63,548 nucleotides of DNA from Magnetococcales bacterium (GTDB lineage: Bacteria; Pseudomonadota; Magnetococcia; Magnetococcales; UBA8363), in NCBI GenBank assembly GCA_002753515.1, contig PEAK01000019.1, positions 1 to 63,548 on the forward strand, given 5' to 3'. Position 1 is the stretch's first letter. Each line of letters opens with the position of its first letter. The notes under the pieces are model-generated. The model was not told where the DNA came from and did no database searches. It saw nothing but the letters and a program-made list of their open reading frames with translations. The translations under genes and the position numbers were made by a program. Shown here piece by piece: positions 1-63,548 of this stretch.

Positions 1-77
1 ACACAGCAGACTTCATAGATGACCGTTCTTCCAGGCTTCTGTGTTTGGGGACAGTCTCAAGTAGGTGCTGAAAGCTG

Positions 78-175
78 ACCGGCTAAAGCCGGTGGTTTAA
101 ACCTTATGCATGGAAAATTAAGCATGTACGCTGACCCTTGTGGTTGGTCCATTCGGGTCAAACCACCAGCAAGGG
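78..175. repeat. Two inverted repeats downstream of the giant gene
   Basis: The 257 bases left of the giant gene's stop hold no gene I can support. Two hairpins stand out. One is a perfect 6-bp stem with a TAAA loop (accggc-taaa-gccggt, 78-93). The second, 135-175, pairs cccttg with caaggg around an inner tggtt/aacca stem. Neither is followed by a clear T-run on the minus strand, so they are poor intrinsic terminators. Short GC hairpins of the first kind also occur at ends of IS200/IS605-type elements, but no transposase is present, so that origin is only a guess. Confidence 0.3.
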
Positions 176-257
176 GCTGACGAAAACCAAGCCCGCCCCA
201 AACCGTGGGGAAACAGTGCTGCGGAACCTGCACACAACCAGACAACGGAGCAAATGA

Positions 258-3200
258 TCAGGTGATGACAAACCGGGTTGGATCACTGGTATCCACCGTG
301 GTATGGCCGTCGATGACCAACGTGTGCAATGCGGTATCGAACCAGGTGAGCGTATGCGTTCCAGCATCCCAAGTCCATTCACCGGCGGCATCGACACCTG
401 CAGCTCCTCCGGCCTCGGTCCCGGAACTGGCCACCAAACCCGTCAAATCGGTAATGGTTGTCGTGCCGGCGTTGGTCACTTGCTCAATCAACGCCGCCTC
501 TCCATGATCCAGGCTCAGGGCACCCGCATCACCAATATTCAGGGTAATGGTATCGGAAGTACCCAGTAACGTGGAGAAATCGGCGGCGTTGATATGGGCC
601 GCCGTATCCGTAACCCCAGCGTGCACAACGGGCGGCATCCCGTCAAGATCCAATGTCTGACTGAAAGCGGTCAGTTCACTCACGTTGATCGTGTCGGTGA
701 TGGTAACAGCGACCGAACCTTCCGTGATTATCATGTTCTGAACCGCTGCAATCATGGTGTCGGTACCATCAAAAAAGTCGAATGCAGCCCCTTCCAGACC
801 ATTGTTAAAGGTGATACCAGGGGCCCCATGACCGAAAACGGCCATGGCCTGGGCAACATTGGCGGCATCCTCGAAAACAACACGGCCTGAATGCAAATCC
901 AGGAGATCGCTAACGTGTGTGGCCAGGGTACCATCCGTTGCCGCGAAGTGGAGCGCCGTATCACTGAAGGCGGAGAAATGCAAGATACCCGAAGTCGCCA
1001 TGTCCAACGCCGCTGCTTGTACCACGGTCACGTTGTCGGTTACCTTGACATCGGGATTGTGGAGTGTGGCAATATTTTGGAAATTGGCATCCAGCGTGCC
1101 GTCCAATGCCACATAATGCAATGCGGTATCACTTAAAACCACGTGTCCGGTTGTTGCATCGAGGGCTGCATATTGGGCATCGGTGACCGAAGCACCTTCG
1201 GTTACGGTGATATCGGGATTCAAGGCGAGCAAGCTTGTAACACCTGCGGCCAACGTGCCGTTCGATGCCGCAAAGTGCGCTGCGGTATCGCTCAGCCCCC
1301 CTTGAAAAACCATGGCCCCGGTCGTGGCATCATCCACCGCCTTCGCCTGCGCCACGGTTGCCACGGTACCGATGGTGACATCAGGATTTAACGCCAAGAG
1401 GGCCGCAACGCCCGCCGCCAGGGTACCATCCGTTGCAGCAAAACTAACGGCACTGTCACTTAAACCTCCCGTGAGATCCATTTGCCCGGTAGTCGCCGCA
1501 TCCAACGCCTTGGCCAGTGCCACGGAAGCGCCGGTATTCACCGTCAGGTTGGGATTCAAGGCCAAAAGATCGGCAACTCCCGCTTGCAATGTGCCACCCA
1601 CCTCGCCCAGGTGGATGGCGCTATCCGCCAGACCGCCCGTCAGCACCAAATCCCCGGAGGTGGCCTTGTCAACAGCCAGCGCCTGCGCCACAGTCGCAAC
1701 CGTGGTGAGTGTTACATCGGGATTGCCGGCCAGGATGGGGTCAACACCCGCCTCCAGGGTACCACTGGCGGTTGCGAAATGCTGGGCGGTATCGGAGAGC
1801 CCCCCATGGAAATCCAGGTTGCCGGTCGTTGCGGCATCCACCGCCTTGGCTTGGGCCACGTTGGCGACACTGGTAACGATCACCTCGGGATTCAACGCCA
1901 GAAGTGCGCTGACACCCGATGCCAACGTGCCATCAATGCCCGAAAAGTTCAAGGCCGTGTCTTCCAGTGTCAGCGTCCCGATGATGTTGGTCAGTACCGC
2001 ATTCACCTGATCGACCGTCGCCGAAGCCCCATTGAGAAAGATGATATTTGGAACAACGTTCATCGCAGCAAGATTGTTAAAATTTCCCACCAGCGCCCCA
2101 CCAACCGCTGCCGCGAAATGATCCGGCGTATCCGTGATCCCGCCGGCAAACGTCACCCCATCGTTGGCAGCGGTACTCACCGCATAGGCCTGATCCAAAT
2201 TTGCGGCATCGGTTATGGTTATCGCCGGATGAGCCGCCAAAAAGCTTGCAACCCCGGTTTGTAACGTACCGTCCGTTTGCGCAAAATGCAGGGCGGTGTC
2301 TTCCAAGGTCACCGTCCCGGTCGTTGTTCCCGAGATCGCCGTCAATTGGGCTGCGGTCATCGATGCCGCATCCGTGATCGTAATATCGGGATTCAATGCC
2401 AAAAGGGCTGCCACACCGCTTTGCAGGGTGCCGTCCGTTGCGACGAAATGGATTGCCGTGTCGCTCAAGGTGACACTGCCCTGTGTCGCCTGGATTGCCG
2501 TGATCTGGGCCGCCGTTGCCGTTGCCCCATCGGTCACCGTCACATTGGGATTGACCGCCAGAAGCGCCCCAACCCCGGTCTCCAACGTGCCATCGGCTTG
2601 GGCGAAATGGAGTGCGGTATCCTGCAAGCCCCCGGAAAGGGCCAATGTTGCACTGCCAGTGACAACGCCATCCACCGCCACCGCCTGGGCCACGTTGGCG
2701 GCATCGGAAATGATGATGCTGTGCCCCGTGGTACGGAAAGGGGCATCCGCATGCTTGAGGGTACCATCCAAATCCGCATAATTCAGGGCCGTGTCACTGA
2801 AGATGGGATAGGTATCGTAGAACCCGGCAATTGCATTGAACTGCGCCAATGTTACGGACGCCCCCTCCTCTATGACGAGGGGGGGATTGGTAAGTGGGCT
2901 CCCCGTGTAGGAATGTTGCAAGTAATCATATGCAGCGGGCTGTAAATAGTTGTCCTCTGTCAGATAGTGGTGGGCGGTATCTCTCAATCCCCCGGTAGTC
3001 GTCACGGTTCCAGTGGTTGCCCCTTTGAGAGTCGTTGCCTGCGCCACAGTGACCGCCGTTGTGATGGACAGATCGGGATTTTCTGCCAGGAGAGCCGTGA
3101 CACTTGCCTTCAGCGTTCCATTGCCCGTCACAAAATTCGTTGCTTCATCTTGTAAGGTCACCGTTCCCGTCGTTGCTTTGATCGCTGTCAACTGCGCAGC

Positions 3201-6200
3201 CGTAACCGAAGCCCCATTCGTTACCGTCACGTTGGGATGCAATGCCAAAAGTGTACTGACGCCATTTTCCAAAGTACCATCCGCAGCCGCGAAATGAAGC
3301 GCCGTATCACCCAGGCCACCCGTGAGCGTCAGGGTTCCCGTCGTGGCCCCCTTGATCGCTGCCGCCTGCGCCACATTGGCAGAACTGGTCACATCCACAA
3401 CGGGATTGAGTGCCAGGAGATTCGCCACCCCTGCCACCAGGGTACCATCGGTCGCAGAAAAGTGTGCTGCGGTATCCCGTATGGACAACGTCCCGGTTAC
3501 AGCGGTGTCCAGCGCCGCGTATTGAGCCGTGGCAACGGAAGCACCAGCTTCCAATACCAGGTTAATGGCCGGATGAGCCGTAACCAGGGTATTGAATCCA
3601 TTCTCCAACGTGCCATTAACAGCGACAATATTGTTTGTTGCAAACTCATGAAAGGTTATTGCACCGGTTGTCGCATTATCAATGGCCGAATACTGGGCCG
3701 GAGTTGTGGCGTAGACATCGGAGATGGCGATATCGGGATTCAATGCCAGGAGGGCGGCCACACCGGTAGCCAAGGTTCCATCGGTCGCCGCATAGTGGAC
3801 GGATGTGTCGGTGAGACCCGCCGACAGGGTCATGGTTCCGGTCGTCGCAACCTGAATCGCTTTGGCCTGAACCACGTTGGCGGCATCGGTAATGGTGACG
3901 TTGGGATTGAGCGCCAGTAATGCCGCAACACCGGTTTGCAGGGTGCCCAACAACGAAACATAACCTTCGGCCATATCCGTCATACCGACATTCAATGTCA
4001 ACGTTGCTGAAGATCCTCCCAGGGCACTCATCACCGCCGTGGCCTGTGATACCCTGGCGGCATCGGTGATGGTCACATCGGGGTGCGAATCCGAGAGCAT
4101 GTCCATGACCTGCGGAATACCCGAGCCCGACACGGGACCACCCAATGCCTCTGCGGTATCAGTCACCCCATCACTCAGGATCAAAGATCCCGTGGTTTCC
4201 CCATACAACGCCACCGCCTGGGCGACATTGGCAACACCACTGACCGTGACATCGGGATTTCCTGTCAATAAATCATGAACACCCGTTACCAACGTCCCAT
4301 CGCTCGCTACCAGATGCACCAGGGTATCATTCAACCCGCCATCCAAGGTTATCGTCCCCGTCGTGGCACCTTTGACGGCTTGGGCTTGCGCCAATGTTGC
4401 CGCCGTGGTCAAGGTTACATTGGGATTCCCTGCCAAAATGGCTGCAATTCCGGGCTGCAACGTCCCGTCAATGGTTGCAAAGTGGATCGCGGTATCACTC
4501 AAGTTGCTAAGAACGGTATTGTTGGTAACCGCCGTATCCGGAAGACCGGCGACATCATTGCCGAGAATATCCTGAATGGTATTGACGGCATTGACGGGTG
4601 GGGCGCTATAGGCAACCGTGACGCTATCCTGTTGGGTCACGGGATTCGTCAAGGTCAGCGTGACCGTCCGGGCATCGGCGTCCACGACACTCTGGGTCAC
4701 CATGTCCTGATTGCCATTGACCAGGACGTTAAAGTTGGAATTCGCCGGACCGTTGGCGGCGTCCAGTTGCGATGCATCGCTGTAGGTCAGCACCAAAATA
4801 TTGCCGTTAACCTCAGCGGAAACAAAAACCGGGGCATCCGTATCGCCCCCCGGTGCTGGCGTATTGTTGGTGACCGCCGTATCCGGGAGACCGGCGACAT
4901 CATTGCCGAGAATATCCTGAATGGTATTGACGGCATTGACGGGTGGGGCGCTATAGGCAACCGTGACGCTATCCTGTTGGGTCACGGGATTCGTCAAGGT
5001 CAGCGTGACCGTCCGGGCATCGGCGTCCACGACACTCTGGGTCACCATGTCCTGATTGCCATTGACCAGGACGTTAAAGTTGGAATTCGCCGGACCGTTG
5101 GCGGCGTCCAGTTGCGATGCATCGCTGTAGGTCATCACCAAAATATTGCCGTTGACCTCAGCGGAAACAAAAACCGGAGCCGTGATATCCGCAGGCGGAC
5201 TGACTTCTGTATCAACCATAATGTCACGACTGACTTCCCCGGTGATCCCGAGGGAATTGGTCGCCGTGGCAACTATGGTGTGGCTGCCTGATCCCAAGGC
5301 CGTAACGTCCGCTTCGGTCAGCGTATAAGACCAAGTTTCGCCCGACACCGTGGCATCGTGGAATTCATTCCCTATCAACAGACTGACCGACGAACCCGCT
5401 GCAACACTGCCGGTAATGACGCTCGTCTCCTCGCCAGCGTTGATGATATCATCCCCCGCTACCGTGTTGATGGTCACACCGGGGGCAGCGATATCTATGG
5501 TCACCTCACGCTGCGCCGCGCTCATGACAAAGCCGTTCGCATCATAAGCCGTGGCGATAATCGCGTCGGAACCGGATCCCATGTTGGAAATATCTGCGTC
5601 AACCAGGGTATAGCTCCAGGTCGCATGCCCGTCACCATCCATCACCGTTGCGTCACGCTCAAAACCACCAATGTCCAGAACAACCTTGGACCCATTGGCC
5701 GCAAACCCGGTTATGACGCCGTTTTGCTCGCCAAGGCTGATGATGTCATCGCCCGCTATGGGATCAATGCTCACCTTGTCCGCAACTGCCAGGGTATCCA
5801 CCGTAATCTCACGTGTGGCACCACCAACGTGGCCGTCACTATCGTGTACAACCGCCCAGATGGTCTCGGAACCCTGACCCATGTTGGTGATATCTTCCGA
5901 GGTCAGGGTATAACTGAAGGTGGTTCCACTGACATCGGCAGCACGAGTAATGCCGCCAATGGTCAACTCCACCGTAGAATTTTCTACTGTCGTCCCGGTG
6001 ATGTGGACGTTCCCCGCTTCCTCCGCAGTAATGGTGTCGTCAGAAGCCACGGTATCGATGCTCACCGTCGGACCGGTACCGTTGGTACTCACCAGGACAT
6101 CATGGGTAACCGTGTTGGCAATGCCATAGCTGTTGGTCGCCGTCGCCAGGATGGTCACACTCCCCTGACCCATAGTGTCGATGTCTTCCGTTGTCAGGGT

Positions 6201-9200
6201 ATAGGTCCACGTATCATCACTCACCGTCGCCGTACGTTGCGTGCCACCTATCAGCAATTCCACCGTACTGCCCGTCTCCACACTCCCTGAAATCACACTG
6301 TTCGTCTCGTTCGCACCAATGATGTCATCACCGGCTACCGTATGGATCGCGACACCTGGCAAGGGTATATCCAGCGTCACATCACGACTCGTCTGGCTTT
6401 CAAAGTTGCCATTTTCATCCATGGCAACCGCAGTAATCGTCGCCGTTCCCTTACCCAGAGCGGAAATATCCTGCTTGTCCAGGGTATAGCTCCAGGTCGC
6501 ATGCCCAGAACCATCCACTACCGTTGCATCACGTTCAAAACCGCCCACATACAGCGTCACCGAAGAACCATTGGCAGTGGTCCCCGTAATGATACTGGTC
6601 AATTCGCTCAAAGTGACGATGTCATCACCCGCAACGGTATCAATGGATACCTTGGAGGTGGCATCCAAAGTGTCCACCATCACCGCATGCGAACCATAGC
6701 CCGTTTTTTGCGTTGCCGTATCGGTGGCCACGGCCCAAATAGACGTCTGCCCTTGCCCCAAAGAAGCAATATCCCCGTTGGTCAGCGTATAGGACCACGT
6801 CGTCCCGGTCACCGTGGCTTCGCGAGCCTCCTGGCCCATGTAGAGCAACACTTCGGTTCCCGCCGTCGTCGTGCCGGTGATGATGCTGTTTTCTTCGCCA
6901 GCGGTGATCATGTCGTCACCCGCTATGGTGTCAATCGTCACCACGGGACCGGAACCATCGGTGTTCACCACCACCGTATGCGATTCAACCTTGGTAATGC
7001 CAAGCGCATTGGTCGCCTTGACAACGATCTCATCCTCACCTTGACCCATGGCGGTGATATCGTCATCCGTCAGGGTGTAACTCCAGGTGGTCTCCTTGCC
7101 GGTACTGGTGACCTTGGTGATGATCGTCGCCTCACGCTCCAGATCGCCCAGCATCAGTGTCACCGCAGCACCCGCGTCCGTGGTCCCGGAAATGACGCTG
7201 TGAACCTCACTGGCACTGATGATGTCGTCACCGGCTACGGTATCGACACTTAAGGCGGGGAAAGGGATATCCACATGAACCGTATGCGACGTTTCGCTGG
7301 AAAGATTGCCCGAAACGTCCACAGCAACGGCCACGACAGAGCCACTCCCCGAACCCAGGGCAACGATATCATCCTTTTGCAGTTCATACTCCCATGTGGT
7401 GGAAGTCACCGTCGCATCATGGGTCACACTACCAAACAACAATGTCACCGATGTCCCCGAGTCGGTGGTACCGGTAATCTTCGAACCTATCTCCGCAAGG
7501 GTAATGATGTCATCGCCGGCAATCGTATTGATGGTCGGCGCACCCGGTCCTGACGTATGCAACGTATTGAAATTCAACGTGGTGGTGTCGGCTATTCCGG
7601 TAAAGGTATTGCCATCCATGTCTTCGATGACACCCGCATCCATCTGCACCGCATAGGTCGATCCCCCTTGCAAGGCATCCGTTGGATGGATCGTCACCAC
7701 ACCGCCGTCAATAGTTACTTGCGACGTGTCACCCACGGCAATGGTGTGAACATCCGTGCCATTGCTGATGACAATGTTACCAGTCCCCGCCACAACATCT
7801 TCGGAAAAGGTCAAGACGATGTCGGGATTGAGGCCGACGTTGACGTCGTTGTCTCCCGGCAATGACGAGACGAGCATCGGGGCCATCGTGTCCACGGTCT
7901 TGAAAACGAGTCCGGTGCTGCCCATCCCGGCAAAGGCGTTGCCCGATGTATCCTCCAGGGCTCCGTGCATGACGGAAACGAAATAATTCTGGTTGGCATG
8001 CAAATCGACAGTGGGATTGATGGTTACGTGCGTGCCGCTGATAGTCACCTGGGTGGTATCCGTCACATCGATAAAGCGCACATCGTCGCCCGACTCGCTG
8101 GCAATGACAATGGCACCATGGCCGGCCACGACATCTTCACTGAAGGTCAAGACAACATCGGCACCCACCGCCACCGCATGCGCATCCAACGCCGGGGTGG
8201 AAGAAACCAGCGTCGGGGCGGTACTCTCCGCCACCGTACCGAAGTCAATTTCGCTGCCATCGGTACCGGCATACGCATTGCCACTGGCATCCACCAGCAC
8301 ACCAGAATCCATGGACACCGAATAGGTTTTGCCAACTGCAAATCCTGCTGTCGGCTTGATCATCACCATGGAACCAATAACGTATACCTGGCTGGTATCC
8401 TGCACATCGATGGAAGTTTCCGCACCCGTATCATCCCTGAGGACAATGCTGCCATATCCCGCTTCCACATCTTTGGAAAATGCCAACATAATCGGTGCAT
8501 CCAACGCCACGGAGGCATCACCATGGCTGGGAGAAAACGATACGAGTGTCGGGGCCGTCGTGTCCATGGCGGTAGTGAAATGCAATTCATCATCCGAAGA
8601 AATGCCACCGAAGGCGTTACCCGACGCATCTTTCAGCGTCCCGGCATCCATCTCAATGGTGTAGGCCACGCCGGGTTCCAGATCAACATAGGGATTGATC
8701 GTTACCGTGCTGCCACTGACGGTCACCTGCGCCTCATCGGTCACCGGAATCAGACGCACATCCAGACCATCGGCGCTCTTGATGAAAATATTGCCATGCC
8801 CTTCCACCACATCCTTGCTGAACGTCAAGACAATGTTCGCACCCGCGAGAACATCTCCCGCATGATCGGAGGGGGTGGCGGAAACAAACATCGGTGGCAT
8901 CGCATCAGCAGACGTGTGGAAATTCAACGTCGTGGCATCGGTAATCCCGGCAAAGGCATTGCCCGAATCATCCTTCAATACGCCAGCCGCCATCTGCACC
9001 GAGTAGGTTTGGTCGGCGTGCAACGGATTGCTCGGATTGAGGATGACCTCTTTACCGAAAATCATCACCTGCGAGGCATCACTCACCGACAAGGTCCGCA
9101 CATCGTCAGAGCCGTTGGTGATGATGATATCACCCATCCCGGCATTCACCGCTTCGCTGAAATTGAGTACAATGGGCACATCCACACCCACGGTAGCCGC

Positions 9201-12200
9201 TTCATCGGCGGGGGTACTCGATACCAACGTCGGCGCGGTCGTATCCTTGGCGGTGGTGAAATTCAAGGCGCTTTTGCTGATGATCCCAGAAAAGGCATTA
9301 CCCGTCACATCGGTAAGGGATCCCGAAGGTATTTGCACGCTGTAGGTTGCGCCCGGGACCAGGTCATAGGCCGAGTTGATCGTCAGCACGTTGTCTTGAA
9401 TGGAGACCGTGCTGTCATTGACCGGGATGATGCGGGTATCGGAACTGCTGCTGAGAAGAATAAATCCACCTGGGGCAGCGACTACTTTTTCACTGAACGT
9501 CAGGACAATATTAGCATTGACATCCACCCCAACGGCATTGTCCCTGGGGGTAACCGATACCAATGTCGGTGCCGAACCATCCGCCGCCGTGGTGAAATTC
9601 AACGTTGTCGCATCGATGATCCCGGCGAAATGATTGCCCGCCAAATCGTCAAACACCCCTGACGCCATTTGCACCGAGTAGGTCGACGAGGTGTGGAGAT
9701 CCTTGGTCGGGGTGATGGTGACATGGTCGCCGTCGATTTTCACCTGTTTGGCGTCCATCACCGAAATGGTGCGCACATCCTTGGCACCATCACTGATGAT
9801 GATCGACCCCGTCCCACGTGCGACAGCCTCACTGAAGACCAATTCAATGGGAGCGGCAACGAGAGCCCCCTTGCCGTTATCCACCGGAGTGCTGGAAACA
9901 AGGATTGGAGCCGTCGCGTCCGCCTCAGTGGAGAAATTGAGCGTCGCGGTACCGGAAACACCCGCAAAGTCATTACCAACCACGTCGGTAATGACACCGG
10001 CGGTCATGGTGACCGAATAGTCAGAGTTGGCGAGGAGATTCATCTTGGGATTGATGATCACCTCTTTACCCTTGAAGGTGATCTGCGAGGCATCATTGAC
10101 GGAAATGGTGCGAACATCGGTACCATTGCTGATGACGATCTGTCCGACGCCAGCCGTTACCGGTTCACTGAACGTCAATACAATATTGGAATCAGTCGGA
10201 ATTGCCGTGGCATTGTCCGAGGGGGCCGCAGAGGAGAGTGTTGGTGCCGTAACGTCTGAAGATGTGGTGAAATTCAGGGTCGTTTTATCGCTGATCCCGG
10301 CATAGGGATTGCCCGCAGCATCCATCACCGTCCCGGTAGCGATCAACACGCCGTAGGCGGTACCCGGTGACAAAGCAACCTTCGGATGGATCACCACCAG
10401 GTTGCCTTCCACCCAGATCTGTTTGGTATCGTTGATGGCAATGGTACGGACATCGGTACCCGTGTCGCTCTTGATAACAATGTTCCCCGAACCCGGCAAA
10501 ATGTCCTCGCTGAACCGTAGCGTGATCTCCTGATGGACACCCACATCCATCTTGTTATCCGCCGGGGTGCTGGAAACCAGGGTCGGTGCTTTCGTGTCGG
10601 AAGCTCGCGCCGTCTCCACGGCACTCTTTTGCAAAGACGCAACACCCGACAAGGTACTGGACTGACCAATCGATTTGGAAGCCGCTGCCGCCGCTTCCAG
10701 TTTGGAGGCATCGGTGATGAGCTTACTGAAAGCATCCTTCAAAGAGACTGAATTGCCCAGGTCGAGGGTAGTGCCCCCAGATCCACCCAGCTTGGCATTC
10801 GACGTACTGATCTCGGAAATTTTTTCGGCCAACGCATTGAAAACACCCGACATGTTCCCTGCCGTCGCGCCAACGGTGGCAATTTGCGTCCCCACTTTTT
10901 GTACCGCAAGGGCCTTGGCGGCGTCTGCGGAATTGGCTTCAACACCGAGGGGATCAAAGGTTTGCAGATCCACGCCATCCGGAATACCCAGGATGGACTT
11001 GACGGAATTTTGGGCCGCTTCGGGGGAAAGACCTGTTTTTTCCACCAGTTTTTGCACCAGGGTGGTCAATGGCGTGACCATGGCCCCCCCCGACGGCGCT
11101 TTCATGACCGCTGTGTTGGGCAAGCCGGTGTCCGTATTGATACCGCCCGTGACGATGACCGTTCCGACTTTGTCTTCCGGGATATTGATGGCGCCGTTCT
11201 TGTCCGTTTTGCCGATATACTCTTCCGGGTCGGGAATACCATTATTGTTGACATCGACGTAAACACTGGCCCCTTCAACATAGCCGTCGGAAATCTTGAC
11301 AGCCTTGCCGGCGGTATAAGTCGGTTGCAGGGATGTCAACGCCTTGATGGCAGCGACTTGGGCGGTTGTCGGGGTATCGATGATGGTGACCGTAACACCA
11401 CCCGTCACAAATCCCCCTTTGTTGGCAACCAGATTGGCCGCCGTATCGGAGATGCCACCCGCCGCAGTCACGGTTCCGGAAGTTTTCGCGGCGATAGCGG
11501 CCAATTGCGCCATACTCGCCTTGTCGGTGACCGTGACATTGATCAAACCCGCCACATAGCCACCCGCATTGGCCGCCAGGTTGGCCGCCGTATCGGAAAC
11601 ACCGCCCAACGGCACAACGACCCCTGCTTTGGCATCAATCGTGGCCAACTGCGCCAGGGTCGCCTTGTCGGAGACGACAACGTTGATACTGGTAGTGAGC
11701 GTCTTGCTCGCCAAAAGGTCGGCCACAGTACCGCTGATCAGGCTCGTATCACTGGAGGTATCGGGAACGAACACCGATCCTTTGGCCAGATTGGCCGCCG
11801 TCACACCCGCTTTCAAAAAGTTGGGGATATCGCTGATGCCCGAGGCACCGCCAATCTTGACCACCGCCGCCTGCACCGAACTTAAAGCGGCCGCTGGCAA
11901 TACCGATACGGGAAATATTTTCGCGATGGTCGCCGAATTGCTCAAATCCAATACCCCGGTACCCGAATAAATGGCACTGACCAGAGTGTCGATCGCCGCA
12001 GCCGTGGAGGTGGACGACAGGGCAACCGTAGCAATTTCCGCAATCACTTTTTGCACCGTGATCGCCACGGAATTCGACGTATTGGCCAGGGGGTCAAACG
12101 TTTTCAGGTCAACCGTGGAAGGAATGCCCAACCGCGCCTTGACGGCAGTTTCCGCCTGCGAATATGTCGCGCCATAGAGTTGGATATATTTTTGAATCAC

Positions 12201-13001
12201 CGTGGTGATGGGATTGACGACCGTTGCATCACTCGTCGCCTTCATGATGATGGTATTCGACAAACCGGTATTTTCGTTGATACCGCCTATCGCGATCAGC
12301 GTACCGTTGGCGGTCTTGGCGATATTGATGGCACCACCCGCGCCCGTGGTGCCGACGAATTCGCTCGCCTGGGCCATGCCATCGTTGTTGGCGTCGATGT
12401 AAACCTTGGCACCGGTGATATAGTCATCGGAAACCCGCACCAATTTGGTCGCGACAGTGCTGTTCTCCCCAGTTTTGTCCGCAAACGTGCTGGCGACCAC
12501 CACGCCACTGATTACCTTCGGGGCAACGCTTCCCGTACCCACAGCGGAGACCGTAGCGTCGCTTTGCCCCGCCGCAGCCGAGCCGCCGGTCATCCCCAAC
12601 GCCATCAAACCCACCGCCCCGGATCCCAAAAGCCCGAACAGGGAGGGTAGAGCGCTCCCCGTGGTCCCAACCGACATGGCGGGGGATTCCGCAGCATCGC
12701 CCTGATCCGCCCCAACCCCGGACAATGAAGACAAAGGCTCGTTACTCAGAGTGAAAGGCGTTGACGGGAGTGACGTTGCCAATTCCGCAACCGTCTGCTC
12801 GTTCCCCACCCTTTTATCAGCGTCCGTATCTTCAGGAACCGACCGTGTATCCCCGGGTTCCCGAAGTGGTTCGACCCCTGGATTTTCGATCTGGATCCCT
12901 TCGGTGGATTTGTGGTGGCGGGTGTTGTCCTTCGCCAAGTCCCTGCGCTGTACTTTTCCACGTTGGCCAACACGTTTGTCTTGAACCAAGGTCTTCTGCA
13001 T
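258..13001 (-). CDS. Giant repetitive surface protein (about 4,247 aa), putative type I secreted adhesin
   Basis: Predicted very large extracellular adhesin. It has no Sec signal peptide. A polar N-terminus leads to a hydrophobic plug (about residues 117-138, rich in Leu/Gly/Ala) and the motif SAAAG (141-145), which resembles the dialanine site cut by LapG proteases. Next come two related modules with a Ca-loop-like core (YIDANNDG, YVDVNNNG; about 193-306 and 575-686), nine SbsA/Big_5-type Ig-like domains (about 804-1818, TAPTLVSSTP...VLTFSE), eight Ig-like domains with an IDTVAGDDIIT core (about 1820-2597), two nearly identical domains (about 2608-2828), and about 24 copies of a roughly 50-residue repeat (DTALHFAATDGTL...LLALNPDVTVT) to about residue 4130. 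No clear RTX nonapeptides are seen. I prefer the ATG at 13001, preceded by GGAG at 6 nt, over the ATG at 13013, which has no ribosome site. The exporter is probably the type I system at 36.9-41.8 kb, by inference. LapA/BapA-like adhesins are the closest concept. Confidence 0.85.
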   Translation of the reverse strand: MQKTLVQDKRVGQRGKVQRRDLAKDNTRHHKSTEGIQIENPGVEPLREPGDTRSVPEDTDADKRVGNEQTVAELATSLPSTPFTLSNEPLSSLSGVGADQGDAAESPAMSVGTTGSALPSLFGLLGSGAVGLMALGMTGGSAAAGQSDATVSAVGTGSVAPKVISGVVVASTFADKTGENSTVATKLVRVSDDYITGAKVYIDANNDGMAQASEFVGTTGAGGAINIAKTANGTLIAIGGINENTGLSNTIIMKATSDATVVNPITTVIQKYIQLYGATYSQAETAVKARLGIPSTVDLKTFDPLANTSNSVAITVQKVIAEIATVALSSTSTAAAIDTLVSAIYSGTGVLDLSNSATIAKIFPVSVLPAAALSSVQAAVVKIGGASGISDIPNFLKAGVTAANLAKGSVFVPDTSSDTSLISGTVADLLASKTLTTSINVVVSDKATLAQLATIDAKAGVVVPLGGVSDTAANLAANAGGYVAGLINVTVTDKASMAQLAAIAAKTSGTVTAAGGISDTAANLVANKGGFVTGGVTVTIIDTPTTAQVAAIKALTSLQPTYTAGKAVKISDGYVEGASVYVDVNNNGIPDPEEYIGKTDKNGAINIPEDKVGTVIVTGGINTDTGLPNTAVMKAPSGGAMVTPLTTLVQKLVEKTGLSPEAAQNSVKSILGIPDGVDLQTFDPLGVEANSADAAKALAVQKVGTQIATVGATAGNMSGVFNALAEKISEISTSNAKLGGSGGTTLDLGNSVSLKDAFSKLITDASKLEAAAAASKSIGQSSTLSGVASLQKSAVETARASDTKAPTLVSSTPADNKMDVGVHQEITLRFSEDILPGSGNIVIKSDTGTDVRTIAINDTKQIWVEGNLVVIHPKVALSPGTAYGVLIATGTVMDAAGNPYAGISDKTTLNFTTSSDVTAPTLSSAAPSDNATAIPTDSNIVLTFSEPVTAGVGQIVISNGTDVRTISVNDASQITFKGKEVIINPKMNLLANSDYSVTMTAGVITDVVGNDFAGVSGTATLNFSTEADATAPILVSSTPVDNGKGALVAAPIELVFSEAVARGTGSIIISDGAKDVRTISVMDAKQVKIDGDHVTITPTKDLHTSSTYSVQMASGVFDDLAGNHFAGIIDATTLNFTTAADGSAPTLVSVTPRDNAVGVDVNANIVLTFSEKVVAAPGGFILLSSSSDTRIIPVNDSTVSIQDNVLTINSAYDLVPGATYSVQIPSGSLTDVTGNAFSGIISKSALNFTTAKDTTAPTLVSSTPADEAATVGVDVPIVLNFSEAVNAGMGDIIITNGSDDVRTLSVSDASQVMIFGKEVILNPSNPLHADQTYSVQMAAGVLKDDSGNAFAGITDATTLNFHTSADAMPPMFVSATPSDHAGDVLAGANIVLTFSKDVVEGHGNIFIKSADGLDVRLIPVTDEAQVTVSGSTVTINPYVDLEPGVAYTIEMDAGTLKDASGNAFGGISSDDELHFTTAMDTTAPTLVSFSPSHGDASVALDAPIMLAFSKDVEAGYGSIVLRDDTGAETSIDVQDTSQVYVIGSMVMIKPTAGFAVGKTYSVSMDSGVLVDASGNAYAGTDGSEIDFGTVAESTAPTLVSSTPALDAHAVAVGADVVLTFSEDVVAGHGAIVIASESGDDVRFIDVTDTTQVTISGTHVTINPTVDLHANQNYFVSVMHGALEDTSGNAFAGMGSTGLVFKTVDTMAPMLVSSLPGDNDVNVGLNPDIVLTFSEDVVAGTGNIVISNGTDVHTIAVGDTSQVTIDGGVVTIHPTDALQGGSTYAVQMDAGVIEDMDGNTFTGIADTTTLNFNTLHTSGPGAPTINTIAGDDIITLAEIGSKITGTTDSGTSVTLLFGSVTHDATVTSTTWEYELQKDDIVALGSGSGSVVAVAVDVSGNLSSETSHTVHVDIPFPALSVDTVAGDDIISASEVHSVISGTTDAGAAVTLMLGDLEREATIITKVTSTGKETTWSYTLTDDDITAMGQGEDEIVVKATNALGITKVESHTVVVNTDGSGPVVTIDTIAGDDMITAGEENSIITGTTTAGTEVLLYMGQEAREATVTGTTWSYTLTNGDIASLGQGQTSIWAVATDTATQKTGYGSHAVMVDTLDATSKVSIDTVAGDDIVTLSELTSIITGTTANGSSVTLYVGGFERDATVVDGSGHATWSYTLDKQDISALGKGTATITAVAMDENGNFESQTSRDVTLDIPLPGVAIHTVAGDDIIGANETNSVISGSVETGSTVELLIGGTQRTATVSDDTWTYTLTTEDIDTMGQGSVTILATATNSYGIANTVTHDVLVSTNGTGPTVSIDTVASDDTITAEEAGNVHITGTTVENSTVELTIGGITRAADVSGTTFSYTLTSEDITNMGQGSETIWAVVHDSDGHVGGATREITVDTLAVADKVSIDPIAGDDIISLGEQNGVITGFAANGSKVVLDIGGFERDATVMDGDGHATWSYTLVDADISNMGSGSDAIIATAYDANGFVMSAAQREVTIDIAAPGVTINTVAGDDIINAGEETSVITGSVAAGSSVSLLIGNEFHDATVSGETWSYTLTEADVTALGSGSHTIVATATNSLGITGEVSRDIMVDTEVSPPADITAPVFVSAEVNGNILVMTYSDASQLDAANGPANSNFNVLVNGNQDMVTQSVVDADARTVTLTLTNPVTQQDSVTVAYSAPPVNAVNTIQDILGNDVAGLPDTAVTNNTPAPGGDTDAPVFVSAEVNGNILVLTYSDASQLDAANGPANSNFNVLVNGNQDMVTQSVVDADARTVTLTLTNPVTQQDSVTVAYSAPPVNAVNTIQDILGNDVAGLPDTAVTNNTVLSNLSDTAIHFATIDGTLQPGIAAILAGNPNVTLTTAATLAQAQAVKGATTGTITLDGGLNDTLVHLVASDGTLVTGVHDLLTGNPDVTVSGVANVAQAVALYGETTGSLILSDGVTDTAEALGGPVSGSGIPQVMDMLSDSHPDVTITDAARVSQATAVMSALGGSSATLTLNVGMTDMAEGYVSLLGTLQTGVAALLALNPNVTITDAANVVQAKAIQVATTGTMTLSAGLTDTSVHYAATDGTLATGVAALLALNPDIAISDVYATTPAQYSAIDNATTGAITFHEFATNNIVAVNGTLENGFNTLVTAHPAINLVLEAGASVATAQYAALDTAVTGTLSIRDTAAHFSATDGTLVAGVANLLALNPVVDVTSSANVAQAAAIKGATTGTLTLTGGLGDTALHFAAADGTLENGVSTLLALHPNVTVTNGASVTAAQLTAIKATTGTVTLQDEATNFVTGNGTLKASVTALLAENPDLSITTAVTVAQATTLKGATTGTVTTTGGLRDTAHHYLTEDNYLQPAAYDYLQHSYTGSPLTNPPLVIEEGASVTLAQFNAIAGFYDTYPIFSDTALNYADLDGTLKHADAPFRTTGHSIIISDAANVAQAVAVDGVVTGSATLALSGGLQDTALHFAQADGTLETGVGALLAVNPNVTVTDGATATAAQITAIQATQGSVTLSDTAIHFVATDGTLQSGVAALLALNPDITITDAASMTAAQLTAISGTTTGTVTLEDTALHFAQTDGTLQTGVASFLAAHPAITITDAANLDQAYAVSTAANDGVTFAGGITDTPDHFAAAVGGALVGNFNNLAAMNVVPNIIFLNGASATVDQVNAVLTNIIGTLTLEDTALNFSGIDGTLASGVSALLALNPEVIVTSVANVAQAKAVDAATTGNLDFHGGLSDTAQHFATASGTLEAGVDPILAGNPDVTLTTVATVAQALAVDKATSGDLVLTGGLADSAIHLGEVGGTLQAGVADLLALNPNLTVNTGASVALAKALDAATTGQMDLTGGLSDSAVSFAATDGTLAAGVAALLALNPDVTIGTVATVAQAKAVDDATTGAMVFQGGLSDTAAHFAASNGTLAAGVTSLLALNPDITVTEGASVTDAQYAALDATTGHVVLSDTALHYVALDGTLDANFQNIATLHNPDVKVTDNVTVVQAAALDMATSGILHFSAFSDTALHFAATDGTLATHVSDLLDLHSGRVVFEDAANVAQAMAVFGHGAPGITFNNGLEGAAFDFFDGTDTMIAAVQNMIITEGSVAVTITDTINVSELTAFSQTLDLDGMPPVVHAGVTDTAAHINAADFSTLLGTSDTITLNIGDAGALSLDHGEAALIEQVTNAGTTTITDLTGLVASSGTEAGGAAGVDAAGEWTWDAGTHTLTWFDTALHTLVIDGHTTVDTSDPTRFVIT
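600..4515 (-). repeat. About 24 tandem copies of a ~50-residue coding repeat
   Basis: This is the C-terminal third of the giant protein. Each unit carries a [S/T/G]DTAxHFAxxDGTL core, then LLALNPDVTVT, then a small-residue strand such as VAQAKAVDAATTG and a short turn (LTGGL). Copies have diverged at the DNA level, unlike the recent duplication at 4.5-5.2 kb. The alternation of short strands with Gly/Asp turns would suit a solenoid or beta-helix. I do not recognise the family. Confidence 0.75.
4516..5179 (-). repeat. 319-bp near-identical direct duplication inside the giant gene
   Basis: Positions 4516-4834 and 4861-5179 match with an offset of 345 bp and only about five mismatches that I can see. 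Each copy encodes one domain of about 115 residues (FVSAEVNGNILV...YSAPPVNAVN...AVTNNT) resembling SwmB-type Ig-like domains. The near identity, against the divergence of all neighbouring repeats, points to recent duplication or gene conversion. Confidence 0.9.
5205..10600 (-). repeat. Arrays of nine Big_5-like and eight Ig-like coding repeats
   Basis: Nine units of about 107-112 residues lie at about 7,550-10,600. Each starts TAPTLVSSTPxDN and contains VLTFSExV and a T-L-x-F terminal strand, typical of SbsA/Big_5 Ig-like domains. Eight units of about 95 residues lie at about 5,205-7,545. Each starts with a VSIDTVAGDDIIT-like strand and carries TWSYTLTxxDI and MGQGS motifs, like other bacterial Ig-like domains in large adhesins. 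These probably form the extended stalk. Confidence 0.8.
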
Positions 13002-13288
13002 GCCACTCTCCATTGTCTAAACACCCAAGCGCAGGGAACCCGGGGATCGGAACAATCCCCAAACAACCGACCCACCCAAAATATTTATATAGCGTTACGC
13101 CGCCCTTCTCGCGTAGCGTACCTTGTTTCGCCCCGATTGGCAAACAGAACTTTTCCTGGCCGGTAGCATTTCGCTTTACAAGGGCGGCAGATAGCTTCAT
13201 CGACAGGCACATGGAAAAAGGAGTTTCCTACCCCGGACAAACCGGGTAACCTGGGGTCAGCAACACTACGATGACAGGGGAAAGCACC

Positions 13289-13975
13289 GTGACGCAGGCC
13301 GTAACCTTTGATGACGTCTGGAAAATGTTTCAGGAAGTTTCCGCTCAAATGCGTGAAACCGACCGTAAATTCCAAGAAATGGTCCGGGAAGACCGTGAAC
13401 GAAGGGTAGAACTCGATCGCAAATTCCAGGAGACAGACCACCAGATCAAGGAAGTTTCATCCCAAATGCGAGAAACCGACCGTCAAATGAAAGAAACCGA
13501 CCGTCAAATGAAAGAAACCGATCGCAAAGTCAAAGAGGTTTCCAAACAAATTGGTCAACTGGGAGGTCGTTTGGGTGAATTTGTTGAGGGCTTGGTTGCC
13601 CCTGCATGCAAGACTCTTTTTGCACAACGAGGTATCCCGGTTCACAAAGTGAGTCGGCGGATCGAGGCAAGTCTTCCTGGAAATCGACATATGGAAATTG
13701 ACCTGTTTGTTGTCAATACCGACGCCGTATCGCTGGTCGAAGTGAAAAGCAAATTAACGATCGAAGATGTTCAAGAACATATGGTACGCATGTCCGAGTT
13801 CAAGGAATTCTTCCCAGAATATGCTGACAAGAGAGCCTTTGGTGCAGTTGCCGGTATGGTGGTTGAAGAACGCGTCGTGCGTTTTGCCATCAAGCATGGT
13901 TTGTTCGTCATGGTGCAGGCGGGTGATTCGGTGCATTTGGCCAATGACGAGGCTTTTGTACCTCGCACATGGTGA
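13289..13975 (+). CDS. Coiled-coil protein with C-terminal PD-(D/E)XK-like domain (DUF3782-like)
   Basis: A protein of about 228 aa. Residues 1-95 form a heptad-rich coiled coil with repeated RETDRQMKETDR units, including a perfect 21-bp tandem repeat (13481-13522). The C-terminal half has the pattern of a PD-(D/E)XK nuclease-like fold: EIDLFVVNTD followed by VSLVEVKSKL, giving D...ExK catalytic-type residues, as in the DUF3782/DUF1626 families. The target is unknown. The GTG at 13289 is preceded by AGGGGA at 7 nt; the upstream in-frame ATG at 13271 has no ribosome site. It is transcribed divergently from the giant gene across about 290 bp. Such proteins are common, often multicopy and usually annotated as hypothetical. 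Nuclease activity is not shown here. Confidence 0.75.
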   Translation: MTQAVTFDDVWKMFQEVSAQMRETDRKFQEMVREDRERRVELDRKFQETDHQIKEVSSQMRETDRQMKETDRQMKETDRKVKEVSKQIGQLGGRLGEFVEGLVAPACKTLFAQRGIPVHKVSRRIEASLPGNRHMEIDLFVVNTDAVSLVEVKSKLTIEDVQEHMVRMSEFKEFFPEYADKRAFGAVAGMVVEERVVRFAIKHGLFVMVQAGDSVHLANDEAFVPRTW

Positions 13976-14118
13976 ACTGTATGCCTGGAGAGCCGGTTTT
14001 CCCTGATAATCTCGCTTGAGAGTAGAAGTGCCATGGGATATTGTCTTTCAGGTAGCGGCCAGAATTAACAATTTGTTGCTTATATGGCATCAAGCTCTCG
14101 TTGAAGGAGTTCCTCAGG

Positions 14119-15057
14119 GTGCGCGTACTCGTAACAGGTGGAGCAGGGTTTATCGGTAGTCATCTCGTTGACAAATTGTTGCTCCGTGGGCATGAGGTGG
14201 TCGTTATTGACCGCTTTCTGCGCGGCAACAAATTGACGCGCGAGGCCATAAGAAACATTCGACTCGTGGAGGGGGATGTCCGGGATACCCGTTTGGTTCT
14301 CGAACTCACCAAGGATTGTGATCTCATTTTTCATCTCGCCGCCTATCTGGGTGTCGATATCGTCGCCGATCATCCCCTGGAAACCATGGACACCGAAGCG
14401 GTCGGCATGAAAAATATTGCCAATGCCGCCGTGATCAACGGTATCGAAAAGGTTGTCTACGCCTCCACCAGCGGGGTCTACGGCAAAGCGGCCATTGAAA
14501 TGGCCGTGGATGAAGATTTTCAAGTGGCCCCCAACTCCAGCTATGCCATCGCCAAACGCTACAACGAAATCTATCTGCAATCCCTCTTCAAGGAAAAGCA
14601 GATTCAATCTTTTTCCCTGCGCTATTTCAACGTCTATGGTCCCCGTCAGGATACCCGCATGGTCCTGCCCCGTTTTTTTCAGCAGGCCATCGAGGGGAAA
14701 CCATTGACGGTGTTCGGACAAGGGTTGCAAACCCGCGATTTCACCTACATCGACGATGTGGTGGAAGCCTCAATCCGCATTTCCGAGGCGGGCAAGGGAT
14801 GCGAAATCATCAACATCGCCCGGGGCGAAGATGTCCCGATCGTGGAACTGGCCAAAGCGGTCGTCCAACTGGTATCCTCCCCCTCACAGGTCCAATGCCT
14901 CGAGCCGCCTCCGGGACGCTACGACTTTGAAGTGCAGCGCCGTTGCGGCAACTCCGAAAAATTGACCCGCATGACCGGCTATCAACTCGCCACACCCCTG
15001 GCAACAGGATTGGGATACACCTACGATTACATTAAAAATCACCTGATCCTATCGTAA
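14119..15057 (+). CDS. NAD-dependent epimerase/dehydratase (extended SDR, sugar nucleotide)
   Basis: Cytoplasmic enzyme of the extended short-chain dehydrogenase family, most like UDP-glucose 4-epimerases and UDP-sugar dehydratases. The N-terminal Rossmann motif GGAGFIG lies at residues 7-13. The catalytic pair is Y142 and K146 (SSYAIAKRY) with the upstream Ser/Thr of ASTSGVYG. RYFNVYGPRQ and the TRDFTYIDDV motif mark the substrate-binding half. The start is GTG at 14119 with GAAGGAG 9 nt upstream. A TTG at 14101 is in frame but less likely. It is followed after 17 bp by a glycosyltransferase, so the pair probably makes a sugar donor and uses it in surface glycan or lipid glycosylation. The exact sugar cannot be told from sequence. 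Confidence 0.9.
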   Translation: MRVLVTGGAGFIGSHLVDKLLLRGHEVVVIDRFLRGNKLTREAIRNIRLVEGDVRDTRLVLELTKDCDLIFHLAAYLGVDIVADHPLETMDTEAVGMKNIANAAVINGIEKVVYASTSGVYGKAAIEMAVDEDFQVAPNSSYAIAKRYNEIYLQSLFKEKQIQSFSLRYFNVYGPRQDTRMVLPRFFQQAIEGKPLTVFGQGLQTRDFTYIDDVVEASIRISEAGKGCEIINIARGEDVPIVELAKAVVQLVSSPSQVQCLEPPPGRYDFEVQRRCGNSEKLTRMTGYQLATPLATGLGYTYDYIKNHLILS

Positions 15058-15074
15058 CAAAGGAAAGCCCAGGC

Positions 15075-16076
15075 ATGAATACTGGTGACGTCATAACCCC
15101 GGCCCACACGAATGCCGATGCTGTGGAAATCTCCATCGTTGTGCCCGTTCTGAACGAAGAAGGTAACATTTTCGAACTCTACAAACGGGTCCGGGAACTC
15201 CTGGAAGATCGGCTTCAGCTCTCCTTTGAACTGTTGTTCGTGGATGACGGCAGTCGGGACCGCTCCTGGGAAATCATTGAAACTTTGAATCGGAACGATC
15301 CACGGGTCAAAGGATTGCGTTTTTCCCGTAATTTCGGCCATCAAAAGGCCATCAAAGCGGGATTGGACGCCTCCACAGGGGCTGCGGTCATCTCGATGGA
15401 TTGTGACCTGCAACACCCCCCGGCCCTGATCGAAACCATGATCGGCAAATGGCGCGAAGGCTACGATACCGTCAATATGGTGAAAACCTCGACGGAAAAA
15501 TTGGGCTTTTTCCGCGCCGGGATCACAAAACTGGGCTATGGCATCATCAATCTGTTTTCCGAAGTGCGTATGCAGCCGGGTGGATCCGACTTCCGCCTCC
15601 TCGACCGGCATGTAGTGGAACAGATCAAACGCTTGTCGGAAGATCGATTGTTGCTGCGGGGCATCGTCAGTTGGCTCGGCTTCCGTGTCGTTCACATCGA
15701 ATACAAAGCGGAGGAACGGTTCGCTGGCCGTTCGCAATATACCTTCCGCAAGCTGGCGTCGCTGGTCATCTCCGGTCTGATGTCCTTTTCGACCGCACCA
15801 TTGCGCATGGTGGTCTATATGGGACTCGTCGTGGCACTGGGGAGCTTTTCGTATGGTCTCTATCTTTTCACCAAATGGTTGCTCTACGGGGTGGTTATTT
15901 CGGGATGGCTGACCATCGTATTGCTGATTTTGCTGGTGGGGGGGACCATTTTGCTGGTTTTGGGGATCATCGGAGAATATGTCGCCCGCATTTACGAAGG
16001 CAACCAAAAACGTCCCGAATACATTTTGTTGGAGTCCACCGGCCAACCCCGCCGGAAAAGATCCCCCCCAGGGTGA
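15075..16076 (+). CDS. GT2 glycosyltransferase, dolichyl-phosphate mannosyltransferase/GtrB-like
   Basis: A 333-aa membrane-anchored family 2 glycosyltransferase. The N-terminal GT-A domain has VVPVLNEEGN, the VDDGSRDRS nucleotide-binding motif and a DCDLQHPP metal-binding segment. Two C-terminal transmembrane segments (about 240-262 and 274-300) follow, as in GtrB/ArnC-type enzymes that load a sugar onto undecaprenyl phosphate at the inner membrane. The AAAGGA ribosome site lies about 10 nt before the ATG. It is the second gene of a likely two-gene unit with the epimerase. The donor and final acceptor are unknown. Confidence 0.9.
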   Translation: MNTGDVITPAHTNADAVEISIVVPVLNEEGNIFELYKRVRELLEDRLQLSFELLFVDDGSRDRSWEIIETLNRNDPRVKGLRFSRNFGHQKAIKAGLDASTGAAVISMDCDLQHPPALIETMIGKWREGYDTVNMVKTSTEKLGFFRAGITKLGYGIINLFSEVRMQPGGSDFRLLDRHVVEQIKRLSEDRLLLRGIVSWLGFRVVHIEYKAEERFAGRSQYTFRKLASLVISGLMSFSTAPLRMVVYMGLVVALGSFSYGLYLFTKWLLYGVVISGWLTIVLLILLVGGTILLVLGIIGEYVARIYEGNQKRPEYILLESTGQPRRKRSPPG

Positions 16077-16109
16077 AGGGGATATCCCCCGGATTGACCT
16101 TGGACACGA

Positions 16110-16757
16110 TCACCGCCTTGAATACCTTTGGACAATCTGCAAAAAGGTTTCGGCTATGACTCGGGGATCCCGCCAATCGGGACCAAACGAGGCATGCCAG
16201 CGTCCCTTGGGATTGAACAGGATGATGGTGGCGGGTGGATTCGGTCCCGCCGGTTGCGGACGGGAAAAATCGAGGGTGACACCCAATTCTTCGGCGAAAT
16301 GGCGAACCGCCTCGTCGGATCCCGTCACACCGGTCCAGCCACTCGTCAAACGCGAGAGATAACCGCGCAGCACCTCGGGTTGATCACGCCGGGGATCCAC
16401 CGTGGCAAACACCCATTGCGTTGCTGGCACGAGGCGGGGATTGTTCGGCAAAGTACGCCTGACCTCCTCCAGTAGAGGTGGCGAACCGGGACAATCCACC
16501 AAACAATGGGTCATGCCAAAAACCAGGAATGTCCAGGGACCCAGCAAACGATCCACTTGAAAAGGACGACCCTGGTGGTCGATCAGGTCGAAAGCCCCCA
16601 TCCCTCTGGGTTTGGCCAGTACCACCTTTTCCAGATTGACGGGCGGTTTTCGACTTTCCAAAAACTGCTTGTAGCCAATCTGCACCACCAGGGTGAACAG
16701 GATACCGAATACGACGAAAACAAGTTGGTTTTTGTATTTGCGGAATGTTGGCAGCAT
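16110..16757 (-). CDS. SCO1/SenC-like membrane-anchored thioredoxin-fold protein
   Basis: A protein of about 215 aa with one N-terminal membrane anchor (QLVFVVFGILFTLVVQIGY) and a periplasmic thioredoxin-like domain. The SCO copper-site motif CxxxC is present (FGMTHCLVDCP), as are the downstream TVDPRRDQPEVL segment and the terminal strand and loop IILFNPKGRW. SCO proteins deliver copper to cytochrome oxidase or act in thiol redox. The distal copper-ligand His normally found shortly before the last strands is not evident: that stretch reads AGPNPPATIILF. An upstream in-frame GTG at 16835 with AGGA at 6 nt would add 26 residues; I prefer the ATG at 16757 because it leaves a normal short tail before the anchor. 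It is a single gene between two plus-strand units. A copper role is uncertain without the His. Confidence 0.75.
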   Translation of the reverse strand: MLPTFRKYKNQLVFVVFGILFTLVVQIGYKQFLESRKPPVNLEKVVLAKPRGMGAFDLIDHQGRPFQVDRLLGPWTFLVFGMTHCLVDCPGSPPLLEEVRRTLPNNPRLVPATQWVFATVDPRRDQPEVLRGYLSRLTSGWTGVTGSDEAVRHFAEELGVTLDFSRPQPAGPNPPATIILFNPKGRWHASFGPDWRDPRVIAETFLQIVQRYSRR

Positions 16758-16956
16758 GGATCCTAAGTCACCAGGGGACGTTTGGGGAAGAAAGGGGGTG
16801 CCACGAAAAAGGGAAAACTTCCTTTCGATCGGCACCCGGTATCCTACCCGGAATTGGCCAAGTTTGGCAAAATTTTTAAAATCGCCTTGACGTTAATAGC
16901 GATAATTGGTTCTATGGGCACGACTCATCCTGAGTTCGACCTTTTGCGGAGACGTT

Positions 16957-18308
16957 ATGCCTTTTATCCCCCACACCCCGGACGATATCCAGGTCATGCT
17001 GGCGACCATTGGGGTGGACAGTGTGGAGCGGCTGTTTGAAGAGATTGACCCGGAATTGCGTTGTCAGCCACTCAATCTGCCCGAACCTTTGGAAGAGTGG
17101 CAGGTCACCCGGCTGATGCGACAGCGGGCGGCACGGGATCGCTCCGACCTGTGTTTGATCGGTGCCGGCTCCTATGCCCATCACATCCCCGCCGTGGTTT
17201 GGCAAATGGCGTCGCGGGGTGAATTTTACACCGCCTATACCCCTTACCAGGCGGAAGCAAGTCAAGGAACCTTGCAGATCCTCTACGAATTTCAAACCAT
17301 GATGGCCTCCCTGACGGGATTGGAAGCCGCCAATGCATCGATGTACGATGGCGCCAGCGCCCTGGCAGAAGCGATACTGATGGCGATTCGCCTGCAAGGA
17401 TCGGGGAAAAAACGGCGCATCCTGATCCCAGCGACGCTGAACCGACGCTTCCTGTCCACGGTCCAGGCCCTGGTGCGCGATCTCGACATCGAACTGGTAA
17501 CACTCCCCTTCAATACCGCAACCGGTATCACCGATCCCCAATCCGTGGAATCTCACAAAGACGACGGCTATTGCGCCCTGGTCATTCCCCAACCCAATTT
17601 TTTCGGGGGATTGGAAGAATGCGATACCTTGACCGACATCGCCCATCAGCACGGGGCCTTGGTGATCGGGGTGGTCAATCCCGTTGCCCTGGGGCTGTTG
17701 ACGCCCCCCGGGGCCTGGGGCGCGAAAGGAGCCGATATCGCCTGCGGGGAAGGACAACCCTTGGGGGCTCCCCCTTCCTCCGGGGGACCGGGATTCGGCT
17801 TCATGTGCTGTCGCACGGCGCACGTACGGCAACTGCCGGGGCGTATCGTCGGTAGCACCGTCGATCACCACGGTCAACGCGGATTCGTCCTGACCCTGCA
17901 AGCCCGGGAACAACACATCCGTCGTTCTCGCGCCACGTCCAACATCTGTTCCAACCAGGGGTTGATGACCATCGCCGCCGCCATTCATCTGTCATTGTTG
18001 GGGCCGAACGGCCTGAAGCGCATCGCCCTGGCGTGTCACGACAATGCAACCCAACTGTTGGCCATGCTCCTCGCCATTCCCGGTGTCTCCCGGGTGTTTT
18101 CCCAACCATTCTTCCACGAGGTGGCGGTGCGACTGCCAACCGATGTTACCAAGGTGTTGGAAAAGCTTCAGCAACGCGGTATCGCCGGCGGTTACCCCCT
18201 GGCCAGGGATTATCCCGGAATGGACAATACATTGCTGATTTGCACAACCGAAACACTCTCCCCGGAAGACAGGGAACGTTTCGTAGCCACGTTGCGCGAG
18301 GTGATGGC

Positions 18309-18312
<4 letters not shown>
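16957..18312 (+). CDS. gcvPA: Glycine dehydrogenase (decarboxylating) subunit 1
   Basis: The N-terminal half of the split P-protein of the glycine cleavage system, 451 aa, a normal length for GcvPA. With GcvPB it decarboxylates glycine on PLP and passes the aminomethyl group to GcvH. Diagnostic stretches include the N-terminus [26 protein letters not shown], the [15 protein letters not shown] region and [13 protein letters not shown] near the C-terminus. The ATG at 16957 is preceded by GGAG at 5 nt. Longer in-frame starts lack this. Its stop overlaps the gcvPB start by 4 bp, so the two are translationally coupled. GcvT and GcvH are not in the window. Confidence 0.96.
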
Positions 18313-21115
<2,803 letters not shown>

Positions 21116-21168
21116 TCGTTATTCATAGCTCCAGGGAGGGTGGTCTCGCCCTCCCTGATCCATACGCA

Positions 21169-21205
21169 AACACCCCGGACAGATTTTCTTCCGGGGTGTT
21201 CTTTT
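21169..21205 (+). terminator. Rho-independent terminator after eno
   Basis: The 10-bp perfect stem aacaccccgg / ccggggtgtt (21169-21178 and 21191-21200) encloses a 12-nt AT-rich loop and is followed by ctttt. It lies 53 bp after the enolase stop. A weaker gggaggg/ccctccc hairpin precedes it at 21134-21155. Confidence 0.85.
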
Positions 21206-21241
21206 GTCACCAGGGATCGATACCGGGTTGCCGTCAAAGGG

Positions 21242-21448
21242 ATGCCAATTATCCAATCAAAACCAACCTTCAGCGATTCTGAAAATGTGTTGATCCCATA
21301 TTTCATCAAGGGAAACCGGGTGGTTTTCAACATTTCCGGCAACAAGTATCGGTTGTTGGTGAAGATAAACGATCCCCATGGTGTGGTGTACATTCGATTT
21401 ATCGGAACCCATGCCCAATACGATCAAATCGATGCGGAGACCGTGTGA
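21242..21448 (+). CDS. HigB-family toxin, apparently N-terminally truncated
   Basis: About 68 aa. The C-terminal two thirds match HigB mRNA-interferase toxins of the RelE superfamily: GNRVVFNISGNKYRLLVKIN and VVYIRFIGTHAQYDQIDAE. Full HigB proteins are usually about 95-105 aa with an N-terminal helical part of about 30 residues, missing here. Upstream in-frame sequence runs straight into the eno terminator. The ATG at 21242 abuts aaaggg with no normal spacing, so translation may be poor. Its stop overlaps the higA start by one base, the usual toxin-first order. It could be a decayed toxin kept with a live antitoxin, or a short variant. Confidence 0.6.
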   Translation: MPIIQSKPTFSDSENVLIPYFIKGNRVVFNISGNKYRLLVKINDPHGVVYIRFIGTHAQYDQIDAETV

Positions 21449-21840
21449 TGGACGTTCATCCCATCAAGACCGAACTGGACTACAATGCAGCGTTAGCAGA
21501 AATAGAGCGACTCATGGATGCCGACCCTGATACAACGGAAGGAGAACGCCTGGATCTCCTTGTTACCCTAATCGAAGCCTACGAAGCGAAACACCACGCC
21601 ATTAATCTTCCAGATCCCATTGAAGCCATCAAGTTCCAAATGGAACAGATGGGTTTGAGCCGCAAGGAACTGGAACCATTTATCGGCAGCCGGGCACGGG
21701 TAACTGAGGTACTCAACCGTAAACGGAACCTCTCGCTGGAAATGATCCGCCGCCTTCATGAGGGTCTTAAAATTCCTGCCGATGTACTCATACAACGTTC
21801 TTTACCAGGGCTGGGAGTTGTCGTGGGTACCGAAGATTAA
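21448..21840 (+). CDS. higA: HigA-family antitoxin, XRE-type HTH protein
   Basis: A 130-aa antitoxin and DNA-binding protein. The N-terminal region (TELDYNAALAEIERLMDADP) and the segment LPDPIEAIKFQMEQMGLSRK followed by the Cro/C1-type HTH (ELEPFIGSRARVTEVLNRKR) are characteristic of HigA partners of HigB toxins. It would neutralise the toxin and repress its own operon. The ATG overlaps the toxin stop in a TGATG arrangement. The next gene converges from the other strand after 83 bp in which I see no clear terminator. Confidence 0.88.
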   Translation: MDVHPIKTELDYNAALAEIERLMDADPDTTEGERLDLLVTLIEAYEAKHHAINLPDPIEAIKFQMEQMGLSRKELEPFIGSRARVTEVLNRKRNLSLEMIRRLHEGLKIPADVLIQRSLPGLGVVVGTED

Positions 21841-21923
21841 CCCTGCGTTCCACTGCCACCATTTCAAAGTTCAATAAATGGTTGCGAATTGATTAAGTTT
21901 GCGCCATGGACAGTCTCTATATT

Positions 21924-24065
21924 TCATTCTGCAACACGACCGAGTTTCCTTCGATCACAAATTTTTTGGTAGTTTTCCCGGTTGGGCAGGATAATAAGAA
22001 ATTCAGCACCTTCCATCTTTTCCGGTGTGGAAAAAACCGTGATTTGCCCGGCGTGGTCTTCGATGATTCCTTGAACGATTGAGAGTCCAAGCCCCGTCCC
22101 TTTGGTTTTACCCTTGGAGGTGTAGAAAGGGTCAAATATTTTCCCCTGTGCCCCCGGGAGAATTCCAGGGCCTTGATCCTTGACCCGGATCCATACATGG
22201 TCATCCAACATTTCGGCATGGACAGTGATCTGTTTCGCCCCAGTGATATCCATGTTTTCCATCGCATCCATGGCATTGTTGAACAAATTGACAAAGACTT
22301 GTGTCATTTGCTGACGATCACATATCACCATAATAGTGGTTGGCACATCAATCTTTAAGGAAAATCCCTTCTTGATACGATACTTCAACAGGTTGCCAGC
22401 ATCTTGTACCGGATCCAACAACCGGCATTCCACCTTGTCGGTTTCCATTCCGCCCCGGGAATAGGCTTTGAGGCTATCGACAATTTTAGAGATACGGCGA
22501 CTGCCGTCCAGCATGCCGTCGAGTGTCGCATCAACTTCCGTCAGAAACGCACCAACACGACCCGTGGGATCAAGATGCTTGTTCTGATCGAGGATGGGAC
22601 GACTTATATTCCAGAATTGTTTGAGAAAGTCGATATTGCCGGCGATAAAGGAATTGGGATTGTTGACTTCGTGGGCCATGCCCGCGGAAAAAGTCCCCAA
22701 ACAAGCCAATCGTTCGGCATGCGCCAATTGTTTGGTACGCGTTGCCACCATGTTTTCGAGGTAATCCTGGTGGGTTTTCAACGCATCTTCAGCGAACTTT
22801 CTCTCAATCAGACTGCTCAAGGCATTGGCGATACTCCCCAGGAAATCCGCATCGCTGGTATGGCGACCATGACAGGATTGGAAATAACCCGTCAGGACAC
22901 CGATGACACGACTTCTGTCGCTGGAACAGATGGGAATGGCATAGTAATCGTTGTCGTCCAGGGAATGACTGTGACGACTGCTCAACTCATTGTCATGGAG
23001 ATTGCGGGCCTGAACCATTTCCCTTCGTTTGAAGGCTTGTCCACACAGACAAGATCCGATCTCCACATGCTGACACGATTCGATCGCTCCATCGGGCATG
23101 TTGATATGGGCCTGCATGACCAGTTTTTCTTGGTTGGTATCAACAAGAAAAATACATGCCCCCAGGATTTTTCGATTTTGAACCGGGAGCCATGCCCTGT
23201 TGACCAATTCTTCCAGGACTTGATGGAACAGCGTGTTGATGGGTTTGGAACCTGAAGATATTTCCAAAATAGCAGCGACGGCATCAAGTCTGGCATAGCC
23301 CTGGGTCAAAGAATCCATGGCCTCTCGAAGCTGGGTTTCCATTGCCGCAAAAGATTGATCAAGCTGTTGAATTTCATCAACATTTCTATCTATGACACGC
23401 AAGGATTTGCCTGTTTGATTCATGGAAAAGCGCGCCGTTTCCTGGACCAGGTGTAACAACGGTTTGCCAACCAGGCGATTGCCGAAATATAAGAAGACAA
23501 CCCATAAAAACAACGTTTTGAGACTGGCGAAAAAAATGATCGACCAGAACAACTTGTTAACCCGGGTAAAAGCGATATCGGAATTGGAATAAAAGATCAC
23601 CCGACCCAGTTTTTCCTGTACTCCCGATTCCGCAGGAGCCGCCAGATCAAAGTGGTGATCAAAAAGGTTGGCGGCAAACCGGGGTGGCGTTTCCGGAACT
23701 TTGACCATGTCCAGGGCGACAATGTCCCGCTCTTTAATGTCAATCAATCCCTTTCGGGCGATAAAACGGCTGTTGGGATCGAGGATGCTGACGCCAACTA
23801 CCTCCGGCAATTGCAGGATGCTGTTGATGGTGACATCCAGTTGCGCCAAATCAACATGCCAGACATTGTTGGATAACGTTTTTTCAAACAGCGGCTGATA
23901 GGTGACAAGGGTTTGAACAACTTCTTCAGTTTCCCTGGAATATTCAATCCACATTTGCACCGCCGTCAAAATCACGGTCGCCAGACAATACGTGCCAAAC
24001 ACCATCTTGAGCAGTTTCATGCTGATGGAGTGTTTGATGGCAACGGTTCGGGTCGGGTTGGTCAT
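21924..24065 (-). CDS. Membrane sensor histidine kinase with periplasmic loop and GAF domain
   Basis: A 713-aa inner-membrane kinase. TM1 is at about 17-38, a periplasmic sensory region runs to 172, and TM2 is at about 173-194. A HAMP-like linker, a GAF domain (about 260-420), a short coiled coil, a HisKA dimerisation helix with phospho-acceptor H465 in GMAHEVNNP, and an HATPase_c domain (QVFVNLFNNAMDAM, VKDQGPGI, GTGLGLSIV) follow. This resembles the HATPase class of ZraS/NtrB-like sensors. The gene overlaps the upstream binding-protein gene by 4 bp (ATGA), so the two are probably a sensory pair. No response regulator lies beside it. Confidence 0.92.
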   Translation of the reverse strand: MTNPTRTVAIKHSISMKLLKMVFGTYCLATVILTAVQMWIEYSRETEEVVQTLVTYQPLFEKTLSNNVWHVDLAQLDVTINSILQLPEVVGVSILDPNSRFIARKGLIDIKERDIVALDMVKVPETPPRFAANLFDHHFDLAAPAESGVQEKLGRVIFYSNSDIAFTRVNKLFWSIIFFASLKTLFLWVVFLYFGNRLVGKPLLHLVQETARFSMNQTGKSLRVIDRNVDEIQQLDQSFAAMETQLREAMDSLTQGYARLDAVAAILEISSGSKPINTLFHQVLEELVNRAWLPVQNRKILGACIFLVDTNQEKLVMQAHINMPDGAIESCQHVEIGSCLCGQAFKRREMVQARNLHDNELSSRHSHSLDDNDYYAIPICSSDRSRVIGVLTGYFQSCHGRHTSDADFLGSIANALSSLIERKFAEDALKTHQDYLENMVATRTKQLAHAERLACLGTFSAGMAHEVNNPNSFIAGNIDFLKQFWNISRPILDQNKHLDPTGRVGAFLTEVDATLDGMLDGSRRISKIVDSLKAYSRGGMETDKVECRLLDPVQDAGNLLKYRIKKGFSLKIDVPTTIMVICDRQQMTQVFVNLFNNAMDAMENMDITGAKQITVHAEMLDDHVWIRVKDQGPGILPGAQGKIFDPFYTSKGKTKGTGLGLSIVQGIIEDHAGQITVFSTPEKMEGAEFLIILPNRENYQKICDRRKLGRVAE

Positions 24066-24871
24066 CTGTCAATACTTTGAAAATTTTCCTTGTCCAACCA
24101 GCGCTGATACAAATCTTCCAAATCTTTCCGGGTTGCGGGGATCAGGAAATGCCGCCAAAAATATTGATGCCGGACCGGGGCGACATGAATTTTGGGGGCT
24201 GATTCGCGAACAGCGTCATCGCTGGTCAAAAAATAATGGATGGTGGATGACGGAAGCAAGATGACATCCAAGCGTTTCAGCAACAACATCATAATATTAT
24301 CACGTTCGTGATTGCCATCGACCCGTTGAATATGGCCCTTTGTAACCAGATCGTCAATGCCTACGTATTGGTGACCCCGGATGCCACCGAAACGCAAACC
24401 ACGCAGTGATTCCGGCGTTTGATAGTCCACAGGGAACTCCTTGAGGGAGATGATGGCGTTGGAATCCTCAAACATTTTCAACCAGCGGAAACCGTTCTCC
24501 GATGTGCCGCCAAATCCCCAGGAGGGATTCACCCACAGAACGCTCCAATCATCACCACAAGGGGCCGAGGTCGGTGGTGTACACTGTCCCTGGATCCATG
24601 GTTTCAACTCCAGATCAAGGCGGCTGCGTGGCACAATGCGAACTTGAAACCGCCACTTTCCGGCGGCCAATTCGGTCAACGATCTGGCCACGTCAAAGGT
24701 CAACCCCTGCTCGGGACCGGTCACAAACGGGGGATGGTTGTGATAACTCAGCAGGTGAATGGTGGGCGGAGTCTCCATCCCGTGGGCACGAACCACCATG
24801 AAAATAAAACACAGCGCCAGGAGTGGAACCGGTAACCGGGCCATGGGGCGCAGGGAACGAATGGGTATCAT
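24062..24871 (-). CDS. Periplasmic substrate-binding family 3-like protein
   Basis: A 269-aa exported protein with an N-terminal signal segment (PVPLLALCFIFMVVRAHG) and a solute-binding family 3-like fold: IHLLSYHNHPPFVTG...GLTFDVARSLTELAAG at the start, LRGLRFGGIRGHQYVGIDDLV in the hinge region. No ABC transporter permease or ATPase is adjacent. It is coupled by a 4-bp overlap to a membrane histidine kinase with a periplasmic loop, which suggests that it presents a ligand to the sensor rather than feeding a transporter. The start has AGGG 6 nt upstream. The ligand is unknown. Confidence 0.8.
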   Translation of the reverse strand: MIPIRSLRPMARLPVPLLALCFIFMVVRAHGMETPPTIHLLSYHNHPPFVTGPEQGLTFDVARSLTELAAGKWRFQVRIVPRSRLDLELKPWIQGQCTPPTSAPCGDDWSVLWVNPSWGFGGTSENGFRWLKMFEDSNAIISLKEFPVDYQTPESLRGLRFGGIRGHQYVGIDDLVTKGHIQRVDGNHERDNIMMLLLKRLDVILLPSSTIHYFLTSDDAVRESAPKIHVAPVRHQYFWRHFLIPATRKDLEDLYQRWLDKENFQSIDR

Positions 24872-24914
24872 CGTAGGCCCTATTCACGATCATGCACAGC
24901 GTTTGCCTCATTGG

Positions 24915-25172
24915 TCAGTGCAAGGTGGGTGATTCCCGCTCCTTTTCAACAAAAGCCATCAACACCTTGAGGGCCTGTTCCCTTTTACCCGCTTCATCTA
25001 CAAAGGAAAAGTTCGTTCGCCACCCGTCCGAACCGTTCAAATGTTCAATTTCCCGGACAAGCTCATCCATCGCGGGACTCTCCGTCAATCCATCCCGGGT
25101 TTGCACTTTCAGTTTGTCCAATATTTTTAATATGGCTTCGAGTCTTTCCTGCTGTTCTTCATGATCTGACAT
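24915..25172 (-). CDS. Small helical protein of unknown function (85 aa)
   Basis: A small, charged, largely helical protein (starts MSDHEEQQERLEAILKIL) with no signal peptide or recognisable domain. AGGATAAAGC supplies a good ribosome site about 9 nt before the ATG. It is the first of three co-directional genes, 43 bp upstream of the periplasmic binding protein. It may be an accessory cytoplasmic component of that sensory unit, but nothing in its sequence says so directly. Confidence 0.65.
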   Translation of the reverse strand: MSDHEEQQERLEAILKILDKLKVQTRDGLTESPAMDELVREIEHLNGSDGWRTNFSFVDEAGKREQALKVLMAFVEKERESPTLH

Positions 25173-25415
25173 GATGCTTTATCCTGAAATGGTCATGATG
25201 CCAATCCTTGAACCATAAAGATCGGCCCCCTGCAGACGTAAGGGTCACATCCTTACGAATCCCTCCCCTCTCAAGTCCCTATTGTGCGGGATCACCGTTC
25301 AGGAAACAATTATTTTTCTTGCCAATGATTTTCAATCACAGCTTTGACCCACGTCGAAGCCAACACAGTGTTCCACCCGCATCGGTTCCCGTTCCAGGGT
25401 GGACTTCGGAAACAC

Positions 25416-26795
25416 TCAGACCGCTTTGGCAATCATCAAGGTGGCCAGGGCACAGGAAGCCATGCGCGCAAAGGCATCCTCCGCATGGGTCGGGAGAATA
25501 ACCGGCACACGGGTGCCAATAATAATGCCAGCCCCCTTGGCATCGGCCAAATGTTCCAACTGCTTGGCCAACAGGTGGGCCGATTCCAAATCGGGAGCCA
25601 CCAATATGTCCGCCTGTCCCGCTACCGGTGAATTGAGCTTGCTGTATTTGGCCGCTGAAGGGGAAATGGCCGAATCAAAAGCCAAGGGTCCATCCAGAAT
25701 GCCCCCCTTGATTTGATTGCGCTCCGCCATCTTACACAAGGTAGCGGCATCGATGGTCGATGGCAGGGCGGCGCTGATTTCATCGGAAGCGGCTAAAATG
25801 GCCACCTTGGGCGGCACATGCGCCACTCTCCAGACCAGATCGATGGCGTTTTGAATGATATCCCTTTTATTCTCCAAGGTGGGAAAAGGGGTGATCCCGG
25901 CATCGGTGATGTAAATCATCTTATCGTAGGTGGGAACATCATAGGCGAACACATGGCTGGCCCGTTTGTCGGTTCGCAGGCCCGTCTCGGGGTGCAATAC
26001 CGCCTGAAACAACTCCTTGACCGGCAAACTGCCATTGATCACGGTTTGCACATCCCCCTGCCGGGCCATGCTGACCGCTCGACTGGCCGAGGCATGACTG
26101 TGTGGCGTATCGATAATTTCCAGGGTATCCATATCCAGGTTGGCTTCCATGGCCGCTTGACGAATCCGTTCCTTGGGGCCAACGAGTATGGGATCGATAA
26201 TGCCCGCCCGGGCCGCCATGAGTACCCCCTCCAGAGCCATGGGGGAAACGGGGTGGACGACCACAGCTTTCACAACGGGCATCTCTTTGACCTGCATGAG
26301 CAAGGCCGTCCAATGCTTTTGTCCCATCATGCGAATTTCTGGCAAATGGGGCACGGGTCGGGAAATTTTATGGCTGGGCGCCAGGACGGTGGCCTCGCCG
26401 GAGATCACCACCTCCTGTTTCTGGTTGGTACACAAACATTCAAAGGTGACCCGCCTGTTTTCCGTATTTTTCTGCAATACCCTCAAGGTGACCCGCACCA
26501 CATCCCCCAACGTTACCGGACGCTTGAACTTGAGGGTTTGTTCGAGATAGATCGTCCCGGGACCGGGCAGTTGCGTGCCCAGCACCGTGGAAATCAAGGC
26601 TCCACCCCACATGCCATGGGCAATAACCTCGTGAAAAATGCTTTTTTGCGCATAATCATCGTCCAAATGCGCCGGATTGACATCCCCGGACATGATGGCG
26701 AACAGATGGATGTCGTCGCGTGTCAGGCGCCGCTCCAGAAAACAGCTATCGCCAACCTGAATTTCATCGATGGTTTTGTTTTCGATTTGCGCCAT
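25416..26795 (-). CDS. Bifunctional MaoC-like enoyl-CoA hydratase / phosphate acetyltransferase
   Basis: A 459-aa fusion. Residues 1-145 form a MaoC-type hot-dog domain (GDVNPAHLDDDYA followed by AHGMWGGALISTVLG), which hydrates enoyl-CoA. Residues about 155-459 are a phosphate acetyl/butyryltransferase domain (VHPVSPMALEGVLMAARAG, GPLAFDSAISPSAA, ADILVAPDLESA, GTRVPVILPTHA), which interconverts acyl-CoA and acyl phosphate. This fusion is known in several proteobacteria, where it often sits with acetate kinase and fabI. Here fabI is 5 bp upstream but no acetate kinase is seen in the window. It acts in the cytoplasm in acyl-CoA or overflow metabolism. Confidence 0.9.
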   Translation of the reverse strand: MAQIENKTIDEIQVGDSCFLERRLTRDDIHLFAIMSGDVNPAHLDDDYAQKSIFHEVIAHGMWGGALISTVLGTQLPGPGTIYLEQTLKFKRPVTLGDVVRVTLRVLQKNTENRRVTFECLCTNQKQEVVISGEATVLAPSHKISRPVPHLPEIRMMGQKHWTALLMQVKEMPVVKAVVVHPVSPMALEGVLMAARAGIIDPILVGPKERIRQAAMEANLDMDTLEIIDTPHSHASASRAVSMARQGDVQTVINGSLPVKELFQAVLHPETGLRTDKRASHVFAYDVPTYDKMIYITDAGITPFPTLENKRDIIQNAIDLVWRVAHVPPKVAILAASDEISAALPSTIDAATLCKMAERNQIKGGILDGPLAFDSAISPSAAKYSKLNSPVAGQADILVAPDLESAHLLAKQLEHLADAKGAGIIIGTRVPVILPTHAEDAFARMASCALATLMIAKAV

Positions 26796-26800
26796 GGGTA

Positions 26801-27562
26801 TCAGTCCACGCTGTGGTAGCCGGCATCGATATAAACAATGTTACCCGTGAGACCACGAGCGGCATCGCTGGCCAAGAACGCCGCCGTCGCCCCCACATCC
26901 TCAAGGGTGACCAACCGTTGCAGCGGCGCTTTTTCCACCGCTTTCGCCATCAACACATCAAAATCCTTGATGCCCGATGCGGCACGGGTTTGCAATGGTC
27001 CGGGCGACAGGGCGTGAACCCGGATCCCTTTGGGCCCCAGTTCCGCCGCCATGTATTGGGTGGTACACTCCAAAGCCGCCTTGACGGGACCCATGATGTT
27101 ATAATTTTGCACCACCCGCTGCGATCCGAAATAGCTGATCGTTTGCAGACAACCACCCCCGGTCATCAGCGGCTCACTCAGTTTGGCGAGACGGATGAAC
27201 GAATGACAGGAAATATCCATGGCGGTCAAAAAACCGGCTTTGGAACAATCAACCACCCGTCCATGCAGGTCCTCCATCGGAGCAAACGCAATGGAATGAA
27301 TCATGAAATCCAACGTTCCCCAACGCGCCTTGACCAAAGAAAATACCGCGTCCAGATGCTCATCCCGGGTGACATCACACAGCAGGGCCGTGGCATGGTT
27401 CAAGGCCGGCAGGAGGGGTATGACAAAAGATTCGGCTTTGGCCGTTCCATAGGTTACAATAACTTCCGCCCCCTGATCTACCATGGCCTTTGCACAGCCA
27501 AAAGCGATACTGGCCTGGTTGGCAATACCGAATACCAAACCACGTTTTCCTTTGAGATACAT
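26801..27562 (-). CDS. fabI: Enoyl-[acyl-carrier-protein] reductase (NADH)
   Basis: FabI, 253 aa, which reduces trans-2-enoyl-ACP in the last step of each fatty-acid elongation cycle. The nucleotide-binding segment GLVFGIANQASIAFGCAKAM, the QDVTRDEH-type CDVTRDEHLD strand and the YNIMGPVKAALE catalytic Tyr-x6-Lys are present, as is LSPGPLQTRAASGIKDFD. GAGGAG lies about 9 nt before the ATG and overlaps the stop of the upstream FmdE-like gene. It sits 5 bp before the MaoC-Pta fusion, so it is co-transcribed with acyl-CoA functions. Confidence 0.93.
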   Translation of the reverse strand: MYLKGKRGLVFGIANQASIAFGCAKAMVDQGAEVIVTYGTAKAESFVIPLLPALNHATALLCDVTRDEHLDAVFSLVKARWGTLDFMIHSIAFAPMEDLHGRVVDCSKAGFLTAMDISCHSFIRLAKLSEPLMTGGGCLQTISYFGSQRVVQNYNIMGPVKAALECTTQYMAAELGPKGIRVHALSPGPLQTRAASGIKDFDVLMAKAVEKAPLQRLVTLEDVGATAAFLASDAARGLTGNIVYIDAGYHSVD

Positions 27563-27574
27563 GGGTGGGTCTCC

Positions 27575-28159
27575 TCAGACTTGAAACACGGTGTGGGTTC
27601 CGCCATCCTGCAAAATATCCAATACCCTTTGCCGCCAGACTCGGGCGAACTCCAATTTTTGCGCCGTTGTCGCACGATCCGCAAGTAAAAGCGGCAGGAG
27701 TTCCGCAATTTTGGGGGATGGAGGAAAAGCATGCGGGTTATACTGCAAACGTACCTGCTTTCCGGTCGAGAGTCTTTCAAAAAGAAAAGATTGCGACATG
27801 GCCGCCTCTTCACGAAAGCGCATCAGGTTCATGCGGTTGAAATGATCTCCCAACCCTTTGAAACCATTATTTGCGGCTGCTCCGGTCACCAGTGTCAGGA
27901 TTTGCGTGATGGGGCCGATCACCCCCGCATCCACCGGATCGGGAACGGTGATGGCGATATCTCCACGTTGCGGCATGGCGTCGGGATAGAGCAGTTCCAA
28001 AGCCCGCTTGGCCATTAAAAAGGCCCCGGCAATCGTCGGACAGGCATGACCGGATAATTTGACGACATCGTCAAAGGTATAGGTGAAAGGCTCCCCCCCG
28101 GCCCCCAAAAAATCGGCCAGGGGGTCGTAACACGTGATCGCGGGTGTTTTTGGAAACAT
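27575..28159 (-). CDS. FmdE-like domain protein of unknown specific function
   Basis: A 194-aa cytoplasmic protein. The segment VVKLSGHACPTIAGAFLMAKRAL (H38, C40) with the following PDAMPQRGDIAITVPDPVD resembles the HGHxCPG core of FmdE, the formylmethanofuran dehydrogenase subunit E family; the domain also occurs as stand-alone proteins in bacteria. A C-terminal basic segment follows. I chose the ATG at 28159 (AAGG about 8 nt upstream) because the longer reading overlaps the preceding kinase gene. It is 31 bp after that gene and 12 bp before fabI. A role in one-carbon, metal or acyl metabolism is possible but unproven. Confidence 0.7.
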   Translation of the reverse strand: MFPKTPAITCYDPLADFLGAGGEPFTYTFDDVVKLSGHACPTIAGAFLMAKRALELLYPDAMPQRGDIAITVPDPVDAGVIGPITQILTLVTGAAANNGFKGLGDHFNRMNLMRFREEAAMSQSFLFERLSTGKQVRLQYNPHAFPPSPKIAELLPLLLADRATTAQKLEFARVWRQRVLDILQDGGTHTVFQV

Positions 28160-28190
28160 GGCTTTGTGCCTTGTTGAACGATACCTGGAC

Positions 28191-29279
28191 TTAAACGGGC
28201 AAAAACAGCGTGATAATGGTGCCGATTTCCGGGGAGGTGTCCATGCGGATGGATCCACCCAAGGTGGTGACGATCAAGCGGGCCGAATAGGTTCCGAGAC
28301 CCGTTCCAGATCGTTTTCCCGAGGTGACATATTTTTCAAAAAAATTGTCCCGAATGGCCTCGGGGACCATGATCGAATTTTGTATTTTGACAACTGCCGG
28401 ATTGCCGGACTCCAGGCGAATGGTGATGGACTCCTGGTTGTGATTGGCCTCAGTGGCATTTTTAATCAGGTTGGAGAGCATGGAATAGTAAAGCAGCTCT
28501 TCACCCAAAACGCAAAACGTTTGTCCCGGCACTACCGGTTGCCCTTGCACAAAAATGTGGGGCGACCGATACCGTACCTCGGTGAAAATACGACCAATCA
28601 CTTTCAACAGATCCACCGCAACAGGCTGCAACGGATAGGTCCCCTGCTCCATTTTCAACATGTCCAGGGAACGATTGATCATCTCCAATATTTTGTAGGC
28701 GGCGCGTTCCTGCATGGCCAATAATTTTTTGTATTCCGGCGGTATGGAATCAACTTCCAGCATCAGTTGCGTCGCCCCGAGTATGGCGCTCAAGGGCCCC
28801 TTGAGATCGTGCCGGGAAATGTTCTCCACCGTCTCGCGCAAGACCAACATGCGTTCCAGTTCGGCGTTGCGTTGCGCCAGTGAGGCTCGGGCCTGCTTGA
28901 GTCCCAGATGGGTCTTCACCCGGGCCAGAATGATGGCGGGACGCATGGGCTTGAGGAGATAATCCACCGCCCCCATATCCAATCCCCTTTTTTCGTCATC
29001 ATCGTCGCTCAGGTTGGTGATGAAAATCACCGGTATGTCACTGGTCAGCGGATCGGCCTTGAGCTTGGCACAGACCTCGTAGCCCCCCATGCCGGGCATC
29101 TGAATGTCCAACAAAATCAGGTCGGGCTTGGGATCCGATATGGCGCGCTGCAAAGCCTGCTCCCCATTCATGGCCACTTTGATCTGATAGTCATCCTTCA
29201 ATATTTCATTCAACACATTGATGTTGACGCGTTCATCATCAACGATCATGATTCTTGCTTTGGACGCATTCATGGTCAT
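28191..29279 (-). CDS. Response regulator-histidine kinase hybrid (REC-HisKA-HATPase)
   Basis: A 362-aa soluble protein. The N-terminal receiver domain has the acidic pocket MIVDDE and phospho-acceptor D58 (LILLDIQMPGM); the conserved Lys lies in YLLKPMRP. A coiled linker leads to a HisKA-like helix with H157 (ENISRHDLKGPLSAIL) and an HATPase_c domain ending in GTGLGTYSARLIV. There is no sensor domain, so it is probably controlled by phosphotransfer to its receiver. The start lies 4 bp after the stop of the Hpt-containing hybrid kinase, which is the obvious phosphate source. Confidence 0.9.
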   Translation of the reverse strand: MTMNASKARIMIVDDERVNINVLNEILKDDYQIKVAMNGEQALQRAISDPKPDLILLDIQMPGMGGYEVCAKLKADPLTSDIPVIFITNLSDDDDEKRGLDMGAVDYLLKPMRPAIILARVKTHLGLKQARASLAQRNAELERMLVLRETVENISRHDLKGPLSAILGATQLMLEVDSIPPEYKKLLAMQERAAYKILEMINRSLDMLKMEQGTYPLQPVAVDLLKVIGRIFTEVRYRSPHIFVQGQPVVPGQTFCVLGEELLYYSMLSNLIKNATEANHNQESITIRLESGNPAVVKIQNSIMVPEAIRDNFFEKYVTSGKRSGTGLGTYSARLIVTTLGGSIRMDTSPEIGTIITLFLPV

Positions 29280-29283
29280 GCCG

Positions 29284-32200
29284 TTATCCCGATACCCCGA
29301 TTCGTTGCTCCAATTCTTCCACAAGCACCAAGGCTTCTTCAAATTGGAAGGCATTGATTTCCTGCCGCAATCGGACCATGACGTCCCTAAGATCGCGACC
29401 CACGACCTGCTCCATGGGAACCAGCCAATCCATCGATCGGGGATTGGCCTCGCGTAACGATTGTTTCATGGTTTCAAGCAGGGGCAACAAGGTCTCCCGA
29501 TCCGTTACGTAATCGGTGCCAGTGCCGGTTTCCGCCACCTCTTCCTCCCTGAGTAGCGACAAACCCTGCATAAGTTCCTCCATGGCCCCCTGAAATTTTC
29601 TCCAATGGTCGTCGATGCGGGTGTTCGTCTTAAGGGCGGTTTCCAAATGGGACGCGGCCTCGCTCAGTTTGACGGCCCCCAAATTGCCAGACGCACCACG
29701 GAGGGTGTGGGTTATGCGCTGGGCATCCTCCAAACGACCCTGGCGTATGGCCTCGGCAAGGGCGAATGCCGTGTTGTTGTGGTCCTGATAAAATTCCCGC
29801 AACAGTTTGCGAAACAACACATGATTGTGCCGAACCCTGGCCAGCCCTTGCAAAAGATCAATGCCGGCAATGGGTTCCATCCCGGCTTGAGTCGCGTCCG
29901 AGGTTGCCGCCGCTGGCGTTGTTTGGAGTAGGTGTTGCCTTGGCCGGGTGGGGAGCCAACGCGCCAACGTGCGGTAAAGATCAGCGGGCTCAATCGGCTT
30001 GCCCACATGGTCACACATGCCGGCACCGCGACACCTTTCCAAATCACTCCCCAGGATATGGGCCGTCATGGCAATGATGGGAAGATCCTGGAATCGGGCA
30101 TCGTTGTGGATCAGGGTGGTGGCCTGGAAACCATCCATCAGGGGCATTTGCACATCCATCAACACCAAATCATAACGATTGTGCTCCACCGCCGCCACCG
30201 CTTCCACACCGTTGTTGGCAATGGTCACCGTCAAGCCGGCCGTCTGCAACAATTCCCGCGCCACCTGTTGATTGATAGGGTTGTCCTCCACCAGCAGGAG
30301 ATGGGCCGGGGCGAATTCGGGTGTTGGTTCGTCACGGTCGGGCTTTGCCTCGGACGCCTCCCCGGCAGCCAGGTCAAAGGACAAGGTGAAACCAAAGGTG
30401 CTGCCTTCCCCGGGCACGCTCCGCACCGCTATGCACCCTCCCATCTGCGTAACCAATCGTTGGCTGATGGAAAGGCCCAGACCCGTACCACCATATTTGC
30501 GGCTGATGCTGGAATCAACCTGGGAAAATTCCTGGAACAGGTGCGTCTGCTGTTCTTCCGTCATGCCAATACCGCTATCCCGTACCGAAAAAGACAGGGT
30601 CACCCGCTCCCCCTCCCGGGACTCAAGGCCAATGTGTACGTCGATCCCTCCCGTTTCGGTAAACTTGACGGCGTTGCCGATCAGGTTGGCCAACACCTGT
30701 TTCAACCGCAAGGGATCGCCCATCAAGCGATCAGGTATCCCTGGATCCATCGCCATATGTAATGTCAATCCCTGGGCTTGGGCTTTTGCGGTAAAAAGGC
30801 TGGAAAGGCTTTCCACAACATCATCCAGGGAAAATGAGATGCGTTCCACAGCCAGGCGACCCGCCTCCAGCTTGGAAAAATCAAGAATATCATTGATGAT
30901 ATCCAATAAATATCGGGTAGAGGCCTGAATCTTGTTGAGATAATCCCGTTGTTGGCCGGTCAGGAGGGTTTGCAGGGCCAAATGCGCCATGCCAAGAATT
31001 CCGTTTATCGGCGTGCGAATCTCATGGCTCATGGTGGCCAAAAAAGCCCCTTTGGCGGCATTGGCCGCATCCGCCTGGAGTTTCGCCCCCTCAAGATCCA
31101 GGGTCCGTTCCTGGACGCGCTGCTCCAGCTCCTCCTTGGCATGCAGCAAGGTTTCCTGTTCCCTCTTTTGCGCCGTGTCCTTTTCCTGACGCAACAGATT
31201 GATATGGTCCGCCAAGGCCAGGGAGAAAAATATCGCTTCAAACCAGATGGCAATACGCTGTCCCCAGGTGTTTAAAATGCTGAATTCGTTCAATCCAAAC
31301 CAACGTCCCATGGAAAAACTGAAAAAAAATGCGCCAACGATCCAGGCCATAGCATAGAAACGGATTTGCTTCTCCCCCTGGTACCAGACCCAAATGCTCA
31401 AAAGGGGGAACAAAAAAACCGTACTCACAATAATACGGAAAATCGTGTACGCCAGTGCCCTCATGCCCAGGAGAAGAAGGATCGTATCCAGCACGATGGC
31501 GATATTAACGATCACGAAAAAACGGTCAAAACGGGGTAAATGTATTTTTAATTTAAGGAAACATCGACTGAACTGAATTACGAAAAACAAAGTGAAGGCG
31601 AACATCACGATGTGAAGGTTGTTGGAGAGTACCGGAGAAGCGAAATATAAATATCGATGCCCCAATCCAAGGTTGGCCGCTCCGGCAATGGCGGAGGTCA
31701 GCAGATAGAGAACATACCAATAATATTCCTCCATCCGGGTAGCAAAGAATATGAATAGATTATACAGACACATATAGATCAGACTGCCAAAAAGGGCACC
31801 TTCAAGCAATCCGATCAGGTCGCGATGATTGGTGAAATGTTCCCGCGACCAAATGCGCAGTTGGGTGTCCATCAGGCCGGCTTTTTCGTAACTTTGACGG
31901 ACGAAGATGTGACTGCGGCCAAACGGGGGGGTTTCCACCGGCACGACAAAGGATTCGGAGGGGACCGGGCGGTGGCTGAACGGGCGCATGATTCCGAGCT
32001 GAAACTCTTTGCTCTCCCCATGCTCGTCAACTACATGAAAATCCAGAAAATGACTGTGGGGATGCGGAGATTCCAACAACCAACGCAGCGGGCGATCAGA
32101 ATCGTTGACCACCTCCAACTTCAGCCACCACGCCGAGGAACTCAGTCCCAGGTTGGCACGGCCCGACGGCAAGGGGACGAAACGTTGTGCCCAGACGGGA

Positions 32201-32439
32201 TTGCGCACCTCTTCAAAGGTCAGAGTGCGGCCCGGGTCTTCCAATGCCAAAACATAACGGCTGGCCGACACCCCATCCATCAAACGGGAAAGGTGAAAGC
32301 CCCCCTCCGCATTGGAGGCGCCCGCCATGACGATCTGCGGGATCACAACCAGCCATACCCCGAAAAACGTGAAGAAAAGCCCCCTCAGCCCCTTGCGACT
32401 GCGGATGCGTCTCCCCCGATCCTGGTGGCGGACAGGCAA
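29284..32439 (-). CDS. 7TMR-DISM hybrid sensor kinase with receiver and Hpt domains (BarA-like output)
   Basis: A 1,051-aa membrane kinase: N-terminal signal/TM, a periplasmic 7TMR-DISMED2-type beta domain (about 40-185), a 7TM DISM membrane region (about 205-415), a coiled coil, HisKA with H~471 (ATMSHEIRTPINGILG), HATPase_c (about 580-700), a receiver with D~760 (LVLMDVQMPLMDG), and a C-terminal Hpt domain with H~909 (ITHTLRGASGN). It contains a full His-Asp-His relay. The best start is a TTG at 32439 with GGAT about 8 nt upstream; no ATG would keep the signal region. It lies 3 bp after the outer-membrane protein gene and 4 bp before the receiver-kinase. Confidence 0.9.
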   Translation of the reverse strand: MPVRHQDRGRRIRSRKGLRGLFFTFFGVWLVVIPQIVMAGASNAEGGFHLSRLMDGVSASRYVLALEDPGRTLTFEEVRNPVWAQRFVPLPSGRANLGLSSSAWWLKLEVVNDSDRPLRWLLESPHPHSHFLDFHVVDEHGESKEFQLGIMRPFSHRPVPSESFVVPVETPPFGRSHIFVRQSYEKAGLMDTQLRIWSREHFTNHRDLIGLLEGALFGSLIYMCLYNLFIFFATRMEEYYWYVLYLLTSAIAGAANLGLGHRYLYFASPVLSNNLHIVMFAFTLFFVIQFSRCFLKLKIHLPRFDRFFVIVNIAIVLDTILLLLGMRALAYTIFRIIVSTVFLFPLLSIWVWYQGEKQIRFYAMAWIVGAFFFSFSMGRWFGLNEFSILNTWGQRIAIWFEAIFFSLALADHINLLRQEKDTAQKREQETLLHAKEELEQRVQERTLDLEGAKLQADAANAAKGAFLATMSHEIRTPINGILGMAHLALQTLLTGQQRDYLNKIQASTRYLLDIINDILDFSKLEAGRLAVERISFSLDDVVESLSSLFTAKAQAQGLTLHMAMDPGIPDRLMGDPLRLKQVLANLIGNAVKFTETGGIDVHIGLESREGERVTLSFSVRDSGIGMTEEQQTHLFQEFSQVDSSISRKYGGTGLGLSISQRLVTQMGGCIAVRSVPGEGSTFGFTLSFDLAAGEASEAKPDRDEPTPEFAPAHLLLVEDNPINQQVARELLQTAGLTVTIANNGVEAVAAVEHNRYDLVLMDVQMPLMDGFQATTLIHNDARFQDLPIIAMTAHILGSDLERCRGAGMCDHVGKPIEPADLYRTLARWLPTRPRQHLLQTTPAAATSDATQAGMEPIAGIDLLQGLARVRHNHVLFRKLLREFYQDHNNTAFALAEAIRQGRLEDAQRITHTLRGASGNLGAVKLSEAASHLETALKTNTRIDDHWRKFQGAMEELMQGLSLLREEEVAETGTGTDYVTDRETLLPLLETMKQSLREANPRSMDWLVPMEQVVGRDLRDVMVRLRQEINAFQFEEALVLVEELEQRIGVSG

Positions 32440-32442
32440 AGG

Positions 32443-33576
32443 TTATTGATCCAATCCTTTGAAATAGATATCCATTCGCATCTCCAACAGATCCAGGTCG
32501 GCGGTATTCTTGCCCGCCATGGTATGGGCATAACTGAGGTAAAAATCACCTGGCACACCATATTTGAACAATCGTGCCCCCAACGAAGGTTTGATCATCC
32601 ACCGATCCCAATCGGTTGCGTTTGTAGCGGCGAGTGGCCCGGAATAGCGTGCGGCGGCGGTATCGAAGGATTGGCGTTTCTCCTTCTCCTGGCGATCGTA
32701 AATCAGGGTGACTTCCGACAGCAGATCCCATTTCTCAAACGGGAATTGATACTGGGGTGCCCATTCCAGATGATGGGTTATCCCGGGCTGAAACCGCATC
32801 CGTCCCGCTTGGCTGGCATTGGTGGGGAAAACAGCATCGCGGTAATCCGCCAAGCCGTAATCATGCCGCGTGAGAAAATTGATGAAAAAACGGTCGTTCA
32901 CCTGAAAATCGGTCCAGGTTGCCAAGGTTACATCCCATTGACCATCGCCGGTGGCAACATCGTTGGCGTCCAAGGGATTGGCGACATGACCGGTCGGGGC
33001 GCGAAACCCTCCCCCCAAGGCAAAGCGGAAGGGATCGTTGTTAAGCCCATAAACCCGGTGTTTGAAACCGACGAACACGTCACCAAAATCGGAATTCGTC
33101 GGGTCAGTGCTGTCCAGAGTGCTTGCCGCACCTGAGATGCTGGCCTTTTGCGCCGCTGTCAGGGCCGACCAGGCCGCCCCCTGGGTCAGCGTGGCGCTCT
33201 GCCGGGTGGTGTGGCTGTAATAAGGCAACCACACACCAACGTCCAAATTCGCGGTCCAACCATAGTCCAAGGTCACATCGGTGCGCCACAGACGATAACG
33301 GGCAGAGTTGCCAATAGTGTAGACGTTGGTGGTGCTGGGGGCAATGCCTTTGGCTTTCAGCTTATCCAGACCCAACTGCCCCAACGGTTGCCTGTCGGAG
33401 CTATCGGAGAACCATCCATCGGTACTGCCGACATTTTCGTAGACCCGCAGCCGTGTCACCCCTTCGGGCAAAAGTTTGGCGCTCAAACCCCAGGCAATGG
33501 CGGGTCCCAACAATGCTGGCAGGGTCACGACCGTTGCCAATAATGTCCTGATATTGCGTTCCATCTTTATATTCAT
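32443..33576 (-). CDS. Predicted outer-membrane beta-barrel protein
   Basis: About 377 aa with a signal peptide (TLPALLGPAIAWGLSA). The mature part is rich in alternating aromatic strands (YRLWRTDVTLDYGWTANLDVG, GDVFVGFKHRVYG, FGLGGG-type turns) and ends FKGLDQ. It resembles MetA-pathway/DUF3187-like or porin-like barrels of about 14 strands; I do not recognise a specific family. The ATG at 33576 has GAGGGTG 9 nt upstream; a GTG at 33588 is the alternative. It is the first gene of the co-directional run with the hybrid kinase 3 bp downstream, so it may be sensed or regulated together with it. Confidence 0.75.
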   Translation of the reverse strand: MNIKMERNIRTLLATVVTLPALLGPAIAWGLSAKLLPEGVTRLRVYENVGSTDGWFSDSSDRQPLGQLGLDKLKAKGIAPSTTNVYTIGNSARYRLWRTDVTLDYGWTANLDVGVWLPYYSHTTRQSATLTQGAAWSALTAAQKASISGAASTLDSTDPTNSDFGDVFVGFKHRVYGLNNDPFRFALGGGFRAPTGHVANPLDANDVATGDGQWDVTLATWTDFQVNDRFFINFLTRHDYGLADYRDAVFPTNASQAGRMRFQPGITHHLEWAPQYQFPFEKWDLLSEVTLIYDRQEKEKRQSFDTAAARYSGPLAATNATDWDRWMIKPSLGARLFKYGVPGDFYLSYAHTMAGKNTADLDLLEMRMDIYFKGLDQ

Positions 33577-34091
33577 AAAATGATTCACCCTCTACACATC
33601 AAACCATCTCATTCACACGTATGGCATATCTCACCAAAATACTATAAATACCACATCCCGTTCCGTTTGAGTAGCTTCAATCTGATAAAAATAATCTCTC
33701 AACATCTTTTCAATAACAGGAGGAGACCATGGGAACGTTATTGGAATATTAATTTCAACTCATGGAAATCCATTCCCGATCGTGTTCTTAAGTCCCTTCG
33801 TCACGCCGCATTTCTTTGTTCGCACCATGACCCACGCAACGCTGGACGTCGCCAGATCGGGCACGAACAAGGCCCGCCGGATTGGTTGTTGCCGGGATTG
33901 ACGCCCTATCTTGAACAATTTCAATGGTACATATGCGGCCACTTGACGCGCTGGTAAGCAAACGTTTAGTATGTGCTTGTGTACAATTAAAACATGAATA
34001 GCAAGAAATATACGAGGAATTCCCGGTCCTACCCTGTCAAACGGTCACCTCAAAACGCCCCCTCGATTCCAACTGGATGGAGACGAAGAAA
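33577..34091. other. Intergenic region with a degenerate-looking reading frame
   Basis: The region separates divergent units and holds an open plus-strand frame to 33957 ending in a Trp-rich tail (EQFQWYICGHLTRW). It has no convincing start and no family I recognise, so it may be a gene remnant. A strong ribosome site (aggagga at 33718-33724) precedes an ATG at 33729 that opens only a 7-codon peptide. Possible promoter elements for the chemotaxis receptor are TTGACG (33943-33948) with TAGTAT (33967-33972) and TACAAT (33982-33987). Confidence 0.3.
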
Positions 34092-35675
34092 ATGGCTATC
34101 GCCACCATGCGCATCAAAACCAAGATCATCGCCTCTTTCTTATTGGTATTATCCGTATTCGGCGTGGGAGCGACCTATCAGATGCATGTCATGTCCAACC
34201 TGGGCAAACTCCAGGATGAGGGGGCGGAACGGTCCAAAAATGCCCTGGCCCTCCAAGAAATCCTCCAACGATTTGCACAGGTTTACAGCATCGCCGCAGA
34301 CGCCGCCATCAATCGCAACCTGGGGGAATCGCGAAAAGCCCTGGATGCGGCCTCCAAGCAAATGGAAAACGATTTGTCCCAGCTCAAAACGTTGGTGGAC
34401 ACCCCCGAGGAACGTGCCTGGGCAGAGGAAGCATCTCAACTCTATAGAAATTATGTTTCCCGCATCGCCGAAGAGTATTTCACCCTCGTGGCCAGTGTCA
34501 TCGCCGGGGAAAAGGGTGCCATGGAAAACTTATCCCGGGTGGACGGTGAATTGGATGGCTATCGGGATCGGGCCGGTAAAATCTTTGGAACCATCTCGGC
34601 ATCGATGGTGAAAGAAAATGAGGAAGCGGATGCCCGTTTTGACTCAATCCGTAAAGATGCCTCTTTCGTTGCCATGATCACCCTGCTGGTCAGCTTGGTG
34701 TTATCCATGGGACTGGCCCTGGGAACAGCCCGCATGATCATGAAACTTGTCGGCGGCGAACCGGCAGACATATCCGCATTGGCAACCCGGGTGGCCGCCG
34801 GCGACTTGACCGTGGCCTTGGACACATCACATGATATAACCGGCATCCATTTGGCCGTCCAAAACCTGGTGGTCAAACTGCGCGAAGTCATTACAGAAGT
34901 TTCGATGGCATCTGGACAGGTGGCATTGGGCTGTAACTCAATCTCGGAATCAGCTCAAAATTTGTCACAGGGGGCGGTCGAACAGGCGGCATCCCTGGAA
35001 ACCACCTCGGCAGCCGTTGACGCAATCACGGGAAGCTGCCAACTCAGTTCGGACAGCTCCGGTGCCACACAAAGTCTGGCCGTTCAAGCAGCCAAGGATG
35101 CGGCCAAGGGCGGGGACGCTGTCAATCAGGCTGTCCATGCCATGAAGGAAATTGCATCAAAAATCGGCATCATCGAGGAAATCGCCCGTCAAACCAACCT
35201 CTTGGCCCTCAATGCGGCTATCGAAGCGGCCCGGGCCGGGGAACACGGCAAAGGTTTCGCCGTCGTGGCCGCAGAAGTCAGAAAGCTTGCGGAACGCAGT
35301 CAGGTCGCAGCCGGGGAAATCAGTCATCTTTCCGCTTCCAGCGTCACCATATCCGAAGAGGCCGGTTCCATCATCTCCAAACTCGTTCCCGACATTCAAG
35401 ATACGGCGGATCGCATTCGGGGTATCACCGAATGCAGCAGGGACCAACGCGAAGGAATCAGCCAGATCAGCCAATCCATCCAGCAACTCGATAAAGTGAT
35501 CCAAAGCAATGCCAGTGCTTCCGAAGAAATGGCCGCAACCGCAGAGGAACTGAGTTCTCAGGCTGATTCAATGAACGATGCCATTTCCTACTTCAATGTT
35601 GGCCAACAAAAGAATTCCACCTCCCATCAACACGCCCCGATGTCGCGATCCTTAACTCTACATCCGCATCTGTAA
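34092..35675 (+). CDS. Methyl-accepting chemotaxis protein
   Basis: A 527-aa chemoreceptor. TM1 is at about 11-30, a helical periplasmic four-helix-bundle-like ligand domain runs to about 195, TM2 is at about 197-222, a HAMP-like segment follows, and the cytoplasmic signalling domain carries the conserved hairpin tip [41 protein letters not shown]. Its tip binds CheA and CheW. No cheA/cheW genes are nearby, so it is an orphan receptor feeding a distant array. The ATG at 34092 has GGAG 9 nt upstream; an ATG at 34077 is in frame but without a clear site. The ligand is unknown. Confidence 0.93.
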
Positions 35676-35730
35676 GCGAGCGGATCGTTGCCACCCGTGT
35701 ACCCATCGTGCGGCACTCGGCCCAACCATC

Positions 35731-35780
35731 GGCATCCCTCACCAAGTCGCCAGTGAACGGTGATCTTGGCAAGGGATGCC
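35731..35780 (+). terminator. 50-nt nearly perfect hairpin after the chemoreceptor gene
   Basis: Outer arms ggcatccct / agggatgcc (9 bp), then ccaag / cttgg, then tcgcc / ggtga enclose a 7-nt loop. It lies 55 bp after the receptor stop and is followed by aatacgtgtttt, a broken T-run. It may work as a terminator or be a short palindromic mobile or REP-like element. The rest of the 331-bp gap to the protease gene shows no gene I can support. Confidence 0.5.
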
Positions 35781-36006
35781 AATACGTGTTTTCCACTCAC
35801 GGGATCATTGCCGCCCCGTTACGCCCCTCGCCGATCCCTGATCATTCATTCTTGAAATCCTCTCGACACAACCAATTCCAGGTGGACAAAACACATCACG
35901 CTTGTGGTATGGAATGTTTTTTCCGATAGAGTCACAATCGACGAGAAAGAGGACCCGGAAGCCACCAGGGAGCTTTGATCATCATGCAAACGAATATTGC
36001 TATTCC

Positions 36007-36882
36007 ATGATACCCTTCGCATTGATTTTTATCTTCACGTTGCTGCCATTGGCCCCCAGTGCCATTGCGGCGGAAACGTCACCCGGAGAGGCCATCTTCG
36101 CCACATCAGGCAACGGGGCCGATCCTTCGGGGCGCATAGCCCGATTGAAAGCGGCTGCCGAACGCCATCAGCAACGTCATCCCGAACATTGGGATGAGAC
36201 GGTCAAACAGTTGCAAACCCTCGAAGGAGTGGAAAAACTGGAACGGGCACACCAATTCATCAACAAACAGGTCACTTACAAAGACCTCCCCCAGTGGAAA
36301 AGCCCCCTGGAAACCTTCACCCAGGGGGGGAACTGCAAGGATTACGCAATCGCCAAGTTTCTACTCCTGGAGGAAGGGGGCTTACCCGCATCCGACATGC
36401 GTATGGTTTCCCTGGCCCCCACGGGAAGCCGCCCAGCCCATGTCATTCTGGTGGCACGCATCAACCAGAAACACTATGTATTGGACTCCGCAGGGCGTTC
36501 CCAATCGCAACATGTCGTCCCGTTGGACGCCTTCAACGAACGCAATCGCACCATTGTCTGGTCGGGCAGCACCAGTGGTTACTCCCTGGCGACCATTCGC
36601 GGTAGCGGCAGCGGCAGTGGTGAAATGATCATGACAACGTTGGGTCCCCGTCCCGCCCTGACCACCGGGGAACGGCTGTTGGACATTGCCGCCGAACTCC
36701 GTCTCGTCAGACCCGGAGAGGCCCCCCTGACCACCAAGGAACGACAAAAATTAGCGTTATTACGCGCCTACTTTCACGACCCATCCGAGGAAAACGCCAG
36801 CCATATCAAACCCGAAGAGGCCCGCAAGCTCAGCGCCATGCGTCAACGATTGCGAAAGATCTACGCCGCTGCCGGGTTGTGA
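36007..36882 (+). CDS. LapG-like periplasmic transglutaminase-like cysteine protease
   Basis: A 291-aa protein of the bacterial transglutaminase-like cysteine proteinase family (BTLCP), to which LapG belongs. The signal peptide is residues 1-21 (LAPSAIAA). The catalytic triad is visible as C110 (GGNCKDYA), H145 (RPAHVILVA) and D160 (YVLDSAG). LapG cleaves the retention module of giant adhesins in the periplasm and is held in check by LapD when c-di-GMP is high. The usual DCE motif, whose acidic residues bind calcium in characterised LapG, is NCK here. A helical C-terminal extension (about 200-291) is longer than in LapG. No strong ribosome site precedes the ATG at 36007, but a short upstream frame (ATG at 35984) ends across it. 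The gene ends 6 bp from the type I secretion operon on the other strand. Confidence 0.85.
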   Translation: MIPFALIFIFTLLPLAPSAIAAETSPGEAIFATSGNGADPSGRIARLKAAAERHQQRHPEHWDETVKQLQTLEGVEKLERAHQFINKQVTYKDLPQWKSPLETFTQGGNCKDYAIAKFLLLEEGGLPASDMRMVSLAPTGSRPAHVILVARINQKHYVLDSAGRSQSQHVVPLDAFNERNRTIVWSGSTSGYSLATIRGSGSGSGEMIMTTLGPRPALTTGERLLDIAAELRLVRPGEAPLTTKERQKLALLRAYFHDPSEENASHIKPEEARKLSAMRQRLRKIYAAAGL

Positions 36883-36888
36883 CCCCCC

Positions 36889-38184
36889 CTACCGCTCCCC
36901 GAGCGCCGAATGCATGGCATTGAACAAGGGCGATAAAATATATTCCAGGACACTGCGGCTACCCGTCAGGATGGAAACCTGCAACACCATCCCCGATACC
37001 AGATGATAGGTCTGCCCCCGGCTGGTGAAATAACTCTGCTCGGTTTCCACCCGCACCTTGTAAAACGGTGCCCCCTCCTTGGTGACAAAGGTGTCGGGAC
37101 TGACCTGGACCACCCGGCCCGCCAGATAGCCAAACCGGGACGCATCCGTCGAGGTCAGCCTGACCTTGGCAATCTGCCCCACCGCCACATAGCCGATATC
37201 GTGAATGGAGAGTTTGGCCTCCACCACCAGCTTGTCATCCTCCGGGACGATATCGACAATGGTTTCACCCGGTTTGACCACCCCGCCCAATGTGGCAACG
37301 TAAAGCATCTTCACCACCCCATGCACCGGGGATTTGACCTGGGTACGCCGTACATTATCGGCAAACTTACCCATGCGCGCCTGATATTCATTGAAATCCC
37401 GACGCGCCGTTTCCAATTGTTTGCCCACCTCTTCATTGTATTTATTGGTCACCAATTGTTGGTTCAGGTTGGCTTCCTTGACCATGGCCTCGGCACGATC
37501 CAATGCCGCCGTATCCTCTTCGATGCGGCTTTGCAACGCATTGTATTCTTTTAATAAATCAAGATGATTGTAGCGATTGTTGATGTCGCTCCTGAGCAAT
37601 TTGTCGCTGATATCCACCTGTTCCTTGACCAGGGTCAATTTTTTTTGCGCATGTCGCAACCGTGCCTGGATCTCCTGCAACTCTTTTTGGCGCTGGACAA
37701 TGGTTTGCGACTGACCTTCCAAGGTATTTTGCAAATTGAGACGGCGTGCCGCGAAAAGTTCTTCCGCCTGGCGCACCCGCTCGCCCAACACTTCCTTTTC
37801 CTCCGGGGTGAAGCGCAACGTTTTCCGCCCCTCCGCTTCGGCCTCCAGGCGGCGTATTTCCGCCTGCAACGCCAGGATACGGGATTGCAACTCACCCACA
37901 TCAGCACCCGAGGAGACCGATTCCAACGCCAGCAACGGTTGATCCCGCTCCACAGTCTGCCCCTCGTGGACAAAAATCTCCCGAACGATACCCCCCTCCA
38001 AATGTTGAATTTTTTTGATTTGGCTGGAGGGGATGACCTCCCCCTGGGTAATGCTCAGGACGTCCAGGGCGGACAAATGTCCCCAAATCAACAGAGCCGC
38101 CACAACTCCCACAACACCCAGAAGCATCGCATGCGCCCGAAACCGCCCCCCCGCATCCAATTCACCAAACGGCAATTCCTGCAT
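36889..38184 (-). CDS. HlyD-family periplasmic adaptor of a type I secretion system
   Basis: A 431-aa membrane-fusion protein. One N-terminal TM (about 17-40, MLLGVVGVVAALLIW), a lipoyl/barrel-sandwich half (GEVIPSSQIKKIQHLEGGIV), a long alpha-hairpin (about 90-290) and the C-terminal lipoyl and barrel region (VKSPVHGVVKMLYVATLGGV, IVPEDDKLVVEAKL) are all typical of HlyD/PrtE/LapC. It bridges the inner-membrane ABC exporter to the TolC-like channel. AAGGGGG lies 7 nt before the ATG, and the ABC gene ends 11 bp upstream. It is the last gene of the operon and would act with the genes at 38.2-52.6 kb. Confidence 0.95.
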   Translation of the reverse strand: MQELPFGELDAGGRFRAHAMLLGVVGVVAALLIWGHLSALDVLSITQGEVIPSSQIKKIQHLEGGIVREIFVHEGQTVERDQPLLALESVSSGADVGELQSRILALQAEIRRLEAEAEGRKTLRFTPEEKEVLGERVRQAEELFAARRLNLQNTLEGQSQTIVQRQKELQEIQARLRHAQKKLTLVKEQVDISDKLLRSDINNRYNHLDLLKEYNALQSRIEEDTAALDRAEAMVKEANLNQQLVTNKYNEEVGKQLETARRDFNEYQARMGKFADNVRRTQVKSPVHGVVKMLYVATLGGVVKPGETIVDIVPEDDKLVVEAKLSIHDIGYVAVGQIAKVRLTSTDASRFGYLAGRVVQVSPDTFVTKEGAPFYKVRVETEQSYFTSRGQTYHLVSGMVLQVSILTGSRSVLEYILSPLFNAMHSALGER

Positions 38185-38195
38185 GACACGCCCCC

Positions 38196-39854
38196 TTAAG
38201 ACGCTGGCTCGACAACCACTTGTTCCGTTTTAAGGGTGGCATCCAGATCGATCACCTGGTGCGCCAGCTTGGCCATGCCGGCATCGTGCGAGGCAATGAC
38301 CACCGTCCGCCCTTCGGCGACGAAACGGCGCATCATATCGACGATCAACAGCCGTCCTTCATTATCAACCCCCTCCAAAGGTTCATCCAGAATGACCAAA
38401 CGACCTTCCGCCGCCAAACCCCGCGCCAGGGCCAGGCGCCGCCGGATCCCCGGGGATAACCGTTGCCCCCCCTCCGTCAGCACCAGATCAAGGCCCTGCG
38501 GCGTTTCATTGACAAACCGCCGCAAACCAACCCGATCCACCAGATGGTTCACCGCCTCATCATCCATGTCGGGGCGCATGGTCAACAGATTATCCCGCAA
38601 ACTCGCATCCAAAAATAACGGTTCCTGGGGGACGTAGAGTATCTGCTGGTGCCACCAGTCGGGATGCAATTGATCCAGATTGTAGCCATCCACCAAAATA
38701 TGGCCTCGTTCCGGCAGCAAAACGCCAACCAATAAACGCAACAACGTCGTCTTGCCCGAACCATTTCGCCCGATAACCGCCAATACCTTACCCGGTTCCG
38801 CAGTCGCGGAAATCCCTGAAAATAGCGATCCCCTGGCCTCTGACCAGGAAAAAGCAACCTGTTTCAGTTCAACCTTGCCAACCCATTGCTGCAAAACCAC
38901 CCCATCCTGCTTCTCCAACGGCAAACGGCCAAATTGGGACAAAATTTTCAAACCTTGACGTGCTTTCGCAAGTTGGGAAACCAATTGCGCCCATTTCAGG
39001 AGGGGCGCCATGGCGCGTGCGGCAATAATGTTGGCACCAATCAACAAACCCGTATCCATCAAACCCATGTTGGCAAACTTGGCACCCACCGCAATCACCG
39101 CCACTCCCATCAAAGCGCCAATGCCTTGCGTGAGGGTTTGAATGCCTTCCTGACGATTGGTCAATCGGGTCTGGTCCCGGTGCAAACTTGCCTGTTCGGC
39201 CCACCAACGTTGCCGCAACAAGGGGGCACCGCGAAATGCCCGTACCGATTCGGCCACCGTCATCACCGATGTCGTCAACGCCCCCGCCCGCGCCGCTTTT
39301 TGCGCCAATTGCTGCGTCGGCTGCTGCAACCGCCCCTGGTGTACCAAAGTCAGCAAAAACACCACCGATAAAAACAGACTGGCGATGATGCCAATCCAAT
39401 GGTGGATCAGAAACAGGGCACCAACGAACAAGCCAACAAAAGGGAGATCCAGGAGGGCAACAACGGTAGCCGGGGTATAGGTTTTTTGCGCAGTGGCCAG
39501 ATGATTGACCAATTCCCGCTGCTCCCCGGGAGGGAGCTTGAGCAGTTCAACCAGTTTGACCCCGAGCAAACTGTTGAAAAATCCGGCAATCAACCGACCG
39601 ATGGGCGCATGGACAACACCACCCGCCAAGCTGCGACGCAACTGTCGCAACACCCATTCCGCAATGACCGCCACAATCACACCCACCGTCAGCGTCACCA
39701 GGGTGGCATCCACACCGCTGGACACATAACGATTGAGAACCTGCATGACATACAGCGACGATGCCAACCCCAGCAGGTTGATCAACAAGGAAGCAAGCAA
39801 CAATTCGATAGCCAGTATCGGCCTGGAGGCCAAAAACCGGAAGATCTCCCTCAT
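38196..39854 (-). CDS. Type I secretion ABC transporter (permease-ATPase, no C39-like domain)
   Basis: A 552-aa exporter half-transporter: six predicted TM helices in residues 1-310, then the ATPase with Walker A (VIGRNGSGKTTLLRLL), Q-loop (YVPQEPLFLD), a variant signature (LSPGIRRR instead of LSGGQ), Walker B (LVILDEP) and H-loop (VIASHD). It lacks the N-terminal C39-like domain found in LapB/HlyB, so it is closer to the PrtD type. The ATG at 39854 overlaps the TolC-gene stop (ATGA). An in-frame GTG at 39881 is possible but would overlap further. It exports the giant RTX-type protein encoded upstream in the same operon and perhaps the 4,247-aa protein. Confidence 0.93.
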   Translation of the reverse strand: MREIFRFLASRPILAIELLLASLLINLLGLASSLYVMQVLNRYVSSGVDATLVTLTVGVIVAVIAEWVLRQLRRSLAGGVVHAPIGRLIAGFFNSLLGVKLVELLKLPPGEQRELVNHLATAQKTYTPATVVALLDLPFVGLFVGALFLIHHWIGIIASLFLSVVFLLTLVHQGRLQQPTQQLAQKAARAGALTTSVMTVAESVRAFRGAPLLRQRWWAEQASLHRDQTRLTNRQEGIQTLTQGIGALMGVAVIAVGAKFANMGLMDTGLLIGANIIAARAMAPLLKWAQLVSQLAKARQGLKILSQFGRLPLEKQDGVVLQQWVGKVELKQVAFSWSEARGSLFSGISATAEPGKVLAVIGRNGSGKTTLLRLLVGVLLPERGHILVDGYNLDQLHPDWWHQQILYVPQEPLFLDASLRDNLLTMRPDMDDEAVNHLVDRVGLRRFVNETPQGLDLVLTEGGQRLSPGIRRRLALARGLAAEGRLVILDEPLEGVDNEGRLLIVDMMRRFVAEGRTVVIASHDAGMAKLAHQVIDLDATLKTEQVVVEPAS

Positions 39855-41800
39855 GGCACCGATTCGACCCGTGTCTCCCACTTCATGGAAGTACCTTGAG
39901 CAACTGTCGTTGCCGGGGTACCGCTATCAGGCTCTGGAACCCACAATGCCTCCGGTGGAATACCACGGTCTGATGTCGTTTCCACCTTGTTGGCATGAAC
40001 CGCTTGTGGCTTTGGTACAGCCCGGGAAATATTTTCAGCTTGCGGCATCATTTCATCCCGGGGGGCAACGGTTTCAACCTTCGGGGTGGATTCAACCTTC
40101 GGGGTGGTCTCCACCTTCGGAGTGGATTCAACCTTCGGAGTGGCCTCAACCTTCGGGGTGGATTCAACCTTCGGGGTGGTTTCAACCTTCGAAGTGGTTT
40201 CAGCCTTCGGAGTGGCCTCAACCTTCGGGGCGCTCACCGGTTTCAAGGCATCCCCAGCCTTTGGAAATGTCTCAACCTTCGGAAGGATATCCTCTTTGAG
40301 TGAGGATTCAGACCGAACCGCTTTCGCCTTCGCAGCTTTGTCAGACTTGGCACTCTTCCCCGTCTTCACACTCTTATCCGATGCGACCTCTTTGTCACCC
40401 TTGGTACCCTTTTCCTCCTTGGAAACCTTTTCAACCTTGGGGGCATCCGATGCCGTGGCCAAACCTTTGTGACTCCCGGAAGCAGAGTGCGTGGATGAAG
40501 GGGATGACTCAGACATTTCCTTGATGGTCAGGTGTCCCACTTCCTTCATCAGGGTGTAGGCGGCAATGGAAATGTCCGCCTCCGCCGCTGCCGCATCGCT
40601 ACGGGAATTGATCAGCGCCGTTTCCCCATTGAGCACATCCAGCAGGGACCGCTTGCCCATCTGACGCTCTTGCCTTGCCACCTCCAAAAACCGTTCCGCC
40701 AGCTCCGCCTGATTGCGCAACATGGCTGCATTGGCTTTGGCCGTTTCCAGGTTGCGCCAAGCATTGCTCACCTGCTCCCGAATCTGTACCAGGGAATCTT
40801 CCAGGCGCATACGCGCTGCCTCCTCATCCCGTTCCGCCGCTTCCAGGGCCGTCTTGCCGGTCATCCCCAGATTCAACTGATGCGTCAGTTCCACCTTGGC
40901 CAGGATTTCCCGCTGATAACCTTCGATGGCGGCTACCGAATCCTTGAACTTTTGTTCCACACTGGCATTGATCACCGGAAAGAATCGTTCCGCTTTCAAT
41001 GCTTTTTGCTTATCCGCCAAAACCTCGGCCAGGAATGCCAAACTTTTGACCTGGGGATTGTCCTCTTTCGCCTTCGCTACCGCTTCGTCCAAATCCTTGG
41101 GCAGCAAATGGCTGGGAATGCGCAAGTCCTCGGCCAGGGTGACACCCTGGATTTCCCTCTTGAATACCGCCTGAACCCGGTTGTTCACCTGGGCCAGCGC
41201 CCCCTCGGCCTGGATACGCCGTGCCTGGGCACCCGCCAGTTGTGTCTTGGCCTGCAACACATCCGTGGTATACCCCTGGCCCGCCTGCACCTTGGTGTTT
41301 TCGATCTCGGTCTGCTTTAAAATATTGGCTTCGGAGCGTTTGGCATAATCCAAAGCGGTTTCCACCCGCTTCAGATTGAGATAGGCGGTGATCGCATCCA
41401 GGAGAACCGTCTGCCGCGCCGTCTCCAAGGCTTGTTCCAGTTGATCGTACTGCAATTTCATGATGCGGACATCGGCATTGGACTTGCCGAAATCCCACAG
41501 TTTCTGCGACAACTTGATGTCCAATTCCCGGGGAAACATGTCGGTATTGGCATCCAACGGTTTGTTATCCTGACGTTCCCGGCCATAGTTGGCCGTTGTC
41601 TGCAAGTTTGGATACCAGGCGTTACCAAATACCTCCTTGATGCGATACCCGGCAGCCGCCAAATCCCGTTCCGCTGCCTTAACCTTTTCGTTACCCTCCA
41701 GAACCTTGGTCAGCACATCCGGCAAGGATTCCTCAGCATATACCCCGGAAACAAACGAAAATATAGCCAACACACTCCCAAGACAATGCAACGCCTTCAT
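39851..41800 (-). CDS. TolC-family outer-membrane channel with a ~220-aa Lys-rich repetitive tail
   Basis: A 649-aa protein. It has a signal peptide (CLGSVLAIFSFVSGVYA) and a full TolC/OEP core to about residue 428 (NAWYPNLQTTANYG; two long helical hairpin sets; TLMKEVGHL), normal for LapE/TolC. An unusual tail follows: a Ser/Lys-rich stretch (TGKSAKSDKAAKAKA), then nine 6-residue repeats of the KVESTP type and a Pro-rich end. In TolC the C-terminus faces the periplasm, so the tail should lie there. GAGG lies 5 nt before the ATG, and the giant gene ends 32 bp upstream. It provides the outer-membrane exit for the operon's exporter. The tail could bind peptidoglycan or hold a retained adhesin; both ideas are inference. 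Confidence 0.92.
   Translation of the reverse strand: MKALHCLGSVLAIFSFVSGVYAEESLPDVLTKVLEGNEKVKAAERDLAAAGYRIKEVFGNAWYPNLQTTANYGRERQDNKPLDANTDMFPRELDIKLSQKLWDFGKSNADVRIMKLQYDQLEQALETARQTVLLDAITAYLNLKRVETALDYAKRSEANILKQTEIENTKVQAGQGYTTDVLQAKTQLAGAQARRIQAEGALAQVNNRVQAVFKREIQGVTLAEDLRIPSHLLPKDLDEAVAKAKEDNPQVKSLAFLAEVLADKQKALKAERFFPVINASVEQKFKDSVAAIEGYQREILAKVELTHQLNLGMTGKTALEAAERDEEAARMRLEDSLVQIREQVSNAWRNLETAKANAAMLRNQAELAERFLEVARQERQMGKRSLLDVLNGETALINSRSDAAAAEADISIAAYTLMKEVGHLTIKEMSESSPSSTHSASGSHKGLATASDAPKVEKVSKEEKGTKGDKEVASDKSVKTGKSAKSDKAAKAKAVRSESSLKEDILPKVETFPKAGDALKPVSAPKVEATPKAETTSKVETTPKVESTPKVEATPKVESTPKVETTPKVESTPKVETVAPRDEMMPQAENISRAVPKPQAVHANKVETTSDRGIPPEALWVPEPDSGTPATTVAQGTSMKWETRVESVP
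40064..40225 (-). repeat. Nine 18-bp tandem repeats in the TolC-like gene
   Basis: The 18-bp unit (consensus ttcaaccttcggggtgga on the plus strand) is repeated nine times with few changes and encodes K-V-E-[S/T/A]-T-P. Such repeats change copy number by slippage without shifting frame, so tail length may vary between strains. Confidence 0.9.
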
Positions 41801-41832
41801 AGAAACCTCATGCCAAGATGGACAGATACCCT

Positions 41833-44800
41833 TTAGCCGCCCAACGCATGAACCGGATGGTGCAAGACGTCGTCAACGGGGGGCGCCCCGTCGAGCCAAT
41901 GGGTTGGAACATTCCCAACAGTGTCATGATCCACCTGGGAATGATCCTGTGTCGCATTCACACCAGGGTCCAGGAAAGCCATGTGATCACCATGCGTCCC
42001 AGACTTCATCAGGGAAGCCAAAGACACCACTCCCTGACCCTGTGTATCATAGCGGCCCCATGCATCCGGTCCACTCACAGAACTTTGGTCAGGATGCAAA
42101 AAGGAAGCCAGAGCTTGGTGCAGAGAAGGCCCACCCGCGACCTCCTCAGGGGATGCCCCCACCCCGCCGCCTAATTGATTGCCATGAAATAAGCCTTCAG
42201 ACGCTTGTTGTCCAGTGTTGCTCTTTGCAACGGGATAAATTCCCTGACCCGGCTGTCCCGATTCAACAACCCCATGGGAAGAGAACAAATCAGTGTAATT
42301 CGCTTCACGACCATGCAAAAGTTGACCAAATGCATCGCCCGTATGGGTAGCCCCATCCCGACCACCCGACTGCAAAGCCACCTCCGACAACTGACCATCA
42401 TGGCCATCGGTGTAGGTGAAATGCCCATTGGTCAACACTCGGTTCGACCCCTGCCAATGACCATCGGTCGTGGTGTCCAACTGAATGGAGCCAATTCCTT
42501 TCCCTGCCAGTGTCGACAATTCGTCCGCTTCGGAAATGCCATTGTGACTGGCATCTTGCCAGAGCAGCAAGTCCTTGAATACCGCATCATTGGCATTGAT
42601 CAGATGATCCTGGTTGGCATCAAATTTGGCCAATGCCTCCATCCCCGAATGAACACCCTTGAACATACGCTCCGAGAACAATTCGCTGGCATCGTTGATC
42701 ACGCCATCATGGTTCGTATCCAAAGACAAAAAGGCATCGCTCGGGTTCACCCAACCGGTGGCCTGCGGTTTTCCCGTCAGGTTCATGTCAAATTGGACCC
42801 CGTGATCCCGATCCGTCAAACCAATGCCATCGCCGTTCAAGTCCAATACCACAGGATCCACGCCAACAGAGGTGTTGATGGTAGCGTCCACCTGAACGGT
42901 AATTCCCCCTTTTTGATAGACATTATAATCGTGGCCATCAAACGGGACGGGAACGGAATTGGTCTGGGTCCAACCCAAATCAGAAAGGAACAGCGAATCC
43001 ATGGCATCGCCCTGAACACGCAGCATGTGTCCGGACCCGATCATTTGTTTGATCTCGATGCTCGTCATCTCCAGGGCATGGCCGAAATCGCCATATTGCA
43101 GGTCGATGACCTCAATATTATGGATCCGACCAGCCAGAGTGGGCGTCAGGGTCAGATTCAAGTTGCCATCGAGTCGCAGGGCATCCATGCCACCACCGCC
43201 GTCAACTCTTTGGAAGGTTGCATCGGCAATGGCCAGTACATCGTTACCCGCCCCGCCAATCAGCACGTCCGCCCCACCATTGCCCTCCAGGACATCATCA
43301 CTCGCTCCACCGTGCAGAATTTCAGCATCCGTACTCCCGCCCATGGTTTGAGCTGCCGCACCTCCCGTATTCCACTGGTTGCCAAACACAACGGTACTGG
43401 AACCGAACATTGTCCCATCAACCCCGGTTTCTTGCGCACCGAGGATCACATCATCCAAACCATCATGGTTGACATCGCCGGCTCCGCTCACCGCAATATG
43501 ACCCACGGAACCGGTTATCTGGAAACCGGCAGCAGGGTCCAAGTTGGCCAGGTCCACCTCGGCATTGAATCCCGAAGCCTTACCAAACAAAACAGTCGCC
43601 GTTCCCGAATTGGTTCCAACGATCAAGTCGGCATAGCCATCCCCATTCATGTCACCAGCCGAACTCACCGACACTCCTGTCTGATCGTAAGCCGCCGCCC
43701 CTTTGATGGCAAACCCATTGCTGCCAGCCAAGGTGGAAACATCCAACACCCCCGCAGACGTCACCCCGGCGCCAAAAACCACATAACTCTTTCCAGCGCC
43801 ATTGGGACCAGCCCCATCAGCGCCAATGATCAAGTCATCATAGCCATCACCGTTGACATCGCCGGCGCTCTTCACCGAAACACCAAAGCCATCACCGGCC
43901 ACATTGCTGCTCAGCTTGAAACCATTGCTACCGACCAAGGCAGAGACATCCAGATTGGTGGCGGCACCAAAGCCCGCCCCCTGACCAAACACCACATACG
44001 CCGCCCCGTTACCAGGGTTGTCACTCGATGTATCGGGCGCACCAACGATCAAGTCACCAATGCCATCGCCATTGAAGTCCCCAGCCCGATTCACCGAGAA
44101 CCCCAACATTTGGCCCATCGTCATACCCGATACGCGCAAACCGGTTGATGCGTCCAGACTTCCCAGACCGATCGGCATATTCTGCGTTGTCAGGGACGCA
44201 TACAGCGTTTGCGAGCCATACACCACATATGCCACCCCGGAATTGGCAACGCTACCGGTCGCATAGGGGGCACCGACCAACAGATCATCGATCCCATCGC
44301 CATTGACATCCCCAGCAGAACTGACCGAAGACCCGCTGTAATCGTCAGTGTTAACACCCGCTATGCGAAATCCAGTACCAGCACCCAGATTGAAAAGTGA
44401 CTGTGCCGAGGATTGTAGCGCCCCACTGCCAAACACAACAGAGGTTTCTCCAGACTTCAAATAATCAATCCCAGTGCTATGAGGGGAACCGATCACAACG
44501 TCATCATAACCATCACCGTTGAAATCGCCGGCGCTACCGACCGACGAACCCGCATGATCACCGTTGGAAACGCCATCCAATTGGAATCGATCATTGTTAC
44601 TCTGCATGGAAAGATCCAAATGGGAAGGAAATCCCATGGTGTTACCGTAGATCACATAAGCGGCCCCGATCTGGGAACTATTGGCACCGACACCAGGAGC
44701 ACCAATGAGGAAATCATCAATCCCATCATGGTTGAAATCGCCAGCCGCACTCACGGCGTAACCGGTCTGGTCGCCCGCAAGTGCCCCATCCACCACAAAG

Positions 44801-47800
44801 CCGGCAGTGGCAACCAGACTGGAAACCGCAACGTTGTGTTCAACCTTCATCGCTACCGAAACAGGATTCGTCGACGATGCCCCCTGGTCGTCCATGGCAA
44901 CGACATGCAATGCCCCGATATTGCTCCCCAGGACATTGGTAGGAGCTGTCCAATAGGCATTGTGTGTGGCATCCACAACATTATTGTAATAGGGTGACCA
45001 ATAATACGCATCCTGGGCACTGGTGCCAATTTTGAGGGTACCCTGATCGACTGCCGTGACCACGAATCCGGTCACTGTCCCATCCATATCCATCGCGTTG
45101 GAGTAGGACAGCATATCCTGCAAAGTGATGGTCGCCTCGGCCCCATCGCCAATCGTACCAACCGGTGCCGAAAAGTTGGTCAACGTAGGCACATCGTTAA
45201 CCGACGTGACATCCACGGTTGCCAGTTGCGGTGTCGCAGACTGTCCACCCAGATTGTCCAATGCCACAGCGTTGAAAGCGGATAGTGACCCATTGGCATT
45301 CAGATCCCCGGTCCAATAAGCGTTGTGCGTGGCATCCACCGTATCGTTCACACCTGCGACCCAAGTAGTCGCCGTTCCAGCACTCCCGCCAATCATCAGC
45401 TGACCACTTGCAACACTCTTGACCACAAACCCGGTCACTTGACCGTCCAAATCTGCGGCGTCCGAATGATTCAGGAGTCCCGACAGCGTGATGGTGGCCT
45501 GCATATCTTCATTGACCGTTGTTACTGCGCTTGGGAACCCGGTCAGTGTCGGCAAAAAGTTGTCGGCAGTCGTGACCTGAATCGTGGAATCCACCAGCAG
45601 CGTCATGGAACCCTGCGTGTATTCGTTGTAGGTGTGACCGTCGGCGTCGTTGATAGTGGCGGGCGTCCCCCAACCCGTTCCAATCGCGAGGGAGTCACTG
45701 CTATCACCCCAAACCCGCAACTCACCCCCTGCATCGGGGAGATGACCGACCATTTCAGGCGAAAGTTTCAATACATGCGAACCCGAACCCGCCATCATAT
45801 CGATGATATCAATCCCCGACAGGCGATAGCCCGATACCGCCGATATATCGAAAAAGGAAAGGCCAACCTTGAGGGTATCGATACCGGCACCCCCATCAAT
45901 CATGCTGAAACTGGTGTCAGACATTGTGAACGCATCGTTGCCATCACCACCGAACAGCATGTCGCTACCCCAGGCGGTCAACGTATCGTTGCCCCCACCC
46001 GCCATCACGATATCCTTGTCACCGCTACCCACATACTCATCATTTCCCGAGGTACCCTGATAGGTCACAGACCGTGTCACCAAATTCAAGCCAAACTCTG
46101 TGAACAAGGGCTCCAAAACCATCCCGTTGCCCAGATCCACACCCTGAACATGCCCCGCCCCACCCAGGGATTGACCACTGCTGACAACCTGGAACTGATC
46201 GCCAACCGTTGGAGTGAATCCATTGATCAGATCCACCGACACCGTCCCACCCCACACCACTTTGCCCGGGATAACGAGATGGTCATATTGGGTATTGGAT
46301 ACAGTCCCCCCCAACTCCAGATGCACCACTGCCGTGGGATCCAAAACCAGGCTCGTCCCATAATGCGCGACCGTCAACCGACCCGCGTTCCCGACACCAC
46401 CCGGTTCCAGGGTCCCCTCCGTACCCGTGACATCCACCCAAACCGTTTCGGTGGACGATGCCGTCGAACCGTTTTCCGCCTCGGTCCTCGTTGCCGTCAC
46501 AGTCAGGAAAAAATTCTCGCTGGAATCTTGTGGCGGGGTTAGCGTCAAACCACTCATTTGTGCCGCCGTCAGCAACCAAGTACCATTGCCTTGATCGATT
46601 CCTTGAGACAACGTAACCGTTGCCGGCACCCCGTACAGGGTGAATGTCGAGCTTTCAGAACCATCGGTATCGCTCGACGATGCCGTGAAACTCAAGGGGA
46701 TGGACGAGGTAGTCACCTCCCCACCCGCGTTGCGGATATTGTCCACATATGCGACCGAATCGACGCTCGTATCCCGCACATTGACCACACCCAACCCGAT
46801 GGTATACATCCCACTTGTCGGTGCCGTATAGTCAAACGTGTGGTAGCCCGAGTTGCCATAATTGCCAATCTGGGACACATCGGACAACCTTTGGAACGTT
46901 GCCGTGGCATCACCCGGAACCCAAATGGAGACAAAGGCGAAATCATTGTAGGGCAAATAATCGTTGGTCTTGAAAAGCCAATCCAGATGAACCGCCCCAC
47001 CCGCCAAAAGGGCCATATTCATTTTTATGGCCGAACCATTGGTCACGGTGCCGTCATTTGCAGTCAACCCACCTGAAGCCAAGCCCAAAAAGGTTTCAAT
47101 CTCGGACCTGCTGACACCCATATTGCTGAGCTGGACTTGCTGGGTGCCCTGGGTGGGCGTAGCGTAACCCGTGGATCCAACAACTTGAACGTTACCCAGG
47201 GTGGAAGTGGTCCCAATCCCTGTTTCAAAGCCCTGAAAGGTCAGGCTCGTCTCCAAAGACGGGAGAATCACGGGGGTATCGGCAACCGCATTCACCTCCA
47301 CATGAACCGTTCCATACCCCAAAGGCGAACCATAATACATCTCCGACCCCGAAGGCATGACAACCACGTTCAAATCAAAATCATTGGCACTGTTGCTTGG
47401 CGGGGTAATGGTCAGTCCACTGAGAATCTGCTGCGGTGTCAAGGTCCAGGATCCATACCCATTGTTCGTACCTGCGGAAAGGGTGGCTCCCGTGGGCATC
47501 CCGGAGATCATCACGTAAACATCCCCCGGTACATTGCCAGCCAAAGACGAAAGTTGCGTCTGAATCGGCGAAAAGGAAATGGGAGTGTCCTCATTGCCGG
47601 TAATGGTAAACACCAGTTGGGTCGGGGGCGTTACCGGACCCGTCGTATTGCTGGTCACGCTTTCCGCAGTGCCATGTCCATCGACGTAGGATGCCACGAC
47701 ACTGATGGTTTGACCAAGCAGGGGATCGGACAACAACAGGGTATCCCCGGTGGCACCTTCAATGGCCACGCCACCCGCCATCCATTGGTAACCAACCGTC

Positions 47801-50800
47801 CCCATGCCATCAGCATCCATCAGCGTGTTGGTCGCAGTGAGTGTTTGCCCCTCGGCAACCGTACCCTGAATGATCACCGACCCCATGGGGGCATCATTGA
47901 CATTGACCACCGTGTCGGTCGCCGCACTGCTGACCTGCCCCGGTTGACCAAAGCCGTCCGAATAAATCGCCGTCACCGTAATCTTTTTGCCCACCTCATT
48001 CTCGGTCAAAAGCAGGTGATCCCCCGTGACCCCGACGATGGTGCTGCCATCCGCCTGCCATTGGTAGCTGAAGTTCATCGGCCCCGTCTCATCGGGATCG
48101 ACAAGCGTGTTGATGACGCTCAACGTCGCATTTTGGATGGCATTACCCGCGATGGTCAGCGAACCAACCGGTATGTCATTCACCGGGGTCACCTCCAGCG
48201 TCACCGACACCGGAGTTGGCGACAGGGTGCCATTGTTATCTTGCGCCACCACGGAAAGCGCCGTGAAAATACCATGGGCATCGGGGGCTGCGGACCAATA
48301 GGCATTGTGCATCGCATCCACCGTATCGTTCGACCCCATCATCCAGGGCGTTGCCGTCCCCGGGGACGTGCCAATCAACAATTGACCCGTTGGCACACCC
48401 TGGACCACAAAACCTTGGATCGTACCATCCGCATCCATCGCATCGCCATGCAGCAACAAATCGGAAAAAGTAATCGTCGCCTGGGTATCCTCGGGAATCG
48501 TCGCAACCGACCCGGTAAAGCCAGTCAGCGTTGGCACATCATTGACCGATGTCACTTCCAAAGAGACCGATACCGGAGTCGGGGACACAGCGCCATTATT
48601 ATCCCGGGCCACCACATTCAACGCATTGAAAAGACCATGCGCACCGGGGGCCGCATTCCAATAGGCATTCTGTGTCATATCGATCGTATCATTCGATCCG
48701 GACATCCAGGGCGTTGCCGTCTCCGGGGTACCACCAATCCACAATGTACCCGTTGGTACACCCTTGACCACAAAACCTTGGATCGTCCCATCCGTATCCT
48801 TCGCATCGCCATGCAGCAACAAATCCGAAAAAGTGATCGTCGCCCGGGTATCCTCCGCAACCGTCACCACCGACCCGGTAAAGCCAGTCAGCGTTGGCAC
48901 ATCATTGACCGGTGTGACATCCAGCGACACCATCACCGGAATCGACGACACAGCGCCCGCATCATCCCGCGCCACCACGCTTAACGCCTGGAACGTACCG
49001 TGAACATTGGGGGATCCCATCCAATAGGCGCTGTGCGTGACATCCACCGTATCATTCACACCAACCATCCACGGTGTCGCCGTCTCCGGGGTACCACCAA
49101 TCAACAATGTGCCCGTTGGTACACCCTTGACGACAAAACCTTGGATCGTCCCATCCACATCTTTCGCATCACCATGCAACAACAAATCGTCAAAAGTGAT
49201 CGTCGCCTGGGTATCCTCCGCAACCGTCACCACCGACCCGTTGAAAGACGTCAGCACCGGCCCTTGATTAACCGGCGTTACTTCCGTCACATCCAGGGAC
49301 ACCATCACCGGGGTCTGCGACACTCCACCCATGTCATCCCGCGCCACAACGCTCAATGCCTGGAACGTACCGTGAACACTGGGGGATCCGTTCCAATAGG
49401 CGCTGTGCATGGCATCCACGACATCGTTCGACCCCACCATCCAAGGCGATGCCGTCTCCGGACTGGTGCCAATCATCAACTGGCCCATCGGCACACCCTT
49501 GACCACAAAACCTTGGATCGTCCCATCCACATCCTTCGCATCACTTTGCAGCAACAGATCGTCAAAAGTGATCGTCGCCTGGGTATTCCCCGGAATCGTC
49601 GCCACCGACCCGGTAAACGATGTCAGAACCGGCACATCATTAACCGGTGTCACGGCAACTTTCACCGGAACTGGAACCGCGGACTCCAAACCACCACTAT
49701 CCCGAACCACGACCGCAAACGCATCCAACAGACCATTGGCATTGAGCGCCCCAGTCCAGTAAGCATGATGCGTTGCATCCAGGATATCGTTCGTCCCGGA
49801 AACCCACGGTGTTGCTGTCTCCGGGGAGGTTCCGATCAGTAACTGACCAGAAGTCACCGAACGCACCACAACGGTATCAACAAGACTATCCACATCCGCC
49901 GCATTGCCGTGCGCCAGCAAATCAGCCAGGGTGATCGTCGCCGTGGTATCCTCGCCAACCGTGGCAACAGGCCCGGTTACAGACGTCAACGTTGGGGCCT
50001 CGTTGACATTCAATACCTTGAAAGTGAACAACGACGAATACGGATTGAGCGGCAAGTTGTCCGAAGTTGCGGTAATATCAACCTTGAGCGTTGCCTTTTG
50101 CTCATAATCCACCACCGCATTGGCATTCAAATACAAATCACTTCCCTGAATCTGGAACAATGACGCATCGTCACCGCCGGTCACCGCGAAATGGACCACA
50201 TTGGGAGATGCACCGGTGACCGTCAGTGAGGCAATCTTCAATGGACCATGCAACGTATCCGGATTTTCGTTCAACTGATCCACCGAAGAAGCCATGGCAG
50301 TAATAGGCGTGTAAGCGGGTTGACTCACCAAAAAGTGACTGATCGCCTTTTCAATGCTCACCATTTGTTCATGACCCGCACTCTTGACGATCTGGGTCAC
50401 GACCGGGCTCGCCGCAAACGCCTCCTTGGAAACCGAGAAATCAATCGACTGCGTCTTCGCTTCCTGTCGCACGGTTTCGCTGATGGAAATACCGTTGCTG
50501 GGATCGCCATCGGCATCCAAACTTTGCAAAAATCTTAGAATATTGACCGTGGTATCCGAATTCACACCACCACCCAGTTCTGCCGGGGTCACAACCTCCT
50601 GTGCCTGACTCTCCCCCAGAACCACATTGCCCAAACTGAAGATGACCTTTTCACCTTGAAGGAATTGGAACGAACCATCCGCATTCGTCAAACCGGAAAA
50701 AGTGGCCGTTTTATACGTAACACCCCCAACCGCAGAGTCCACAAAAACACCCTTGCGGATCAGCTCAGGATTAATGGTCGGTGTGCTGGTCGTCGGCGTC

Positions 50801-52605
50801 TCATTCGATGCCACCTGCACCGGTGGCGTTGTTTGCGTCGGTTGTGACGTTTGCGTCGGTTGTGACGTTTGCGTCGGTTGCTGGGTCGTTGCCTGGGTCG
50901 TTTGCGATGGTGACGTACTCGGATTGACTACAACCTGAGGAGGCGGAATATATTCGTTCGTCGTCGGAGTCACCGGGGTATTGACAACTGTCTTGATATA
51001 ACTGGAAACTTTCAAAATATCTTTGGCGATTGAATCCTGCAAGACATTGTTAGAACTGGCATTCTTCTGATCATTATAGACCGGGGTCACAACAGGTGTG
51101 ATGACATTGGAAACAGGGAGATTGTTAGCAGTAGCGAGCAGATTGCTGGTCGGATACAGAACCGCCTTGATATCCTGTATATGAAGATCAGCCGGAGGGG
51201 CCACAGGTTGCAGGACCGCCTGTTGATCCGCGACAGGGGCAGCCGCAGGAGATAATGGGTTGCCTTTCAGCAAAGCCGCGTCGACACCAGTCTTGCCCAC
51301 AGAAGCGGGATCGGGGGGGACCAAAGACAAGGCCGAATCCTTTGCCGAACCAGCATCACCTGCTGTTTTGGCCGCCGCAGGATCGGGAGGCACCAGAGAC
51401 ATGGCCGAATCCTTTGCCGAACCAGCATCAGCGGCCTTATCCGCCTTGTCGCCCGTTCCATCCTTGGCATGAGCATCATCCTTGCCATCCTTGTTGCCAT
51501 GCGCGTCACCATCCGCCGCCTTGTTGGACGCATGTTCATCAGACGACTGGGCATCGTGTCCATCCTTCTTCGCCCCATCCTTATCGTGCTGCTCCCCCTC
51601 CTTCGGAGCATTGGTACCGTCTTTGTTGGTGTGATCGGGATCATTGGCCTTCTTGAGGATTTCCACCTCCTTGGCCTTGTTGATCGATTGATTGGAAACC
51701 TTGTTTTCGAAGTGTTGGATCAATTGTTCCGGGGCCTGAAAGATGGCCTGCGGCGCCCCACCCCCAAAACGAACCGCCGTCGCCATGCCGGGTTGCGTCA
51801 GTGTGACCATACCCTTGCCCAAAATATCGGAAATCTCCAACGTACCGGTTTTGTGAACCACCGTGGTACCACCGGTCGGGTCCACCTCACCCATCAACTC
51901 GCTGCCACGAATACCGATCGTCGCCGTTGGCGTCTTGATGGTCGAGTGGCGCCCCTCGTGAACATGACCGATCTCACCACTGGCATAACGAAACGCCCCG
52001 GCCAAAACCGTTGCGGTGAACTGCCCCTTGCCTTCGGTCGGGTTGAACACATATTCGTTGATGAGGGCGCGTGATGTTTCGGCAACCTGAAAAACCGTGC
52101 CATCCTTGAAAACCAGTTTGGCCAAACCACCTTTGGCGGTACTGATTTGATCACCCACCTGAATGGGATCGCCATCCTTCAAGGGACGCACCACCCCATC
52201 CTTGCCGCGGGCCTCCACAGAGCCCACCACCGACTCAATTTTTCCGACGACCTGAATTTCCCCTCCGGTACCACTCGCAGCTTCCGTTGGCCCCGCCAAC
52301 ATCACTGGCATCTGGTCGATCGCGATCAGCGCCTTGACGGTGTCGAACGTGACTCCCGACCCATTGGCCAGGACCAGCGGTGGTGGATGCGGCAAGGAAA
52401 AATAACCTTCGACACGTACCATTTCCCCGGTCGGGCTGGTAATGATCAAATCCTGCCCTTCTCGTGCATACCCCCCCTCGAGAAGAAACGAGGCATCCGG
52501 CAATTCAACCGAGGGCTGGTCAGCGGCGGCATGAATCGTGATCATACCGCTCTTGGCTGCGACTTGGCTGTTTTTGGGTTCGGAATGTGGCAAAGGATGG
52601 AGCAT
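41833..52605 (-). CDS. Giant FecR/cadherin/FG-GAP/RTX surface protein (3,590 aa), type I secretion substrate
   Basis: No Sec signal. N-terminus: a short beta domain (SFLLEGGYAREGQDLIITSP), then a FecR-like domain (about 116-285, GKIESVVGSVEARGKDG...TATIGIRGSE) like the retention module of LapA-type adhesins. A Lys/Asp/His-rich linker and Pro/Thr/Gln repeats follow (about 310-600), then a VDSAVGGVTYKT module (619-745), a cadherin-like repeat, five and later two more ~108-aa repeats, two Ig-like domains, an RTX block near 2188, seven FG-GAP blades (about 2600-3060; GDFNGDGYDDVVIG), a second RTX block (GGAGNDVL) near 3100, and EF-hand-like loops (DLNGDGIGL, DTNHDGVIN, DANQDHLIN) near 3255-3370. 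AGGAT lies about 8 nt before the ATG. It is the first gene of the operon with its own TolC, ABC and HlyD. No clean TAAG-type site is seen; PAAAK and PAAAP lie at 409-455. Confidence 0.93.
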   Translation of the reverse strand: MLHPLPHSEPKNSQVAAKSGMITIHAAADQPSVELPDASFLLEGGYAREGQDLIITSPTGEMVRVEGYFSLPHPPPLVLANGSGVTFDTVKALIAIDQMPVMLAGPTEAASGTGGEIQVVGKIESVVGSVEARGKDGVVRPLKDGDPIQVGDQISTAKGGLAKLVFKDGTVFQVAETSRALINEYVFNPTEGKGQFTATVLAGAFRYASGEIGHVHEGRHSTIKTPTATIGIRGSELMGEVDPTGGTTVVHKTGTLEISDILGKGMVTLTQPGMATAVRFGGGAPQAIFQAPEQLIQHFENKVSNQSINKAKEVEILKKANDPDHTNKDGTNAPKEGEQHDKDGAKKDGHDAQSSDEHASNKAADGDAHGNKDGKDDAHAKDGTGDKADKAADAGSAKDSAMSLVPPDPAAAKTAGDAGSAKDSALSLVPPDPASVGKTGVDAALLKGNPLSPAAAPVADQQAVLQPVAPPADLHIQDIKAVLYPTSNLLATANNLPVSNVITPVVTPVYNDQKNASSNNVLQDSIAKDILKVSSYIKTVVNTPVTPTTNEYIPPPQVVVNPSTSPSQTTQATTQQPTQTSQPTQTSQPTQTTPPVQVASNETPTTSTPTINPELIRKGVFVDSAVGGVTYKTATFSGLTNADGSFQFLQGEKVIFSLGNVVLGESQAQEVVTPAELGGGVNSDTTVNILRFLQSLDADGDPSNGISISETVRQEAKTQSIDFSVSKEAFAASPVVTQIVKSAGHEQMVSIEKAISHFLVSQPAYTPITAMASSVDQLNENPDTLHGPLKIASLTVTGASPNVVHFAVTGGDDASLFQIQGSDLYLNANAVVDYEQKATLKVDITATSDNLPLNPYSSLFTFKVLNVNEAPTLTSVTGPVATVGEDTTATITLADLLAHGNAADVDSLVDTVVVRSVTSGQLLIGTSPETATPWVSGTNDILDATHHAYWTGALNANGLLDAFAVVVRDSGGLESAVPVPVKVAVTPVNDVPVLTSFTGSVATIPGNTQATITFDDLLLQSDAKDVDGTIQGFVVKGVPMGQLMIGTSPETASPWMVGSNDVVDAMHSAYWNGSPSVHGTFQALSVVARDDMGGVSQTPVMVSLDVTEVTPVNQGPVLTSFNGSVVTVAEDTQATITFDDLLLHGDAKDVDGTIQGFVVKGVPTGTLLIGGTPETATPWMVGVNDTVDVTHSAYWMGSPNVHGTFQALSVVARDDAGAVSSIPVMVSLDVTPVNDVPTLTGFTGSVVTVAEDTRATITFSDLLLHGDAKDTDGTIQGFVVKGVPTGTLWIGGTPETATPWMSGSNDTIDMTQNAYWNAAPGAHGLFNALNVVARDNNGAVSPTPVSVSLEVTSVNDVPTLTGFTGSVATIPEDTQATITFSDLLLHGDAMDADGTIQGFVVQGVPTGQLLIGTSPGTATPWMMGSNDTVDAMHNAYWSAAPDAHGIFTALSVVAQDNNGTLSPTPVSVTLEVTPVNDIPVGSLTIAGNAIQNATLSVINTLVDPDETGPMNFSYQWQADGSTIVGVTGDHLLLTENEVGKKITVTAIYSDGFGQPGQVSSAATDTVVNVNDAPMGSVIIQGTVAEGQTLTATNTLMDADGMGTVGYQWMAGGVAIEGATGDTLLLSDPLLGQTISVVASYVDGHGTAESVTSNTTGPVTPPTQLVFTITGNEDTPISFSPIQTQLSSLAGNVPGDVYVMISGMPTGATLSAGTNNGYGSWTLTPQQILSGLTITPPSNSANDFDLNVVVMPSGSEMYYGSPLGYGTVHVEVNAVADTPVILPSLETSLTFQGFETGIGTTSTLGNVQVVGSTGYATPTQGTQQVQLSNMGVSRSEIETFLGLASGGLTANDGTVTNGSAIKMNMALLAGGAVHLDWLFKTNDYLPYNDFAFVSIWVPGDATATFQRLSDVSQIGNYGNSGYHTFDYTAPTSGMYTIGLGVVNVRDTSVDSVAYVDNIRNAGGEVTTSSIPLSFTASSSDTDGSESSTFTLYGVPATVTLSQGIDQGNGTWLLTAAQMSGLTLTPPQDSSENFFLTVTATRTEAENGSTASSTETVWVDVTGTEGTLEPGGVGNAGRLTVAHYGTSLVLDPTAVVHLELGGTVSNTQYDHLVIPGKVVWGGTVSVDLINGFTPTVGDQFQVVSSGQSLGGAGHVQGVDLGNGMVLEPLFTEFGLNLVTRSVTYQGTSGNDEYVGSGDKDIVMAGGGNDTLTAWGSDMLFGGDGNDAFTMSDTSFSMIDGGAGIDTLKVGLSFFDISAVSGYRLSGIDIIDMMAGSGSHVLKLSPEMVGHLPDAGGELRVWGDSSDSLAIGTGWGTPATINDADGHTYNEYTQGSMTLLVDSTIQVTTADNFLPTLTGFPSAVTTVNEDMQATITLSGLLNHSDAADLDGQVTGFVVKSVASGQLMIGGSAGTATTWVAGVNDTVDATHNAYWTGDLNANGSLSAFNAVALDNLGGQSATPQLATVDVTSVNDVPTLTNFSAPVGTIGDGAEATITLQDMLSYSNAMDMDGTVTGFVVTAVDQGTLKIGTSAQDAYYWSPYYNNVVDATHNAYWTAPTNVLGSNIGALHVVAMDDQGASSTNPVSVAMKVEHNVAVSSLVATAGFVVDGALAGDQTGYAVSAAGDFNHDGIDDFLIGAPGVGANSSQIGAAYVIYGNTMGFPSHLDLSMQSNNDRFQLDGVSNGDHAGSSVGSAGDFNGDGYDDVVIGSPHSTGIDYLKSGETSVVFGSGALQSSAQSLFNLGAGTGFRIAGVNTDDYSGSSVSSAGDVNGDGIDDLLVGAPYATGSVANSGVAYVVYGSQTLYASLTTQNMPIGLGSLDASTGLRVSGMTMGQMLGFSVNRAGDFNGDGIGDLIVGAPDTSSDNPGNGAAYVVFGQGAGFGAATNLDVSALVGSNGFKLSSNVAGDGFGVSVKSAGDVNGDGYDDLIIGADGAGPNGAGKSYVVFGAGVTSAGVLDVSTLAGSNGFAIKGAAAYDQTGVSVSSAGDMNGDGYADLIVGTNSGTATVLFGKASGFNAEVDLANLDPAAGFQITGSVGHIAVSGAGDVNHDGLDDVILGAQETGVDGTMFGSSTVVFGNQWNTGGAAAQTMGGSTDAEILHGGASDDVLEGNGGADVLIGGAGNDVLAIADATFQRVDGGGGMDALRLDGNLNLTLTPTLAGRIHNIEVIDLQYGDFGHALEMTSIEIKQMIGSGHMLRVQGDAMDSLFLSDLGWTQTNSVPVPFDGHDYNVYQKGGITVQVDATINTSVGVDPVVLDLNGDGIGLTDRDHGVQFDMNLTGKPQATGWVNPSDAFLSLDTNHDGVINDASELFSERMFKGVHSGMEALAKFDANQDHLINANDAVFKDLLLWQDASHNGISEADELSTLAGKGIGSIQLDTTTDGHWQGSNRVLTNGHFTYTDGHDGQLSEVALQSGGRDGATHTGDAFGQLLHGREANYTDLFSSHGVVESGQPGQGIYPVAKSNTGQQASEGLFHGNQLGGGVGASPEEVAGGPSLHQALASFLHPDQSSVSGPDAWGRYDTQGQGVVSLASLMKSGTHGDHMAFLDPGVNATQDHSQVDHDTVGNVPTHWLDGAPPVDDVLHHPVHALGG
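50826..50885 (-). repeat. Three ~18-bp repeats in the giant gene's linker
   Basis: The unit gtttgcgtcggttgtgac is repeated three times and encodes T-S-Q-P-T-Q, part of a Pro/Thr/Gln linker between the FecR-like region and the adhesive domains. Confidence 0.8.
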
Positions 52606-52896
52606 TGTGACTATCCTGTTCTGGAGCCTCGCCTATTTTAACGATGCGAGTCGGAATGGGGGCTGGGAAAAAGCTTCCACGCCAACCATACGGTCCTATT
52701 CAATTATGCAATTATTGTACTGATCTGGCTGCACATTCAACGATAATTTATTTTATCAAGCAATCAAAAATTTAGCGGTACGGTGTGGATCGGCACGATG
52801 CACGCCTCGATAGCGCGTTCCCGCCACCATGAAACCATGGGGGAAATCACTTGGCAACACCATGAAAATCAGGCAGCGTGAAAGAGATGGTCCGTC
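52606..52896. promoter_or_regulatory. Divergent promoter region of the giant secretion operon and the glycan genes
   Basis: This 291-bp region, AT-rich around 52690-52770, separates the minus-strand operon from the plus-strand glycosyltransferase gene. On the minus strand TACAAT (52714-52719) is a fair -10 with TTGAAT (52735-52740) 15 bp upstream, a short spacing. No stronger promoter or known riboswitch is evident. Confidence 0.25.
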
Positions 52897-53997
52897 TTGA
52901 CGTCAACTTTGAATTTGTTTTTTTTGTTCAAAGAGACTATTGTTTACACTGGGATTCCGATCCCCCTCATTCATCCTCATACAGCGAATCAGGACTCCTC
53001 CTTGCCACCCCCCCCGCATCCACTCCCGACGCCAACGCTTTCCGTGATCATCCCCGTCTATAACGAGGAGGACAACATTCTCCCCCTTTGCCAAGACCTG
53101 CTGGCGGTTTTGGAAACAATCGCGTTACCCTTCGAGGTCATCCTGGTCGACGATGGCAGCCTGGACCAATCTCAGAAACGATTGCAGGAAGTGGCAGCTT
53201 GGCATCCATCATTTAAAATCATCCGGTTCCGACGCAATTTTGGTCAAACCGCCGCCATCATGGCAGGTATTGATCACTCCCTAGGGGAAATCATCATCCC
53301 CATGGACTCGGATCGACAAAACGACCCCAAAGACATCCCAAGATTGCTGGATAAACTCAATCAGGGCTACGATGTCGTATCGGGCTGGCGCAAAGAGCGC
53401 AAGGACAACTCCTTGATTCGTACTATGCCCAGTCGCATCGCCAACCGGCTGATCTCCAAAATTTCAGGGGTTGTTCTGCATGATTACGGATGCACCATCA
53501 AAGCCTATCGTCGTAGCGTCATCCACGGGGTCAAGCTATACGGCGAAATGCACCGTTTCATACCCATATACGCCCACTGGATGGGGGCCTCGGTCACCGA
53601 ACTGGAGGTCTCGCACCATGCCAGGGAATTCGGTCTGTCGAAATACGGCCTCAACCGTATCGTCAAGGTCACTCTCGATTTGATCGTGGTAAAATTCCTC
53701 GGAAAATATTTCGTCAAACCCATCTATCTTTTCGGTGGATTCGGACTGTTCGCCCTCCTGATCTCATTTCTCAGTGGCGGCTACGCGGTCTATCTGAAAT
53801 TTTTTGAAGACACATCACTCATCAAAACCCCTTTGCCTCTGGCATCGGTCATGGCCTTCATGATCGGCATCATGGCCATTCTCCTGGGATTGGTCGCCGA
53901 AATGCTGGTCCGCACCTATTTTGAATCTCAGGGACGCAGTGCCTACCTTGTACAATCAACCACCAACTTCCCCCCCGCCGATGACGCCAACCCCTAA
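52897..53997 (+). CDS. GT2 glycosyltransferase with two membrane segments
   Basis: A 366-aa family 2 glycosyltransferase of the polyprenyl-phosphate type. The GT-A motifs are VIIPVYNEEDN, VDDGSLDQS, FGQTAAIMAGID and MDSDRQNDP. Two C-terminal TM helices lie at about 275-300 and 320-345. It would transfer a sugar to a lipid carrier at the cytoplasmic face. The start is unclear: a TTG at 52897 follows aaagagatgg and gives a 45-residue preface with no clear function, and no ATG lies before the catalytic motif. It begins the surface-glycan region and is followed after 22 bp by a large membrane protein. Confidence 0.88.
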   Translation: MTSTLNLFFLFKETIVYTGIPIPLIHPHTANQDSSLPPPPHPLPTPTLSVIIPVYNEEDNILPLCQDLLAVLETIALPFEVILVDDGSLDQSQKRLQEVAAWHPSFKIIRFRRNFGQTAAIMAGIDHSLGEIIIPMDSDRQNDPKDIPRLLDKLNQGYDVVSGWRKERKDNSLIRTMPSRIANRLISKISGVVLHDYGCTIKAYRRSVIHGVKLYGEMHRFIPIYAHWMGASVTELEVSHHAREFGLSKYGLNRIVKVTLDLIVVKFLGKYFVKPIYLFGGFGLFALLISFLSGGYAVYLKFFEDTSLIKTPLPLASVMAFMIGIMAILLGLVAEMLVRTYFESQGRSAYLVQSTTNFPPADDANP

Positions 53998-54019
53998 TGT
54001 GCGCTACCTGTAGAAATCC

Positions 54020-56059
54020 ATGAATACTTTCGCCACTCTTTCCAGATCCGTCCGCACGCTTCTCGCAAGGCTTCGACCCGCGACCGAACCACCATCGCAC
54101 CCCGGATCACGAACCGCATGGATACTTTTCGCTGCTGCACTGCTCTTCGCAATAAGTCTCAAATTCAGCATCACCATCATTCCCATGCTGCAACGCCCCA
54201 TTCCCGTGGAAGCTGACGATAACTTCACCAGGATATTCCACAGCATTCGCATCACCAACTGCTTTACCCAGAACTGCCCAGCCCTGCAAAGCTTGCGCAA
54301 TCAATTCAATTCCTTTCCGGGCAATAGCGCAACCGAAGACTATGATCTCTGGGACCTATGGGTTCGGGCATCCACAGTATCCGAACCTTGGCCCAACCTC
54401 CTGGAAAGGGGAATGCATCGGTTGGGACTCTCTTATGTGGACAGCTTCAATCTTCTGACATCGTTTTATCCCCTGCTCGTCATGTCCGCAATGGGCTACT
54501 GGTTATGGGTCTCATTCGGTCCCGGTCCCGCAGCAGTGGCCCTTACACTTCTCTCCGTCATGGACATTGATCTTTTACTGATCAAACCCAATGAGTTCGT
54601 GCTTGGACTTGCCTTGATCACCTGGGCATATATCCGCCAACGTGGCGCATCAAGTGCACGTTTTTTATTCTTCATGATATTTATCATGTCGGGTTGGCAT
54701 ATGATCGGCAAAATGTGGTCCGTGGTATCCCTTCTTATTTATTGGTGGTTCGCTAGGCGACCTCTGACCAATAGCGAAAAGAAATGGTTGATCGGATCTT
54801 TGGTCTTAATCCTGCTGTTTTTCCTCCTGCCCCTGTTATCGGTGTCCGGCTCGGGGGTTCCAACACTGGATGGGATCACAAAACATTCCCCCTTGGAGCT
54901 ATTTTCTTTCCATTTGCCAGTCATTATTGAAAGATTTAGAAGCACCATCATTTTTTTCAAAAACCCGATGTTCATCGTTATCCTGCTGGGTATCGGCTTA
55001 CTCTCCCTTTCCAAGAATGAGCGCTACGAAACACTGTTTTGGATGCTCCTGCTCGTCATGTTACTGTTGGCCTCGTTGATCGATTTCCAACCGGTCCATC
55101 CCGGCCATCTCTTGAAGCGCATTTGGGTCATGTTCATCATTCTTCTGACCGGCATATTCTCATATGGCATCTATCATTGGGCGAATCGCCTGCAACGCAT
55201 GACCACGGAAGTATGGCAAATCGCAAACAATGACTCGGAATCCACCCGCACCATTTTCACCTGGGTCCTTATTCTGGGCTTTTCCTTATCCTTGGTGGAC
55301 CAACTGGTTTTCCAAATCACCACCTCTTTGAAATCAACACCTCATTTCATCAATCGCTTCAGAACGCAACACAATTTTGCATTGGGACCTGCACAACCCC
55401 GATTGTTGTACACCGGCAGCACACCATGCAAGAACGTACTTTATACCGATATCACTTTAGCCATGTATTATCTGGCCTATGGCGGTTATGACTGCGGCGC
55501 TTTCCGCCATTCCTTTAACCAGAAAAGCAGTGCTTGGCTCAACAAGCAAGCCAATATTTCCCATCTGGTTACCTGGAACCCGATCAACAAAGACTACGGC
55601 AATCTCCCCATCTCCCAACAGCGTCCCATCACCATCTATTTTGACGATAAACCGAAAGATGGGGATTGGAAAATCGGCCTGCTCAATTCAGGATCCGCCC
55701 CGGTCACGGTTCAACTGCGTCAAGCCGGTGGGAAACTTGTTCTCGACAAGGAATTGCCAGCCGGATGGAATGGTTGGTGGAACCCGGGATCCGTCGCTCA
55801 GTTCGCCAGTCAGACCCTGGTCCTGGCCCCTCTGGATCACGGAAAATTGTTACTGACTGGCATGCGCGTCGGCGATTCTGGTCTGCCCGGGCTACGCTGG
55901 CCATGGGATCAAGGGATCAAACTCTCTGTCACCGATGCCAAGGCGGAAGGGGGAATACGGTTTTTCAATTTTTCCAGTTCCGGTCTGTGGCCAGATAGCA
56001 ATAAGATTATCACTGTATTGGACGATTCGGGCAGCTCAGTGCTTGCTACTGTACAATAG
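54020..56059 (+). CDS. Large multi-pass membrane protein, possible glycosyltransferase or flippase-associated
   Basis: A 679-aa protein. A short cytosolic N-terminus and TM1 (LFAAALLFAISLKFSITII by approximation, residues 31-50) precede a periplasmic stretch with DDNFTRIFHSIRITNCF (a GT-C-like acidic loop), about ten TM helices to residue 445, and a soluble C-terminal domain of about 230 aa. The layout resembles GT-C enzymes or membrane proteins beside GtrB homologues, which use lipid-linked sugars on the periplasmic side. I do not recognise a named family. It lies between the GT2 gene and a radical SAM gene on the same strand. Confidence 0.75.
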   Translation: MNTFATLSRSVRTLLARLRPATEPPSHPGSRTAWILFAAALLFAISLKFSITIIPMLQRPIPVEADDNFTRIFHSIRITNCFTQNCPALQSLRNQFNSFPGNSATEDYDLWDLWVRASTVSEPWPNLLERGMHRLGLSYVDSFNLLTSFYPLLVMSAMGYWLWVSFGPGPAAVALTLLSVMDIDLLLIKPNEFVLGLALITWAYIRQRGASSARFLFFMIFIMSGWHMIGKMWSVVSLLIYWWFARRPLTNSEKKWLIGSLVLILLFFLLPLLSVSGSGVPTLDGITKHSPLELFSFHLPVIIERFRSTIIFFKNPMFIVILLGIGLLSLSKNERYETLFWMLLLVMLLLASLIDFQPVHPGHLLKRIWVMFIILLTGIFSYGIYHWANRLQRMTTEVWQIANNDSESTRTIFTWVLILGFSLSLVDQLVFQITTSLKSTPHFINRFRTQHNFALGPAQPRLLYTGSTPCKNVLYTDITLAMYYLAYGGYDCGAFRHSFNQKSSAWLNKQANISHLVTWNPINKDYGNLPISQQRPITIYFDDKPKDGDWKIGLLNSGSAPVTVQLRQAGGKLVLDKELPAGWNGWWNPGSVAQFASQTLVLAPLDHGKLLLTGMRVGDSGLPGLRWPWDQGIKLSVTDAKAEGGIRFFNFSSSGLWPDSNKIITVLDDSGSSVLATVQ

Positions 56060-56079
56060 AGACGATAAGGACTTGCAAG

Positions 56080-57252
56080 ATGGATTTCTCAGGAAACCAT
56101 AATCTGACTCGTAGCGAATTGGATTGTCTGCATGCGGAGTTCGATCGGGTACTTGCCAGTCCCTGGTGTCAACGAGCCCTGCTGTGGAGAATGCACGCCA
56201 ACAGGATTTCTCAAAGTGCTTACATTCTTTTGCGGTCTTATAATATTATCCCAAATATATTAAAAGGTGTTGCTGCGGGATTGATGGGCCAAAGTCCCAC
56301 TTTAAGATCTTTGGAACTGGCTGTTACTTACCGCTGCAATGCCAAATGTGAACAGTGTTCCTGTCGACTGGAAATGGATATGGAACGCGAGCGCAAAGAA
56401 CACCTGACCGTGGACGAATACAAGAGTGCCATCGATCAGGCTCGGGAAATGGGAGCATTCCAGTTTCTCATCAATGGTGGCGAGCCCATGCTGGGTGCCG
56501 ACCTTGTTTTTGATCTGATTGCCTATATCAAGAAAAACAAACAGAACTATGTGCATCTGTGTACCAACGGCTATCTCCTGAATCGGGAACGTATCGATCA
56601 ATTAGCCAATTTGCATTTGGATTCGGTGGAAATGGGACTGGACTCGGCTTTCCCGGAAATCCACGACGCCAACCGCATGCCAGGCAGCTTCCAAAAAATC
56701 ATGGAATGCACCGATTTGTTCCGCAGGCATGGTATTCTGGTGATTTACAATACGGTCCTGACGAACCAGAAAGTCCAATCCGACGACATCCTGCTCACCT
56801 GCCAACTCGCCGCAAAAAATGGGTGTCTGTTGCAAATCACCCCAGCCTGCTTGACGGGTGCCTACAAGAATCGCCTTGATTTGTTGTTGACGGATAAGAC
56901 GAAACTGTATTTCATCTGGCTGTTATCCAAATATTGGAGCAATCGCTCCGACCTGTATTCAAGTCTGACAAACATTCGTTGCCCAGCCGCCCGCGAAAAA
57001 ATAGGTTTGCAACCCTATGGCGATGTGGTTTCCTGTCCTTTGATCCAAATTCCCTATGGGAATATTCGTCACACCCCACTACGTGAAATTCAAGCCAAAA
57101 TGTTATTGAATCCCTATTATCACCTGAAAGAAACACAAGGTTGCCTGCCTTCCATGAGTGAAACCTTTATTCGCGAATATCTGCTGGACCCGCATCATGA
57201 TTGTCAAACTACCCCGATGCGGAAACATCAGTCCGCCGAAAAGGGCAGATGA
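56080..57252 (+). CDS. Radical SAM enzyme with SPASM-like C-terminus
   Basis: A 390-aa protein. The [4Fe-4S]/SAM motif CxxxCxxC is C86, C90 and C93 (TYRCNAKCEQCSC). The NGGEPML motif and HLCTNGYLL strand are typical of the AdoMet radical barrel. Further Cys residues (NIRCPAAREKIG, VVSCPLIQ, TQGCLP) suggest an auxiliary cluster as in SPASM/twitch proteins. An 80-residue N-terminal helical extension precedes the barrel. AAGGA lies 8 nt before the ATG, 20 bp after the membrane protein gene. In surface-glycan loci such enzymes modify sugars, lipids or peptides; the substrate here is unknown. Confidence 0.85.
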   Translation: MDFSGNHNLTRSELDCLHAEFDRVLASPWCQRALLWRMHANRISQSAYILLRSYNIIPNILKGVAAGLMGQSPTLRSLELAVTYRCNAKCEQCSCRLEMDMERERKEHLTVDEYKSAIDQAREMGAFQFLINGGEPMLGADLVFDLIAYIKKNKQNYVHLCTNGYLLNRERIDQLANLHLDSVEMGLDSAFPEIHDANRMPGSFQKIMECTDLFRRHGILVIYNTVLTNQKVQSDDILLTCQLAAKNGCLLQITPACLTGAYKNRLDLLLTDKTKLYFIWLLSKYWSNRSDLYSSLTNIRCPAAREKIGLQPYGDVVSCPLIQIPYGNIRHTPLREIQAKMLLNPYYHLKETQGCLPSMSETFIREYLLDPHHDCQTTPMRKHQSAEKGR

Positions 57253-57285
57253 CCCACCCCTTGGACGATATCCAGGAGGCAAACG

Positions 57286-58230
57286 ATGACGAACTCAATG
57301 ACATGCCGAATCTGTGGTGCCAAGCATGGAGAAATTATGGTGCGGGGTATTCGCGATTGGGAATATGGCATTCCCGGTCAGTTCGACTACGTGCGCTGTT
57401 CCAGCTGCGGTATCGTGCAAATCGACCCATTCCCCGGTTTGGATGACCTGCAAAACGCCTATGACATCGACTATCATGGTCATGCCGGTGCTGCGGAACG
57501 GGGGAGATTATTCCAAACACTGTTTGCTTTAAACGATTTTTTCAGTATGCGATCATTGCAACGTCACCTGCAACCAGGCAGCGCCATACTGGACGTCGGT
57601 TGCGGCAGTGGTGAATTCCTGACCAAACTGAAAGCCCTGCAACCCGGTTCTTTGGAAGGAATCGATTTCAGTGCCAAGGCGGTCGCCATGGCCCGGTCTC
57701 GTGGAATCAAGGTTTTTCAGGGCGTCTTTGCCGAATTTCTTTCAGCGGATGAGACATATGACGCCATTTTCATGAATAATTATCTGGAGCATGTACTCGA
57801 CCCGGTAGCGGAATTGCTCAAGGCGCGCCGCTTGTTGAAGCAAAATGGGATGCTGTTGGGAGAAGTACCCAATTTTAGTTCTTTTGACCGTTTTCTGTTC
57901 GGCAAATACTGGGGGGGCAACCATGTGCCACGACATACTTTCCAGTTTGAACCGCAGACACTGACCAATCTTCTTGAACGGACAGGATTTGGACAGATTT
58001 CGATCAAGTGCCTTTTGAATCCAAGCCATTTGGCTTTGTCCATCCAGAATTACCTGCAACGCAACACCTTCGACTTGCGCCATAACCCGGCTCTCGACAA
58101 AGGGCGTGCCAAAGGGTATTATGCCCCGCTGTTAATGGGCATGTTGCCTGTGAATGTCATACCGACTCTGTTGCAACGCAGTGGCTCCATGCATTTCACA
58201 GCAAGGATCAACACGCGGTATTCACTGTGA
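57286..58230 (+). CDS. SAM-dependent methyltransferase with N-terminal zinc ribbon
   Basis: A 314-aa class I methyltransferase of the type found in sugar-methylation and polysaccharide loci. Two CxxC pairs at the N-terminus (TCRICG, VRCSSCGIV) form a likely zinc ribbon. The SAM site is ILDVGCGSGEFLTKL (motif I) with EGIDFS and NNYLEHVLDP (motif IV). AGGAGG lies 6 nt before the ATG. It lies 33 bp after the radical SAM gene. It converges with another methyltransferase across 62 bp. It probably methylates a glycan or nucleotide-sugar precursor. Confidence 0.9.
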   Translation: MTNSMTCRICGAKHGEIMVRGIRDWEYGIPGQFDYVRCSSCGIVQIDPFPGLDDLQNAYDIDYHGHAGAAERGRLFQTLFALNDFFSMRSLQRHLQPGSAILDVGCGSGEFLTKLKALQPGSLEGIDFSAKAVAMARSRGIKVFQGVFAEFLSADETYDAIFMNNYLEHVLDPVAELLKARRLLKQNGMLLGEVPNFSSFDRFLFGKYWGGNHVPRHTFQFEPQTLTNLLERTGFGQISIKCLLNPSHLALSIQNYLQRNTFDLRHNPALDKGRAKGYYAPLLMGMLPVNVIPTLLQRSGSMHFTARINTRYSL

Positions 58231-58293
58231 AAGGGTGAAAATGAGTATCGCCTATCCGCAATATACAATACGAAATATTTGGAAATTTGCGGC

Positions 58294-59046
58294 TCAATGC
58301 GCCCTGATTCGTACTGCGCACTTGGCCAACCATTGACACAGGAAAAAAGGCAACCTTCGTACAATTTGTTTCCGAAATCGATACCACCAGGGGGCAATAT
58401 CCGGGATCGGAATCCCCGGGTCGAGCAAAGTGGCCGTTACTGGAGCGGGTAGTTTATGCAGGATATCCTTGTCTGCATATAAAAATATATTATAACGATA
58501 CCAGGGCTGCACTTCTGGATCATCCTTGATCTGCAAACGGCAATAATCAAGTGGCACAAAATTCCATTGATAGAATAAATTTTTCCAATAATCATACGAT
58601 TGTTCATTGATATGGTGTTCCCCCCCCTGCCCTGGAGGGGCGGCGGAAAAGAGTACCAGTTGGGCATGACGGACCAGGTTTTCCACCAATATCCTGGAAG
58701 CCTGTGGTGAGACATGTTCGGCAACTTCCACCGACATGGTCAGATCAAAGCGTCTCCCCAAATCGATGGGTTTCTCCAAATCCATGACTTTGAAATCGTT
58801 TTTTGGTATCAACAGACGATCCGGATTGACGTAAGGTCCATCCAGCCCAAGCGTATCGGTTACGCCCTGTTCTCTCCAGGCGGACAACCACCCACCCTCG
58901 GCACAGCCAAAATCGGCTACGCTGCCAGGCCGTAATAATGGTGTCAGCAGTGCCGTAACCTTTCTCGCCGATACAATATTACCTTTTGTCGTCGCCGACA
59001 TAAAAACATCATCATAACTGTACTTAAACGAGTTTATGGACACCAT
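58294..59046 (-). CDS. Class I SAM-dependent methyltransferase
   Basis: A 250-aa methyltransferase on the opposite strand. Motif I is ADFGCAEGGWLSAW, and LTMSVEVAEHVSP is motif IV. The sequence VLFSAAPPGQGGEHHINEQ is typical of FkbM/Methyltransf_23-like enzymes acting in glycan loci. GGAG lies 6 nt before the ATG. It has no zinc ribbon, unlike its convergent neighbour, and it is not closely similar to it. The substrate is unknown. Confidence 0.85.
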   Translation of the reverse strand: MVSINSFKYSYDDVFMSATTKGNIVSARKVTALLTPLLRPGSVADFGCAEGGWLSAWREQGVTDTLGLDGPYVNPDRLLIPKNDFKVMDLEKPIDLGRRFDLTMSVEVAEHVSPQASRILVENLVRHAQLVLFSAAPPGQGGEHHINEQSYDYWKNLFYQWNFVPLDYCRLQIKDDPEVQPWYRYNIFLYADKDILHKLPAPVTATLLDPGIPIPDIAPWWYRFRKQIVRRLPFFLCQWLAKCAVRIRAH

Positions 59047-59260
59047 GCCAACTCCAATTATTTGGCTTTATCAGGAATCTTATGCTACGTATCACATCTC
59101 TGCCGATAGCAACCAGGGATCGTGAAGAGGCTCCAGAAAGAATCCGAATTATTGACCGGGTTCAGTATGCATTCATTTCCATCCCATGTAAACCATCAAG
59201 GCAAAAGAGAAGCAATTCGCAACACCCATTGTATAGTCTTGGTTAAAGGAATTGGCAAAC

Positions 59261-59395
59261 ATGGAAAAATACGGTATCTTTAAAGGCACCAAATCAATCC
59301 AAACTGGAAAATCACTATCCGGCCCCAAAGGCATTATTCTCGTTCCCGGCTCGTGGTGGCTGACGTTTGAAGAACAGCCATTTGATAAGACGTAG
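59261..59395 (+). CDS. Possible small protein (44 aa)
   Basis: An ATG preceded by AAAGGA at 10 nt opens a 44-codon frame starting MEKYGIFKGTKSI and ending EEQPFDKT. It has no signal peptide or TM and no family I recognise. It lies in the 382-bp gap before the SGNH-MBOAT genes, on their strand. The rest of the gap has no other feature I can support. It may be a leader or chance frame. Confidence 0.35.
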   Translation: MEKYGIFKGTKSIQTGKSLSGPKGIILVPGSWWLTFEEQPFDKT

Positions 59396-59428
59396 AATTC
59401 CCAATCAAGATTTCAGAGGAACCACTGG

Positions 59429-60649
59429 ATGGAATCAAATCAGCCAGGGTATGCACACTTGCTGGTTAACCCGGATATTTTGCGCATACTGTTGCGTTAC
59501 CTGCTGCTGTTTGGACTGTTCTCGTACATCATCATGGCCTCATTGTCCTGGTATATGGATTGGACCAATTATGGGGCCAGAAGGGATGGCACGGAAGAAA
59601 AAGTGGCGTTTGTGCTCAACTATCGTGAAAAATTGGATCTATTCTTTTTTGGTGACAGCCGAACTTTTTGCAACATTCATCCTGAAATGATTGATCCCAT
59701 TCTGGGAAGTCACTCCTTCAATCTTGGCCTTTTCGGCTTCTGGTTTCCATCCCAGTACCCGTTTTTGCATAAACTATTGCCATTGTTACCCACACATGCC
59801 ACGGTGGTTTGGTCGATTGGCCATCAAAATTTTTTTAGTGTCAGCACATGCGGTGATCTTCACTATCCCATGACCACAGCGCAACTGCTTGATTACTTCC
59901 TATGGGGTGCCGAACCCTGTGAGATCGGAATACGCTATTGGAGTTCATCATCCATCAAGCATTTCTGGGATCGAAGCAAATGGAATTATCAAAGATTATC
60001 ACGTCTTACTGAAAAGAAACTGCTGGATAGATCCACGCATCCGCCGATGCTCCCCCAGCATGATCATCTCGATCACAACCCAACATCAGACCCTTTACAA
60101 ACCACATTCAAAGATTTGGCTGCTCCCTACCGGAAACAACCAGGTGTGGAAAAAATTGAATACAAAGCGGAGAATGGCAAAATTGTTTCGCTGACCCTCC
60201 TTATGCGGGGCGGTGGATATTACCGTATTGAAATAGAGCCGGAATCCTTTCGTGCGGGACAACGCATATTTGCAAAAGACAACCCCCAGTTGTCCAGTGA
60301 GGATCCCACGCACGTCATACCGAATCCTCTGCGCATGCGACTTTTTGAAGAAATTCTCGAACTTTTCAAGCACAACGGCATACGCCTGATCGTCAACGAA
60401 TTAGAAGAGGCCCCGTTCACCTATGGTGCCCCACAGCGGCGTCAGCAATGGCAAGATTTCATGGACAAAAAGATTCGTCCCATCGTTGAGAGGCATCATT
60501 TCCCCTATGTCCGATTGCCGTTGGAACAACTCAACGATGCAGACTATTTTGATTTCAATCATATGAACAGTCAGGGTATCGCCAAATACACCCCCATGCT
60601 GGCCAATGGGTTACGGGCGTATCTGCCACCACGCAAAACTGTGGAATAA
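59429..60649 (+). CDS. Membrane-anchored SGNH/AlgX-like acyl-transfer protein
   Basis: A 406-aa protein. It has an N-terminal TM (about 17-40, LLRYLLLFGLFSYIIMASLSW) and a periplasmic SGNH hydrolase-like domain with the GDS block FFGDSRTFCN (Ser about 79) and the distal DxxH-like block DYFDFNHMNSQG (about 375). Partners of MBOAT O-acyltransferases (AlgJ/AlgX/DltD-type) have this plan and pass acyl groups to sugars. AGAGGAACC lies before the ATG. It is followed after 6 bp by the MBOAT gene. A hydrolase role is possible, but the context favours acyl transfer. Confidence 0.8.
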   Translation: MESNQPGYAHLLVNPDILRILLRYLLLFGLFSYIIMASLSWYMDWTNYGARRDGTEEKVAFVLNYREKLDLFFFGDSRTFCNIHPEMIDPILGSHSFNLGLFGFWFPSQYPFLHKLLPLLPTHATVVWSIGHQNFFSVSTCGDLHYPMTTAQLLDYFLWGAEPCEIGIRYWSSSSIKHFWDRSKWNYQRLSRLTEKKLLDRSTHPPMLPQHDHLDHNPTSDPLQTTFKDLAAPYRKQPGVEKIEYKAENGKIVSLTLLMRGGGYYRIEIEPESFRAGQRIFAKDNPQLSSEDPTHVIPNPLRMRLFEEILELFKHNGIRLIVNELEEAPFTYGAPQRRQQWQDFMDKKIRPIVERHHFPYVRLPLEQLNDADYFDFNHMNSQGIAKYTPMLANGLRAYLPPRKTVE

Positions 60650-60655
60650 TGGCTC

Positions 60656-62074
60656 ATGCTTTTTAATTCTCTTGAGTATCTTGTCTTTTATCTATTGGTA
60701 CTCCTCGTCGGATGGTTTTTGCTGGCTTGGCCAAGGGTGCGCATTTGGACTTTGCTGTTGGCAAGTCTCTATTTTTATGCTAGCAATAATCATTGGCAGG
60801 TACTATTACTGCTCATCACCTCGTCGCTTGATTACTGGATCTGCCTGCGACTGCAGGTTACGGAACCCGAAGCCGAACGCAAGCAACTGCTGGCTCTCTC
60901 CTTGGTCAGCAATCTCGGACTCTTGGCTTACTTCAAATATGCCAATTTTTTTTCCTCTTCCATGGCTGCTCTGGCAGAAAGCCTTGGATTGCATCTGGAT
61001 TGGGTGGATTTGAATATTATCCTGCCCGTCGGTATTTCATTTTTCACCTTTGAAGCCTTGAGCTACACCATCGACGTCTACCGGCGTAAAATCGCCGTCG
61101 AACCGCAGTGGCATCGTCTGGTCTTCATGGTGGCCTTTTTTCCACACCTGATCGCAGGCCCCATTGTACGCGCCGCCGACTTTTTGCCACAACTGCGTCG
61201 TACCCCTGTATTCACTCCCACCATCGTAGAGGAAAGCCTGTATCGCATCTTTACCGGCCTGTTCAAAAAAATCGTATTGGCGGATTTTCTTGCGCTCCAT
61301 GTCGATTTAGCTTTTGATCACACGGCACAAGTTGATTCCCTGGGCGCATGGATCGGTGTTTATGCCTTTGCCTTCCAGATCTATTTCGACTTCAGCGGCT
61401 ATACCGACATCGCTATCGGATCCGCCAGGTTATTGGGATTTCAATTGCCTGAAAATTTTCGTCAACCCTATGTGGCTTGGAATTTTTCCGACTTTTGGCG
61501 CCGCTGGCACATGTCCCTCTCTTTATGGTTGCGCGACTATTTGTATGTCGCGTTGGGAGGCAATCGGGTACTTCAGCGCTGGCATCAGTATCGCAACCTG
61601 CTTCTGACCATGTTGCTCGGCGGGTTATGGCACGGGGCACAATGGCATTTTGTCGTTTGGGGAGGGGTGCATGGCATGCTACTCTCCTTGGAACGATTCC
61701 TGGGTTGGCATCGGCAACGCGACATCCCCACATTGCCATCGGCGAGATTTTGGCGGGGGCTGTTGATGTTTCACTTGATCGCATTCTCATGGGTGCCTTT
61801 CCGGGTCAACGATATGCGTTCCCTGGAGCATCTGCTGCAATTGCTCTATGGTTCGCAACCCCCCGCAGTTATTACGGTTGGAATGGCAATGGTGGTCACC
61901 ATGGTAGCCGGAGGCTGGTTGGTACAATGGCTGTTGCTATGCTGGCCAGAATGGCAGGAGAAGGTAAATGCATGGCCCATTGCACTCAAGGCCGCCTTTT
62001 ATGCGACCATTTGGGCACTTGTAGTTATTTTCAACGCCGATGCACCACAACCATTTATATATTTCCGTTTCTGA
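60656..62074 (+). CDS. MBOAT family O-acyltransferase (AlgI/DltB-like)
   Basis: A 472-aa multi-pass membrane protein of the MBOAT family. The signature region LLGGLWHGAQWHFVVWGGVHGM (about 320-342) holds the catalytic His near its end, and FDFSGYTDIAIGSARLLG and NFSDFWRRWHMSLS are the other conserved blocks, as in AlgI and PatA-like enzymes. It moves acyl groups across the inner membrane for O-acylation of exported sugars. It sits between two SGNH-like genes, with spacings of 6 and 57 bp, and is probably co-transcribed with them. The substrate polymer is unknown. Confidence 0.93.
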   Translation: MLFNSLEYLVFYLLVLLVGWFLLAWPRVRIWTLLLASLYFYASNNHWQVLLLLITSSLDYWICLRLQVTEPEAERKQLLALSLVSNLGLLAYFKYANFFSSSMAALAESLGLHLDWVDLNIILPVGISFFTFEALSYTIDVYRRKIAVEPQWHRLVFMVAFFPHLIAGPIVRAADFLPQLRRTPVFTPTIVEESLYRIFTGLFKKIVLADFLALHVDLAFDHTAQVDSLGAWIGVYAFAFQIYFDFSGYTDIAIGSARLLGFQLPENFRQPYVAWNFSDFWRRWHMSLSLWLRDYLYVALGGNRVLQRWHQYRNLLLTMLLGGLWHGAQWHFVVWGGVHGMLLSLERFLGWHRQRDIPTLPSARFWRGLLMFHLIAFSWVPFRVNDMRSLEHLLQLLYGSQPPAVITVGMAMVVTMVAGGWLVQWLLLCWPEWQEKVNAWPIALKAAFYATIWALVVIFNADAPQPFIYFRF

Positions 62075-62131
62075 ATGTAACGGTTTCCCTTCATTTCTCG
62101 AGCTGGCAGCACACCGTATCGGAGTCATTCC

Positions 62132-63367
62132 ATGTTGGCTAGCAATAGAAAAATCTGGCAATTCGGTATCAATATTTTACTGATATTTTTGGGTTTGACC
62201 ATCGGCTACCTATCCATGGAAATCATATTTCTGCGTCTGATCATCCCACATCTGTCATTGGCAAAACAATCACGCTTGCCCCCTGGATTACGACCTCTGG
62301 CCCAAAGCTCAAAAAATGGATTGCTACCCCATCATTATATTGCCGTGCTGGGGGATTCCTACGCCAATGGTAATGGTGACTGGCTCCTCTCCGTACTTAA
62401 AGATCAGGGCAACCCACCCTACCAAAGCATTCATGTTCTCCACGAAAAATCCGGGCGGGATGTTGTCAGCTTTGGCGAGAGTGGTGCTGACAGCATTTAT
62501 GGCTTGGTAACGGAACCAGTCCAGTATGACCGATATATCAACCATTCCTGGTTATTGAACCTGGAAACACCAACACTATTCATCCACTATTTCTACGAGG
62601 GAAATGATTTAAACGATAATCATGAACGTTTGAAATCGTTTAAACGCAATGACGGCGAGTTGGACAACCACAAACTTTATCAACCCCATGTGTTGGATGA
62701 TTTCATAAAGAATAAGGCCATGTTTTATGCGGGCTTTTTTGATGATATCGCCCCACCCTGGTCAGGTTGGAAATTAAAATATTTGACACGCAATCTGTTT
62801 TTGTTTCAGTTTTTGTGCGGTGGCCTTGACTGCTTGTCCGGCAAAAAAAGAGACCTTCCCAAACTTGATAGAATCAAAAATTTAACCAACTATTCTATCA
62901 ACAAAGTCCTGATTGGAGAAAAAGCCGTCAATCTTCCAGATGGCATGCAAGGACCGGGAATGGAACTGAATGACGAAGAAATTCGCGCTTCCGCATGGCT
63001 ATTTGAACGCTCCCTGGCTGCCTTACGGAGTAATTATCCAAACACCCCGGTAATCATTGCCTATATCCCTTCCACGATAACCGTCTATCGAGTCCTCTCC
63101 AAACATGTCATCATGCAATCCTATATGGATCGCGGCAATTCTTTTCCAACCCCCGAAATCTTTGCTCGCAGTGATCAATTGGTCGCCATGATTCGCGATG
63201 CTTCCGAACGGCAAGGTGCCATCTTTGCCGATACTCGGCCCGTATTACGCCAAGCCGCCCGTAAAGAGTTGATCCACGGTCCGAAAGACTGGCTGCACTT
63301 TAACCAACGCGGTTATACCGTTCTGGGAGAAGAAATGGCTAAGCTTGTGAAAGATCTCGGCTTCTGA
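62132..63367 (+). CDS. Second SGNH-like membrane-anchored protein
   Basis: A 411-aa protein. It has an N-terminal TM (about 12-35, GINILLIFLGLTIGYL), then an SGNH domain with IAVLGDSYANGNGDW (GDS, Ser about 73), the YEGNDLNDNHE block (Asn-like oxyanion) and KDWLHFNQRGY (D~387, H~390). Unlike the first SGNH protein it has clear GDS, GND and DxxH residues, so it is the better candidate for catalysis. GGAG lies 7 nt before the ATG. Together with the MBOAT gene it forms a three-gene acyl-transfer set. The gene ends shortly before the intron remnant. Confidence 0.8.
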   Translation: MLASNRKIWQFGINILLIFLGLTIGYLSMEIIFLRLIIPHLSLAKQSRLPPGLRPLAQSSKNGLLPHHYIAVLGDSYANGNGDWLLSVLKDQGNPPYQSIHVLHEKSGRDVVSFGESGADSIYGLVTEPVQYDRYINHSWLLNLETPTLFIHYFYEGNDLNDNHERLKSFKRNDGELDNHKLYQPHVLDDFIKNKAMFYAGFFDDIAPPWSGWKLKYLTRNLFLFQFLCGGLDCLSGKKRDLPKLDRIKNLTNYSINKVLIGEKAVNLPDGMQGPGMELNDEEIRASAWLFERSLAALRSNYPNTPVIIAYIPSTITVYRVLSKHVIMQSYMDRGNSFPTPEIFARSDQLVAMIRDASERQGAIFADTRPVLRQAARKELIHGPKDWLHFNQRGYTVLGEEMAKLVKDLGF

Positions 63368-63427
63368 GCATGGTGCCAGAGAGCGTAACCACCACCCTCG
63401 GGATGCGCCCCGGAAGGCCCGTTTCGT

Positions 63428-63548
63428 ATCGGGTAGGAGGCGGAGTCTCCCCCGCCGTCCTCCCACACCACCGTGCATACGGTTCCGTACACGGCGGTTC
63501 ATGGTGCACCTTGAAGCCGTTGCAGTTGATTCAGCAATGACACGAGAC
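63428..63548 (-). mobile_element. 3' end of a group II intron (domains V and VI), cut by the window edge
   Basis: On the minus strand the intron runs from beyond the right edge to its 3' end at 63428. Domain V (63467-63500, 34 nt) folds as 9 bp, a 2-nt bulge on its 3' side, 4 bp and a GAAC tetraloop, the classic domain V plan. Domain VI (63428-63466) pairs gggagga with tcctaccc around one unpaired A, 7 nt before the intron end, where a branch-point adenosine is expected. A short minus-strand frame ends at 63499 (LVSLLNQLQRLQGAP), which may be the tail of the intron-encoded reverse transcriptase. The rest of the element lies outside the window. Confidence 0.75.

Follow-up and report, generated by a model that had tools for sequence, protein, structure and literature searches.

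In other bacteria LapG is the enzyme that releases adhesins, and LapB has a C39-like domain. The locus studied here resembles the Lap system of Pseudomonas fluorescens (LapA, LapG, LapD, LapEBC) in that a giant protein of type I secretion carries a retention-like region at its N-terminus and a BTLCP protease with a C-H-D triad is encoded beside it. It differs from Lap in that no LapD was found, the exporter has no C39-like domain, the protease belongs to another clade and has its calcium ligands replaced, and the giant carries no [T/A/P]AAG behind its FecR region.

The Dvh system of Desulfovibrio vulgaris (DvhA, DvhG, DvhD) likewise has a BTLCP near an adhesin operon outside the Gammaproteobacteria (PMC13090378, accessible part). 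However, DvhG retains the calcium site and its partner DvhD is a dCache-PAS-HD-GYP protein, and neither is present in the locus described here. According to the same part of that source, the cleavage consensus consists of a DP motif and [T/A/P]AAG and follows the retention domain. It also reports that the DvhG double variant D316A/E318A, changed at the residues beside the Cys, is inactive, and that adhesins from other loci can be substrates of LapG-like proteases.

HvyA of the alphaproteobacterium Caulobacter crescentus is a BTLCP that limits capsulation, a distant LapG relative which is itself controlled through its abundance during the cell cycle (PMC4241560, accessible part). As an exported BTLCP whose task is not LapA cleavage it is comparable to our protease. 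The comparison is by its description: unlike our protease, HvyA is encoded in a locus for capsule export and has retained the calcium residues predicted for it. Concerning the exporters, those without an N-terminal extra domain were defined as a third type, and giants with a retention-like N-terminus were put in a fourth, BTLCP-linked class (PMC8861453, accessible part). The ABC transporter analysed here has the architecture of the third type, without a C39 or C39-like domain, but serves a giant whose N-terminus is retention-like. Among the papers searched, none names LapG together with Magnetococcus, and the two that combine Magnetococcales with adhesin deal, to judge from their titles, with other subjects.

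Composition and arrangement of the locus

The analysed stretch of 63,548 bp, here referred to as the window, is contig 46 of a Magnetococcales genome of 4.33 Mb which is 97% complete. All five genes of the original prediction were found in place (Table 1). The predicted 4-bp overlap or short gaps correspond to 32 bp between the giant and TolC genes, a 4-bp overlap of the TolC stop with the ATG of the ABC gene at 39854 (the frame itself opens at a GTG at 39881) and 11 bp between the ABC and HlyD genes. The protease gene is convergent with the operon and ends 6 bp from the HlyD stop, which confirms the tail-to-tail arrangement in the window. The 15.7 kb of the original prediction is the length of the whole operon; the giant alone measures 10.8 kb.

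Table 1. Features of the analysed locus, with positions in the window
Feature	Position	Strand	Remarks
BTLCP protease	36007-36882	+	PF06035 (Peptidase_C93), 36.2 bits; gathering cut-off 27
N109-C110-K111 of protease	36331-36339	+	catalytic Cys between Asn and Lys; Asp and Glu in LapG/DvhG
H145 of triad	36439-36441	+	
D160 of triad	36484-36486	+	
C-terminal domain of protease	36661-36879	+	common to 19 clade members
HlyD-type adaptor	36889-38184	-	TIGR01843, 387 bits
Type I secretion ABC transporter	38196-39854	-	552 aa counted from ATG; without N-terminal C39-like domain
TolC-type outer-membrane protein	39851-41800	-	long Lys/Pro/Glu-rich C-terminal tail
Giant surface protein	41833-52605	-	3590 aa; weak BapA-prefix-like start (under cut-off), FecR/retention-like, cadherin-like, FG-GAP, RTX
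Linker behind FecR region	50656-51738	-	aa 290-650; without [T/A/P]AAG; DP-AAA-K-TAG at aa 408-416
FecR domain of giant	51856-52152	-	aa 152-250
Retention-module-like stretch of giant	52033-52248	-	aa 120-191; NF033682 37.7 bits, curated cut-off 50

With ABC, HlyD and TolC encoded together with an RTX-type substrate, the operon has the characteristics of type I secretion. FecR, cadherin-like and FG-GAP domains as well as one RTX stretch were assigned to the giant by Pfam. The Pfam scan of the ABC transporter found no C39 domain, in line with the exporter predicted to lack a C39-like domain, and its membrane part begins close to the first residues. The best NCBIfam model was LssB (348 bits, under the model cut-off). 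PF03412 (C39) scored over its cut-off in the exporters of all three Lap/Dvh loci of the order. In the TolC-type protein, Lys/Pro/Glu-rich repeats make up the C-terminal tail (39851-40513).

A second giant of 4251 aa with Big_5 and SWM repeats is encoded at 258-13013 of the window. A methyl-accepting chemotaxis gene (34077-35675) separates the protease from its next neighbour. The genes flanking this position adjoin each other in the sister MAG, and among the matches listed there was none to the chemotaxis gene.

The protease and its relatives

The protease matched the LapG-family structures 4u65 and 4fgo, begins with a signal-peptide-like stretch as judged by eye, and carries the triad C110, H145 and D160. 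This C-H-D triad was kept in 19/19 clade members. The residues around the Cys are N-C-K in the window and sister proteases, compared with D-C-E in 3/3 Lap/Dvh-type proteins of the order and in 10/10 top matches from outside it. Within the clade of 19, D-C-E occurred eleven times, V-C-V six times and N-C-K twice. Between window and sister genome the protease was 94% identical with a dN/dS of 0.185. AlphaFold2 modelling of the protease (window + L002) reached a mean pLDDT of 40.

A profile of the 19 relatives recognised full-length members in 19 of the 48 Magnetococcales genomes. When 398 Pseudomonadota genomes were searched with up to five candidates scored per genome, the full-length ones among the matches listed were the 19 from Magnetococcales, and scores dropped from 387 bits (lowest clade member) to 78 bits (best other, core only). 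The C-terminal domain was not spanned by those of the listed matches that came from outside the order. In a tree of the protease core the 19 proteins formed one group (ultrafast bootstrap 100) against 13 LapG-type and other BTLCPs, and the window protease did not group with the LapG-type proteins; 10 of 133 matching genomes from outside the order were used for this tree and for the motif count. PF06035 was present in 22 genomes, the 22nd of which (G039) contributed a short frame of 147 aa that belongs to neither group. On sequence grounds the protease is, among the matches listed, a lineage-specific BTLCP of Magnetococcales with a predicted C-terminal domain of its own.

Conservation of the arrangement

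The sister MAG (JADGCN010000005.1, G046) keeps the arrangement including the 6-bp gap. Together with the dN/dS of the protease this argues against a chance neighbourhood. At the 17 other clade loci, several of which have flanks cut by short contigs, no match to the giant above 25 bits was found in the examined flanks. An ABC and HlyD pair lies 4-8 kb from the protease in one of these 17 (G035), in G041 the protease has an ABC transporter gene (88 bits) as its direct neighbour, and the loci of G034 and G018 gave weak matches to ABC or TolC. Among the scanned neighbours, which were some of those of the other protease copies, no common partner was recognised; the flagellin, TPR, histidine kinase, PP2C and glycyl-tRNA synthetase genes located beside protease copies were rejected as such.

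Exporter homologues with 63-72% identity were present in G047, G037, G028 and G032, and in G047, G037 and G032 the exporter adjoins a related giant (3' part). The stretches examined at these four exporter loci contained no protease match. Genome-wide, BTLCPs were absent from G047 (74% complete), G028 (98%) and G032 (88%), and the single BTLCP of G037 lies on a different contig from the exporter operon. Across whole genomes the exporter showed no link with the protease clade: at E 1e-60 it was present in 11 of the 19 genomes with a clade member and in 20 of the 29 others (p 0.54; this count and that for the N-terminus below were taken by hand from the search tables). The synteny proposed as a check was thus kept in the sister MAG, but neither the giant at the 17 other clade loci nor the protease at the homologous operons was found in the stretches examined.

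The N-terminus of the giant as a possible substrate

The match of the giant to NF033682 lies below the curated cut-off (Table 1), and the model also gives weak matches in unrelated control genomes. None of its 11 matches in G046, G047, G011 and G005 reached the cut-off. In a motif scan of the giant the strict [T/A/P]AAG was absent from the N-terminal part behind the FecR region, and the only copy was located at aa 3024, within the FG-GAP stretch. Where the window linker has DP-AAA-K-TAG, that of the sister genome has DP-AVA-K-AAG. The strict motif occurred within 450 aa in 2 of 43 loci related to the giant's N-terminus, a set which includes the window's own locus, one genome's locus twice and some tails that are short or FecR-like only. 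As for Lap adhesins of the order as motif controls, the frame before the G011:C321 operon leaves its contig, and contig G005:C353 begins at the exporter frame.

At E 1e-3 the giant's N-terminus matched in 48/48 Magnetococcales genomes, 26 of which had no PF06035 match. Strong matches (E 1e-50, a line picked after the table was seen) were counted by hand in 15 of 22 BTLCP holders and in 19 of the 26 others. The N-terminus hence does not go with the protease, because matches were similar in both groups (p 0.76). The first 300 aa were 98% identical between window and sister protein with a dN/dS of 0.056. A single-sequence AlphaFold2 model of the first 310 aa was poor (mean pLDDT 40).

Further proteins of this kind were observed. 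A second giant in the window's genome (G000:C59:38955-39824) has an N-terminus 68% identical to that of the window giant, and its examined flanks had no match to exporter genes. A 19,352-aa open frame with a similar N-terminus is present in G039 (C1:384650-385492, L086), and three more such frames comprise 9,909, 11,592 and 11,725 aa.

LapD- and DvhD-type receptors

No LapD-type gene was found among the 21 window proteins scanned, which agrees with the original prediction, and the genome-wide homology search proposed there recognised no LapD partner either. PF16448 had no match in the window's genome, whereas the same search gave E 9e-42 in G011. Likewise, a query with the N-terminus of the DvhD-like protein of G005 found nothing here and reached 7e-147 in G011. 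Since 14 named control genomes had no PF16448 match, G011 served as the main control for this domain. PF16448 matches occurred in nine Magnetococcales genomes besides G011; the three examined were histidine kinases and not LapD. The window's genome has 14 EAL-domain matches, which indicate a c-di-GMP network; no LapD was recognised among them, with four N-termini cut off in the examined loci. Two of the EAL proteins (L180, L181) have paired N-terminal hydrophobic stretches and intact GGDEF and EAL motifs.

Loci of the known kinds exist in the same order. In G011:C321 (L035) a LapG-type protease is followed by a LapD with PF16448, GGDEF and EAL, and a C39-bearing exporter precedes the protease. 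In G005:C353 a LapG-type protease stands beside a dCache-PAS-HD protein like DvhD (by its scanned domains), again with a C39-bearing exporter, and G011:C73 (L034) has the same combination. The N-terminal part of the DvhD-like protein of G011 is 57% identical to that of G005. G011 hence combines in one genome a Lap-type locus that includes LapD with a second locus encoding a LapG-type protease next to a DvhD-like protein.

Assignment of the locus

Of the proposed Lap-type retention and release, the giant, the C39-less exporter, the BTLCP protease and the missing recognisable LapD stood, but the Lap logic itself is weak. The protease lies outside the LapG branch, carries other residues in place of the calcium ligands and has relatives that are located elsewhere; homologous operons have no protease, the canonical consensus is missing and no relative of LapD or DvhD was found. 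The scattered position of the clade relatives does not by itself exclude adhesin substrates, since LapG-like proteases can cut adhesins encoded elsewhere. The locus falls outside the Lap and Dvh systems and works at most partly like Lap.

We regard it as somewhat more probable than not that the operon encodes a giant adhesin of the ordinary type I-secreted kind and that the lineage-specific BTLCP next to it need not have the giant as its substrate, and rank this above a release that is independent of calcium and LapD. The giant would be exported C-terminus first, and its FecR/retention-like N-terminus, judging from its domains, may remain in the periplasm as a plug. Such retention through the FecR region would keep the giant surface-bound, with no protease dedicated to its release. 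The BTLCP would act in the periplasm, lacking the usual calcium ligands, and would have come to adjoin the operon in one species pair. By analogy with HvyA it might act on an envelope target, not necessarily the window adhesin, and would not be controlled by LapD or DvhD. Several points speak against this explanation: the sister preserves the 6-bp spacing, the protease is under purifying selection, an ABC transporter gene adjoins the protease in G041 also, the flanks of several clade loci are cut by short contigs, and the BTLCP absence rests on incomplete genomes (G047 and G032).

A Lap-like release with other parts is possible, though clearly less probable. Here the protease would cut the giant in the linker behind FecR and free it from TolC without calcium, LapD or DvhD. 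The conserved tail-to-tail neighbourhood, the purifying selection on the protease and the triad in all clade members are consistent with it, and the linker motifs of window and sister loosely resemble DP ... [T/A/P]AAG (PMC13090378, accessible part). It is opposed by the absence of the strict consensus from the giant's N-terminal part, by the homologous operons that run without a protease and by the inactivity of DvhG changed at both Cys-flanking residues (same source), where the window protease has N and K. In its full form, a BTLCP specific to Magnetococcales, with Lys where the calcium site used to be, would cut a giant exported without C39 at a non-canonical Ala-rich site, needing neither calcium nor a c-di-GMP receptor; this we consider unlikely.

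That the locus is a true Lap system with a missed or diverged LapD-type receptor appears very improbable. The c-di-GMP network, the truncated N-termini, the hydrophobic pairs of L180 and L181 (though with intact GGDEF and EAL motifs) and a genome completeness that would allow for a missing gene could speak for it, but both receptor searches were empty here and strongly positive in G011, the protease is not a member of the LapG branch and a C39-like domain is missing from the exporter. A dead protease remnant, as the replaced calcium-site residues might suggest, is hardly credible given the intact triad, the open frame and the dN/dS value against the sister genome.

A BTLCP gene adjoining a giant adhesin is thus insufficient evidence of a Lap system. 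Within one order, a Lap-type, a Dvh-type and a third arrangement, that of the window, can be separated by sequence tests on calcium residues, protease clade, receptor, C39-like domain and cleavage consensus. In the Magnetococcales BTLCP clade one species pair carries N-C-K at the calcium site and six genomes carry V-C-V; through this clade one can ask directly about calcium-free proteolysis and other substrates. The V-C-V proteases (L045, L046, L048, L050, L051 and L052) all belong to one genus, and a related gene lies upstream of all six; in L050, where it was scanned, this gene encodes a flagellin.
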